The notes beneath the pieces were generated by a model. It saw only the letters and a program-made list of their open reading frames with translations, had not been told where the DNA came from and made no database searches. Both the position numbers and the translations under genes were made by a program. From the IMG/VR virus record IMGVR_UViG_3300031223_000015, positions 1 through 43,037 of that record: a DNA stretch of 43,037 nucleotides; one strand, 5' to 3'. Position 1 is the stretch's first letter. Every line of letters starts with the position of its first letter. Below are positions 1 to 43,037 of this stretch, piece after piece. This DNA comes from a virus.

Positions 1-1
1 A

Positions 2-556
2 TTATTCATGAGTTTCCCCTTGGCTTTCTTCTTCAGCCGCGTTCGTCAGGTATTGGGTGACGTCAGAGGGACTATATTGGTCGTAGTGGCTTTCGTCGTA
101 ATCCATTTGGTCGTCATCATCAATGGGTGCGTGATGACCTGCGAGGATGTAAAGTATTCGTTGCGCTGCGCCATAAGGGGTATTATCGTTGCAGTCCCAA
201 CCGCCACCGAACATATATTCCCAAGTTTGGTCACTACCGTCTATTCCGGATACATCTTCTGCGTATTGTACCCAGCCTGCTGAGTTGTTGAGTACGTCTA
301 ACGCGCCGTAGTCGCAGACTGGCCTGTCGGTAACAATGCCTTTAACAAAAGGCGCATGACCGATGGCACATCCTGCAGTTCCGCAGTTTATTAGGTTGTC
401 GTCGTCTGTATCGACTTGGCACACGTTTTTGTTGTTTTTTACGAACCTACCCATGTCAAAGAATTTGTAATCGTCGGGTAGATTGAACAAGTATTGTGCT
501 AGTAGTGCTAAATTATTTACTTTTAGTTTATTTACTTTTAGTTTGTATGTTCGCAT
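2..556 (-). CDS. CGTxxCxxG-motif early protein, paralogue 1 (184 aa)
   Basis: The function is unknown. Its central motif CGTAGCAIGHA matches CGTAACVCGYE and CGTDACICGFV in the proteins at 1993-2451 and 3253-3780, so the three look like a diverged paralogous family. Small phage proteins with a CGTxxCxxG core are common and uncharacterised as far as I know. The two motif cysteines could bind a metal, but that is inference. The second half is acidic, rich in D, Y and N. I chose the ATG at 556 because an AAGGAAG ribosome-binding site lies 8 bases upstream and the start overlaps the upstream stop as TAATG. An ATG 24 bases further upstream is possible but has a weaker site. It is the last complete gene of the leftward operon in this window. 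Confidence 0.75.
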   Translation of the reverse strand: MRTYKLKVNKLKVNNLALLAQYLFNLPDDYKFFDMGRFVKNNKNVCQVDTDDDNLINCGTAGCAIGHAPFVKGIVTDRPVCDYGALDVLNNSAGWVQYAEDVSGIDGSDQTWEYMFGGGWDCNDNTPYGAAQRILYILAGHHAPIDDDDQMDYDESHYDQYSPSDVTQYLTNAAEEESQGETHE

Positions 557-726
557 TAGATTTCTTCCTTCTTTTCCCATAAGTAGGTGTTGCCACCTTT
601 TACATATCCGCAGGGTTTATGCCCGTAGACATGTCCGAATTTGAGTAGCCTTTGCGTCATTGTTCTAGGCTTTATGCCCAGCTTTTTACTTAGCTCAGGG
701 GTTGATAGTTGTGTCGAATCTGTCAT
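556..726 (-). CDS. Small helix-turn-helix-like protein (56 aa)
   Basis: This is a small basic protein. A stretch running TPELSKKLGIKPRTMTQRLL reads as a helix-turn-helix (helix, turn at LGIKP, recognition helix), followed by a short C-terminal part with GYVKGGNTYLW that could form a wing. The size fits excisionase-like or MerR-like regulators that bind DNA, but I cannot assign a family. The start at 726 is preceded by GGAG at 6 bases spacing; in-frame ATGs at 738 and 759 have poorer sites. It is translationally coupled at both ends: ATGA with the small membrane protein upstream and TAATG with the gene downstream. It is the only obvious transcription-factor-like protein in the left operon, hence a candidate for the regulator that binds the palindromes found phage-wide. 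Confidence 0.65.
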   Translation of the reverse strand: MTDSTQLSTPELSKKLGIKPRTMTQRLLKFGHVYGHKPCGYVKGGNTYLWEKKEEI

Positions 727-842
727 GGTTTTCTCCATCTTTTTGATATCTGTTCGCAAAGTAGCAAGCCGCCTATTGTTAGGGCTATTAACACGATGCT
801 TAGTCCTGCTGTCATTAACACTAGTTGCAAGAATGAACCCAC
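723..842 (-). CDS. Tiny single-pass membrane protein (39 aa, GTG start)
   Basis: This short gene starts at GTG 842 with a perfect AAGGAG 8 bases upstream and stops in an ATGA overlap with the next gene. The product begins MGSFLQLVLMTAGLSIVL, continues as one hydrophobic helix of about 25 residues, and ends in the basic tail KRWRKP. That charge pattern predicts one membrane span with the C-terminus inside the cell. The role is unknown. Small early membrane proteins of phages may alter host membrane functions or block superinfection, but nothing here shows which. Tight coupling on both sides and the strong ribosome-binding site support a real gene. Confidence 0.65.
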   Translation of the reverse strand: MGSFLQLVLMTAGLSIVLIALTIGGLLLCEQISKRWRKP

Positions 843-1037
843 TTCGTTGTCTCCTTAATTAATGCCCCTTTGTCGCATTAGGCGGGGCAACCTAAATTAT
901 ACGGGATCTAAACCGCCTGCTTACACATTCAGCTTATCTGGTGTCCGTGCCTATGCGCTTAAACACAGGTGAGTGGCATACTGTGCAGGACGCCACTCGG
1001 GTACAACAGGGCTTCGCATGTGTCAGACGCACAGCCA
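843..1037 (-). other. Gap within the left operon, no convincing gene
   Basis: No reading frame with a good start is visible in this interval. On the minus strand it holds the perfect hairpin at 971-998 and a TATAAT hexamer (complement of about 892-897) without a recognisable -35 element. A GCCCC/GGGGC stem just upstream of the ribosome-binding site of the 39-aa gene could affect its translation. It is the only gap of this size in an otherwise overlapping operon, so it may hold an internal promoter or RNA processing site. Confidence 0.4.
971..998 (-). other. Perfect hairpin between early genes
   Basis: GAGTGGC and GCCACTC form a perfect 7-bp stem around a 14-base loop, just downstream of the 120-aa gene. 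No T-run follows on either strand, so it is not a classic terminator. It could be an mRNA-stabilising or processing structure. Confidence 0.45.
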
Positions 1038-1400
1038 CTATTTGTTGTTTTCTTTTTCAGCGATACGTGTGTTTAGTTCTATCGCTTTATTGAGTGCTTC
1101 GTGTTCTGCCACATCATTGCTTCTAACGAAGTCCATTTTGTATCCCGTTGGGTAGTGAGCTTTGAACTCTTCATGCCGGTCACTTCTGGTTCTTTTAATG
1201 ATACCTAAGTCGCCTAGCATGAAACCTTCATTTGAGCATAGGTGTGTTCCAAGGCAGGTTCCATCTTGTGCTATCAGCACGCCTTGGTTGAAGTTTCCAC
1301 CGTTATCGCCGCTGTTGTTAAAACCATAGATGGTCGGCAAGCTATTGACTGGCTTGTCGTCTGGGTTATGTATTGCAAATGCGGGGTTATGCTCGCTCAT
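1038..1400 (-). CDS. Hypothetical early protein (120 aa)
   Basis: I do not recognise this protein. It is soluble, with an N-terminal half rich in N, G and D and a C-terminal half that looks helical and charged (EHEALNKAIELNTRIAEKE), probably a short coiled coil. The start at 1400 has AAGGAG 9 bases upstream; the longer frame from 1421 lacks a good site. It overlaps the upstream gene by 14 bases, consistent with coupled translation in the leftward operon. Confidence 0.7.
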   Translation of the reverse strand: MSEHNPAFAIHNPDDKPVNSLPTIYGFNNSGDNGGNFNQGVLIAQDGTCLGTHLCSNEGFMLGDLGIIKRTRSDRHEEFKAHYPTGYKMDFVRSNDVAEHEALNKAIELNTRIAEKENNK

Positions 1401-1593
1401 CTGGTTTATCTCCTTGGTCATTTTTTCTAACGATGACTGTGGTTAACTTGGCATACTTGATCACGATTTCATCACGACCCTGCTTGTCCATTTCCATCGC
1501 AGCGATAGCAAAGAATGCTTCGCTTATTTCTTTTCTAAACTCGTGGGGTTTCATACCGTTTTCTCGTGCGAGTTGGGCGATGTCTTTATTCAT
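1387..1593 (-). CDS. Hypothetical early protein (68 aa)
   Basis: This small, predicted mostly helical protein begins MNKDIAQLARENGMKPHEF, a pattern loosely like a short helix-turn-helix (AQLARENGMKPHEFRKEI). I cannot assign a family. The start at 1593 is preceded by a GAGAGAG purine tract at suitable spacing; the longer frame from 1644 runs through a repetitive low-complexity stretch and is unlikely to be translated. Its end overlaps the next gene. Confidence 0.65.
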   Translation of the reverse strand: MNKDIAQLARENGMKPHEFRKEISEAFFAIAAMEMDKQGRDEIVIKYAKLTTVIVRKNDQGDKPDERA

Positions 1594-1606
1594 GGTTGAC
1601 TCTCTC

Positions 1607-1861
1607 TTAGTAGTTGCTTGGGTGGCTTGGGTGGCTGTGGTCAACGGGCAGTGTTGGTGCGAGTGTTGGTGCGAGTGTTAGCTGTAGCTTTATGCCGCAG
1701 TAGAAGAACTCGTGGTCCTTAATGTCGCCACCCCCTTCCATGATTTCTTGGGCTAGTTGGAGTACCGAGTCACCGTAATGACCGGCGTTTGAGGTTCTGT
1801 TTAGTGCGATGTAAATTGGTGGTGTCATTGTTGGTTGTGGTGGCATTATTGGCGCGTTCAT
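1607..1861 (-). CDS. Hypothetical early protein with repetitive C-terminus (84 aa)
   Basis: The protein is of unknown function. It has a proline-rich N-terminus (MNAPIMPPQPTMTPP), a middle section resembling a small fold (YIALNRTSNAGHYGDSVLQL), and a low-complexity tail made from two short tandem DNA repeats that encode LAPTLAPTLP and HPSHPS. The start at 1861 has an ideal AAGGAG 8 bases upstream. The repeats lie at about 1617-1680 and could vary in copy number between isolates. Confidence 0.65.
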   Translation of the reverse strand: MNAPIMPPQPTMTPPIYIALNRTSNAGHYGDSVLQLAQEIMEGGGDIKDHEFFYCGIKLQLTLAPTLAPTLPVDHSHPSHPSNY

Positions 1862-1873
1862 TGATAATTCTCC

Positions 1874-1993
1874 TTAATCTTTCGTTTTTTTTTCGTTGAA
1901 TATTGCGCGGCGGTGTTCGCATGTGACACACCGACTTCTTTGCGATAACTCGTGTACTTCTCTGTCACATTCGTAGCAGGTCGTCATAGGCAT
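1874..1993 (-). CDS. Tiny four-cysteine (zinc-finger-like) protein (39 aa)
   Basis: The gene starts at ATG 1993 in a TAATG overlap with the upstream gene, with GGAG 9 bases before it. The product has two CxxC pairs, C6-x2-C9 and C22-x2-C25, separated by 12 residues, which is the spacing of a small zinc-binding knuckle. The rest is highly charged and ends in a basic run (EKKTKD). Such tiny treble-clef or zinc-ribbon proteins are frequent in phage early operons and may bind nucleic acid or a host protein. The role here is unknown. An in-frame ATG at 1987 is an alternative start. Confidence 0.65.
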   Translation of the reverse strand: MPMTTCYECDREVHELSQRSRCVTCEHRRAIFNEKKTKD

Positions 1994-2451
1994 TAGAGTT
2001 TGCTCCTGACTAGTTCAAGGTAAGAAATGGCATCTTCCATGCTGGGTTTGGCGCGGGTTAGGTGCGGGTGCAAAAGTTCTTCGTCGCTGAACCTGCAACT
2101 GCATATTGCGCCCTGTTTTCGGCTCATATGATGCGAGTCATATATTGAAGCGCCTAGTTCGAAGCCCATCACTTCTAGCAATTCTTCGGCAACTGCGGCG
2201 CCACCTATGTCGATATTCTGCATTGCGTTTAGGGAATCTCCCGCACGTTCCATTGCTTCGTAGCCACAAACGCACGCGGCGGTGCCACATAGATGCGGAC
2301 GGTCGTCACTTTTTAGATGGGCAACGTAAGCACCCATTTCTAATTCGCTGTAGCCTGTCTCATTAGCCTTAACTAACGTCTCAATTAACTGGTCTACTAA
2401 GGCGGCTGGCTTTCTTTTGAAATCTATTGTGAATTCCTGTTCGACGTTCAT
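1993..2451 (-). CDS. CGTxxCxxG-motif early protein, paralogue 2 (152 aa)
   Basis: The core motif CGTAACVCGYEAM lies near residue 60, and the C-terminus runs FSDEELLHPHLTRAKPS then AISYLELVR. Both regions align with the protein at 3253-3780 (CGTDACICGFVAI; FTDEELTHKFL; PSFDCAIDYMQMVR), so these two are clear paralogues and the protein at 2-556 is a more distant one. The extra cysteines (CICS/CVCG) suggest metal binding, but no function is known to me. The start at 2451 has AGGAG 7 bases upstream and overlaps the stop of the clamp gene as ATGA. Confidence 0.8.
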   Translation of the reverse strand: MNVEQEFTIDFKRKPAALVDQLIETLVKANETGYSELEMGAYVAHLKSDDRPHLCGTAACVCGYEAMERAGDSLNAMQNIDIGGAAVAEELLEVMGFELGASIYDSHHMSRKQGAICSCRFSDEELLHPHLTRAKPSMEDAISYLELVRSKL

Positions 2452-3065
2452 AGGTCAACTCCTAAACGCATGGGCTGCACTACGTAAGTGATTTTTGCGA
2501 TGTCATCTGTGTGTCTCATCTTCACCACTACGCTGTCAGTGTCTCCACCGAATTGTAATTTGGTCATAGGAAGGGCGCGTCCCTCATGGAAGCATTTTAC
2601 GAACGTGCCAACGTCTTTCAGATAGTCACCGTTGAGTCCGATACCTTCATCGATTTCGGTCGTTCGATTATCTTTGGGTATAACGCGAGCCACATCTGGG
2701 TAGCGCCCTTCGATGACGCCAAACTTGAACTCGGTTGTGCCGTCTCGGTAGCCGTAAACGTTGCCATTGACATCTATGGATATTCTCAGTGATGTTTTGC
2801 TGCTTGCGCCGGATATAAACGCTTTGACAGAACTTCTATCTAAGATGACCGATACGTTATCATGGCATTCTTTGGTGAACCCGAACGCCGATGACATCTT
2901 GATGATAGCGAGTCGGCAACCATCAGTGGCGGTCAGTGACAACTCATTTTCAATTGCGTCTAGTTTGATACCATTGAGGTAATAGCGAACGTCATTTGTT
3001 GGCACTATGGTCAGTAATGCTTTGATTGATTGGAGTAGTGTTTTACTGCTTGTTATACTTGTCAT
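2448..3065 (-). CDS. Shortened DnaN-like sliding clamp (205 aa)
   Basis: This resembles the DNA polymerase III beta clamp, which tethers polymerase to DNA. Residues 25-32 read DVRYYLNG and 46-53 read ATDGCRLA, both hallmarks of beta-clamp domain II. EGRYPDVARVIP at 119-130 matches the domain II end (DGRFPDYRRVLP in E. coli, from memory), and YVVQPMRL at 194-201 matches the C-terminal YVVMPMRL that builds the partner-binding pocket. At 205 residues against about 366 for the bacterial clamp, domain I is absent, and what follows residue 130 looks like only the second half of domain III. It might form a ring of different subunit number, cap the host clamp, or compete for clamp partners. The start at 3065 is a plain ATG. 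It overlaps both neighbours by four bases. Confidence 0.8.
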   Translation of the reverse strand: MTSITSSKTLLQSIKALLTIVPTNDVRYYLNGIKLDAIENELSLTATDGCRLAIIKMSSAFGFTKECHDNVSVILDRSSVKAFISGASSKTSLRISIDVNGNVYGYRDGTTEFKFGVIEGRYPDVARVIPKDNRTTEIDEGIGLNGDYLKDVGTFVKCFHEGRALPMTKLQFGGDTDSVVVKMRHTDDIAKITYVVQPMRLGVDL

Positions 3066-3262
3066 TTGAAGTCCGCCATGATTATTTTATCTGCGATTTC
3101 GAACGCTACATTTGCGCCCGCTCTGGAGTGAAACACACCGACTATTCTTGCTCTGTCAGCGCGTCTTAACTTTTTGATTTCAGTCATCGCCCATTCGATG
3201 TTGCCGTTGCGGTGTGCGATGACAATTTCTTGGAGGGTGGTGTAGTTGACTCTTATGGACAT
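3062..3262 (-). CDS. Hypothetical early protein (66 aa)
   Basis: This is a small basic protein of unknown function, predicted mainly helical, containing EWAMTEIKKLRRADRARIVG. GGGGAG lies about 11 bases before the ATG at 3262. It overlaps the clamp gene at its 3' end (ATGA) and the paralogue-3 gene at its 5' end, so it is translated within the same coupled series. Being next to the clamp gene, it may work with it, but only position suggests that. Confidence 0.65.
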   Translation of the reverse strand: MSIRVNYTTLQEIVIAHRNGNIEWAMTEIKKLRRADRARIVGVFHSRAGANVAFEIADKIIMADFK

Positions 3263-3780
3263 GGGATTTCTATCTCCCCAACTATTTGTCTTACCATTTG
3301 CATGTAGTCAATAGCGCAGTCGAAGCTGGGTTCTATTTCATCGCCGTATGAGTCGTAGTTGCCAAGGAACTTATGCGTCAGCTCTTCGTCAGTGAAATAG
3401 CCTGATGTTACTGCGTTGCTGTATCGGTTTCTTGCACCTGATGCGTATATGCTGTTGGCTAGCGCGTTACCAAATACTTCATCTAAGTTGGTTGCTATTG
3501 CGACTGCGGCTCTGCTCAGTGGTACTTTATCTTGTACTTGTCCGAGTTCTTCTTCGTTGGCCTGTATGGCTACAAATCCACAGATACAAGCGTCAGTTCC
3601 ACACTCACTTCCTGGGCCGGTCAGTTTGTTTAATCTGGCTGCTGCTCCTGGGCTTGTTGTTATCCACGTTTGCATATTTAATTCGTTACTCGATGCTTTC
3701 GCGTCGAACATTGTTTGGATTAAGTTATCCAGCGTGTTCATGGCGGTTAGCACCTTGTGTTCGGTGTCTAGTTTATACAT
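3253..3780 (-). CDS. CGTxxCxxG-motif early protein, paralogue 3 (175 aa)
   Basis: This is the third member of the CGTxxCxxG family, with CGTDACICGFVAI in its middle. Its end (FTDEEL, PSFDCAIDYMQMVR) matches the protein at 1993-2451. No known activity can be read from it; the cysteines could hold a metal. I chose ATG 3780, which has GGAG at 7 bases and a TAATG overlap with the RadC-like gene upstream. The longer frame from 3867 runs deep into that gene and its extra residues look like shadow coding. Confidence 0.8.
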   Translation of the reverse strand: MYKLDTEHKVLTAMNTLDNLIQTMFDAKASSNELNMQTWITTSPGAAARLNKLTGPGSECGTDACICGFVAIQANEEELGQVQDKVPLSRAAVAIATNLDEVFGNALANSIYASGARNRYSNAVTSGYFTDEELTHKFLGNYDSYGDEIEPSFDCAIDYMQMVRQIVGEIEIPCP

Positions 3781-4244
3781 TACAGTACTCCGTGTTGGGC
3801 GAACGAGTAGTCGTTCCATGCCGAGACGATGATGTGGTCTTGGACGGTAATATCGAATAACCTGCACGCCGATTGGATGCGCATTGTTATCTGTTTATCT
3901 GCTTCGGATGGGGTGGTTGTCCCCGTTGGATGGTTGTGCGCAATTATTAGTTGATTTGCGCCAAGCTCTAGGCAACGACGAATAATCTCACGTGGGTATA
4001 CCGCCGCCGAGTTGATGGTTCCAGTGAACATTATCTCATCGTGGACTAGCTCCATTTGATTGTTCATAAACAACACTAGAAACTTTTCTTGATGGGCGTT
4101 TGCAATACGTAAACGTATGAGGTCAATCGCTGAGTCTGCGCTGTTTAGTTTGGTATCGAACAAGGGTTGCGCTTCTCTGATGAAGGCGATTGCTTGCTCT
4201 ACGATTGATGGGCTTGCCGTTGTCTGTTTGGCTAAATTTAGCAT
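3780..4244 (-). CDS. RadC-like JAB/MPN-domain protein (154 aa)
   Basis: The protein carries the JAMM metalloprotease-like signature of RadC proteins: HNHPTG at 103-108 followed by S113 and D116 (TPSEAD), with an upstream acidic partner in ELVHDEIMFTG (about 65-74). In chromosomal RadC this domain follows a helix-hairpin-helix domain; here only the JAB domain with a short helical lead is present, the short form often seen in mobile elements and phages. All metal-ligand positions are kept, so it is probably active as a zinc hydrolase, but the substrate of this family is not established. A GAGAGAG tract precedes the ATG at 4244. Its location among early genes suggests a host-takeover or defence-related role, which is inference. 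Confidence 0.85.
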   Translation of the reverse strand: MLNLAKQTTASPSIVEQAIAFIREAQPLFDTKLNSADSAIDLIRLRIANAHQEKFLVLFMNNQMELVHDEIMFTGTINSAAVYPREIIRRCLELGANQLIIAHNHPTGTTTPSEADKQITMRIQSACRLFDITVQDHIIVSAWNDYSFAQHGVL

Positions 4245-4275
4245 TGGTCTCTCTCTTTTCTGTGGAGGTATTTGC

Positions 4276-4701
4276 TTACCGTTTGTGGTTCGCTACGCGT
4301 GAACGCATAGCTCGTTTCATTGCGCCTTCTTCGCCGTAAGTCTTTTCGGAAAACGATTCACTTTGCCGTTTCCCTTTGTCGTTTTTCCACGATGCCCGCC
4401 ACGTTAATCGCTGTTGTCGGTATGTCACTCCGTTCATCGGCGATACTTTTTTAGTCGGTATGGGTGCGTCTTTCTTTTGTTCTAAACGTAATAAAACTGG
4501 CTCAAGTCGCTGTATTGCGTATTGGTAGATACTGATTTGTGCTTGTGCGTCTGCCAGCCATGCTTTGTTGTTGGTGAGGAATTGCTTTGTTTTTGTGATC
4601 AGGAAGGCGAGCTGTTCGTGTTGCATGTCTGCCATGTGCATCGACTCGTTTACTATGTCATCGATGGTTAACGTTGTTTCTTGCGAGTTTTTTTGCGTCA
4701 T
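4276..4701 (-). CDS. AP2-domain-like DNA-binding protein (141 aa)
   Basis: This is the first gene of the leftward operon. Residues 1-75 look helical (probable coiled coil, MADMQHEQLAFLITKTKQFL and RLEPVLLRLEQ). Residues 91-137 run GVTYRQQRLTWRASW, GKRQSESFS, then TYGEEGAMKRAMRSR. That order (GV, W-R-A-x-W, GKR, SFS, YG, basic helix) is the layout of an AP2/ERF-type DNA-binding domain, in particular the ApiAP2-like form. It probably binds DNA and could regulate the operon or be a remnant of a mobile nuclease. AAGGA lies 8 bases before ATG 4701. The operator-like repeats at 4769-4804 lie just upstream. Confidence 0.7.
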   Translation of the reverse strand: MTQKNSQETTLTIDDIVNESMHMADMQHEQLAFLITKTKQFLTNNKAWLADAQAQISIYQYAIQRLEPVLLRLEQKKDAPIPTKKVSPMNGVTYRQQRLTWRASWKNDKGKRQSESFSEKTYGEEGAMKRAMRSRVANHKR

Positions 4702-4768
4702 TGCGTGCGTCCTTCTCTGTTTAGGGCGTAATTTCTCTGCGTAGGGGCTAGTACATTACACCGTTAAA

Positions 4769-4804
4769 AAAGTATTAGCAATACTAATACTAGTACTAAT
4801 ACTT
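4769..4804 (-). promoter_or_regulatory. Operator-like repeat cluster and probable promoter of the left early operon
   Basis: On the plus strand AGTATTAG (4771-4778) and CTAATACT (4784-4791) form an inverted repeat with a 5-base loop, and ACTAATACT occurs at 4783-4791 and again at 4795-4803, exactly 12 bases apart. Read on the minus strand, TTAGTATTGCTAATACTTT has the same phasing as the late promoters (AGTAnTRCT, two bases, then a -10-like hexamer TACTTT, complement of 4769-4774). It lies about 70 bases upstream of the first gene of the operon. The -10 match is weak, so the promoter assignment is inferred from the shared motif. Confidence 0.55.
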
Positions 4805-4982
4805 ATAGTTTGTTAGCAGTTGAAATACACTGAAAATAGTCTGTAAATGCCAATATCAGGGTTGATTGCTGGTTTTTTATACTGACTTGTTAAATCTGTT
4901 AACAAACGACGTGAATTTGTGTAGAAACGTGAATAATGTCTTTAGGAATTTTATTGTGTCCATACAACCACTTTTATTTTCT

Positions 4983-5006
4983 ATCGACCGCCATTCTAGG
5001 GTCGAT
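4983..5006. other. Hairpin ATCGACC/GGTCGAT
   Basis: A perfect 7-bp stem (ATCGACC at 4983-4989, GGTCGAT at 5000-5006) encloses a 10-base loop. There is no T-run on either side and no gene next to it, so it is not a clear terminator. It could be a protein-binding palindrome. Confidence 0.35.
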
Positions 5007-5098
5007 GTTGGTCGTCTGTAGGCCAATGGAAATAAGGGGTTTGAGGTGTTGTCTAGTTTTGGGTAGAATATTGTCCTAGTTTGGCAATAAGCGTGTAA

Positions 5099-5341
5099 CC
5101 CATATAGTACGTGGGTTGTAGCTAACGTGTCCTACTTGTCCTTACTAATTTCTAATTGGCTAGGTAAATAAAAAATAGCACTATACGTTTTTTCTATAGG
5201 GAGATAGTATAAAATATAGTTGGACAAGTCGGACACATCGCTTGTAGCCCATATATGACGGGGCTTGTAGCCGATTTGAATCCGTGGACGCCCTTGGACG
5301 AAAAACCTGAAACCCTTATAGGACGTGGGCTGTGGGTGTCC
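5099..5341. repeat. Three imperfect direct repeats, about 23-25 bases each
   Basis: The copies start at 5099, 5248 and 5313 and share the pattern CCCwTATA-k-k-ACGkGGsyTGT. The first two continue into TTGTAGC, and the third runs into GTGTCC. Together with the inverted repeat at 5127-5236 they make an iteron-like arrangement around an AT-rich stretch. The function is unknown. Confidence 0.5.
5127..5236. repeat. 15-bp inverted repeat flanking an 80-bp AT-rich core (origin candidate)
   Basis: GTGTCCTACTTGTCC at 5127-5141 and GGACAAGTCGGACAC at 5222-5236 are inverted copies with one mismatch. The 80 bases between them are strongly AT-rich and include TATAG, TATAAAATATAG and A/T runs. Such a layout suits an origin unwinding region flanked by initiator sites, but no initiator gene is in the window to support it. 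Confidence 0.45.
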
Positions 5342-5880
5342 GACCTCCCAAGGACACCACGGTCGCCACTGTACAAGAAACACACGATTCGAAGGGTTGT
5401 ACTTTATGCAATGCTAATGCCAATCACGCATGTTAAAATATTGTTACAGGTGCGACCAGTGATAAGAGTATCAGTTCACTGGACGGTACAGTTGGGCGCT
5501 CGTTAGCGTTAGCTCATAACGTTTACCTCGCATTGGTTAGTTGGTGGAATACGATAGCAGTTTATTGACTTACTCAGGTCACTTCACAAAGGTCGTCTAG
5601 TTTATAGCCATTACGGGCTTACAATATGCAGGTGTCTCACTTCCTACACTATTGAACCTTAGTTAAATTGGAGTGGTGTTTGAGCGTTTTCGTTTGAGCG
5701 TTTACATATTGCACGGATTAATTCTAAACGGGTCATGGTCTGGTTTCCTCTGTTGGGGTTACGTTGTAGGATGTCACTCGGCACCTCATATACTTCACAA
5801 GGTCGTCAATCAACACATCTCAATCGACGCATCACATTTTGCATATCAACAATCGACGAATAACAAATAACAAAGAACAG

Positions 5881-5922
5881 TCTCATGTCTCATGTCTCAT
5901 GTCTCATGTCTCATGTCTCATG
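5881..5922. repeat. Tandem repeat (TCTCATG)x6
   Basis: Six perfect copies of the 7-bp unit TCTCATG run end to end, followed by CGTCC. No reading frame of quality crosses it. The identity of the copies suggests recent slippage or a functional iteron. Confidence 0.85.
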
Positions 5923-6060
5923 CGTCCTCGGTGGTAGATGATTACTGAGATGGTGGGCGGTTGCTTTTGCTTTCGGATCCAATCTGGCAGAATTGTGGGC
6001 TATGGGTGTTGTGGTGTATATGTTATGGGGAGAGTTTAAAAGAAAAGCTAACCAAGAAGG

Positions 6061-6450
6061 CTAGCTGTTTGCATACTCATTTTTATGCTGATTGTAGTGA
6101 CCCTTGCGCACGCCCGCATCTTTGGCAGCGCGGTGTTTCATGTTGCGTAGTTTATCACTATCAGTCTGGGTGCCAGTACCTTTGCACTGGAAACACAGGC
6201 GAGCATATCGGATACCCACATACACACCGAGTTTGCAGTCTGAATGCCCACAGCCAGTGAAGCTGACACCTCGTTGCATCTGGCGCAGAACCCACGGTAT
6301 TCTATCTAGCTTGCTGAGTGATTTTAGTTCACGCTCTCTGAGGAACGTAGCGACTTGGCTGGCTGATAGATGTTTCTTTACTGTTGGTATATCTGATGAT
6401 ACTGGAACTGAATCAACGCCAGTTGCAGTGAATAGTTTATTGAAATCCAT
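6061..6450 (-). CDS. Hypothetical early protein with cysteine-rich zinc-like motif (129 aa)
   Basis: The protein has C67, H69, C72 and then C86-x2-C89 followed by GTG (CFQCKGTG), resembling half of the CxxCxGxG zinc modules of DnaJ-like proteins. The tail is basic (NMKHRAAKDAGVRKGHYNQHK), suggesting contact with nucleic acid. No family is recognised. The start at 6450 has TAGGAG with ATACATC spacing; the longer frame from 6528 has no such site. It is the last gene of the second minus-strand operon. Confidence 0.7.
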   Translation of the reverse strand: MDFNKLFTATGVDSVPVSSDIPTVKKHLSASQVATFLRERELKSLSKLDRIPWVLRQMQRGVSFTGCGHSDCKLGVYVGIRYARLCFQCKGTGTQTDSDKLRNMKHRAAKDAGVRKGHYNQHKNEYANS

Positions 6451-6477
6451 GATGTATCTCCTAAATTGGGAAGTAAA

Positions 6478-6495
6478 GGGGCGATTGCTCGCCCC
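6478..6495 (-). other. Perfect GC-rich intercistronic hairpin
   Basis: GGGGCGA and TCGCCCC pair around a TTGC tetraloop. On the minus strand it lies downstream of the 397-aa gene and upstream of the 129-aa gene. It is followed by TTTACTT rather than a solid T-run, so it is more likely an attenuator or RNA-stability element than a full terminator. Confidence 0.55.
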
Positions 6496-6502
6496 ATGAT
6501 GT

Positions 6503-7696
6503 CTAGCTATGCTTAGCGATGTAGGCACTTAATGCCTTGTTATCTGCCTCGATAGCCTTGGCTAAACGTTCCTCAGCTTCTTTATGGAACGACTCGGCAT
6601 TCACCTCACTCGTGAGACGTTTGAACTCAAACTTCTTGAGCTTGAATCTGTCCTCACCGTTTGGCCCTTCGCTGTAGATGTAGCCTCCATGATAGAAGGT
6701 ATCTAGCACCTCTAGCACTTGCTCAGGTAGGATGACTTTCCATTCATCAACCCACGCCTCGATAGCCTCAATGCTTTCTTCAATCTCAGCCTCAAGGTTG
6801 TTCCACTCTCTATCTTCCACAATGTAACGACCCTCATTGACGGCTGAGGATATGGACAACGTGTGACCCATGATTTCTAGCTCCGAATCACGCGCCTCCA
6901 TGCCTGCTTTGTCATTTCCATACAGCGCATTACCTAAGCGATAGCTCATTTGGTCCACCTTGTTGTTGAGTGCAGCCACCACACGCCCTATGAACGCAAG
7001 AACGCTCGTGATGTTGGGCTTGTCGGTCAGTTCACCTAATGGTATGCCTCCTTTGTAGAACTTTTCGAAGTCCCAAGTCTCTTTCCCAGCCTCAGTATCC
7101 CTTTCAAGTTTACCAATGAGCGACTTCTCTATACGCTCCCAAACCTCGATGTCGAAGTCTGTCTCAACCTTGAGTATGGGGCAATTGACGGCTTTTAGTG
7201 TGTCCTCGATGACCCACTTTGCCGTATCTTTCTTGAACTTTGCTGAGTGGGATACAAATTCCACGAACTCGTCGTAGTCCCATATCTCGTCAATCTCAAA
7301 CTCAGGACGACCTTCATCATCTTTGCCCAAGAACGTCCATATCTGCCAGTAAGGCATATCAACGTTCATGCCATCCCAACGAATGACATGCTCGCGTATT
7401 TCAAAGAGCGTATCCTGAATGTGTCTGTGCATGTGACCAATCTCCGGTAACTCAGCACCGAATGTGCCAGGTGAACCGTCTATCACTTCACGTACTGATG
7501 CGACGGCTCGCTCCTTGATCATCTTTCGTTGAGCGCCCTTAAACTTGCCCATGATTTTGAACGCTGTGGTGGATTTCTCACCCGCTAGTCTTGCGTTGTT
7601 ATCTGCAATCTTTGCTTGAGCTACGTCCATTGCCACTGTCTTGAGTGACGTTACCGGATGTAGTGCTCTATTCACTGACTTTGCTATTGTTTTCAT
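6503..7696 (-). CDS. Hypothetical early protein, acidic and helical (397 aa)
   Basis: This is the largest early protein in the window and I do not recognise it. It has a basic, helical N-terminus (residues 1-80, several K and R) and then a long acidic part with many W, E and D residues (YWQIWTFLGKDDEGRPEFEIDE; EAEIEESIEAIEAWVDEWK), without membrane segments, nucleotide-binding loops or clear catalytic motifs. I chose ATG 7696 with AAGG 8-9 bases upstream, because the frame starting at 7762 overlaps the upstream gene and reads through the hairpin at 7724-7744. Confidence 0.75.
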   Translation of the reverse strand: MKTIAKSVNRALHPVTSLKTVAMDVAQAKIADNNARLAGEKSTTAFKIMGKFKGAQRKMIKERAVASVREVIDGSPGTFGAELPEIGHMHRHIQDTLFEIREHVIRWDGMNVDMPYWQIWTFLGKDDEGRPEFEIDEIWDYDEFVEFVSHSAKFKKDTAKWVIEDTLKAVNCPILKVETDFDIEVWERIEKSLIGKLERDTEAGKETWDFEKFYKGGIPLGELTDKPNITSVLAFIGRVVAALNNKVDQMSYRLGNALYGNDKAGMEARDSELEIMGHTLSISSAVNEGRYIVEDREWNNLEAEIEESIEAIEAWVDEWKVILPEQVLEVLDTFYHGGYIYSEGPNGEDRFKLKKFEFKRLTSEVNAESFHKEAEERLAKAIEADNKALSAYIAKHS

Positions 7697-7723
7697 TTGT
7701 GTTACCTTTTTATCTGTTAAGGA

Positions 7724-7744
7724 TGCGGTGCTTGTGGCACCGCA
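7724..7744 (-). other. Perfect 8-bp intercistronic hairpin
   Basis: TGCGGTGC and GCACCGCA pair around a 5-base loop, between the stop of the 246-aa gene and the ribosome-binding site of the 397-aa gene. There is no T-run. It is likely an RNA processing or stability element that sets the ratio of the two products. Confidence 0.5.
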
Positions 7745-7752
7745 AAGAATGG

Positions 7753-8493
7753 TTATAGCCAATTGTTTGACTTTAACGTGCCACCTGTGAGCAACATAAT
7801 TCGTTGCACATGGGTGGTTTCCAGATGCTCGACCTTATTCAGCCACTCATCAGATTTCCTATCGTTCTCCCTATCGAACTCCTCAGTGTAAGCGCCACGT
7901 ATTGTCACGCCCTCAGCTTGTGTGAACTCGTCCATCGTGTCGTAGAAGCATGAACTGTCTAGCGTTTGCTCCTCGTCCTCAAACTCCACATGATGTGAAG
8001 ACTCGTTGCATGAGTAGCACTCCGTAATTGGCTCATGCTCCCAAGGGTTGTTCTGGGTAACTTTCCCATCCTTGCCCTTGATAGCCCCAATTGATGCAGT
8101 CTTAACAGGTGCGTAACCCTGATAGCCTGAATCCCAATCGAAGTAATGCACATCGTTGGATAGCGAGGACTGATATGTCAGGTCGCCTTGACCGTCGATA
8201 GGGCTGCATAGCCATTTACTCAGTCTATTCAGCACCGACGTATGATGCTCAATCTGCGCTTGGATAGCGTTGATACGGTGTTCGTAGAATCCGTCATGTT
8301 GCGAGGGCTTATTCCACTTCACCATGATGCCTGCTATTTTACTCAAGCAAGTGGATTCGCTCCCTAGCCCATAACGTACACTCGATACATGGTCTAGCTT
8401 AGCGTTGGTGAGCATTCTAGGTAGGACACTTAGCGCCATTTCTGACTCGTCTTTACGCATCTGTTGCGCGGGTGTTAGATTGATATAATTCAT
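7753..8493 (-). CDS. Hypothetical early protein (246 aa)
   Basis: No family is recognised. The protein is soluble, with a helical N-terminal half (MRKDESEMALSVLPRML; EHRINAIQAQIEHHTSVLNRL), a middle section rich in aromatic residues (YFDWDSGYQGY), one CxxC pair (ECYSCNESSHH) that could bind a metal with nearby histidines, and an acidic C-terminal half. The ATG at 8493 follows a GAGAG tract. It is coupled by ATGA to the small 28-aa frame upstream. Confidence 0.7.
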   Translation of the reverse strand: MNYINLTPAQQMRKDESEMALSVLPRMLTNAKLDHVSSVRYGLGSESTCLSKIAGIMVKWNKPSQHDGFYEHRINAIQAQIEHHTSVLNRLSKWLCSPIDGQGDLTYQSSLSNDVHYFDWDSGYQGYAPVKTASIGAIKGKDGKVTQNNPWEHEPITECYSCNESSHHVEFEDEEQTLDSSCFYDTMDEFTQAEGVTIRGAYTEEFDRENDRKSDEWLNKVEHLETTHVQRIMLLTGGTLKSNNWL

Positions 8494-8576
8494 AGTTTAC
8501 TCTCTGTTTTGGTTGATGTTGCGACTGCCCACATTGCTGTGAACGTATTGAAATATTGACCTTTATATAGAAACAT
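8490..8576 (-). CDS. Possible 28-aa leader peptide or small protein
   Basis: ATG 8576 is preceded by GGAGATACAG, the same translation-start context used by neighbouring genes. The product, MFLYKGQYFNTFTAMWAVAT and eight more residues, ends in an ATGA overlap with the 246-aa gene. It starts 14 bases inside the end of the upstream gene. It might serve mainly to couple translation of the next gene. It is short, so chance remains possible. Confidence 0.45.
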   Translation of the reverse strand: MFLYKGQYFNTFTAMWAVATSTKTESKL

Positions 8577-8814
8577 CTGTATCTCCTATCCATGTTAATT
8601 GCATTAGACCGTGGGCGGTGAACACTTTACCGTCGCACTTGAACCACGGGTTTTTATCGAACTTATGGTATTTGCTGTTGTTATCGGTATAGAATCCATG
8701 CTCTATATTACTGACGCATTGGTGTTCCCATAGCCCATCTTCGCGCTTGTTCTTAAACCCACGAACTTCACCGCTCCCACATAGTGGGCAATGTACTTCT
8801 TTTACTTCAAACAT
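8563..8814 (-). CDS. Small zinc-ribbon-like protein (83 aa)
   Basis: The N-terminus has CPLCGSGEVRGF (C9, C12), the usual knuckle of a zinc ribbon, and further possible ligands at H31, C33 and H39 (WEHQCVSNIEHG). Phage proteins of this type are often annotated only as restriction-alleviation-like or zinc-ribbon proteins; I cannot tell which role applies. The start at 8814 has AAGGAG 6 bases upstream in the context GGAGATACAG. Confidence 0.7.
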   Translation of the reverse strand: MFEVKEVHCPLCGSGEVRGFKNKREDGLWEHQCVSNIEHGFYTDNNSKYHKFDKNPWFKCDGKVFTAHGLMQLTWIGDTDVSI

Positions 8815-8824
8815 CTGTATCTCC

Positions 8825-9139
8825 TTAAAATGGTATGTTGCGTAGCTTGTATGCCCATACGTGGGCTTGACATATCACGGCGTAGTGTGCGCGCATCATA
8901 TCTCCATAGGCTTCGTTCTCTACGAACCCTATTATCTCGCCATGTTGGTCCACCACTTGGTCGTGGTACGGTGTATCAATGTAAACATCAGGGTGATTCT
9001 GCCCAATGTTGAAGGCATTAGCGGCGTCCAGCGCATACTCTACTGATACCCATTCCTTTTCATCCCACTCTTCTATCTCGCTATGCGCTTGATGCAGTAG
9101 CACCTCTGATGTTGTGTCTACCATGCTTAAATAAGTCAT
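8825..9139 (-). CDS. Hypothetical early protein (104 aa)
   Basis: This is the first gene of the second minus-strand operon. It is an acidic protein (EIEEWDEKEWVSVEYALDAANAF) with no recognised family, membrane segment or catalytic motif. I chose ATG 9139, preceded by GAGAGATACAT, rather than the longer frame from 9232, whose extra residues cover the hairpin of the leader. Confidence 0.7.
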   Translation of the reverse strand: MTYLSMVDTTSEVLLHQAHSEIEEWDEKEWVSVEYALDAANAFNIGQNHPDVYIDTPYHDQVVDQHGEIIGFVENEAYGDMMRAHYAVICQAHVWAYKLRNIPF

Positions 9140-9341
9140 ATGTATCTCTCTCTGTAATCGAAGGGGGTTACCCAAAGTAGGTTCAAACCCCGAATTGACA
9201 TGCTGTTCCGTCTCAGACTCGAAACGAACCAACCCCGTGCCGCTCAGAACGACACCAACCTGACCAACCTCTTACAATTGTCCCAAATCACGCGAAAACC
9301 GACTTTTCAATTTTCATTTTTATTTTTTCAAATTTAAAAAT
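9140..9341 (-). promoter_or_regulatory. Long structured leader of the second minus-strand operon
   Basis: No gene is visible on either strand. On the minus strand the leader contains GGGGTT and AACCCC pairing around an inner ACC/GGT stem just before the first gene. Further upstream are three copies of GGTTGGT (complements of 9228-9234, 9254-9260 and 9263-9269). A bidirectional use of the palindromic promoter at 9353-9363 would give this operon an untranslated leader of about 200 bases, long enough for attenuation or protein binding. Confidence 0.4.
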
Positions 9342-9370
9342 TTTAAACTTACCAGTATTACTGCTAGAAT
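9342..9370 (+). promoter_or_regulatory. Promoter of the rightward operon, with palindromic operator
   Basis: The perfect palindrome CAGTATTACTG (9353-9363) is followed by one base and then the -10 hexamer TAGAAT (9365-9370), giving an extended TG. A weak -35 (TTTAAA, 9342-9347) lies 17 bases before it in very AT-rich DNA. The predicted start is near 9377. The palindrome could also drive the divergent minus-strand operon. Confidence 0.65.
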
Positions 9371-9404
9371 AATATTACCCCAACTGATAAAGATAGATAA
9401 AAAA

Positions 9405-9602
9405 ATGAGCGACCACATCGCAAGAATGAAAGCTGAACATAGCGACTTGCAAGATAAAATACTGGCATTAGTTACTTTTATTCACTCCAACCCTGTGTTT
9501 AAGACACTAGATGAAGCCGAGCAATCTCGCATGATCAAGCAGTGCGGATTCATGGAGTCCTACCTTCAAATGCTAGCTTCCCGCATATGGTCGGCTAAAT
9601 AA
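9405..9602 (+). CDS. Small coiled-coil protein, crAss001_48-related type (65 aa)
   Basis: The pattern MSDHIARMKAEHSDLQDKI, then a FIHSNPVFKTL loop, then QCGFMESYLQMLASRI is the two-helix layout of the small phage proteins annotated as crAss001_48-related, whose function is unknown. It probably forms a helical hairpin or oligomer. The ribosome-binding site is poor (an A-rich tract before ATG 9405). It is the first gene after the rightward promoter, so it may be made early. Confidence 0.7.
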   Translation: MSDHIARMKAEHSDLQDKILALVTFIHSNPVFKTLDEAEQSRMIKQCGFMESYLQMLASRIWSAK

Positions 9603-9618
9603 CTACGGAGTAATTGAT

Positions 9619-9843
9619 ATGAATACATCCCCAATGAAAATGTTTATAGGGACTAAGTTAATCAAAGCAGCACCGATGAACCGCGCTAAGTACCCCGCAC
9701 AAACGCAAGCCATTAAAGGACAATTTACGGATGACATGGTGCCATATCGTGAGTACTGGGCTTTAAAAACCGCGCAAAATGACATTGCAGTTTGGCAACC
9801 AAGTGGCAGTGATAGTCTTGCTAATGATTGGTGTTTCAGCTAA
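9619..9843 (+). CDS. Hypothetical phage protein (74 aa)
   Basis: This basic small protein with the pattern KMFIGTKLIKAAPMNRAKY and VPYREYWALK is of a type I associate with conserved but uncharacterised phage proteins. The ATG at 9619 has GGAG 8 bases upstream. Its stop overlaps the next start as TAATG. It sits just before the terminase genes. Confidence 0.65.
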   Translation: MNTSPMKMFIGTKLIKAAPMNRAKYPAQTQAIKGQFTDDMVPYREYWALKTAQNDIAVWQPSGSDSLANDWCFS

Positions 9844-10145
9844 TGGCCCTCAAAATCGACCTTGAGGGCGCACCTCCTAATATCGTTGCCGCATTTGATG
9901 CAGTGATAGCTTGGCATGAGCAATCATGCGAAGTGGAGGTGACCATCAAAATCGCCCATGATTTGCAGGACAGTTTAACGTTTAAAGCATTTCAGAACGT
10001 TGTCGAGCGTTATCACATCCAAAATTACGAAGTGCTTCCCGCAGAGAAATTTATGGAGGTGCTAAAAGTGATTGTCCCTAAAAGTTCCCCTTTGTTTGCC
10101 CTCAGCCCTAATGTGGCGAACGGCTCGTATCTGATTATTGAGTAG
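9843..10145 (+). CDS. Hypothetical phage protein (100 aa)
   Basis: The product (MALKIDLEGAPPNIVAAFDAV) looks like a small mixed alpha/beta protein. No family is recognised. I prefer ATG 9843, coupled by TAATG to the upstream gene; an in-frame TTG at 9828 is the alternative. It lies three bases before the terminase small subunit gene. Confidence 0.65.
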   Translation: MALKIDLEGAPPNIVAAFDAVIAWHEQSCEVEVTIKIAHDLQDSLTFKAFQNVVERYHIQNYEVLPAEKFMEVLKVIVPKSSPLFALSPNVANGSYLIIE

Positions 10146-10148
10146 CAC

Positions 10149-10646
10149 ATGGCAGAGGTAAAGAACGGCAACGCTTTGGTCGCAGAATATGCGGCTATGG
10201 CGGTCAGGACGCTAACGAGCCAAGAAGAGGTGTATGTATCCCACTGTATTCGAGGTCTGAATCCATCGGCGGCTTGTCGTGCGGCGGGTTACACCAATGT
10301 CCCTGAGATAATGGCCGACTTTGCTGAGAGGCGCGATATTCAAACCGCGCTTGCGCATGGTCGCGAAGTATCACGTCAGTTGGCACTTCAAGCCGGTCAG
10401 TTAGATTTTACCCGTGACGATGCAACACGTTTATACCTCGAAGCGCACTCTACTGCTGATACAGCGGCAGAACGTATTAGGGCGGTGGACAGCTTGGTTA
10501 AGCTGCATGGGCTAAGTGAGCCAGATAAAAAAGAGGTGGTTATCACGAGTAGGGACCAGTTGACGGTAATGGATACCGAGGAGCTGGCTCGTATTGCGGG
10601 TAGTGACATCCTACTTGACCCATCGGAATATGAGGTCAAGAAGTGA
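10149..10646 (+). CDS. terS: Terminase small subunit (165 aa)
   Basis: The small subunit recognises the phage packaging site and delivers DNA to the large subunit. The N-terminal part runs LTSQEEVYVSHCIRGLNPSAACRAAGY, a helix-turn-helix typical of small terminases (invariant GLNPSAA-x2-AGY). The C-terminal part VITSRDQLTVMDTEELARIAG is the peptide usually seen at the end of such proteins and thought to contact the large subunit. The length is normal. It overlaps the large subunit gene as GTGA. Confidence 0.85.
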   Translation: MAEVKNGNALVAEYAAMAVRTLTSQEEVYVSHCIRGLNPSAACRAAGYTNVPEIMADFAERRDIQTALAHGREVSRQLALQAGQLDFTRDDATRLYLEAHSTADTAAERIRAVDSLVKLHGLSEPDKKEVVITSRDQLTVMDTEELARIAGSDILLDPSEYEVKK

Positions 10647-12376
10647 GTTTTACCTGTACCGAGTGCCATATAGAAAAGGATGCTTATCAGCATTTTGACG
10701 ATGACGTATGCCAGAGCTGTGCTAAGAAAAACGGCACGTATGAGGCGATGGATGCCCGACCTGAGATAGAGCAGATAGCGGCTGATAAAGAACGAGCCGC
10801 CATTGAACAGCGTGAAGATATTCAGGCTGACTTTAACAAGCAGACTGAGGCTAAGCGCATACTGGCAGAGCGTGAGCTGGCGCGCCGACACATGCTGCAT
10901 TTCGTTAAGCAGTCCAACCCTGCGTATCAGGCAGGGTGGGTTCACGCGGACATTTGCCAGCGTCTTGATAAGTTTGCACAGGGTGTAGAGCAGGGTTTGC
11001 ACCCGCGCCTCATGATCACAATGCCACCTCGACACGGCAAGTCGGAACTGGGCAGTAAGACGTTCCCGTCATGGTATTTGGGCCGAAACCCCAAGCACGA
11101 TGTCATTTTAACCTCCTACTCGGGTGAGTTAGCCAAAGACTTCTCGCGTAAGTGCCGTGACTTGATGGACACCAACGCTTTTAAAAACGTGTTCAAAACC
11201 CGCCTTAGTAAAGACAGTAAAGCGTCTGATAAATGGTCGACGGCTCAAGGTGGCGGTTTTACAGCGGCGGGTGTCCAAGGACCAATTACAGGTCGTGGCG
11301 CTCACTTAGGTATAATCGATGACCCTGTGAAAGACAGAGAAGAAGCTGAATCCGAAACCATTAGGCAGAAGGTCAAGGATTGGTATTCTTCCACGTTTTA
11401 CTCTCGTCTTGCACCTGGCGGTGGTATTCTCATTATTCAGACCCGCTGGCACGACGATGACCTTTCTGGTTGGCTGTTGTCCGAAATGGCAGAGGTTGAG
11501 CGCGAAATGGCCGAAGAGGGTACTGAGTTTTGGCCCGAAGATGCGGATAAGTGGGAACTGGTTGAATACCCTGCGATTGCCATCCAAGACGAAGAGTTTC
11601 GTAAACAGGGTGAGGCACTTCACCCAGAGCGTTACCCACTAGCCGCATTGAAGCGTATTAAGCGTGCGATGATCCCCCGAGATTGGCAGGCGCTCTATCA
11701 GCAAAAACCTGTATCAGAAGATGGTGACTATTTTAAAGCCGAGTACTTTCGATATTATCACCCTAAAGATTTACCCCCGTTATCTGAGCTACGTATTTAT
11801 GCGGCATTCGATTTCGCCATATCGCAAAAGACCTCTGCCGATTGGACGGTTGGCGTGGTCGTGGGTATCGATAGGAAACAAAACATTTGGCTGTTGGACA
11901 TGCGCCGTGGCCGATGGAACTCATTGGGTATCATTAATCTACTGTTCGAGATACAGATGCTCTACGACCCCGAGCTGATGGGCATCGAGACAGGCCAGAT
12001 TGAATTGGCCCTTGAACCTTTCATCATCAAAGAAGAACAGGAACGGGGTGTCACGCTTAACTATGAGAAGTTGCGTACCAAAGGTGTCGATAAAGTTATC
12101 CGTGCTAGACCGCTGCAAGGCCGAATGGAACAGCACAAGGTATTCTTTCCTTCGCTTGACTCTACGCCGTGGATGATGACCCTTGTTAATGAGTTGCTTA
12201 AATTCCCACTTGGTAAGAACGATGACATTGTGGATGCGTTGGCGTGGATCGGTCAGATGATATTGCTGTTTGGTATTGTTAACCAGAAGCAGGCTAAGAA
12301 GGCCGAGAGTGACATGGCTAAACGTTTGAAAGAAATTATGAACGGTAAACGTGCGCGCAAGGCCATGGCTTCTTAA
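10643..12376 (+). CDS. terL: Terminase large subunit with N-terminal zinc-like finger (577 aa)
   Basis: This is the ATP-driven motor that pumps DNA into the procapsid and cuts it. Walker A is PPRHGKS (128-134), Walker B is HLGIIDD (221-227), and a later IIQTRWHDDDL is the coupling motif. The C-terminal RNase H-like nuclease starts with YAAFDFAIS near residue 390 and ends with acidic NDDIVDALAW. The unusual part is residues 1-40: CTEC and CQSC pairs about 15 residues apart, a probable zinc knuckle not found in most large terminases. The start is GTG 10643, with GAGG 7 bases upstream, overlapping the small subunit stop. Confidence 0.92.
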   Translation: MSFTCTECHIEKDAYQHFDDDVCQSCAKKNGTYEAMDARPEIEQIAADKERAAIEQREDIQADFNKQTEAKRILAERELARRHMLHFVKQSNPAYQAGWVHADICQRLDKFAQGVEQGLHPRLMITMPPRHGKSELGSKTFPSWYLGRNPKHDVILTSYSGELAKDFSRKCRDLMDTNAFKNVFKTRLSKDSKASDKWSTAQGGGFTAAGVQGPITGRGAHLGIIDDPVKDREEAESETIRQKVKDWYSSTFYSRLAPGGGILIIQTRWHDDDLSGWLLSEMAEVEREMAEEGTEFWPEDADKWELVEYPAIAIQDEEFRKQGEALHPERYPLAALKRIKRAMIPRDWQALYQQKPVSEDGDYFKAEYFRYYHPKDLPPLSELRIYAAFDFAISQKTSADWTVGVVVGIDRKQNIWLLDMRRGRWNSLGIINLLFEIQMLYDPELMGIETGQIELALEPFIIKEEQERGVTLNYEKLRTKGVDKVIRARPLQGRMEQHKVFFPSLDSTPWMMTLVNELLKFPLGKNDDIVDALAWIGQMILLFGIVNQKQAKKAESDMAKRLKEIMNGKRARKAMAS

Positions 12377-12381
12377 ACTCG

Positions 12382-12410
12382 TTTGCAGATATTAGTAATA
12401 CTGTTATAAT
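12382..12410 (+). promoter_or_regulatory. Late-type promoter before the portal cluster
   Basis: AGTAATACT (12394-12402) is followed by TG-T and a perfect -10 TATAAT (12405-12410). A partial -35 TTTGCA lies at 12382-12387, 17 bases upstream. This is the best match to the shared motif. The predicted start is near 12417, about 64 bases before the next gene. Confidence 0.7.
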
Positions 12411-12480
12411 CCAATCAGGGGAAGGAAGCACCGCACACTTTTCAGGGAGTTGGCGGTTGTCATTTAAAGAGGTAAATCCG

Positions 12481-12813
12481 ATGTTGCAGTCAATGATTGC
12501 GGCATTCACGCTGGTAGTTGCCATGTTTGCAATGTGGCACGCCATTATATTAGAGCCAATAGAAGCACGGTCTTTGGAAAGAATGGAGGTGCTTACAGAG
12601 CGCGTCCGTAGAGTCGAAGTTCGTCAAGATAAATCCAATGAATCGATTTTAAAAGAGATACGAAACATCAACCAATCACTTAGTCAGCTAGAGGTGTATC
12701 AAGCACGTCTAGGGGCTAATCTCGACAATCTTAATGGCAACATTACTCGTTTATCAAAACAGCTCGAATCCCAAAGTCTCCCCCGACCTCTATTGGAGGC
12801 CAGAAACCAGTGA
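12481..12813 (+). CDS. Membrane-anchored coiled-coil protein (110 aa)
   Basis: One N-terminal membrane helix (SMIAAFTLVVAMFAMWHAIIL) is followed by a long predicted coiled coil (ERMEVLTERVRRVEVRQDK; LDNLNGNITRLSKQLE). The topology resembles spanin-like or holin-associated proteins, yet it lies between the terminase and portal genes, so the role is open. ATG 12481 has GAGG 8 bases upstream; a TTG at 12457 after GGGAG is an alternative start. It overlaps the portal gene as GTGA. Confidence 0.65.
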   Translation: MLQSMIAAFTLVVAMFAMWHAIILEPIEARSLERMEVLTERVRRVEVRQDKSNESILKEIRNINQSLSQLEVYQARLGANLDNLNGNITRLSKQLESQSLPRPLLEARNQ

Positions 12814-14930
12814 AAAAATCCAAGAAACCCACACTAGATAACGACACACTCAAAGCCGCACGCAACCGCTATCTGTTTGAAGAAGCTGAGCGTTCAACAG
12901 GCCACATTAATTATGTGAAGAACGCGATAACGTGTTCGAACTATTACGCGGGTGAGCAGTGGGATGCAGACACTAGGGCTAAACTCGATGCGCAAGGTCG
13001 TCCTGCATTGACCCTTAATATGTTTCTATCGACAGTAAACGCCATGATAGGCGAGCAGTTGGAACGTAAGGTTGAAATTACTTTTACTGCGTCCAAGACC
13101 GGCACGAGTGAGACGGCCTACGCGCTTAATGCAATAACTAAATCTATCCTGAATGAGAACAACTTTACCGAAGTCGAAGAAATGGTATTCGCCGATGGCA
13201 TTATCACCGACCGTGGATTCTATGACATTCGCATGGACTTTGAGAATAATCTCCAAGGCGACGTTAATATACTGACCGAGGATGGCACTGACGTCATCAT
13301 CGATGCCGAGGCTAAAGACTCTGACCCTTCCACATGGAATGAGATATGGATTTCGCGGTGGATGACACCTGACGAGATTGGAGTGCGTTATGGTGAGGAT
13401 AAGATACAAGCTATACTTGCCCACGCAGCGCACGGTGGGGCGTCGAGTCAAGCCTCACATGTGCAATTCGAGTCAAGTACTTTTGGCCGTGACAGCACCT
13501 ACACCCGAGAGAACGACGAAGAAGTTCGTGAGGTTCGACGGGTTCGCGTCATAGAACGTCAGCATTATAAATACACAGACGTCGTTAAATACGCAGATAT
13601 GGATACGGGCGATTTACGCCAGGTTCCTTACGGTGTCACTCTGGCCGAAGCAAAAAAGTTTGCTGATGAAGAGGGCTACGGTGTCATCGAGACTAAAGGC
13701 CGCCGCCTAAAAATGACGGCCAGTGCCGGTGATGTGATGCTTGAAGATGACTGGTCGATGTACCGCACCTTTACGCTTGTGCCATTTTTCCCGTACTTTC
13801 GTCGAGGTAAGCCACATGGTATTGGTAGACACATACTTGACCCACAGGACTTGCTCAACAAAACCAGCTCACAAGAACTGCACATTGTAAACACCACGGC
13901 TAACAGTGGTTGGATAGTGCAGGAGAACTCACTTGTTGATATGGATACAGACGATTTGGAGACGCGCGGAGCCGAAACCGGTTTAGTGCTGACCTTTAAG
14001 CGCGGCTATGATGCTCCTGCCAAAATTACACCTAACCAGATACCCACAGGTATAGAGCGCATTAGCCAAAAGGCAGCGTTAACTATCCGCGAGGTTTCTG
14101 CAGTGAACGCTTCGATGCTGGGAACGGCTCGTGCAGACCAGAGTGGAACAGCACAAGCGCAGGCAACTACTCGGGGTCAGATGCAAGTATCTGTCGTGTT
14201 GGCGAGTTTGAAGAAAGCCCGTCGAATGGTGGCTAAGAAAATACTCGAACTGGTTCAGGATTTTTACACAGAGACTCGCTATTTCAAGGTTACGGAGGAC
14301 AGTGTGTTGACCTCTAACCAAGAAGGGTCTGACTTGTCCATCAACCAACCTGATGAACAAGACAACATAATGAACGATGTCACTGTCGGTGAGTATGGTA
14401 TCTCGGTTGGACATGCGCCAGCAGGCGGCAGTGCTTTAGAAGCCGAGTTTAACGAAGTGATGGCATTGCGCGAACGCGGCGTGAATATCCCTGACCATAT
14501 TGTGATCAAGTATTCCAACCTACGTGAACGCAACGAAGTGTCTGAGTACATTAAGAATATGACGGGTCTTGGTGAGAAGAGTGAAGAACAGCAAGAATTA
14601 GAAACGGCTAAGCTTGAATTTGAGTTGGGTCGCATGGAGAAAGAGCTACAACTTAAAGACGCAGAGATTGATAAGAAAGTCGCTGATGCGTCTGTCGCAA
14701 TGGCGAAAGCAGATTCCCAAGAAGGCTACAACCAAGCTGAAATGGAAATCGCTAGGCTACAACTCGAACGCGACAAGATGCGCCAAGATGCCTCATTACG
14801 AGTCGCATTGGCCGCACGCAGTCACGTCAACGCATCCAGTCTCAATGACTCCCGCATGGCTACCCAACTAGCCATGAAAACAATGGATTCAATGGAGAAG
14901 GACAAACCCCCAACGAAAGAGAGTAAATAA
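12810..14930 (+). CDS. Portal protein, P22-like (706 aa)
   Basis: The portal is the dodecameric ring at the capsid vertex through which DNA enters and leaves. The N-terminal pattern YYAGEQWDADTR, GRPALTLN and VNAMIGEQLERK is the hallmark of P22-type portals. The middle contains IDAEAKDSDPSTWNEIWISRWM, also typical of the family. The C-terminal 120 residues are a charged coiled coil (LETAKLEFELGRMEKELQLK), matching the barrel helices of P22 portals. The length is normal. The start is GTG 12810 after GGAGG. It is coupled by TAATG to the scaffold-like gene. Confidence 0.88.
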   Translation: MKKSKKPTLDNDTLKAARNRYLFEEAERSTGHINYVKNAITCSNYYAGEQWDADTRAKLDAQGRPALTLNMFLSTVNAMIGEQLERKVEITFTASKTGTSETAYALNAITKSILNENNFTEVEEMVFADGIITDRGFYDIRMDFENNLQGDVNILTEDGTDVIIDAEAKDSDPSTWNEIWISRWMTPDEIGVRYGEDKIQAILAHAAHGGASSQASHVQFESSTFGRDSTYTRENDEEVREVRRVRVIERQHYKYTDVVKYADMDTGDLRQVPYGVTLAEAKKFADEEGYGVIETKGRRLKMTASAGDVMLEDDWSMYRTFTLVPFFPYFRRGKPHGIGRHILDPQDLLNKTSSQELHIVNTTANSGWIVQENSLVDMDTDDLETRGAETGLVLTFKRGYDAPAKITPNQIPTGIERISQKAALTIREVSAVNASMLGTARADQSGTAQAQATTRGQMQVSVVLASLKKARRMVAKKILELVQDFYTETRYFKVTEDSVLTSNQEGSDLSINQPDEQDNIMNDVTVGEYGISVGHAPAGGSALEAEFNEVMALRERGVNIPDHIVIKYSNLRERNEVSEYIKNMTGLGEKSEEQQELETAKLEFELGRMEKELQLKDAEIDKKVADASVAMAKADSQEGYNQAEMEIARLQLERDKMRQDASLRVALAARSHVNASSLNDSRMATQLAMKTMDSMEKDKPPTKESK

Positions 14931-15988
14931 TGGCTATTGAATTAGTAGATGCAGATGATGGCGGCGGACCAGCCGTTTCGACAGTGAATGAATTTGGCGG
15001 TGAGACTTTTGAAACACCGACAGTCGATAAGAAAGCTCGCGGTGATTTCGCTGAGCCGGTGATTGACGATACTGACGACGAACTGGTCGTTGAAGCCGTA
15101 GGCGACGAAACTGAGTCCAAGGATGAAACTGAAACCGAATCCAAGGATGATGAAGGAGAAGACGAAGGTGAGACTGAAACTGAGGAAGAGGACGAGGGTG
15201 AAGAGGACGAGGGTGAAGATGACGAGTCTAAGCCTACGGAGGAGGACGAGAGTATTCCGTCATCTGTTCCGCGTTCACGGCTTAAAAAAGAAGTGGAAAA
15301 GCGAAAGAAGTTACAAGCTAGACTTGACGCCCTTGAAGCCCAAAGTACCGAGGACGGAAATGATGACCCAGTTGAATCTGCCACTGGAATAGAGCTAGAC
15401 CCTGCCAGTTTCAAAAAGATGCAGGAGGCGATGATTGATGGTGAGTCTGATACGGCGATGGAGCTGTTTCAGGGGATGCTAAACAACGCGGTCAACGTGG
15501 CAACAACTACCGCTGAGAAGCGCACATCAGAAAAGGTCAAAGGCGAGATTGCCGAGCAAGCCCAGAACAAGGAATTAGCCGCTGTCTCTGCGACTGTCTA
15601 TGAGTCTTATCCTGAGTTTGAATATGGCGGCGACTATGCTGACGAGGATTTGATAACGGATGTTATCGATTTACGCGATTTTTACTTTAATAAAATGAGC
15701 GCGGGTGAGGCACTGCAAAAAGCGGCGGCTCAGGTAGCCTTAGAGAATGAGCTGGTTGATCGTAAACCTGCCGCTAAGTCCAAAGCGATTGATAAGCCGC
15801 CAGTTAAGGCCAAAGCGAAGAACGACATCGCCCGTAAGATGGAATTGGCGAGTAAGGAAAAGGGTAAGTTGAAAGGCAGTTCACTCAGGGATAAATCAGA
15901 GTCAATGGATATAAGTTCATTGACTGACGAGCAGTTTGGCAATATGTCACCACAGGCGAAAGCCAAAGCAAGGGGAGATTTCCTATAA
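14930..15988 (+). CDS. Probable scaffolding protein (352 aa)
   Basis: The protein has a very acidic, low-complexity segment (about residues 60-105, runs of E, D and T) followed by PRSRLKKEVEKRKKLQARLDA, a basic coiled coil, and a basic C-terminal region ending in SPQAKAKARGDFL. This layout, an acidic N-terminus and a VPRxRL-type coiled coil placed between portal and capsid genes, is characteristic of scaffolding proteins that shape the procapsid and then leave. Sequence identity of scaffolds is low, so the call rests on composition and position. The start overlaps the portal stop. Confidence 0.75.
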   Translation: MAIELVDADDGGGPAVSTVNEFGGETFETPTVDKKARGDFAEPVIDDTDDELVVEAVGDETESKDETETESKDDEGEDEGETETEEEDEGEEDEGEDDESKPTEEDESIPSSVPRSRLKKEVEKRKKLQARLDALEAQSTEDGNDDPVESATGIELDPASFKKMQEAMIDGESDTAMELFQGMLNNAVNVATTTAEKRTSEKVKGEIAEQAQNKELAAVSATVYESYPEFEYGGDYADEDLITDVIDLRDFYFNKMSAGEALQKAAAQVALENELVDRKPAAKSKAIDKPPVKAKAKNDIARKMELASKEKGKLKGSSLRDKSESMDISSLTDEQFGNMSPQAKAKARGDFL

Positions 15989-16290
15989 TGAACGAGCAGA
16001 AGATTGAGCAGAAGATTAAAGACAAGGGCTTGGACGCACCACGCGTCACGCCTACTAAGATAGATGACGTCATAGTTGGAGAGTCTTACTATGTTTTTCC
16101 TGGCACAACGGTGACTATCTGCTTGTTGAGATTGGAAAACGGCTTTACGGTCACGGGTGAGTCGGCATGTGCCAGCGTTGATAACTTCAACCAAGAAATT
16201 GGCCGCGATATTGCCCGAGTTAATGCGCGTGAGAAGATATGGGGGCTAGAAGGGTACGCACTCAAACAGCGACTCTTTGATGCCGCATAA
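15988..16290 (+). CDS. Gp49-like family protein, possible Acb2-type anti-CBASS sponge (100 aa)
   Basis: The protein contains DAPRVTPTKIDDVI, YYVFPGTTVTICLL, NGFTVTGESACAS and NAREKIWGLEGYALKQRL. These segments match the N4 gp49 / Sf6 gp66 phage family as I remember it. To my recollection this family includes Acb2, a hexameric protein that traps the cyclic nucleotide signals of CBASS immunity; that link needs checking. Acb2-type genes often sit among capsid genes, as here between scaffold and major capsid. It overlaps the scaffold stop (ATG at 15988) and is followed at once by a terminator, so it ends the portal transcript. Confidence 0.7.
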   Translation: MNEQKIEQKIKDKGLDAPRVTPTKIDDVIVGESYYVFPGTTVTICLLRLENGFTVTGESACASVDNFNQEIGRDIARVNAREKIWGLEGYALKQRLFDAA

Positions 16291-16295
16291 GCTAC

Positions 16296-16320
16296 AGCCC
16301 CTTTAACTAGGGGCTTTTTT
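16296..16320 (+). terminator. Rho-independent terminator
   Basis: AGCCCC (16296-16301) and GGGGCT (16310-16315) form a 6-bp stem with an 8-base loop, followed by a run of T to 16320. It ends the transcript of the terminase-portal-scaffold cluster just before the capsid promoter. Confidence 0.88.
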
Positions 16321-16333
16321 ATTAAGTCAACTG

Positions 16334-16362
16334 TTGACTAATATTAGTATTACTAATACACT
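16334..16362 (+). promoter_or_regulatory. Major capsid promoter with palindromic operator
   Basis: TTGACT (16334-16339) and TACACT (16357-16362) are -35 and -10 hexamers 17 bases apart, the best overall sigma-70 layout of the series. The spacer holds the palindrome TATTAGTATTACTAATA (16343-16359), whose AGTATTACT core has the same phasing to the -10 as at the other sites. A regulator bound there would sit on the promoter. Confidence 0.7.
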
Positions 16363-16371
16363 AAGGCCATT

Positions 16372-16386
16372 CGAGTAGTGAACTCG
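16372..16386 (+). other. Hairpin at the 5' end of the capsid transcript
   Basis: CGAGT and ACTCG pair around AGTGA, only a few bases after the predicted start near 16369. A second hairpin, GCAC-GAAA-GTGC with a GNRA tetraloop, lies at 16421-16432. Stem-loops at a 5' end commonly stabilise phage late mRNAs. The capsid leader is about 165 bases long and contains no gene. Confidence 0.55.
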
Positions 16387-16532
16387 TAAAAAACTCCTGA
16401 CATACACAGCTAAGTATGCCGCACGAAAGTGCTTCGTTAGACCCACGCACGGGACAAACACAAAGGCTAATTTTTAATAAATTTGCCCTAGTTTTTGTTT
16501 CGCAATGATTAGGGAATAACGGAGTAAACCAC

Positions 16533-17651
16533 ATGGCTGGTAATACAAATTTCGCAGCACTAGATGACGATGCTAAAAAAGTATGGTCACGAGACGTATG
16601 GCACCAAGCACGAGAGAAGATGTTTACATCACGCTTTATCGGCACGGGCCAGAATTCAATGATCCAACGCATCCCAGAGTTAACCAAATCAGAACGTGGT
16701 CTTGAAGCCATTGTTACTTTAGTACCTGACATCGAAGAAGATGGTGTGGTCGGTGATGATGTTCTTGTCGGAAACGAATCAGAAATGAAAGCGGTTCAGG
16801 ATAAGATCCAAATTGACCAGTTACGTAACGCGGTTAAGAACACTGGTAAACTGAATGACCAGGCAACTGTCGTTAACTTCCGCGACCAAGCGAAAGACCA
16901 ACTTGCCTACTGGCTTGCAGACCGTTGTGACCAACTTGCTTTTTTAACAATGGCTGGTTTGGCTTACACCAATAAAAACTCAGGTGGAACGCGTGGCGGT
17001 AACTTAGGTAACTTGTCATTTGCGGCTGATGTAACAGCACCCTCGTCTGAACGTTACCTTGTAGTTAAGGGTGATATACTTGAAGAAGGTTTGGGTACGT
17101 CTGATTTAACTGCAACAGACAAATTCGGTTATAGACACATTGTACGCCTACAGGCTTACGCTAAAACGAACTATGTTCGCGGCGTTCGTGGTAACGGCGG
17201 CTCAGAAGTCTATCACTTGTTCCTTCACCCGATGGCAATGGCCGAGTTAAAGCTCGACACTGACTTCATTGAGAACGCTCGTCAAGCTGGTGTTCGCGGT
17301 GATGGCAACACGTTATGGGAAGGTGGAGACACGTACAAAGTAGATGGCTTGTTCATCCACGAGTTTCGTCACGTACCGACTACACTGACTGCCACGACCA
17401 AATGGGGCGCAGGCACAGATGTTGAAGGTTGCCGTGCAATCCTAGCAGGCGCTCAAGCAATCGCGATGGTTGACTTGGACTCAGGCTCATGGGACGAACG
17501 TGATCACTTCGATTTCGGTAACAACTACGCAATCGCCTACGGCAAAATCTTCGGGTTCAAGAAAACTAAATACTTGTTCGCCAAGAATGCTGCGGATAAC
17601 ACCAATGTTAAGCAAGATTACGGTGTCATTATCGTCGACATGGCTATCTAA
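16533..17651 (+). CDS. Major capsid protein, N4-gp56 family (372 aa)
   Basis: This protein builds the head shell. The order RFIGTGQNSMIQRIPELTK, then VTLVPDIEEDGVVGDD, NESEMKA, IQIDQLRNAV and LADRCDQLAFLTMAGLAY matches the N4-gp56 family of capsid proteins with an HK97-type fold. The length (372) is in the normal range, with no protease domain or extra domain. It has its own promoter and a long leader, and is flanked by secondary structure on both sides, fitting its need for the highest expression. A GGAG site lies 9 bases before ATG 16533. Confidence 0.9.
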   Translation: MAGNTNFAALDDDAKKVWSRDVWHQAREKMFTSRFIGTGQNSMIQRIPELTKSERGLEAIVTLVPDIEEDGVVGDDVLVGNESEMKAVQDKIQIDQLRNAVKNTGKLNDQATVVNFRDQAKDQLAYWLADRCDQLAFLTMAGLAYTNKNSGGTRGGNLGNLSFAADVTAPSSERYLVVKGDILEEGLGTSDLTATDKFGYRHIVRLQAYAKTNYVRGVRGNGGSEVYHLFLHPMAMAELKLDTDFIENARQAGVRGDGNTLWEGGDTYKVDGLFIHEFRHVPTTLTATTKWGAGTDVEGCRAILAGAQAIAMVDLDSGSWDERDHFDFGNNYAIAYGKIFGFKKTKYLFAKNAADNTNVKQDYGVIIVDMAI

Positions 17652-17732
17652 GTTTGTTGGGGGGTCGTCGCTAAGGATAGCGGCACTCCCTCCCAATTGC
17701 AAAAAACCCCTTACCAACAATAGGATTACCCG
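17652..17732 (+). other. Structured region between the capsid gene and the next gene
   Basis: An inner hairpin GTCGCTA-AGGA-TAGCGGC (17667-17684) lies within a longer pairing of TTGTTGGGGGG (17654-17664) with CCCC (17707-17710) and CCAACAA (17714-17720). The outer stem begins just after the capsid stop codon and ends just before the ribosome-binding site at about 17722. No T-run follows. It may protect the capsid mRNA 3' end or lower expression of the next gene. Confidence 0.5.
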
Positions 17733-18062
17733 ATGAAATTTAAAAATTTTAATGCAGTTTCCGTCCATGTTTGGACACCCGCAGGACACAGCTTTGTCAT
17801 TGGCTCGGGCGAAATTAAAGAAGCCCCAGAACATTTCACCCAAGCATGCCTTGAGAAAGGGCTTGTACCGGAGGGTGCGTATAACGAGGGTGCCGATGAT
17901 TATGACACTGACTTGGTTGTTAACCTGTCCGATGAACCTGTCTCAGAATCTAGCGATTTAGAGAAGCAGGCCATCAAGCGCAGTGAAGCGGCCGCAAAGG
18001 GTCAAGCTACAAAGGCGGCTAACGCGGCCAAAGCGGCATCAGCTCAAAAAAACTTGGAGTAA
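17733..18062 (+). CDS. Hypothetical head-region protein (109 aa)
   Basis: The N-terminal half is a compact acidic domain (VHVWTPAGHSFVIGSGEIKEAP). The C-terminal 40 residues are an A/K-rich helix (AIKRSEAAAKGQATKAANAAKAASAQK). No family is recognised. Its place right after the capsid gene suggests a minor head or completion protein, but sequence alone does not show it. AGGA precedes ATG 17733. Confidence 0.65.
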   Translation: MKFKNFNAVSVHVWTPAGHSFVIGSGEIKEAPEHFTQACLEKGLVPEGAYNEGADDYDTDLVVNLSDEPVSESSDLEKQAIKRSEAAAKGQATKAANAAKAASAQKNLE

Positions 18063-18065
18063 TAA

Positions 18066-18746
18066 ATGGCTACCACCGTCGGTAATATCATAGAGGACAG
18101 AGTACGAGTACTGCTAAGAGACATTGACGATGGCGGTATTTCCCACAAAGATGAAGAACTTATCTCATGGATAAATGAAGGTCAGGCTGAGATAGCACGT
18201 ATTCGCCCCGAAGCCTCAAGTGCCACAATGAACGTGGCTTTGATTGCAGGTGTCCACCAGACTATTCCCGATGGTTCTACGCTTCTTTTAGAAGTAGTTG
18301 CCAACGTCGATATGCCCGGTGGTGAGCTGACTCGTATTGTTCGAAGTGTTGATCGCGATACACTGGATAAAGAGGATGTCAACTGGCCTTTAGCCTCTTC
18401 CGCAGATTTGATTAAACGCTTTGTGGTGTCAGCTACAGACCCGCGTTCGTTCTACGTTTACCCGCCACACACAGGTAACAGTGCTAAGGGCATTAAGATT
18501 GTCATTGGACAGGCACCTGATGAAGTGACGGCGATGACGGATGTTATAGGGCTGCCTAGTATTTACAGCGCACCACTGGCTAACTACGTATTGTACAGAG
18601 CCTTTCTCAAGCAACTGGAAAGCCCAGAAGCCCAGCAACGTTCTATTGAAATGCTAAACATTTTTAACGAACAGATGGGCGTTACTGACCGCAACCAAGA
18701 GCAGAGAAGCGCGAAGAACAGACAACCAGCACCGGCGTCTAGATAA
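18066..18746 (+). CDS. Head-tail connector / adaptor protein (226 aa)
   Basis: The N-terminus, RVRVLLRDIDDGGISHKDEELISWINEGQAEI, is the signature of a family of podovirus adaptor proteins (I recall it as DUF6682) that sit below the portal and join head and tail. The middle holds FYVYPPH, common in this group. The C-terminal tail is polar and probably disordered. It is followed by a TAATG overlap with a second connector-like gene, consistent with a connector module. Confidence 0.75.
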   Translation: MATTVGNIIEDRVRVLLRDIDDGGISHKDEELISWINEGQAEIARIRPEASSATMNVALIAGVHQTIPDGSTLLLEVVANVDMPGGELTRIVRSVDRDTLDKEDVNWPLASSADLIKRFVVSATDPRSFYVYPPHTGNSAKGIKIVIGQAPDEVTAMTDVIGLPSIYSAPLANYVLYRAFLKQLESPEAQQRSIEMLNIFNEQMGVTDRNQEQRSAKNRQPAPASR

Positions 18747-19414
18747 TGCGCTTGTTTGATATTATTGACGACCCGATGCCTCTCAGCGAGATTGTTGACG
18801 AGATAGCACTGGACTTTCCCGAGCCGTTGGACTCGACCATTTTACGGTCAGTGCGACGCGCTTTTAGGGAGTTCTGCATCAAGTCTCATGCGTGGCGAGC
18901 CACAATTGAGATTAAGGTCGTTGAGGGTATCAACTTTTATGATTTGGATTTGGATGCGCACTCATATGCGCTCGCCATGCAAGAGGCGAATTTCAGCGTC
19001 CGTGACGGTGATAGCTATCGTCTTACGGCTGTTGATGGTAATGGTATGGAAAGGTCTCCTACAGGACTACCCCATCACTGTTATACGTCAGATGACGAGT
19101 TCTTCTTAATGGAGGCGGGTCAGGATGGTGTAGCGAAGGTTGAAGTCAAGATTGCACCCACGAATAAGATACTTGAGATACCCGAGAAGTTAGGGGCAAA
19201 ATACCTCGATGTCATTCGCTCAGGTGCCATCTATCATTTGCTCAGAACACCTGGTCAAGCGTGGAAACCCGACATGAACCGCTATGAAGTGGACCAGTAT
19301 TATGCCTCGTTCAACGACGGTATCTTAGAAGCTCACCGCGAAGCAACGCGCAAGATGTCAAAACCCAAACGTACTATCCAATATGGAGGTATTCAGTTTG
19401 GACACTCCACGTGA
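18746..19414 (+). CDS. Second connector-like tail protein (222 aa)
   Basis: The pattern DSTILRSVRRAFREFCIKSHAW, then YDLDLDAHSYALAMQEA and later GAIYHLLRTPGQAWKPDM resembles phage tail tubular A-like and head-tail adaptor proteins, in which an N-terminal helical bundle is followed by a beta domain and a helix that packs on the portal. The identification is by layout and position after the adaptor gene. Its 3' end overlaps the next gene. Confidence 0.65.
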   Translation: MRLFDIIDDPMPLSEIVDEIALDFPEPLDSTILRSVRRAFREFCIKSHAWRATIEIKVVEGINFYDLDLDAHSYALAMQEANFSVRDGDSYRLTAVDGNGMERSPTGLPHHCYTSDDEFFLMEAGQDGVAKVEVKIAPTNKILEIPEKLGAKYLDVIRSGAIYHLLRTPGQAWKPDMNRYEVDQYYASFNDGILEAHREATRKMSKPKRTIQYGGIQFGHST

Positions 19415-19781
19415 AGAGGAACTAGCTACTAGTATCCGAGACTGCCTGCACAAGTTATGTAAGCACGACCCAATGGTTCACCCAGACTATGTTGCAGACT
19501 CCATCGAAAGTAAGGAGTCTTTTTTGCAACTGCACGATGGCGGTTTCAGTATATTAACCCCACACCCCGATAGACTCCATATATGGGTTGCTTGTGCGTG
19601 GAACGGCCACGGTGATATGAGTATTAGTATTACTGATATTATTAATGTCGCTAAACTGTTAAAGTTACCCCAGATAACTTTTGCCACAACACGGAAAGGC
19701 TGGCAGAAGGTGGCACCAAAATTAGGCTTTCACTTTGATGGTGAATTCTACGTAAGGGAAACTGATGTCCAAGCCAGATAA
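19398..19781 (+). CDS. GNAT-like virion protein, T7 gp13-like (127 aa, TTG start)
   Basis: The segments FLQLHDGGFSILTPHPDRLHIWVACAW and ITFATTRKGWQKVAPKLGF match the acetyltransferase-like fold of small podovirus internal or assembly proteins such as T7 gp13. The second motif (FxTTRKGWxKVAPxLGF) is the usual conserved end. I chose TTG 19398 because a perfect GGAGG lies 8 bases upstream; the ATG at 19383 has no site, since the GGAGG would fall inside the gene. A copy of the late promoter motif lies within the coding sequence at 19624-19642. Confidence 0.7.
   Translation: MDTPREEELATSIRDCLHKLCKHDPMVHPDYVADSIESKESFLQLHDGGFSILTPHPDRLHIWVACAWNGHGDMSISITDIINVAKLLKLPQITFATTRKGWQKVAPKLGFHFDGEFYVRETDVQAR
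19624..19642 (+). promoter_or_regulatory. Candidate promoter inside the gp13-like gene
   Basis: TTAGTATTACTGATATTAT contains AGTATTACT (19626-19634), the TG and a -10-like TATTAT (19637-19642) in the same phasing as the other sites. No good -35 is seen. It could give extra transcripts of the core-protein genes that follow from 19765. Confidence 0.45.
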
Positions 19782-20370
19782 ACCAGAAGTACCCGCGCAC
19801 GAGATTATTGCACAGCAGCACCAGATAGTGATGGGTGGCAAGGGCGATGGTATTGTGAAGAAAGTAGGCGACTCATTTGTGTCGAATAACAAACGTGATC
19901 GCGTCACAGGTAAACGCTCAAAAGCCTCTGCTGATGTAGCAGTTGCAACCCGTAACGCCCAGAAAGGTCGCAGGGGTAATGTGTCCAAACAGGTTAAAGC
20001 CGTTAGTTCTATTGCAAGTTCATCTAGTATGGTTAAGACATCGAGTGGTTCTGAGGGCGTTATGCGCAAAGGTCAGAAGTTGTCAGGCGGTGCAAGGTCT
20101 GCGGTATCACAATCACAACAAGTGACGCAGGGTGCTATGGGTATCGCTAACATCGAGAACAGTCGAAACATGGATACCATGCGCCGTAAGTTCAAGAAAG
20201 CAAATTCCACGGTGGATATGATCGGCGCGGCGGCGGGTGCAGGAATGGGTAAGTACCAAGGCACTAAAAAAGCCAATAAAAAGAAGTATAAAGCCGCAGT
20301 CGAAGAAGGCTCTGAGGACTATATGGATAATCAGGACATGGGCAAAATGTTCACGTCAAGTTTTGGATAG
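19765..20370 (+). CDS. Basic internal virion protein candidate (201 aa)
   Basis: This is a strongly basic, S-, A- and G-rich protein with few hydrophobic residues until a short glycine/alanine segment (VDMIGAAAGAGMGKY) near residue 155. It resembles the first of three consecutive ejected core proteins seen in T7-like and related phages. No defined family is recognised. The start at 19765 (AAGGGA, 5 bases) overlaps the gp13-like gene. The next gene begins 10 bases downstream. Confidence 0.6.
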   Translation: MSKPDKPEVPAHEIIAQQHQIVMGGKGDGIVKKVGDSFVSNNKRDRVTGKRSKASADVAVATRNAQKGRRGNVSKQVKAVSSIASSSSMVKTSSGSEGVMRKGQKLSGGARSAVSQSQQVTQGAMGIANIENSRNMDTMRRKFKKANSTVDMIGAAAGAGMGKYQGTKKANKKKYKAAVEEGSEDYMDNQDMGKMFTSSFG

Positions 20371-20379
20371 GAGGATCTA

Positions 20380-21087
20380 ATGGTACCAGTTAACACAGCA
20401 CTCCCTAATAGACCAACGGGCAAAGAAACCCCTGCTGGCCGTGGCATTGGTGCGGGTATGGCTGACTCGCGTGATAGGTTCAGAGGTAACGGCGTTGCGT
20501 CTCGTGCGGCCCGTTCTTCGTACATGCGTGGATCAAGCGCAAAGCAGACTGAGGCTCAACTGGCAGACATGTACGCGGACCAGCAAGAGAACTTTGACAG
20601 GTATTATGCCCCACTGATAGACGAGCTTGAGAAAGAAGCCGACAGTACTGACATCGTTGACCGTTCAGTTAAAGATGCCGCAGCACTCGAAGGTCGCTCG
20701 CGTGGACAGGTTGAGCGTTCTATGGGTCGAAGCGGTGAAACACTCACTACGGCCCAGAAAAGAGGCTTAGAGCGCACTATTGACTCTAATGTTAGCAAGG
20801 GCGAGTCTGTCATCTTGAATACAGGTCGAACCAAGCAACGTGAGTACCAAGAAGGGGTAACCTCTGATTTGATGGGTATCGGTACGGCACTGCAAAATAA
20901 CAGTGTCGGTGCGCTTTCCAAAATTGCCTCTAATCAGCAACGCCGTGAGCAAGAGTATGAGAAAGCCAAGAGTGGTTTAATGAGCAGTATAATGGGTACG
21001 GTCGGCGCTATTGGCGGTACTATGATTGGCGGTCCAGCGGGCGGCGCAGTTGGCGCGGGGATCGGTTCAGCAATAGGAGGTGGCTAA
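20380..21087 (+). CDS. Ejected core protein with glycine-zipper membrane segment (235 aa)
   Basis: The body is polar and helical (SRGQVERSMGRSGETLTTAQ). The end is a hydrophobic glycine-rich run, GTVGAIGGTMIGGPAGGAVG onward to the C-terminus, typical of proteins that insert in membranes. This fits the T7 gp14-type internal protein, which is ejected and forms an outer-membrane channel for DNA. It is coupled to the next gene (TAATG at 21087). The assignment is by layout and position. Confidence 0.7.
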   Translation: MVPVNTALPNRPTGKETPAGRGIGAGMADSRDRFRGNGVASRAARSSYMRGSSAKQTEAQLADMYADQQENFDRYYAPLIDELEKEADSTDIVDRSVKDAAALEGRSRGQVERSMGRSGETLTTAQKRGLERTIDSNVSKGESVILNTGRTKQREYQEGVTSDLMGIGTALQNNSVGALSKIASNQQRREQEYEKAKSGLMSSIMGTVGAIGGTMIGGPAGGAVGAGIGSAIGGG

Positions 21088-23198
21088 TGGCCGGTGCGGA
21101 TTATTTTTTACAGGCATTAAGCCTATGGAACCAAGAAGCTGAGCGCAAAGATAATGTTGCGTTTAGAGACTCACAGGCGCGTCAGACTCAAGAGAATACT
21201 GAGGCCCAGCGAACGATTGACAATAACCGTCTCGATGCTAATTTAGCGTGGCAAAAGAAGAAGTTTGACATGACCAATGCCAATACCAAACGGGGTCTTG
21301 GTCAAGGCGATAGACAAATAGATAACGCCCAGACGAATGCCGAGGGAAATGCGACACGAGCTGATAAGCGAATTGACCAGACTAGTAGACAGCAAGATTT
21401 CCAAGAGGGTAAGTTTGGTAAAACCCATGAGTTCAATAAGACTAAAGAGGGAAATCGTCAGGGTAATTTTGATGATAATTTAGACTTTAGAGAAAAAAGC
21501 TTAGCGCAGGATCAGAGCCAGTTTGATGACCGATTAGAGCAGAATCAGAGCCAGTTCGATGCTACTGACGAGAACGCAGATGCGTCTCTTGCTCAGCAAA
21601 AAGTACGTGATACCAACAGGCAGGCAAACGCAGAGGTGCGAAACGACATCGCACTTGCAGGCAATAAGCGTGTGCAGACGGTATTTGATAACGAGAAGGA
21701 CAGAACGCAACAGTTACAGCGTTCAGCAAAGCTTCAAGCGGATTCCCAGCGGGAAACCACAGAGCTTGCCAACAAGTCCCGAACAGAAACATCAGCGTTT
21801 ATAACGAGGGCTAACAGTGGCAAACAGGTTGATATTACTAAGATAATGTTAGGTAACAATCTCCCTGAAAACATAATGAATAGTGTGCGCCCTAATAGCG
21901 GCAAAGGGTCTGGTATCTTTTCACGCCTTGACCCAAAAACAGGCTCATACCTTTTATCCACTAAGGACAAGGAGGGTAACTTCCTGCCCTTTACTTTAGA
22001 CCCCAAAGCCAATAACTCCAAGCAACTGCGTATTGGTAAAAACCAATTGATGCAAGTACTGAGTCAAGTGTCAAACGTAGTCGGCCAAGTTGGTGAGCAA
22101 GATACCAATGGCAGTATGATGTCAGCGGCGCTTATCCAAAAAGCGGGGCTTATCATTGATGACGGCGAAGTGATAACGGGTGCAGTACATGACGCACGAA
22201 CGGACGCAAAACAACAGCAACGCGAGTACGTTAAGCAGAAAGCAGCAGACGAAGCGGCAGATGCAGCGGCCAAGCAAGCACAGGACGATGACATTAGGCG
22301 AGGCGGTGTGTTGAGGGAGGCTGGCGTTGGAGTGGAGAAAGCAACTAATTTCATTGCCAAAGACTTGGGTATTTTCGGCAGTAATCTCACTGACTTTTAT
22401 TTTGGAAAGAAAGCAAATGCCGAAGATATAGGAGAACAGCCCGAGAAAGCCATCACCCATCCAAAAGCGACACCTAAAGTGTGGCGGGATTTCCTCAAGA
22501 TAAATGCACCCGAGCAAGATGCGCGCAAACGGGCGGCGGCGGCGAAAATATTTGGTGATCACAAATCGGCATTAGCCTCTACTAAGCCCAAACGCAAAGA
22601 GGCAATGGATTTACTACGTCAGGCCAAGCCCGAAATGGATGTGCAAAAAACACTTAACTTTGAGGAGACAGGTACTTTCGCGTCACGCGAGGAATTAGAT
22701 ACCCTGAACCTGAAAAACAATAAAGATATAATCGAGTATCAGACGGCGGTTGAGGAGCTTCGCCAGTTGCAGGGTGAAGGTGAAGGCGAAATTTCACTTG
22801 CGGATTTCTACACGGCTGCCGACCCAATATTGGAGAGAGCCGCGCAGTTGGGTGTTCCTGCAGATTTTGGGAAGGGTCGTTCTGCTTATGTCAAGCAGTC
22901 CAAAGCGCGATTTGGCGAAGCATTGTCAAGCTTCATGGTTAGCACGGGAGCCGACCTTGATACATTGGTTGGGCTTGAGGGCGGTGTTGCGATGACTAAC
23001 ATGTTCTCTATCATGGAGCGCATGAACTACGACAGGGATGTTAAGATTACGTCACTGGCGATACCCTATGCGATGGCGATGGGCGGCGTCGATTTGACCG
23101 AGGACAATATCGGACGACTACAGCAATATGCAGATGACCGTGACATATCCTTAGAACAAGCGGCCATTGAATATGTTGACGAAATCAATAAATTGTAG
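21087..23198 (+). CDS. Ejected core protein, T7 gp15-like (703 aa)
   Basis: Residues 1-230 are extremely hydrophilic, rich in Q, N, D, R and K with repeated short patterns (DQSQFDDRLEQNQSQFD; AQTNAEGNATRADKRIDQ) predicted to form long helices. The remainder is mixed, including a second helical region around residues 470-700. There are no membrane segments. The order gp14-like, this protein, giant protein matches the three ejected proteins gp14, gp15 and gp16 of T7, where gp15 lines a periplasmic tube. Sequence similarity itself is not evident. Confidence 0.6.
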   Translation: MAGADYFLQALSLWNQEAERKDNVAFRDSQARQTQENTEAQRTIDNNRLDANLAWQKKKFDMTNANTKRGLGQGDRQIDNAQTNAEGNATRADKRIDQTSRQQDFQEGKFGKTHEFNKTKEGNRQGNFDDNLDFREKSLAQDQSQFDDRLEQNQSQFDATDENADASLAQQKVRDTNRQANAEVRNDIALAGNKRVQTVFDNEKDRTQQLQRSAKLQADSQRETTELANKSRTETSAFITRANSGKQVDITKIMLGNNLPENIMNSVRPNSGKGSGIFSRLDPKTGSYLLSTKDKEGNFLPFTLDPKANNSKQLRIGKNQLMQVLSQVSNVVGQVGEQDTNGSMMSAALIQKAGLIIDDGEVITGAVHDARTDAKQQQREYVKQKAADEAADAAAKQAQDDDIRRGGVLREAGVGVEKATNFIAKDLGIFGSNLTDFYFGKKANAEDIGEQPEKAITHPKATPKVWRDFLKINAPEQDARKRAAAAKIFGDHKSALASTKPKRKEAMDLLRQAKPEMDVQKTLNFEETGTFASREELDTLNLKNNKDIIEYQTAVEELRQLQGEGEGEISLADFYTAADPILERAAQLGVPADFGKGRSAYVKQSKARFGEALSSFMVSTGADLDTLVGLEGGVAMTNMFSIMERMNYDRDVKITSLAIPYAMAMGGVDLTEDNIGRLQQYADDRDISLEQAAIEYVDEINKL

Positions 23199-23203
23199 CT
23201 ATA

Positions 23204-23232
23204 TGGATAATAATTAGTATAACTGTTAAAAT
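23204..23232 (+). promoter_or_regulatory. Late-type promoter before the giant core protein gene
   Basis: TTAGTATAACT is followed by TG-T and the -10 TAAAAT (23227-23232). The -35 region TGGATA (23204-23209) is a partial match at 17-base spacing. The predicted start near 23239 falls at the end of the left arm of the hairpin at 23230-23260. Confidence 0.65.
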
Positions 23233-23260
23233 CCTATTACTAACCTAATAGGATTTTTTT
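23230..23260 (+). terminator. Hairpin with T-run that also masks the next ribosome-binding site
   Basis: ATCCTATTA (23231-23239) pairs perfectly with TAATAGGAT (23246-23254) around a 6-base loop, and can extend through flanking A/T pairs. A T-run to 23260 follows, giving a terminator for transcripts from upstream genes. The AGGA inside the right arm is the only ribosome-binding site for ATG 23262. RNA begun at the promoter at 23227 lacks the left arm, so the site would be free. Confidence 0.75.
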
Positions 23261-23261
23261 C

Positions 23262-26200
23262 ATGTCTAAAGAAGCCGATAGCATCATTTCCAAACTTATT
23301 GCCAAAGGTAAAAACTACGATGGCGATACCGTTTACGATAAACCTCATGGTCACCCCAACCGTAAGGGTTTTCGGATGACAGGTTTTGATACACCCGAGG
23401 TAACTAAAAATCACCCCAATGCGGACCTCGCTAAAAATGCGCTTTCGGCACTTTTTAGGAATGGGGCTAAGGCTGAGACGACAGGTGAGTTCGGTACGCA
23501 TGATCGTGAACTAACAGATGTCGTGGACGAGGAGGGTAATAACCTTTCTAGCGAAATGATAGCGAGTGGCCTTGCTTCACCCACAGGCTTCTCTAACGAG
23601 CGAGAAATGGAGTCCGAAAAGTACGGCAACATACGCCAAGCATTTGGTGAGGAACGTTCATCTAACCCTGTCCTAGCATCCTATGGTAATAAGCGCGAAT
23701 CAATTGATGACATGATCAAGCTGATAGGCCGTCGCTCAATTAAAAATAACAAAGGCTACTACGACACACGAGGAACAGGAGAACGTTCTTGGGACCGAGG
23801 CGTTGAGGACTCTAAAATTGCACTTGGCGGCGCGATTAACTATTTAGGTGACCGACTAGACTCCGATATTATGCGCGAGTATGGTCGTGAAATGTTCGTC
23901 GAGGCTGAGTACGATAATGCTTTTAACGGGCGTGAAGTGGAATCCTATGACGAGATTGAAGATATAGGCGATGTGATGACCTATGGCATGGAGAGCATCG
24001 GTGAAGCATTGCCAGGTCTTTTAATGGATGGGGGCTTAGCGGCTTTGTCAGGCGGTACAGCACTACCCGCTATTGCGGCAAAACGCACGGCTGGCGCGGC
24101 GATAGGTAAACTTGTTGCAGGCAGAATGGCAACTGGTGCGGCGGTATCGTCAGGGTTACAGTCCGGCGGTGCGATGGAGGCAGAACTAGAAGCCCAAGGC
24201 AGCGAGAACAATCCATACGCCCCTGTGGCGGCTGGCGGTGTAACCGCGTTAATGACTAAGCTTCCAGTGGGTGTTGTCCTTGACCGAGTGCTTGGTGTCC
24301 TTGACGAAAAAGCGGCTAAGACAGTTGGCGAGCGAGTCATCAAAGCGTTTAAGACAGCAGGCGTAGGCGCAGGCATAGAGGCACCAACCTCCGCAGTAGA
24401 ATCGTTATCTAACCAGCTCATATCACAGATTGCACTCAATAAAGAAAAAGTTGAGGTGGACATAGGCCAAGTAGTCGATGAAACCTTACGAGGTGTGATT
24501 GGCGGTGGTGCATTTGGCGCAACAGGTCAAGCAATGGCAGAGGGCGTCGATGCATCGTATCGCCACGCCGAGAAGCGACTTAAAGATTTCGGTGACGGTT
24601 ACGAGAAGAATGAAGATGGGACTGATAAAACAGTAGACGTTGAACAGCAAGATTTTGAGAACACAGAGTTGGGTATCAACCCTGCTGAGGTGCCCAATCT
24701 CTCGCAGAAAGATTATGATTATGTCAGCAAGACTATTGCCCCGAAAGGGCAGCCAATATCTCTTAAATGGTTAAAGCAGAAAATTGATAATGAAGAAGTA
24801 ACAGAACAACAAGTCACCAGTTTTCTCGCTGATGATATTAGCGGCGAAGGCAATGATATTTTCCAATTGCAGGGTGAAAAACGCAGTTTGAGTTTAGGTA
24901 AGCAGAAGTTAAGTGCTATCGCCAAGGGTGTGCGCGAAGGTAAAGTTAAACTTGAACCCGAAGCAGCCCGTGCGGTAGGCAAAGCCCTAAAGTCAGGTGA
25001 GGGTAAAGACATTGGTATGGCGCTCAAAATGGTGGGTAACTCATTTGACAGTAAAGGCATGAAGTCCTCTACTTTGGATGTAAGGGCCATGTGGCAGTCG
25101 TTTATTGAAAAGCAGAAAAAGCCTAACCCGCCCGAAGATAAAACGTCAGAGGCCAATGCCGAAGTAGATGGCTTAGGTCGTGACGAAGCACCAGATGGTT
25201 ACGGCGATGACGAGAACGTTGAGACAACTGCTGAGAAACCCAAGCCCAAGAAAGACTTAGACTTTATGACTTACGCGCGTGAACGTGCGGATATGGGTGA
25301 CCGGGAACTTAAAACAGCAGTTGAGCTGTTTGATAAGTACAAAGACACCAAAGACCCCGAGGAAAAACAGCAGGTAACTGAGGTACTGCGGTTTATCACC
25401 AAACGCGCCAAAGAAGGCATGAAGTTAGAGCGTGAAGATAACGTTTACCAACAAGTGCTGGACGAGTACGAAACCATTAAAGATTCTGATGATCCGAATG
25501 ACATTACCCGAGTGGAAGAAATTACAAAGTTTGTCAAGCAGCGCAATGACGAAAGTGATAACGCTAACCCGCTAGTGGCTCAACGCTCAGGCACGGATAA
25601 AGACGGTGAGTTCCAAGGTGACATTAATGATCAAGTCGAAGAAGGTGACACCTTCGAAGATTTGACCGTGGGCGAACTGGACGGCAAAGACTTAACCGAT
25701 AAAGAGCGCACTGTGAACCGTGAGGGCTTCGCTAAGCAGTTTACTGATTTAGTTACCCAGTTGGGCGAGTTACCGGAGTTCGCTGGACTCAAGGAACAGC
25801 TAGGCTTACTTCGACAGGTTGCTACGACTCGACTTCTCAAGGTGGACATGGAAGAAGTGGAAACCATGTCAAAAGGCAGTAAAGGCACTCACCCACGCAA
25901 ACTCGCCACCAAAGACCAGAACGCCATTCAAAACGAAGGTGAACGGCCAGCTCGTGTGCTTAACCCTCAATCCATAAAGTCATTGACTAACTCACTGGAA
26001 AAGGGATTGCCCGACAGAGCGTTAAAAACACTTAAAGAGTTAGGCTTATTCGTTGAAGGTCAGATGATAGGTGATACGCCCAGACGGACATTGGAAACAG
26101 ATCTAAAGCAGAAAGCCCGAGCGACTAAGGCCAAGCGTTTTAAAGGTGAGCTGAAAGATAACGAGGTGCTATCGACCAAAGAAGGTGACTCGTTTGAAGT

Positions 26201-29200
26201 CAAAGATATTGTCGAACTGGGCATGAACACTGATGGCATTAAGCTACGCGAAGGTAGCGAGTCAACTGTGTTTGAGGTTAATAGTCAAGATAATAAAGAC
26301 GGCTACACTGGGACAGTTCAGGGCATCGCCCAAGCATTGTACTCGGGCATATCGCAGATGATTGAAGCAGGTCACACGATTAATATGAGCGACTTGAAGA
26401 ATTCAACGGTTGTTTATAGACGAAAGATTTTGGGTAAAATTAAACGTGATAAAGATGGTAAGCCGATTTACGAGAAAGGCGAGCCGGTGCCATACCTCGA
26501 CGCCGAAGGTAATGAGGTGAAAGACTCAGAGGGCAAGACTGTGATGAAGCCTGTCTCTAAAAAGGTGATGCGAGAGAAAGGCCCAGTCGAAGATAAGTTT
26601 GAGCGAGTCACACTGGGCCAGCTAAAGCAGGGTTTGAAGCGTGGCAAAGACTACAAGGATGGCGTTGAAGCCGAGGCAAGTATTTACGATGACATCGAAG
26701 AGGGCTATGGCTCTGAAAGGGGTGACTTTCTTGACGTCGATGACATAAAAGAGGCCGACTTTTCCAAAGAGAGTGCGCCTGACCCCGTTACGGGTGCCGA
26801 ACCTTTCAGGGCCGAAGGAACCTCAGACACAGGTGGTGGTAGCAGAGTCGATGCGCTCGATACACCCAAAACAGATTACGTGAAAAGCAAAGACCGTCCC
26901 GACGACAAGGTAGAGACAGATGAAAGTAAAAGAGGACGTGCATCGCGTGCGTATATGGATGCAAAGAAAGAGTATAAAGCTATCCGTGATTCGTATGAGT
27001 CTAGGGGTAAGTCCCCTACTAAAAACGACACAAAGCGCATACAAGAATTGTTACTTGAAATGCGAAAGGCTAAAGCTGTGGTGCGCAATTTGGCATCTAA
27101 AACTAAAACTAAAGATAAAACTAAAACTAAAGACGTTCTGCACAATGCAAAAGTAGATAAGCGCGCCAACGACATCAAAGAGTTTGACGAACGTATGGAG
27201 AAAATGATACCTGAGTACGAAGAAGCCGTTGCACTAAACAGTGACCAGTTACAAAAGTTTACCGATGAGGAAGTGCAACTCATCGAAATGTACCAGCGCC
27301 GTGGTGAGGAGGAAGAGACCGATAACAGCGTCACAGGTAAGGTCGCTCGTAAATCTACGCCATCTAGCGAGGAAGATATTGCCACCCAAACTCGCAAGAA
27401 TAAAGGTGACCGGCTTCGAGCTAATCAGAAAGCCAAGCGCATGTTCCGCAGGATACGCAAGAAAGCACCCAAGGCTATTTTCCGCGTGTTAGAAATGATC
27501 AACACGCGTTTAGATAGGATTCACCCAGAGATTGCGCTGCTAACAAAACAGTACACTTTGAACAAGCAGATGAAAGCTGAACATTTAATTTCAGAGCTAA
27601 AAATCATCGGTGATGCTAACGCAGTGCAGAAGGGCTATGACGATATGATAAATGGCCGTGAGAGTACTGAGGCCAACAATTATCGTAAGTGGGTCAACAT
27701 GGTGGACTCTCTTGTCCGTGAGCATGACCCAAGCCATGTCGGTAAGAACGGCCTTGTCATGGGGCTTAACATGCAGAAGATTGACCAGAACAGGTCAGGG
27801 TTTTTGGCACTGGTCCGAAAGGCAGGAGTTAAAAAGCCCGAGGAATTTGTGGAGCGAGTTTTTGAGGGTAACGGTCAGCCACAGTGGGCTATCGACCCAA
27901 CGACCAGTAACTCAACACGTTCACGGGCAGATGAATTAGTTTCCGTGACTAAAGAGCTAAAGCAAGCGGGATTCTTAGATGATGACGCACCTCGTATGCT
28001 GGAACATTATGCGCACGCGGCATCGAACTGGTCTATGTGGAACAAATACATGGGCGAGGACGGGGACTCAAGTGCCAAGTTTAAGCACTTTGAATCTGAG
28101 ATACACCCTGCGAATTTGGATGAGTTTCACAAATTAATGTCAGGTGTCACAGGCAAGAATGCATTGGGACACAGCCCTTACTTGAACCGATTCAATTCGG
28201 CAGCACTGGCATTCCAAACAGCAACAATATTGTGGTTCTCCGCAGTTGCCAGTATTCCCGAAGTTGCCAGTATTGCATCCCGACACAAAGGGTCAATCGA
28301 CGGTTTGGGTAAGGATTTACGCGATGTTCTACAGGGTGTGCCCCGCAGTGAAATGAAAGATTTCGCCAAGGACATGGGCATTATTTCTACCGAAGTTGTC
28401 GAACATGCTATGCAACGTTTATACGCAATGGATGCGATGACAACTGGACGAACAGCCCAGCGAGTAACCTCTACTGTGTTTAAGCTGAACGGCCAAAACT
28501 GGCTAACTGAAACCAGTAGGGCATTGGCAGCATCATCGGGTAAACGTTTCCTAGAGTCTCATGCCAACAGTGATACAACGCGTTCTAAACGTATGCTTAA
28601 GGAGTTAGAGATTGACGCTAAGACAGTCAAAGCTTACCTTGATAATCCCGATTTGAAATCCAAAGAAGGTAAGGCGTATCGCGATGCGTTGCACCGTTTT
28701 GTAAACGAGTCGGTGACCAACCCGCATAACTCGCAGTTACCACTTATAGCAACTGATCCACGGTTTGCGATATTTACGTCACTCAAGAAATTCTTTTATG
28801 GTTTCTACGATAACGTGCACAAGTCTCTGTACCGTGATAGCAAAGCATCAAAAGCAGAAGGCACGCAGAGCGAGACAATGAAAGCTGTCGTTGTTACTGG
28901 CGCTATGTTGATACCAATGGCGGCAATGAGCGAAGTACTCAGGGAATTTATTAAATACCCATTTGGTAATCCTAGAGGCGATAGAGATTTATCGACGTTC
29001 GTGGGACAAACACTGATGGCAACGGGTGGAATGGGACCGCTATCAATGGCACAGCTACCCTATGAAATGCGTCAGTACGGTAAGAATCCTGCTATCACAT
29101 TACTTGGGCCAACGGCAGGCTATCTGAATGATTGGGTTAACGGTAATATGACGTTTGAACGTCATGTGCCATTTGCTTCACAAGTACCGTGGGCTAGAGA

Positions 29201-29240
29201 AATAGTCAAGGATGGGCGTAAAGCAATTACGGGCAAGTGA
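23262..29240 (+). CDS. Giant ejected virion protein with N-terminal SNase-like nuclease domain (1992 aa)
   Basis: This is the largest gene. Residues about 17-110 match the staphylococcal-nuclease fold: GDTVYD, then FRMTGFDTPE (equivalents of Arg35, Asp40 and Glu43), THDRELTDVVDEEGN (equivalent of Arg87) and IASGLASP, so a Ca-dependent nuclease could be active. Residues 235-330 contain two hydrophobic glycine/alanine segments. The middle 1000 residues are charged, with internal low-complexity repeats (KTKTKDKTKTKD). The last 250 residues have hydrophobic stretches (VVVTGAMLIPMAAMSE). Size, position and end resemble the T7 gp16 type of ejected protein, which usually starts with a transglycosylase rather than a nuclease. 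Confidence 0.8.
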   Translation: MSKEADSIISKLIAKGKNYDGDTVYDKPHGHPNRKGFRMTGFDTPEVTKNHPNADLAKNALSALFRNGAKAETTGEFGTHDRELTDVVDEEGNNLSSEMIASGLASPTGFSNEREMESEKYGNIRQAFGEERSSNPVLASYGNKRESIDDMIKLIGRRSIKNNKGYYDTRGTGERSWDRGVEDSKIALGGAINYLGDRLDSDIMREYGREMFVEAEYDNAFNGREVESYDEIEDIGDVMTYGMESIGEALPGLLMDGGLAALSGGTALPAIAAKRTAGAAIGKLVAGRMATGAAVSSGLQSGGAMEAELEAQGSENNPYAPVAAGGVTALMTKLPVGVVLDRVLGVLDEKAAKTVGERVIKAFKTAGVGAGIEAPTSAVESLSNQLISQIALNKEKVEVDIGQVVDETLRGVIGGGAFGATGQAMAEGVDASYRHAEKRLKDFGDGYEKNEDGTDKTVDVEQQDFENTELGINPAEVPNLSQKDYDYVSKTIAPKGQPISLKWLKQKIDNEEVTEQQVTSFLADDISGEGNDIFQLQGEKRSLSLGKQKLSAIAKGVREGKVKLEPEAARAVGKALKSGEGKDIGMALKMVGNSFDSKGMKSSTLDVRAMWQSFIEKQKKPNPPEDKTSEANAEVDGLGRDEAPDGYGDDENVETTAEKPKPKKDLDFMTYARERADMGDRELKTAVELFDKYKDTKDPEEKQQVTEVLRFITKRAKEGMKLEREDNVYQQVLDEYETIKDSDDPNDITRVEEITKFVKQRNDESDNANPLVAQRSGTDKDGEFQGDINDQVEEGDTFEDLTVGELDGKDLTDKERTVNREGFAKQFTDLVTQLGELPEFAGLKEQLGLLRQVATTRLLKVDMEEVETMSKGSKGTHPRKLATKDQNAIQNEGERPARVLNPQSIKSLTNSLEKGLPDRALKTLKELGLFVEGQMIGDTPRRTLETDLKQKARATKAKRFKGELKDNEVLSTKEGDSFEVKDIVELGMNTDGIKLREGSESTVFEVNSQDNKDGYTGTVQGIAQALYSGISQMIEAGHTINMSDLKNSTVVYRRKILGKIKRDKDGKPIYEKGEPVPYLDAEGNEVKDSEGKTVMKPVSKKVMREKGPVEDKFERVTLGQLKQGLKRGKDYKDGVEAEASIYDDIEEGYGSERGDFLDVDDIKEADFSKESAPDPVTGAEPFRAEGTSDTGGGSRVDALDTPKTDYVKSKDRPDDKVETDESKRGRASRAYMDAKKEYKAIRDSYESRGKSPTKNDTKRIQELLLEMRKAKAVVRNLASKTKTKDKTKTKDVLHNAKVDKRANDIKEFDERMEKMIPEYEEAVALNSDQLQKFTDEEVQLIEMYQRRGEEEETDNSVTGKVARKSTPSSEEDIATQTRKNKGDRLRANQKAKRMFRRIRKKAPKAIFRVLEMINTRLDRIHPEIALLTKQYTLNKQMKAEHLISELKIIGDANAVQKGYDDMINGRESTEANNYRKWVNMVDSLVREHDPSHVGKNGLVMGLNMQKIDQNRSGFLALVRKAGVKKPEEFVERVFEGNGQPQWAIDPTTSNSTRSRADELVSVTKELKQAGFLDDDAPRMLEHYAHAASNWSMWNKYMGEDGDSSAKFKHFESEIHPANLDEFHKLMSGVTGKNALGHSPYLNRFNSAALAFQTATILWFSAVASIPEVASIASRHKGSIDGLGKDLRDVLQGVPRSEMKDFAKDMGIISTEVVEHAMQRLYAMDAMTTGRTAQRVTSTVFKLNGQNWLTETSRALAASSGKRFLESHANSDTTRSKRMLKELEIDAKTVKAYLDNPDLKSKEGKAYRDALHRFVNESVTNPHNSQLPLIATDPRFAIFTSLKKFFYGFYDNVHKSLYRDSKASKAEGTQSETMKAVVVTGAMLIPMAAMSEVLREFIKYPFGNPRGDRDLSTFVGQTLMATGGMGPLSMAQLPYEMRQYGKNPAITLLGPTAGYLNDWVNGNMTFERHVPFASQVPWAREIVKDGRKAITGK

Positions 29241-29264
29241 CATTAGTAGTAATACTGTTATAAT
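29237..29264 (+). promoter_or_regulatory. Late-type promoter before the nozzle gene
   Basis: AGTAATACT (29248-29256) followed by TG-T and a perfect TATAAT (29259-29264) repeats the shared motif. GTGACA (29237-29242) is a 5/6 match to the -35 at 16-base spacing. The predicted start is near 29271. Confidence 0.72.
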
Positions 29265-29265
29265 T

Positions 29266-29302
29266 GTAGTAGCGAACTAATAGGAGTGTTCCATGCTACT
29301 AC
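29266..29302 (+). other. Inverted repeat that would enclose the start codon of the nozzle gene
   Basis: GTAGTAGC (29266-29273) pairs with GCTACTAC (29295-29302). The loop holds AGGAG (29283-29287), and ATG 29293-29295 touches the right arm. Read-through RNA could fold this way and be poorly translated, whereas RNA begun near 29271 lacks most of the left arm. Confidence 0.55.
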
Positions 29303-30987
29303 TGATAACTGAATTTCGAGGGATGGCACCTCGTCTCAATCCAGAACAACTTGCCGATGGTTTAAGCGTTACGGCCACTAATGTTGATTTGTCTGAGACG
29401 CTTCAAGGATGGTGTTCCCCTCTTGATTTGTCTCAGGTAGTTCCAACAGCGGCTACGCACCTTTTCCACTATGCTGAAACCTACTGGTTCTCATGGGATA
29501 CACCAACCCAAGCGATTGAAGCTCCGCTGCTTAATGATCCTTTTAAGACGGTCATTATTACTGACGGTGACTTCCCCAAAGTGACTCGCCTCGATATTGC
29601 CACAGGCGGCTCAGTGTTTCCCAATATAGCCTACCGTTTGGGTCTACCCGAACCTGGCGTAGTAACTCACACTGTAGATAACAACGAATTGTATTCAGGT
29701 CCATCTAGCGGTGACTCAGATTACGACGGTACTGACCTTGATGACTTTACTACCAGTTACAAGATTACCTTTATTGATATATGGGGCAGGGAGAGCGTTG
29801 CTTCGTTTGCATCTGAGAATGCCACTATCAGGGAATACGAGGGTCAAATGGTGTTGAAAGTAACACTCACTTTTCCTGCGGTGCCTACAGGCTATCCACT
29901 GCTAGGTGATGGCAGTCAGTTTCGTATTTACAGATTGAACAACTCAAGCACAGGGCAAGGTATCTACCAGTTCCTCGCCGATGTAGATTCGGCAGAGAGT
30001 ACTTACGTTGACCGCCTTACATCTGCAGATTTGCAAGAAGGTCTGTTCGCTGATGACTGGCTGCCACCACCGGACGATAACCTAACTAATTTCCCCAACG
30101 GTCCTTTGCAACATATCTGTGTTCTTAGTGAGGCATTTCTGGGAGGACATAACGATAAGATGGTTTGTTTCTCTGAGCCAAGAGTAACCCACGCATGGCC
30201 TTCTGAGTACTACATGGTGTTCGCTGAGAAGATTATATGCACGGTTAACTACGGCGCTGACATGGTGGTACTCACCAACGACCACCCTTATATTGTCTCA
30301 GGCGTAAGCCCTGCGTCAATAAGCAGAGTTCGTCTAGCTAGCCCTGCACCGGCCATTAACTCCGAGGCAGTGGTTGAAGTTGCAGGCGCAGTTTTCTACG
30401 CTGGCAAACGAGGCCTGTATGTTATCGATGGCAACCAAGTGATCCTCGCCAGTGAAACGTTTTATGACGCTAAGCAGTGGCGAGCATTGCAACCCACAAC
30501 TATGCGATTTTTGAGACACCAAGACAACCTAGTCATTAAGCTGTTCGACGGTCGCATATTAATGTTTGACCCGACTAATCCGACAGGTGGTTTTACCAGC
30601 GTTGAATTAGACACTAAGGCACTCCACAATGACCCGCAATCAGAATCTTTAGTCTACTCGGATGCGTCCGGTAACTTGTTTGAATTTGATGGCGGTTCTG
30701 AAAACATGGCCGTCACGTTTGAGTCTAAGCACTATCGTTTTCACGACCCTAAGAGCATGTATGTGGGTAGGGTCAGGGCTAATAGCTACCCTGTTGATGT
30801 TGAGTTTGTCACTGAGCGTAGAAACGGTAACCAATACTCAACGGTCAGAACGGTCACTGATGATACGTTCTTCTATCTTGAAACTAAGAGTGAAGCTGTT
30901 GAGTTTTTCATGCGAGTTGCGGGTGATGTCGATATTCGAAGCATTGGATGGGCATCTTCCATACAGGAGTTAAACGCCGATGTCTAA
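29293..30987 (+). CDS. Tail nozzle / stabilisation protein (564 aa)
   Basis: The protein begins LLLITEFRGMAPRLNPEQLADGLSVTATNVDLSETLQGW, the standard opening of podovirus nozzle proteins (T7 gp12-like or P22 gp10-like), which assemble as a beta-propeller ring below the adaptor. Further family features are DGTDLDDFTTSYKITFIDIWGRES, SQFRIYRLNNS and GGHNDKMVCFSEP with WPSEY (the aligned segment around residue 290-315). The length is normal. The 3' end overlaps the fibre gene by 8 bases. Confidence 0.8.
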   Translation: MLLLITEFRGMAPRLNPEQLADGLSVTATNVDLSETLQGWCSPLDLSQVVPTAATHLFHYAETYWFSWDTPTQAIEAPLLNDPFKTVIITDGDFPKVTRLDIATGGSVFPNIAYRLGLPEPGVVTHTVDNNELYSGPSSGDSDYDGTDLDDFTTSYKITFIDIWGRESVASFASENATIREYEGQMVLKVTLTFPAVPTGYPLLGDGSQFRIYRLNNSSTGQGIYQFLADVDSAESTYVDRLTSADLQEGLFADDWLPPPDDNLTNFPNGPLQHICVLSEAFLGGHNDKMVCFSEPRVTHAWPSEYYMVFAEKIICTVNYGADMVVLTNDHPYIVSGVSPASISRVRLASPAPAINSEAVVEVAGAVFYAGKRGLYVIDGNQVILASETFYDAKQWRALQPTTMRFLRHQDNLVIKLFDGRILMFDPTNPTGGFTSVELDTKALHNDPQSESLVYSDASGNLFEFDGGSENMAVTFESKHYRFHDPKSMYVGRVRANSYPVDVEFVTERRNGNQYSTVRTVTDDTFFYLETKSEAVEFFMRVAGDVDIRSIGWASSIQELNADV

Positions 30988-33900
30988 GATTAAGCGCAGG
31001 CCAGCCATACCGAACATACCGGCTAAGTTGCCTCCTGAATTTCGTCCATTCTTTAATGCGGTTCGTGAGAACTTACAAGTTCTGGGCGGCGAGGGTCGTG
31101 GTAACCCGTTAGATGAAGCGGTGACTAAACGTGACTTAGAGAATGGCACTTTTAGCACGCTTATTAACCGTCAGGTAAAGACAGGCGGCTCGGGAACACA
31201 GCCCTCAGAATTACCTATCCCACCAACAAGTTTTAGTATTAGTGCGGATACCAAGTCGATACGCATAGCTTGGGACAGACCGATTTACGTGGGTCATAAG
31301 CACACGAACGTTTACATCGTTTCGCACCCAAGGGGCACAACTGATAATGCTCGCGTTGTTCCTTTCGCTGAGGCTGAACTTTATATCAGTGCTTCTGGTC
31401 AGTCGGCAGTTATCTTAGCCCAAGAGTACCAGTGGGTTACTGTATTTATTGCACATGAAAACGGTGATGGTGTAGTCGGGGATGAAGCAGGGCCATTGCA
31501 GGCACAAGCTTTGCAGGGCGATATTGTTGACGCTACGGTGCCGACAGGTGTTGAGCTGGAAGTGGTTGAGGCTGGTGTGGTTATCACCTGGGATCTTCCG
31601 ATTTACGCGGGACATGCACGTTCTAAAATTTACGTGGATTTTGTGGGTATTGATAGTGATGGCGATCCACTACGCCTCGGTAATTACGGGGCGCGCATAT
31701 TATTCTGGGAGGGCAAAACCAATGGTACTAGGCTCGCACTACCCGAGGGTACGGGGGCTTATTTTTGGGTTGTGCATGAGAATGAGTATGATGTTGAATC
31801 ACCGCCGCACGATATATTGGGCATTTATGGTTACGTCGAACGCTACGCCGAAACACCGACTAAGCCTGTCGGGGTGGTTCTTACTTCTGTCGCTGGCGGT
31901 ATTGTTGTTCGTTGGTCTCCTACGTCTTATGTTGGGCATCGTTTTGCGAACATTTATGTCCAAACGGATTTACCTAATCCCGATGGTTCTGCTGGCGCTC
32001 CACCTAATCTAAACCAAGCTACCATGTTAGCTCAGACGGTTACGGGTAATTTAACAACGGTTTATTTGCAGCCCGAAATGGGTGCTTACATCTGGGTATC
32101 CAATGAGAATATATTGGGTGAGGAAAGTGCGGTACATGCCGTAGCTGGTTCTTATGGTGTGTCGTTACTAGGCGTCGGTACATTGCTTGACCAGATACGT
32201 GAGGGCATCGATAAGACGCTCTTCGATACAGATCTGTTTGATTTAATTACGGAGGCTGAGGGCTTTGGGTTTTCCAATCAGAATTCACGTATTACAGACT
32301 CGCTTGAGCGTGCAAATGCGGCAGATGCTAAAGGCCAAGCGGCCATTGATGATATTGACAACAGGGTAAACGGGGCGCTTGGAGCGCTGGACTTTAACAT
32401 CAATGGTATCGCAACAGACTTATCAATTAACTATTATACATCGGTGGATGCAGACTCAGCGATGCAACAGGAAACACAAACGCAAATAACGGCGCTCAAT
32501 ATTGGAGACTACACAAAGCTAGCATTCATAGAGCAGGAGTATCGCACTGAGGTAGACAGTGACAGTGCGATGGCTACTGCGGTCCAAGTGCTTCGTGCCG
32601 AAGTGACAACCGCTGAATACGAATCACAGGCGAACATATCTAGTAATTACTCTACAACAGTTGAGGCCAACGAGGCAACGGCAGGGCTAATAGAAACGTT
32701 TAACAGCGAGGTTCTACAGGCAAACTATAAGTCTAGTGCCGATATTACGGTAGACCATTACACTAAGGCTGGGGCCAACGCGGCAACGGCGGGGTTGATA
32801 AACACCTTTAACAGCGAGGTTCTACAAGCAGGCTATAAAACCAGTGCCGATATAGAATCGGAGTATTACACGAGCGCACAGGCTAACGCTGCAATATCAG
32901 GGTCTCTGGAAACGTTCTCCGCTAAGATATTTGATGCTGATGGTTCTACGGTTAAAGAAGCGTTTATCAGTGAGGTGAGAATATCATCGACTGACTTAAA
33001 CGTCGCCGTTGCGGCAGGCATCGATTCCTATGAGTTGGGCTACGGCGATGATACGTATTCGCTGGACAACATAACGCAAATAGCAGTAGATAACGAGGGT
33101 ATATACGCCGCACAATGGGGCGTTCAGCTATCAGTAGGTGACCTCACAAGAGGGGTTGGTTTTCTCGCGACGAACGCCGATGAAGGTATCGACGACTCGC
33201 TGTTCTATATTAATGCTCAAAACTTTGTCGTGGGTGATCCCGATAGCACAGACACGTTTTACCCGTTCACTGTAACTGATGGCGTGACCTATATTTCAGA
33301 TGCGGTTATCAGGGACGCTCGCATCGAAGAATTGGTCGTCGATACCGTGACTACCAGTAGAGATTTGGTGATAACGGACTCTGCTATTATCGGCGGCGTT
33401 TTATCGGCGGCCTCGATTAACGTGGACAGCGATGGTACGTGGAACGAATCCTATAATTTCAGTGTAAACGCGGCGGGTAATTTGCGCGCACGGGACGGTA
33501 ACTTCGCAGGGCAAATTTCAAGTTCTGACATTGTGGGTGGCACCTTTAGGACTTCTTCTTCGTTCGCCCCCGATAGTACGTCTCGCGTTGTTATTTCTGC
33601 ATTAGGTACTTATAAAATGTGGTGTGGTACGGGCGCACAGACAGATGATAATGCTTTATTTTATCTAAAGTCCAACGGCGACGGTGCGTTTAATGGTTCA
33701 CTTAATGTTAGGAACTTAGAAGGTGATGTTTACGATGCGTCTCTAATCTCTATTCCCAGCAAGACTTTTATCGGAAATGACGCGTCGCTGGTTGTGTACG
33801 AGGCAATTTTAGATGGTAATAGTGACTTTGACAGGGCGTTTTACACTAACGTTACTATTGGTCACTCTAACGGTGGCGGTAATAATAGTAATATAACCGT

Positions 33901-34144
33901 ATCTTTATGGATCGACGGTGTTCAGCGAGCTTCAATGCTCAGTAATCCCGAAACTTTATATGAGAACGAGGAAGCTTTATCAATAGGGTGCAACATACCC
34001 CAAGGTTCAGCCGACGTTACTGTAGAGTTGAAAGCAACAACAGATAGCAACAGTTACGGCTACGTTAATAGGCAGTTCATTCATGCCTCTGTGTTTAAAG
34101 TGGGCAATCAGTTTATGTCTGTTTCAGTTGACCCTAATGGTTAA
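30980..34144 (+). CDS. Tail fibre / host-specificity protein with three FN3-like repeats (1054 aa)
   Basis: Residues about 85-390 form three repeats of roughly 100 residues, each with a W-x-x-P-x-Y-x-GH-x4-IY pattern (WDRPIYVGH, WDLPIYAGH, WSPTSYVGH), which look like fibronectin-type domains of lambda gpJ-like proteins. Residues 470-670 hold shorter tandem repeats of about 35 residues (DNA copies near 32674-32745 and 32779-32850), like the DUF1983 region of such proteins. The C-terminal part (GIYAAQWGVQLSVGD; ITDSAIIGGVLSAASI) resembles a tip domain that builds trimers. It probably forms the central fibre that contacts the host. Confidence 0.75.
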   Translation: MSKIKRRPAIPNIPAKLPPEFRPFFNAVRENLQVLGGEGRGNPLDEAVTKRDLENGTFSTLINRQVKTGGSGTQPSELPIPPTSFSISADTKSIRIAWDRPIYVGHKHTNVYIVSHPRGTTDNARVVPFAEAELYISASGQSAVILAQEYQWVTVFIAHENGDGVVGDEAGPLQAQALQGDIVDATVPTGVELEVVEAGVVITWDLPIYAGHARSKIYVDFVGIDSDGDPLRLGNYGARILFWEGKTNGTRLALPEGTGAYFWVVHENEYDVESPPHDILGIYGYVERYAETPTKPVGVVLTSVAGGIVVRWSPTSYVGHRFANIYVQTDLPNPDGSAGAPPNLNQATMLAQTVTGNLTTVYLQPEMGAYIWVSNENILGEESAVHAVAGSYGVSLLGVGTLLDQIREGIDKTLFDTDLFDLITEAEGFGFSNQNSRITDSLERANAADAKGQAAIDDIDNRVNGALGALDFNINGIATDLSINYYTSVDADSAMQQETQTQITALNIGDYTKLAFIEQEYRTEVDSDSAMATAVQVLRAEVTTAEYESQANISSNYSTTVEANEATAGLIETFNSEVLQANYKSSADITVDHYTKAGANAATAGLINTFNSEVLQAGYKTSADIESEYYTSAQANAAISGSLETFSAKIFDADGSTVKEAFISEVRISSTDLNVAVAAGIDSYELGYGDDTYSLDNITQIAVDNEGIYAAQWGVQLSVGDLTRGVGFLATNADEGIDDSLFYINAQNFVVGDPDSTDTFYPFTVTDGVTYISDAVIRDARIEELVVDTVTTSRDLVITDSAIIGGVLSAASINVDSDGTWNESYNFSVNAAGNLRARDGNFAGQISSSDIVGGTFRTSSSFAPDSTSRVVISALGTYKMWCGTGAQTDDNALFYLKSNGDGAFNGSLNVRNLEGDVYDASLISIPSKTFIGNDASLVVYEAILDGNSDFDRAFYTNVTIGHSNGGGNNSNITVSLWIDGVQRASMLSNPETLYENEEALSIGCNIPQGSADVTVELKATTDSNSYGYVNRQFIHASVFKVGNQFMSVSVDPNG

Positions 34145-34169
34145 CTTAACACCGTAAATTTATTTCTGC

Positions 34170-34197
34170 TTTAATATATTAGTAATGCTGTTAGAAT
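34170..34197 (+). promoter_or_regulatory. Late-type promoter before the cytochrome gene
   Basis: AGTAATGCT (34181-34189), one mismatch from the palindrome, is followed by TG-T and TAGAAT (34192-34197). The -35 match is weak (TTTAAT near 34170). The predicted start near 34204 gives a leader of about 19 bases, with AAGGGA as ribosome-binding site. Confidence 0.65.
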
Positions 34198-34222
34198 AGT
34201 ATTAGTCAACAAGGGAAACCAG

Positions 34223-37102
34223 ATGAAAAAGAAACTCGTTCTACTCACATTCATGGCGTTCGCTAGTTTATACGTTCATGCAAATCCACTAGGTTATGAC
34301 GTTGTTTATGTGCGTTATCCCAATCACACTATCGAAGATAGATTTGTAGGTCTACCTCAAGGTGAGAGTGCTTACAGTATAACAGCCGGTGCTGACTTAA
34401 TGTTACTAAAAGCGGATAGCTCGGAGGTAGTATTAGTTGATTGTACAGACTGCTCAGTGATGGACCCGATAATTTCTTTTGACGGAAATACAGTTTATTA
34501 CTCTTTAATAGTTGATATTTGGACTGGAACGCAAGGTAACAATACGCCAAAACCTAGAGCAACAGCAGGTTGGATATATAAAATTCATTTAGACGATCCT
34601 AACTATACACCAATCAGACTAACTTTTGATGACGGGTTTGACAGTATGTTGTATGCGGGTAACAACAACCCCGAAGATGGGCAAGGAGAAAAACGGTTTA
34701 TTAGAGATATGACTCCTATTCCTTTGGCAGATGGTAGATTGCTTTTAACGTCTAACCGTTCAGCAACAACGGCTTTAGATCCGTTTACCGAAGCTATTGT
34801 GAGCAGTAGTGTTCAGCATCTTTATACTATGGACGACCACGAAGGGGAATTAAATACTAGTGAGTTATCTAACTTACGTCAATTAGAAACTGGCTCATTG
34901 CACATGATACAGCATCCAATACAACTTAAAGATGGACGTATTCTATTTACCACTTGGCAAGACGTTGGACACAAGTTTCACTACGCTATGAGTCCCTTAT
35001 TTACCATCAACCCTGATGGTACTAACATGCAACAGTTCACAGAACCGCATGACAAAAACAAGTACTTAGACCACTTTATTACTCAACTTGTCGATGAAAG
35101 TGTTGTTGCGGGATACTACTACCCTTCATTTGACTACGGTTACGGTATTTTGCACCGTATGCCAGTAGAGGCAGCGTATGGTAGAAATTGGCTAAAAGGC
35201 AGCGTAGTCGGAAGTAATCGTAAGTTTGACAGAAAAGGTACGGTTAACATGACTCCTCACAGCACACCCGGAGACATTCCCGCACCTAATAGAAGTGGTA
35301 AATATTCCATGCCCTCAGTTGGAGCAAAAGGTTCAATGCTTGTTGCTTACTCTAAAGGCTATGTTAATCACTTTTCCGCAGTATGCAGAAACAATAGTGC
35401 CAGTCCCTCTCAAGATATGAACACACACCCAATAGACGATAACGGGTTTAAGTGTGAAGAATTACGTTCTGGTATTTACATGATACCTAATGCAACAACT
35501 AACATTATTTACGATCCAGACACAGAGTTGGTTATGGTTAAAGACAGTCCTGACTATAACGAGATTTGGCCCAGAGCTGTTCTATCTTACCAAGAGCTTA
35601 TGGGTGTAGAGAAACCAACTATCATTCCAACAGACCGTTCTCACACTAATAACGCGACTGCTTATACTGGTACTTCATCAATGTATAACCGAGAGTCTAT
35701 GCCAATTGCTCGATTCGGTGAGTTAGACCCTTTTAACAGTGGATCTATTAAACGTGAGTTGCACGACGGTAACTGGAAAATACAGGGGACAGACGCAGGG
35801 GTTTACACTAATGCGGATATTAAATACGTTAGAATTTTAGGGACACCAGCACTACCTTATAACAATCCTATTGAAAAGTTTAACGGAGATACAGGGTCAG
35901 CAGATCGAGCCGCACATGCTGAAGTAACAGAATACGCTCTTGCAAGTAACTTAGACAGTATTGTTGCTAAGTACGGTTCGTTTCACGGAGAAAGGTGGGA
36001 AATACTAGGTGAATTTCCATTAAGTCACACGGACACAATAGACGACCAAGGCAATCCAGATACTTCTTGGATTGCTAAAATAGGTGCTGATACACCTCAT
36101 ATGATACAAACCTTAGATATTAATGGCATGACACTTAATAGTGAAATGACATGGAGAGGACTAAAAGCAGGAGAAGCAAGAACAGACTGTGGAGGTTGCC
36201 ATATACACTCAGGACCAGAGTTAGATATTGCTACTACTCAAGCAGGAAAAGGAGTTGCAATAACCGGAGTTGCAGGTTTACTTGACTCTGACTTTAGAAT
36301 TGCAAACGGTATATGGAACTTAACCACTGGCAGTATTCCTGTACTTACTGAAAACGGTACTGAATTTATAGCACAAGGTACATTAGGCGCAGAGTGGAAA
36401 AGAGACGTTTACCCTGTAATGCAGAGTAGCTGTATTTCTTGCCACGGAGATGGAGGACAGACTCCTGACTTTACTGGTACACCTAAAGAAGTTTATCTAA
36501 GAATAACTAAAGAAAGCGGGTATATGAGCCCACAAAGAAGTAAGTACATTCGCTCACCACAAGCTAGACAAAGCTTATTAGCATGGATTGTTTATGAGGA
36601 AAGACTAGACGGACGACTTAACTCTACTAGAGACGATGATGTTGATTACCCTGATAGCCATCCTGCATTAAACCTTCCTGATGCAGATAAACGCAAGATT
36701 GCACGATGGATAGATATGGGTGGACCTGTTGATTTCCCAGTAACTAATGGGTTTGGTTACACAGAGGACAGCCAATTACCCATTGTTACGCAAGTGTTTA
36801 TTAAAAATAAACCAGAACAGTATGCGAATCATTTTAGCGTTGGTATGTACGATCAAATGTCAGGACTTGATTGGACTACGTTAGCGGTTAGTTATTACAC
36901 CGTGGCTAACACCGCAACTGTTGTACCTATAACAATAGACCAAGCATCTAAAGTCGATGATAACGATGTTCTTCATGTTGATGTTGATTCATTAATTTTT
37001 GCTAATGGCACTGAGTACGTTTTAAAAGTCACGATTGAAGATTTAGTGGGAAATAAAAACGTCTATACCGAGAGATTAACCAAAGGTGCGGTGATTCTTT
37101 AA
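34223..37102 (+). CDS. Exported dihaem cytochrome c, HzsA-related (959 aa)
   Basis: The protein begins with a Sec signal peptide (MKKKLVLLTFMAFASLYVHA, likely cut after A20), so it acts outside the cytoplasm. Residues 25-450 are rich in repeated beta segments of the kind PLADGRLLLTSNRS and QLKDGRILFTTWQD, as in a beta-propeller. Two c-type haem motifs follow: CGGCH at 656-660 and CISCH at 737-741. The end has DADKRKIARWIDMGG, common near haems in this group. The order propeller, haem domain, haem domain is that of the hydrazine synthase alpha subunit and of HzsA-related proteins of many marine bacteria. No partner subunits are present, so the reaction is unknown. Arginine is coded by AGA in about half of the cases, unlike the phage core. 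Confidence 0.78.
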   Translation: MKKKLVLLTFMAFASLYVHANPLGYDVVYVRYPNHTIEDRFVGLPQGESAYSITAGADLMLLKADSSEVVLVDCTDCSVMDPIISFDGNTVYYSLIVDIWTGTQGNNTPKPRATAGWIYKIHLDDPNYTPIRLTFDDGFDSMLYAGNNNPEDGQGEKRFIRDMTPIPLADGRLLLTSNRSATTALDPFTEAIVSSSVQHLYTMDDHEGELNTSELSNLRQLETGSLHMIQHPIQLKDGRILFTTWQDVGHKFHYAMSPLFTINPDGTNMQQFTEPHDKNKYLDHFITQLVDESVVAGYYYPSFDYGYGILHRMPVEAAYGRNWLKGSVVGSNRKFDRKGTVNMTPHSTPGDIPAPNRSGKYSMPSVGAKGSMLVAYSKGYVNHFSAVCRNNSASPSQDMNTHPIDDNGFKCEELRSGIYMIPNATTNIIYDPDTELVMVKDSPDYNEIWPRAVLSYQELMGVEKPTIIPTDRSHTNNATAYTGTSSMYNRESMPIARFGELDPFNSGSIKRELHDGNWKIQGTDAGVYTNADIKYVRILGTPALPYNNPIEKFNGDTGSADRAAHAEVTEYALASNLDSIVAKYGSFHGERWEILGEFPLSHTDTIDDQGNPDTSWIAKIGADTPHMIQTLDINGMTLNSEMTWRGLKAGEARTDCGGCHIHSGPELDIATTQAGKGVAITGVAGLLDSDFRIANGIWNLTTGSIPVLTENGTEFIAQGTLGAEWKRDVYPVMQSSCISCHGDGGQTPDFTGTPKEVYLRITKESGYMSPQRSKYIRSPQARQSLLAWIVYEERLDGRLNSTRDDDVDYPDSHPALNLPDADKRKIARWIDMGGPVDFPVTNGFGYTEDSQLPIVTQVFIKNKPEQYANHFSVGMYDQMSGLDWTTLAVSYYTVANTATVVPITIDQASKVDDNDVLHVDVDSLIFANGTEYVLKVTIEDLVGNKNVYTERLTKGAVIL

Positions 37103-37132
37103 TCTCACTAAACTAATACAGGAATACATAAA

Positions 37133-38992
37133 ATGGCTGACTACTTAAAATTCAACGGTGTAGATAATTACTTGTCGTTAGGTACAAACATAGAACCTGA
37201 GAATTACACTACCTCTCTACTAGAAATAGATTTAATGGCTGAAAGCGATGACGGAAGATTATTAGCTAATGATGGTAATAATAGACCTCAACTTACTCTT
37301 AGTGACGCTCCAGTCGGAGGTAAAAAATCCTTACAATTTTATAGGTTTGACGATGACGGTTCAATATCGGATATCGCTTACGATTTAAATGAAAGGTTTA
37401 CAATTACTATAGAAACTACGGAGACCGAAATTATAGTAACTACTCCTCATACAGTAGTTACAGAAAATAGAGAAAGCTCCGCATCACACGGCTTTAATCT
37501 AATAGGCGTAGCTAGGGGAGAATCTAACTCATTTTGTGAAATGAGAATTTACCGACTGAAATTTACAGGCGATGGAACTCTGGTACATGACTATAATGCG
37601 GCAACATCTTCTAACACTGATACTGTTTTTACTGATGATGCAGGTAGTAATGATGCGGTAATGAATAACTTTATTGTTCCTGATGCTTGGGTTGGCTCTG
37701 CACCTGCTGATACAACTGCACCTGTAATCACAGTAGCAGAAGGTAACTTAACAATAACTGAAGGTGATGCAGTTCCTACGTTTACTGCAACTACAGATGA
37801 CGGAACAGCTATTGTTGAAACAGGTAGCGCAAACAATGGTGTTGTCGGTGTTTATCCTTATACTTTTAACTCAACCGACTCAGCAGGAAATGTTGCAACT
37901 GAAGTTACTAGAACAATCACAGTAGAAGCTGATTCTGCTTCTAGCGACAGAAAACTAACTTTTGATGGTATTGATAACTATTTTACTTTTACACAAGTTG
38001 TCCTTCGCGAAAATGATAATTATACCGTAAAACTTGTTGCAAGCTATCCTGATAACTTAGTTGATGAGGAACAATATTTACTATCTTACGATGACGCTGG
38101 CTGGCCTTACAAACAAAAAATATCTTTTAAAGTTGATGGCACTTTAACTATTTCTTTAGGTAGATTTAGTGGAAGTATTATTATGGAACCTTCAACAGCT
38201 TTTGTTGCTGGTGAAGACGTTACTATTTTATTTGAACACGTTGCTAACACTCTTGATTTCACTGTTACAGTAAATGGTGAAGTGTTTAATCACAGCGAAC
38301 CTGCTGGCGGTGATGGAGATTCGCAGATAATTTTTGGACTTTTTGGTATTTACTACGACAAAATTCAGTATCCGTATAAAGGTGATCTTAAAGAATTATT
38401 TCTTTCAAAAAACAGTGTAACAGTTCTTGATTTTGATATCGAAAACGGTACGGGAAACACTATTACTAACAAGGGTAGTGGAAGTGATGCAACTTTACAG
38501 AATTTTGATGGTAATCAGTGGTCAGGTGGAAGTGTAGACACTACCGCACCAGTAATCACAGTAGCAGAAGGCAATTTAACAATAACTGAAGGTGATGAAG
38601 TACCTTCATTTACTTCTAGTACAGATGATGGTTCTACAGTTGTTGAAACAGGTAATGCAGATACTAATGTTCCTGCTGTTTACCCTTATACGTTTAACGC
38701 TACGGATGATACAGGTAACGAAGCAGAAGAAGTTACTCGAACAATAACGGTCGAAGAATTTGTGTCTGCTGATAATTCAACTTTAAACATGTCAATTTCA
38801 GGCGTACCAAACGGAACATACTTAACAAGGGTTATCCGAGTATCGACTTCTGCAGTTGTATTTTCAGGTAATGTTGATTGGGTAAACGGTGCAGCTAGTC
38901 AATTAATTACTGACGTAGTTAGTAACTCCGATGTTGAGTATTACGTTATTGGTACTAGTAACGGTGGGTTAAACAGAGGAGCTACTTCATGA
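37133..38992 (+). CDS. Fibre-like protein with two LamG-like and two Ig-like domains (619 aa)
   Basis: The protein is built as two similar halves. Residues 1-185 and about 270-455 each look like a concanavalin/LamG-type jelly roll (opening LKFNGVDNYLSLG and LTFDGIDNYFTF). Each is followed by an Ig-like domain of the DUF5011 type starting DTTAPVITVAEGNLTITEGD. The Ig copies are near identical in DNA (about 37715-37790 and 38539-38610), so the unit was duplicated recently. A C-terminal beta domain closes it. Such modules bind sugars or surface proteins, fitting a phage adhesion or decoration protein. It has no signal peptide. The ATG at 37133 has AGGA upstream. Confidence 0.7.
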   Translation: MADYLKFNGVDNYLSLGTNIEPENYTTSLLEIDLMAESDDGRLLANDGNNRPQLTLSDAPVGGKKSLQFYRFDDDGSISDIAYDLNERFTITIETTETEIIVTTPHTVVTENRESSASHGFNLIGVARGESNSFCEMRIYRLKFTGDGTLVHDYNAATSSNTDTVFTDDAGSNDAVMNNFIVPDAWVGSAPADTTAPVITVAEGNLTITEGDAVPTFTATTDDGTAIVETGSANNGVVGVYPYTFNSTDSAGNVATEVTRTITVEADSASSDRKLTFDGIDNYFTFTQVVLRENDNYTVKLVASYPDNLVDEEQYLLSYDDAGWPYKQKISFKVDGTLTISLGRFSGSIIMEPSTAFVAGEDVTILFEHVANTLDFTVTVNGEVFNHSEPAGGDGDSQIIFGLFGIYYDKIQYPYKGDLKELFLSKNSVTVLDFDIENGTGNTITNKGSGSDATLQNFDGNQWSGGSVDTTAPVITVAEGNLTITEGDEVPSFTSSTDDGSTVVETGNADTNVPAVYPYTFNATDDTGNEAEEVTRTITVEEFVSADNSTLNMSISGVPNGTYLTRVIRVSTSAVVFSGNVDWVNGAASQLITDVVSNSDVEYYVIGTSNGGLNRGATS

Positions 38993-41622
38993 TACTAGGT
39001 CAATGGGCTGCTTTAGGTCAATGGGGAGAAGCCCCTCCAATTGAAGGAGGACTGCATCTTGATATTGCAACTGAAAAATGGGTATCACTGCTGCCGTATA
39101 CTTTTCCTGAATCTGGAATTGTAACTGTAGCTTTAGATTTTAACGCCCCTAATTCAATCACAGAAAACCAACAACTGTTTAAGCTGAAGAGAGCACCCCT
39201 TGAAATCAGTGCAAGGTTTGAAGCTTCGGGGGCTGTTTATGTTTATGTTGCTACAAATACTGAAGCTAGAGAACTAAGTGGAGGGACAGTAACGCAGGGT
39301 AGTCGTTATATACTTAGTGTAAGTCTTAATATTACCAGTGGCGGTATTGTAGTTGCTCTTGATTCTTCTACTACTGATTCTTATACAATCAACTCGCCAA
39401 CTGATTTTAGTGAAGCTATTACAACTGAGGGTATTAATACGTCTTTAGGTAATGCTGATAACATGACATTTACTGATTCAGTTATTCGCACGTTTAACAT
39501 TAACGACGAAAGAACGTATGACGCTGATGATGACAGTAGCACTGGTGAACTTCTAGTAGACACAACAAGCGGCTCAAACGGCACTGTAGTAACAAATAGC
39601 TCTAATACGGCACCAGAAGTTACAGTAACAGCGGATAAAGCTACTTACGCGGCTGGTGAGACAATCACCTTTAGCGCAGACGCTACCGATATAAATGGCG
39701 ATACGCTAACTTACAGTTGGATAACAGGTGAGACGACGCAAAGCATCACTGTTATTGCTCCATCTAACAGTACGAATAGCCAGGTGACTAGAAGCTGCAT
39801 TGTTAACGACGGGAATGTGAACAGCGCAAGCTCGTCCGAAACCGTTGATGTTTTAGCGCAAGAAAATAGAGCGCCTACACTGAGCGTTACGTCAAACAAA
39901 TCAACTTACGCTGCGGGTGAAAATATTACTTTCACTGCAACGGCCAGCGACGCAGATGGTGACGCTTTAACTTACTTATGGTCAAGCGGTGAGACTACGC
40001 AAACAATTACAGTAACCGCACCAACAAGCGGCACATCGTCAACAGTGACGCGCAGTTGTGTTGCCAATGACGGTCAGGCAGATAGTGATATTGAGTTTGA
40101 AACGGTTAACGTAAATGCTGAAGTGGATACAACTGCGCCAGTTATTACGGTCAGTGGCCCTGAGTCACAATCTATTGCTTACAACGGCTCAGTACCTACG
40201 TTTACATCAAGTACTGACGATGGGTCTACTGTTGTTGTAGGTGGCGATATTATTGATAATCAGACCGCAGGTACCTACACCAAAACCTATAATTCAACTG
40301 ATGGCGAGAATGAGGCTATTCAGGTAACGCGAACCGTTATTGTAAATGAAGAGGTGGATACGACTGCACCTGTTATTACGGTCAGTGGTCCTGAGTCCCA
40401 AACGATTGTGTACGGTTCGGCTGTCCCTACGTTTAGTAGCAGCACCGATGACGGTTCAGCTATTACAATTGGTGGCGATACGATTGACAATCAGACCGCA
40501 GGTACCTACACCAAGACCTACGATTCAACTGATGGCACTAATTCCGCTACCCAAGTCACGCGAACCGTTATCGTAAGTGAAGATGTTACCGCGCCTGTCA
40601 TTACGGTTAGTGGTCCATCTTTACAAACTATTGCTTATAATGGCACTGTCCCGACCTTTAGTGCTACTACTGATGACGGGTCTGCGGTGGTTGTCGGTGG
40701 TGATACGATTGATAATCAAACGGCCGGCACCTACACCAAAACCTATAATGCAACTGATGGCACTAATGCCGCTACCCAAGTCACGCGAAGTGTGACAGTG
40801 GAGGAAGAGGCAGATACTACCGCGCCTGTCATTACGGTAACGCCAGGTAGTCAAACGATTGCCTATGGCGGGATTACACCTGTGTTTACTGCTACGGCCA
40901 ATGATGGTTCTACTGTTGTTGTCGGTGGCAATACACTTGATGTGTATTCTGCAGGACTCTACACGCTGACGTTTAACGCGACTGATGCGGCAGGGAACGT
41001 GGCTACTCAGGTGACAAGAACCGTTACTGTCCAAGAAGAGATTGATACAACTGCGCCAATAATTTCAGTAAGTGGATCCACTTCAACTACTATTGCTTAC
41101 GATGGCACTGTTCCTCTGTTTACCGCAAGTGCCCAAGGTTCAGTCGTTAATATCACTGGTGATGTTGTGGATAACCAGACCGCAGGGGCTTACGTTATTC
41201 GGTTTAACTCAACTGACATAGCGGGGAACCTGGCTACCCAAGTCACTCGAACGGTTATTGTCGAGGAAGAGGTTGTTGTTGTTACGATACCGCCGACTGC
41301 ACCGACTGATCCTAGCCAAGACATTACCGATACCATGTGGCAACACACGGATAACTTCTATGCACACACGCCTAGCATTACCGATTTCTCAGATGCGGAG
41401 TACATCTTGTCCGATAGGCGTGACTCCATAGAGTTTTACGCGACACTTGGGAACGGTATCTCAGAGCAAGATGGCAATCTTGTTGTCCATATCGATGACT
41501 CAAATATAACGTTTCAGGGTGCTCATTACCATCAGCTCGTTCTCTTTGACGCCACAGGCAATAAGTTAGCGCCTGAGTTCTTAAAGAAAGTGAACGTTAA
41601 ACCCATTCTATTTAAACCCTAA
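38989..41622 (+). CDS. Large repeat fibre protein with Ig-like domain array (877 aa)
   Basis: Residues 1-205 resemble a LamG-like domain. Next come two PKD/cadherin-like repeats (VTVTADKATYAAGETITF; SVTSNKSTYAAGENITF, each ending RSC-x-VNDG or RSCVANDG), then about five DUF5011-type Ig repeats of 70-78 residues (TAPVITVSGPESQ, with DNQTAGTYTKTY), and a C-terminal domain of about 100 residues (WQHTDNFYAHTPSITDFSD) that may be the tip or attachment domain. The repeats are tandem in DNA from about 40130 to 41260, with periods of 225-234 bases. It starts in an ATGA overlap with the previous gene. The first 200 residues use AGA-rich codons; the repeats look like the phage core. Confidence 0.72.
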   Translation: MILGQWAALGQWGEAPPIEGGLHLDIATEKWVSLLPYTFPESGIVTVALDFNAPNSITENQQLFKLKRAPLEISARFEASGAVYVYVATNTEARELSGGTVTQGSRYILSVSLNITSGGIVVALDSSTTDSYTINSPTDFSEAITTEGINTSLGNADNMTFTDSVIRTFNINDERTYDADDDSSTGELLVDTTSGSNGTVVTNSSNTAPEVTVTADKATYAAGETITFSADATDINGDTLTYSWITGETTQSITVIAPSNSTNSQVTRSCIVNDGNVNSASSSETVDVLAQENRAPTLSVTSNKSTYAAGENITFTATASDADGDALTYLWSSGETTQTITVTAPTSGTSSTVTRSCVANDGQADSDIEFETVNVNAEVDTTAPVITVSGPESQSIAYNGSVPTFTSSTDDGSTVVVGGDIIDNQTAGTYTKTYNSTDGENEAIQVTRTVIVNEEVDTTAPVITVSGPESQTIVYGSAVPTFSSSTDDGSAITIGGDTIDNQTAGTYTKTYDSTDGTNSATQVTRTVIVSEDVTAPVITVSGPSLQTIAYNGTVPTFSATTDDGSAVVVGGDTIDNQTAGTYTKTYNATDGTNAATQVTRSVTVEEEADTTAPVITVTPGSQTIAYGGITPVFTATANDGSTVVVGGNTLDVYSAGLYTLTFNATDAAGNVATQVTRTVTVQEEIDTTAPIISVSGSTSTTIAYDGTVPLFTASAQGSVVNITGDVVDNQTAGAYVIRFNSTDIAGNLATQVTRTVIVEEEVVVVTIPPTAPTDPSQDITDTMWQHTDNFYAHTPSITDFSDAEYILSDRRDSIEFYATLGNGISEQDGNLVVHIDDSNITFQGAHYHQLVLFDATGNKLAPEFLKKVNVKPILFKP
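40130..41262 (+). repeat. Tandem Ig-domain repeats in the fibre gene
   Basis: Copies of about 225-234 bases begin near 40138, 40369, 40594 and 40828, with a more diverged copy near 41050. Shared DNA includes the stretch encoding DNQTAGTYTKTY. Such arrays can gain or lose copies by recombination. Confidence 0.75.
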
Positions 41623-41630
41623 TCTGACTG

Positions 41631-41654
41631 CACCTGTTCACTTACGAACGGGTG
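41631..41654 (+). other. Intercistronic hairpin after the fibre gene
   Basis: CACCTGTTC pairs with GAACGGGTG (one T-G wobble) around ACTTAC. There is no T-run. It lies between the fibre stop and the AAGGAG of the next gene, so it may stop exonucleases or separate expression of structural and lysis genes. Confidence 0.5.
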
Positions 41655-41670
41655 TGAATTAAGGAGAACT

Positions 41671-41877
41671 ATGAGCGAAGTACAGCAATATGTGAACCAC
41701 CTAAAAGCTAGAATTCTTGATACCCAAGATTCGGCACACGCCCTTGATAAAACGTTAACTGGGATTTATGAAATGGCCGGTGTTAGCAACGCTGAGGAAT
41801 TGAGTGTTGTTTTGCAGGAAGTATTTAAAGAAGCTGAACCCAAAACTGTAATTGAACCAAAAGGTAAAAAGAAATGA
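41671..41877 (+). CDS. Hypothetical protein of the lysis cluster (68 aa)
   Basis: This small helical protein (VQQYVNHLKARILDTQDSAHALDKTL; NAEELSVVLQEVF) with a basic tail (KPKGKKK-like end) has no recognised family. AAGGAG lies 6 bases before ATG 41671. It overlaps the next gene as ATGA and is presumably expressed with the endolysin. Confidence 0.65.
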   Translation: MSEVQQYVNHLKARILDTQDSAHALDKTLTGIYEMAGVSNAEELSVVLQEVFKEAEPKTVIEPKGKKK

Positions 41878-42059
41878 AATCATTAATGATCAAGTTATTC
41901 GCACCCATCCTATTAGACATGTTTGTCGCTATTGCACGTAAGCTTGCAACGCGCTCAGACAACCACATTGACGATGACGTGGTTGATGCCATCGAGCGCA
42001 TGATGGGTGACAAACGTTTTGCGGGTAAAGTTAAGAACGTTATCGCTGGGATTAAGTGA
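41874..42059 (+). CDS. Small amphipathic protein, possible holin-like (61 aa)
   Basis: The N-terminus MKSLMIKLFAPILLDMFVAIARKLATR is hydrophobic or amphipathic and could insert into a membrane. The rest is charged and helical. It sits directly before the endolysin and overlaps it as GTGA, the usual place for a holin, but one short weak segment is less than most holins have. The role is inferred only from position. Confidence 0.5.
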   Translation: MKSLMIKLFAPILLDMFVAIARKLATRSDNHIDDDVVDAIERMMGDKRFAGKVKNVIAGIK

Positions 42060-42415
42060 AGTACGATAACTTTAGTGACGAACGATTGGCTTGCTCTTGT
42101 TGTGGACGGGCCAATCCCAACTGGGCATTTCATCTATTGATGTGCGATGTTGTGGCGTTTCGTTATTTTTTAGACAAGCCTGTTTATGTGGGGTCGGCTT
42201 ATCGTTGTCCCGATCATCCTATTGAAGCTAATAAGGAACAAGCGGGTGAACATAGCAGAGCAGCCATTGACTTGTCAGTTGATAGAAGTGACGGTCTTGA
42301 GTGTCTAAAGTTTTTTCTTAATTTGGGATACGTGGGCGTGGGTGTTTCGCAAAAAGGCTCAAAGCGTTTCATCCATATAGACCGCAGGGTACAGCCTGCT
42401 TTGTGGTCGTATTAA
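42056..42415 (+). CDS. Endolysin, peptidase M15 family (119 aa)
   Basis: The zinc-binding pattern of M15A D-Ala-D-Ala carboxypeptidase-like enzymes is complete: H66-x5-D72 in GEHSRAAIDLSV and H107 in RFIHIDRR. The surrounding motifs (LACSCCGRANPNWAF, VGSAYRCPDHP) are standard for the family. It cuts peptides of the cell wall at lysis. It is short and lacks a cell-wall-binding domain or signal peptide, so it needs a holin to reach the wall. The start is GTG 42056, overlapping the previous stop. It is the last phage gene in the window. Confidence 0.85.
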   Translation: MKYDNFSDERLACSCCGRANPNWAFHLLMCDVVAFRYFLDKPVYVGSAYRCPDHPIEANKEQAGEHSRAAIDLSVDRSDGLECLKFFLNLGYVGVGVSQKGSKRFIHIDRRVQPALWSY

Positions 42416-42465
42416 TTGTTGTACTTTTGGTTGCACTTTTGACTTCAATTTAAACTTTCCAATAC

Positions 42466-42491
42466 GAAAAAACCGCCAATTAGGGCGGTTT
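42466..42491 (-). terminator. Terminator after tRNA-Val copy 1
   Basis: AACCGCC (42471-42477) pairs with GGCGGTT (42484-42490). Read on the minus strand the stem is followed by TTTTTT, 10 bases beyond the tRNA 3' end. The plus-strand flank (TTTCTTTG) is weaker, but it could also end the late phage transcript. Confidence 0.85.
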
Positions 42492-42500
42492 CTTTGTTAG

Positions 42501-42576
42501 TGGTGGACGCTACTGGGCTTGAACCAGTGACCCTTGCCTTGTAAGGGCAATGCTCTCCCAACTGAGCTAAGCGTCC
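42501..42576 (-). tRNA. tRNA-Val(UAC), copy 1
   Basis: The 76-base gene has an encoded CCA. The acceptor arm pairs GGACGCT with AGCGTCC, the anticodon loop is CTTACAA (anticodon TAC), and the T loop is TTCAAGC. The anticodon stem is TTGCC/GGCAA. Both arms are intact, so it should be functional. Its 3' end faces the phage genes, the usual direction for an integration target. Confidence 0.95.
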
Positions 42577-42833
42577 AAAGTCTTAATACTTGGTTGCACT
42601 ATAGTTGCACCGCCAGAAAAAAGTGAGGTACGACCACTGGCTCTTTTCTGTGCTTTCTCTGCCAGGCTAAAACAAGTGTTTCTCACCTCGGTTGCACTAA
42701 AGTTGCACTTCCACGTACATTTTAATCAATAATTATATACTTAGTGCAACCAACCCTCTAAATTTCACACTCGTAGAGCTGTTATTTATTAAGTAGTAAT
42801 CGCTTATAAGTCACGCCATATAAGGGCTAGAAG
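42577..42833 (-). other. Spacer between the two tRNA-Val genes
   Basis: These 257 bases hold five of the GTTGCAC-type copies and an AT-rich stretch near 42720-42745. No gene is seen. The spacer is long for tandem tRNA genes, which suggests inserted or phage-derived DNA. Confidence 0.5.
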
Positions 42834-42909
42834 TGGTGGACGCTACTGGGCTTGAACCAGTGACCCTCGCCTTGTAAGGGCGATGCTCTCCCAACTGAGC
42901 TAAGCGTCC
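42834..42909 (-). tRNA. tRNA-Val(UAC), copy 2
   Basis: This gene is identical to copy 1 except for one base pair of the anticodon stem (TCGCC/GGCGA here, a C-G in place of the T-A pair). Both sides of the pair are changed, so pairing is kept. It has an encoded CCA, and the promoter at 42958-42985 lies directly upstream. Confidence 0.95.
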
Positions 42910-42957
42910 ATCTTGTCTAACAATCTTACTGATACGTTCCTCGGTAAGTGGACGCGT

Positions 42958-42985
42958 ATTATAGAGTTGAGACCGCATCTGTCAA
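42958..42985 (-). promoter_or_regulatory. Strong sigma-70 promoter of the tRNA-Val genes
   Basis: On the minus strand TTGACA (complement of 42980-42985) and TATAAT (complement of 42958-42963) are perfect hexamers with a 16-base spacer. They are followed by a GC-rich discriminator (ACGCG), typical of stable-RNA promoters under stringent control. This looks like host DNA. Confidence 0.85.
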
Positions 42986-43037
42986 CCGCATTTTAAAAAA
43001 AAAGCCCTGTTAGCTCAAAAATCGGCCAAACAATCAG

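Follow-up and report, generated by a model that had tools for sequence, protein, structure and literature searches.

The 43,037-base virus record analysed here, referred to below in its full length as the window, represents a podovirus-like phage that possesses genes for terminase, the portal, and the major capsid protein and has the Pseudomonas phages KPP25 and tf as distant kin. A 63-nt gap in this record separates a 703-aa gene from a 1992-aa gene encoding a giant virion protein, whose C-terminal part has relatives among the structural proteins of phages tf and KPP25. A predicted promoter, a hairpin, and the Shine-Dalgarno (SD) sequence of the giant gene are found together in this gap (Table 1), raising the question of which RNA the giant protein is translated from. 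Our analysis indicates that one short sequence probably serves as promoter, hairpin, SD, and start-codon spacer, making the giant gene dependent on its own promoter. At its N-terminus (window 23262-23700), the giant protein is SNase-like, with an SNase match (E 0.0013) that falls short of the cut-off and a match to the phrog_452 endonuclease (2.8e-5); the SNase match of the giant protein of the nearest relative, L001 (7998-15095), passes the cut-off (E 2e-6).

Table 1. Features of the giant-gene junction and of related junctions (window coordinates unless a relative is named)
Feature	Position	Strand	Basis or remark
703-aa gene	stop at 23198		upstream neighbour of the 1992-aa gene
Weak -35-like hexamer TGGATA	23204-23209	+	17 nt before the -10; consensus scan, not above chance
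Predicted phage-type promoter, TAGTATAAC plus extended -10 TGTTAAAAT	23215-23232	+	-10 hexamer 23227-23232; 3 mismatches to TAGTAATACTGTTATAAT
Predicted transcription start (+1)	23239	+	from the -10 position; uncertain by about 2 nt
Hairpin left arm AAAATCCTATTA	23228-23239	+	sequence, fold, covarying pairs in six lineages
Hairpin loop CTAACC	23240-23245	+	fold
Hairpin right arm TAATAGGATTTT	23246-23257	+	fold; contains the SD AGGA (23250-23253)
U-tract of 7	23254-23260	+	sequence; putative terminator tail and SD-to-ATG spacer
Giant virion protein gene, 1992 aa	23262-29240	+	ATG at 23262
Promoter motif sites	12393, 19625, 23215, 29247, 34180	+	motif scan
Exact promoter motif before the next gene (29293)	29247-29264	+	motif scan
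Weaker hairpin GTAGTAGC / GCTACTAC	29266-29273 / 29295-29302	+	over the start codon of gene 29293
Endolysin-gene promoter/RBS hairpin, L276	6623-6691
Endolysin-gene promoter/RBS hairpin, L284	8194-8259
Endolysin-gene promoter/RBS hairpin, L278	16968-17031	-
Endolysin-gene promoter/RBS hairpin, L293	3759-3819

The phage promoter motif, TAGTAATACTGTTATAAT, is composed of an upstream box and an adjoining extended -10. Five sites with three or fewer mismatches were found in the window, all on the + strand, versus 0.04 expected, and the related genomes contain two to seven sites each versus 0-0.5 expected. Most copies are located a few tens of bases 5' of a gene start; position 9353 of the window was listed as a further site. 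The motif in the gap recurs at the same junction in relatives, and the promoter predicted there is well supported by this recurrence and by the enrichment of the motif. A generic sigma-70 scan of the window yielded 21 promoter-like sites versus 22.4 expected, i.e. not above chance. The upstream part of the motif, AGTAnTACT, is palindromic, as expected of the site of a dimeric regulator. No match to sigma factor region 2 was obtained in a search that detected its positive control; a search for a single-subunit RNA polymerase (PF00940) also gave no match but missed its control, and is therefore uninformative. The transcription start, placed seven bases after the -10, would coincide with the final base of the hairpin's left arm, in agreement with the preliminary description of this locus, in which RNA from the local promoter starts after the left arm. 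The motif site at 34180 is the own promoter of a cytochrome-c-like gene in this phage record (34223-37102, + strand), whose 959-aa product combines a signal-like N-terminus with two CxxCH motifs (656 and 737) and matched HZS_alpha (1.6e-8) and cytochrome CBB3 (4.9e-6) in Pfam.

The hairpin itself, previously described as spanning 23231-23254, is in fact three pairs longer and comprises 12 perfect pairs, and the five final bases of the -10 also belong to its left arm. Among 5,000 shuffles of the 63-nt junction, only 1 gave a stem with 12 or more Watson-Crick pairs, while the fold energy alone was unremarkable for this region (z -1.6), and no Rfam covariance model matched 22900-23600 at E values up to 0.5. 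The AGGA in the right arm is the only good SD of the giant gene and lies 8 nt from the ATG. The hairpin is stable and is followed immediately by U7, as in a terminator; its stem contains two G-C pairs and its core (-6.7 kcal/mol) is the weakest of its family, so that termination at this site may be weak, and a terminator scan rule demanding three G-C pairs misses it. The capsid gene has a long leader (16296-16533) whose conventional terminator (16296-16315) is closely followed by a promoter-like site (16334-16362), i.e. the two are arranged in tandem and are not nested.

The proposals that the hairpin buries the AGGA in read-through RNA and that RNA from the local promoter cannot fold it are both borne out by computed accessibilities. 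In the window, the probability that the SD is unpaired was 0.001 in read-through RNA and 0.39 in local RNA; part of the SD is thus still paired in the latter. The computed cost of opening the segment from the SD to the ATG was 11.7 kcal/mol in read-through RNA and 3.5 kcal/mol in local RNA, and the corresponding values were 14.2 and 4.4 in L264, 15.6 and 4.2 in L022, 15.5 and 6.4 in L009, 12.7 and 2.6 in L012, and 11.4 and 3.7 in L270. This result was robust to shifting the start by -4 to +2 nt, with exceptions at -4, where L264, L022, and L012 still carried 5.7-6.6. The difference between read-through and local RNA was greater at gene starts with a nearby motif promoter than at 236 further gene starts subjected to the same truncation (p 3e-5). 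The difference in the window was 7.3 versus 5.7 for the largest control, and six sites, including that in the window, lay beyond every control.

Read-through RNA from the upstream late genes would contain both arms and fold the hairpin, and much of it should end at the U-tract; in any RNA that passed the U-tract, the SD would be locked in the helix. RNA from the nested promoter, starting at the end of the left arm, would form no hairpin, escape termination, and expose the SD. The giant gene would in this way rely on its own promoter and be decoupled from head-gene transcription upstream, so that the amount of its product could be set independently of the latter.

The arrangement is not confined to the window. 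Relatives were gathered via the capsid protein; the giant protein or the internal virion protein gave only one contig. The composite element is present at the same junction in six distinct, diverged lineages: the window; L264; L022/L011; L009/L010/L008/L269; L012/L014/L016/L017; and L270 (Shewanella gaetbuli). These lineages share the layout TGnTAWAATCC-stem-loop-stem-GGATTTT-ATG (GGGTTTT in L264). The invariant left-hand TGnTAWAATCC and right-hand GGATTTT correspond at the same time to the -10, the SD, and the U-tract, and the position of the extended -10 within the left arm does not differ among the six. In L012 and L270, TATAAT replaces TAAAAT and one outer pair is lost, indicating that the promoter has precedence over the stem there. 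A scan of seven phage genomes (409,846 bases) detected seven U-tailed hairpins with a nested extended -10, six of these hairpins being at this junction, whereas shuffled sequences gave 0.27 on average and at most 3. A covariance model recovers these junctions at E values of about 1e-7 or better, six of them having been used in building the model. Elsewhere in this group, a strong 13-pair hairpin (AGTGTTACTGGT/ACCAGTAACACT) lies over an extended -10 at a different place (L286 7447-7484, in G005), and the L022/L011 lineage carries one more motif copy, located upstream of its nested promoter (L022 / G003 23812, - strand); RNA from this copy would include the whole hairpin and hence be blocked, a point against the proposed design. 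L270 is a member of the phage group located inside a large bacterial contig (229 kb, Shewanella gaetbuli DSM 16422), pointing to integration of the phage or to another form of carriage.

Within the stem, pair 8 is TA, CG, GC, or AT depending on the lineage, and pairs 9-12 vary on both sides. The covariation score was 0.379 versus 0.142 for shuffles, none of 500 shuffles reached 0.379, and slid structures scored 0.082 or less; the score includes two false mismatches, as MAFFT sets the one-pair-shorter stem of the window one column off, and hand-registered pairs were used for the pair-by-pair comparison. L264 retains the helix through three G-U pairs, which keep the RNA helix and break the DNA palindrome, and thus matter only to RNA. 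Because the inner pairs covary and L264 keeps its helix in this manner, we infer that the RNA hairpin has been selected. If the arms were instead a DNA-level inverted repeat controlling the promoter as an operator or cruciform at the -10, RNA folding would be irrelevant. A repressor could indeed act at the -10 and the predicted start, both of which the arms overlap, but the retention of pairing despite sequence variation among lineages, the G-U pairs of L264, and the asymmetry of the U-tract and SD make this explanation highly improbable.

Several junctions in the relatives serve as natural controls. At that of L001, which is without a terminator, the fold is different: AAUUCAUAAAUA pairs with UAUUUAUGAAUU across the start codon (12-bp stem, z -3.8). 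As the left arm is upstream of the local promoter, the AUG would be buried only in read-through RNA. L265 retains the nested promoter and the terminator, and its SD is located outside the hairpin, which counts against the composite reading. The gene that follows the giant gene in four relatives specifies an endolysin-type peptidase of 124 aa (phrog_894, E 6e-28, in G002); the endolysin role was assigned to the G002 and G004 proteins through family searches and to those of G003 and G007 from position and similar protein starts. These endolysin-type genes are preceded by a promoter of the same motif, with its -10 at the left-arm base; their SD is part of the right arm, and a U-tract is present at only one of the four copies (the G002 copy; L276), suggesting that occlusion is retained where termination is absent. 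Termination and occlusion therefore seem to be both useful and separable, judging from L001, the endolysin-gene copies, and L265. At the next gene in the window (29293), which is preceded by an exact motif copy and a weaker hairpin, the difference was 2.6, within the range of the controls, and only a weak version of the design is present.

These junctions also bear on a rival account of the locus, namely that the hairpin is an ordinary intrinsic terminator of the upstream operon, with an SD overlap due to genome compactness, occlusion as a by-product, and a promoter that is merely nearby. SD overlap by itself could indeed reflect compactness, and an overlap of terminator, SD, and ATG is not special: the order of hairpin, GGATTTTTT, and ATG is frequent in viral contigs, where, among the matches listed, 63 of 130 stems of at least eight pairs stand in front of ORFs of 80 aa or more, with TGn 5' of only 7 of these 63 sites. 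L265, too, has a terminator without burial of the SD. The element in the window resembles these generic overlaps in its hairpin, GGA in the right arm, U-tract, and ATG and differs from them in having a family-specific extended -10 in the left arm. A search of viral contigs with the pattern TAWAATCC..GGATTTTTT..ATG was too general to be of use; the matches listed show that terminator-SD overlap is common and do not show that a nested promoter is. Against the ordinary-terminator account, the start codon of L001 is hidden without any terminator, three of the four endolysin-gene copies bury the SD without a U-tract, and the position of the extended -10 in the left arm is constant in the six lineages. 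We consider this account unlikely and retain the composite element with its nested promoter as the preferred interpretation.

A similar arrangement is known from phage T4. The RBS of T4 gene e is sequestered in a stem whose 5' strand is encoded by DNA that also contains a late promoter; only RNA started locally is translated well, and translation of the long RNA is lower by ~100-fold (PMC3014915). For I-TevI, I-TevII, I-TevIII, segB, and Aeh1 mobE, a late or middle promoter is placed such that the RNA lacks the RBS-hiding part (PMC2988022). The comparison with gene e drawn in the preliminary description is apt: the computed pairing of the SD in upstream-started RNA and the predicted start, which leaves local RNA without the 5' strand of the stem, both have their counterparts in T4, and the design recurs in front of an endolysin-type gene in the four relatives. 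Unlike in T4, the element is fused to a terminator in most lineages, and the phages and their promoter motif are unrelated; the review of gene e does not describe its stem as a terminator (PMC3014915), and no terminator fused to an RBS hairpin is reported in the review of the homing endonuclease genes (PMC2988022), which are also of a different kind from the giant virion gene concerned here. The element thus appears to be a variation on the known T4 e/I-TevI arrangement, with the fused terminator as an addition. A literature search with limited phrasing found no published description of a phage promoter inside a terminator, which is weak evidence of absence.

The likeness to T4 probably does not extend to timing. 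According to the preliminary description, the hairpin would delay synthesis of the giant protein until its own promoter fires, as in a switch by which no protein is made from early or middle read-through RNA and synthesis awaits the activity of a later promoter class. Such a switch would account for an anatomy that is the same as that of T4 e and I-TevI (PMC3014915, PMC2988022) and for the second copy of the design before the endolysin-type gene. The delay would require read-through RNA of an earlier class, however, and the upstream promoters carry the same motif as the nested one, as do those of the structural genes at 12393, 19625, 29247, and 34180 on the same strand. Whereas the two RNAs of gene e belong to different temporal classes, the nested promoter, by its motif, appears to share its class with the neighbouring late genes, so that simultaneous firing is more likely than delay, and no earlier promoter class reading into the giant gene was found. 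We therefore regard a timing switch as quite improbable; the mechanics of hairpin, SD, and promoter proposed earlier are supported by the comparison between genomes, and the proposed purpose is not supported. Insulation or dosage control of the giant gene within one temporal class is the likelier purpose.

More generally, the overlapping promoter, hairpin, SD, and start codon may constitute a modular start cassette that restricts selected genes to their own promoter; where a U-tract is present, upstream RNA would also be terminated, and about 45 bases would insulate the gene at both transcription and translation. We consider the chances that this generalization is correct to be about even. If it is, the cassette would represent a compact natural insulator, by which a gene in a busy operon responds only to its own promoter in both transcription and translation, and one design would serve both a giant virion protein and an endolysin-type gene. 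The principle known from T4 gene e would thereby be extended to unrelated podovirus-like phages, with covariation as evidence for a selected RNA fold, in a design that is short enough to be tested and reused in synthetic circuits.

Follow-up and report, generated by a model that had tools for sequence, protein, structure and literature searches.

The window, a 43,037-base IMG/VR virus record, carries a single open reading frame at positions 34223-37102 (+) that begins with ATG and codes for an HzsA-like exported dihaem protein of 959 amino acids. Its N-terminus, MKKKLVLLTFMAFASLYVHA ahead of NP, reads as a Sec-type signal peptide (residues 1-20; 34223-34282, +), and Ala20 is kept in phage relatives. 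The signal peptide is followed by a beta-propeller domain matching TolB and the N-terminal domain of HzsA (about residues 24-460; 34292-35602, +), and then by a Pfam match to the HZS_alpha middle domain (residues 611-660; 36053-36202, +), which ends in the first haem-binding motif. This motif comprises C656-G-G-C659-H660 and an invariant His662, giving CGGCHxH in the alignment (36188-36208, +). A second motif, CISCH (residues 737-741; 36431-36445, +), is located inside a cytochrome c domain according to Pfam and the alignment, and the predicted structure ends in a beta-rich C-terminal domain (about residues 850-955; 36770-37087, +). The two CxxCH motifs, which start at residues 656 and 737 (nucleotides 36188 and 36431), both recur in each of the 37 chromosomal homologues in the main block of alignment A3, and therefore their presence is not due to chance.

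The Pfam models HZS_alpha (PF18582; E 1.6e-8, 35.4 bits, above the gathering cutoff of 26.6) and Cytochrome_CBB3 (E 4.9e-6, 27.2 bits, cutoff 27) both match the protein, and no match was found among PHROGs or defence-system models. An earlier sequence-only reading of this DNA had described a 959-residue protein with a signal peptide, a propeller-like N-terminus and CxxCH motifs at 656 and 737, and the reading frame, motif positions and predicted structure all agree with that description. It had also placed the gene under a phage-type promoter, which is not supported: a consensus scan of the 78-base gap before the gene revealed no sigma-70-like promoter.

The surrounding genes are those of a tailed phage. 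Packaging and head genes (TerS, TerL, portal and major head protein; 10149-17651, +) are followed by a gene for an internal virion protein (phrog_511; 29293-30987, +), and a tail-tip/tail-fibre gene (Phage_Tail_Tip, phrog_496; 30980-34144, +) lies directly upstream of the HzsA-like gene. Downstream are genes for a 619-residue protein with Ig-like stretches and a GC3 of 0.21 (37133-38992, +), which is probably a tail-associated adhesin, an 877-residue Ig-repeat protein whose C-terminus has a homologue among the genes of a related phage (E 2e-17; 38989-41622, +), and an M15 peptidase endolysin (42056-42415, +). Scans for viral relatives of the internal virion protein and of the 619-residue neighbor found none. 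A small gene to the right of the HzsA-like gene matches two related phages. The early region of the window also codes for a sliding-clamp-like (DNA polymerase III beta) protein (2448-3065) and an AP2-domain protein (4276-4701).

Host DNA, which marks the right prophage boundary, extends from the 3' end of a tRNA-Val gene to the end of the window (42831-43037). This flank is 97% identical to Glaciecola pallidula DSM 14239 (G001), its best match and also the genome that carries L029, one of the chromosomal homologues described below. With phage genes on both sides of the HzsA-like gene, and host DNA beginning only at 42831, 5.7 kb downstream of it, the window represents the right-hand portion of a prophage in a Glaciecola-like host, with the cargo well within its limits. 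Thus, the proposal that the gene is phage-borne is borne out by the tail-tip/fibre gene upstream and by the Ig-type and endolysin genes downstream. An assembly join with host DNA, which the sequence-only reading had named as a finding that would count against it, is rejected given the matches to related-phage genes downstream and the restriction of host similarity to the sequence from 42831 onward. Two copies of tRNA-Val(tac) are present at the prophage end (42501-42576, -, and 42834-42909), and host similarity starts at the second. The first copy may belong to the phage or to a tandem array.

Relation to hydrazine synthase alpha

An AlphaFold2 model of the protein built on a 49-sequence alignment has a pLDDT of 81.9 and a pTM of 0.88. 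Its top Foldseek matches are the two HzsA chains of 5c2v (E 1.6e-28 and 8.9e-28, 930-953 columns), and the next match is TolB, which corresponds to the propeller alone. The alignment of the model with 5c2v_A covers model residues 24-850, with 605 residues aligned, a Z of 32.2 and an rmsd of 3.6 (VIA-align). TolB matches the propeller, at about residues 18-458, with a Z of 25.8. The same chain is the best solved structure by sequence (E 2e-6; family profile 1e-24). In a viral structure library no full-length match was found, the first match having a TM of 0.19-0.20, although this is not proof of absence. Judging from the predicted fold and the profile matches, the protein is an exported dihaem c-type protein related to HzsA. 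This relation had been proposed from the sequence together with a profile search and a structural alignment as ways to check it, and both now point to HzsA, with Pfam HZS_alpha above its cutoff and an HzsA-type fold recovered, the lack of which was the other finding named as counting against the reading.

HzsA of Kuenenia stuttgartiensis (PDB 5c2v) is 15-20% identical to the phage protein and shares its domain order of propeller, haem-bearing middle domain and C-terminal cytochrome c domain. Unlike HzsA, the phage protein has an extra C-terminal domain and no partner subunits in the window. The distal ligand of HzsA haem alphaII, His772 (numbered by an offset of 27 inferred from His587), aligns with His813 (36659-36661, +), which is conserved in the phage and exopolysaccharide (EPS)-locus copies of the window clade.

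At haem alphaI of HzsA, the CxxCH residue His587 binds zinc and Tyr591 ligates the iron (PMC12607021). The HzsA sequence CSGCHYGSY is replaced in the phage protein by CGGCHxH, so the proximal tyrosine is lost: the position four after the CxxCH histidine is Gly664 in an ungapped alignment, and is Gly, Gln, Ile or other residues across 49 aligned homologues. CGGCHxH itself is present in 49 of 49 aligned sequences, with His662 invariant, as are His231, His284, Tyr299 and Tyr300. The zinc of HzsA is shared by Cys303, which is not kept in all anammox bacteria (PMC12758564). In a weak profile alignment (10.9 bits) His276 of the phage protein falls at this cysteine, and thus a metal site built with His276 could exist, since histidine could also bind metal. 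His276 and His346 are invariant in the clade of the window copy (10 rows), whereas other homologues mostly have Phe or Met.

Despite the overall fold and the HZS_alpha domain, it is extremely improbable that the protein is a true hydrazine synthase subunit that makes hydrazine, and we reject this identity. It scores 42.8 bits against the cutoff of 800 for the NCBIfam hydrazine_alpha equivalog, and glycine occupies the proximal-tyrosine site. Moreover, neither HzsB nor HzsC is encoded in the window, where the only other CxxCH in a long reading frame belongs to the terminase. The sequence-only reading had likewise considered hydrazine synthesis unlikely without the other subunits.

HZS_alpha proteins are widespread outside anammox bacteria, where they lack key residues and have no demonstrated function (PMC12758564). 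These chromosomal proteins of non-anammox bacteria share the domain order of the phage protein, to which they are about 27-57% identical, and most carry CGGCHxH and two haem motifs. Our residue findings agree with that study and extend the HZS_alpha family to phages.

Accessory cargo in this and other phages

Related phages (TerL 62-67% identical; several records of 55-63 kb) do not carry the HzsA-like gene. Seven of them have a homologue of the tail-fibre gene, and there it is followed by different tail or adhesin genes. A TerL identical to that of the window is also present in two further metagenome contigs, L114 and L123, which are too short to reach the cargo. The GC content of the HzsA-like gene is 0.406 and its GC3 is 0.311, compared with 0.47-0.50 and 0.45-0.53 for the head and tail genes of the window and 0.405 and 0.297 for the Glaciecola homologue. 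Because the gene is flanked by phage genes, is missing from related phages, and has a composition unlike that of the phage but equal to that of the Glaciecola homologue, it qualifies as accessory cargo, carried by a temperate tailed phage whose host is a Glaciecola-like bacterium.

The family was found in viral contigs with the motif pattern DCGGCHxH and three alignment scans. Single-sequence scans with the phage protein returned nothing from viral or genome collections, and exact 8-residue patterns were too strict. Counting re-seen contigs once, homologues are present in eight other distinct virus contigs: L018 (also L014), L019 (L005), L020 (L013), L004 (L106 and L111), L012 (L105), L107 (L110), L108 (L113) and L109 (L112). 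A further contig, L021, is a partial near-copy of L018. No relative was found among named phage genomes and plasmids, and no report of phage-borne HZS_alpha proteins in the open papers searched; neither result is proof of absence.

The homologues in L018, L019 and L020 are about 44% identical to the window protein and come after TerL. They belong to a recurrent post-TerL cassette (L018:2493-10128, L019:4334-12008, L020:2550-7200) that codes for a small secreted protein (HdeA family in L018), the HzsA-like protein, a secreted protein of ~138 residues and a protein of ~330 residues. In L018 and L019, the cassette adds an Ig-type protein of ~977 residues, and then the portal and other head genes follow. 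Among the other contigs, L107 has the HzsA-like gene after two tail-fibre genes, L004 has phage-like early genes around it, and L108 has a DnaB-type helicase gene nearby. The L109 contig stops before the haem motifs. The phage copy in L012 (3450-6032) has lost the second CxxCH and kept CGGCHxH, hinting that the first haem may be the essential one. Directly after the HzsA-like gene in the same contig (L105:10525-12264) is a gene for a sulfatase with a signal peptide (Pfam E 3e-49), possibly another polysaccharide-modifying cargo.

The position of the gene bears on whether its product might be a virion component that is associated with the tail and acts on the coat at adsorption. Both in the window and in L107, a tail-fibre gene immediately precedes it, and it is next to Ig-type genes. 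However, L018 and L019 have the gene outside the tail module, in the stretch from TerL to portal, and the protein begins with a Sec-type signal peptide as read from its first 20 residues. Haem of the c type is attached in the periplasm, whereas phage tails assemble in the cytoplasm, which makes a virion role very unlikely. A tail-associated depolymerase, which would be assembled in the cytoplasm and would lack a signal peptide, does not fit the signal peptide read at residues 1-20.

In the tree, the window copy clusters with L018-L020 and with three chromosomal copies from Gammaproteobacteria. The window and L018-L020 form one side of a branch whose support of 85/93 is not conclusive. L004 and L012 are placed near Acidobacteriota copies and L107 and L109 near Planctomycetota copies, although L108 and L109 have long branches that make their places unsure. 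Forcing seven phage rows into one clade lowers the log-likelihood by 641 and is rejected (p-AU 1.5e-42), and therefore phages took up the HzsA-like family at least twice. This recurrence in other phages, with more than one gain, had escaped the sequence-only reading.

Another view is that the phage recently captured the gene from a host and carries it as a passenger that does nothing for the phage. Its composition, equal to that of the Glaciecola homologue, and its absence from related phages fit such an origin. However, the frame is uninterrupted and every motif residue is present, the copies in L018-L020 have diverged but are still intact, and the family entered phages on more than one occasion. 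Thus, we regard a mere passenger as fairly improbable.

Chromosomal kin and a possible role in exopolysaccharide modification

The closest chromosomal copies, all full length, are L029 from Glaciecola pallidula (57% identical), L022 (56%) and L023 (51%), and the hosts of these nearest relatives also include Endozoicomonas sp. G2_1 and a Moraxellaceae MAG. They are located inside XrtA-type EPS biosynthesis clusters, whereas the window copy is in a phage and not in such a cluster. The Glaciecola copy also differs from the phage copy in having an N-terminal extension with a lipobox-like sequence. Neighbors of the closest copies include exosortase A, an XrtA polysaccharide deacetylase, a TIGR03087 glycosyltransferase, FemAB and an O-ligase-like gene, although the O-ligase matches fall below the NCBIfam cutoff. 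In L022, the HzsA-like gene is between phosphomannomutase-like and O-ligase-like genes, and upstream are exosortase A (301 bits, cutoff 208), the deacetylase (415, cutoff 276) and the glycosyltransferase (483, cutoff 317). L029 has a FemAB XrtA-associated protein (262 bits, cutoff 260) and an O-ligase-like neighbor, and L023 lies in the same kind of cluster.

Exosortase-A EPS clusters near an O-ligase-like gene thus accompany three of three closest bacterial copies. In a second, separate lineage, two of four copies (L036 and L053) are in XrtA clusters, no XrtA genes were seen near L138, which is close to L036, and the upstream flank of L070 is cut. In Planctomycetota, Acidobacteriota and Lysobacterales, whose homologues are more distant, no XrtA linkage was seen. 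XrtA EPS clusters make up a very small part of a genome, and so, by rough inference, chance alone would be unlikely to place five of about seven gammaproteobacterial copies in them. Homologues are rare: among genomes of the order of Glaciecola 3 of 395 have one, and among those of the order of Hahella 3 of 391. One chromosomal homologue (L025:929-4444) ends in a Gly-rich, hydrophobic and basic tail that looks like a GlyGly-CTERM sorting signal, and it may therefore be displayed at the surface.

Of the functions put forward in the sequence-only reading, modification of the cell surface agrees best with the data, given that the nearest chromosomal homologues are encoded in EPS clusters and that a sequenced member of the host genus carries one of them in its own cluster. 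Since unrelated phages also carry versions of the gene, a role at the surface coat is favored over one in hydrazine synthesis. We tentatively propose, with slightly less than even confidence, that the protein is exported, carries two haems and modifies the XrtA-type EPS of the host, either as a redox enzyme or as an accessory factor. In this proposal, the propeller would position a polymer or precursor, and the c-type haem of the middle domain, which resembles HzsA haem alphaI and has the invariant extra histidine of CGGCHxH, would do the chemistry. The second haem, in the C-terminal cytochrome c domain, would serve as an electron relay. Protein made late in infection or in the lysogen might then change the coat, which could favor phage release or block rival phages. 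We infer the haem loading, cell location, polysaccharide substrate and chemistry of the protein, as well as its benefit to the phage. The linkage to EPS clusters is not universal, and these clusters hold many activities.

The main rival reading is an enzyme for electron transfer or detoxification, with peroxide, NO or hydroxylamine as its substrate, which would benefit the infected cell or lysogen and have no link to polysaccharides. In its favor, haem alphaI of HzsA is proposed to act on hydroxylamine and ammonium (PMC12607021), periplasmic sulfur-redox genes are known as phage cargo, among them soxD with its cytochrome c motifs (PMC8190135), and most relatives keep both haems. However, no respiratory or nitrogen gene was seen adjoining the gene in the window, the other phages or the EPS-locus relatives, and the tyrosine haem ligand of HzsA is absent. 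We therefore give this function an appreciable but minor likelihood.

The HzsA fold family, phage cargo, and cargo with haem motifs are each already known, the last from phage auxiliary redox genes such as soxD, which are also host-derived redox cargo in phages (PMC8190135). The soxD protein family and pathway are unrelated to those of the HzsA-like phage protein. Matches to HZS_alpha in viromes should be treated with caution and not be read as anammox genes. Repeated carriage by phages, together with kin in EPS clusters, one of them in the very genus of the host, gives the HZS_alpha family a first concrete and testable role. If EPS modification is indeed that role, it would add a redox mode to the ways in which phages alter bacterial surfaces. 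A broader and more doubtful proposal is that phages have repeatedly recruited a hitherto unrecognised class of haem-c enzymes that combine an HzsA-like body with the active-site motif CGGCHxH and chemically alter exosortase-type EPS. Such a class, if real, would be the redox counterpart of phage depolymerases and of conversion genes that modify the O antigen.
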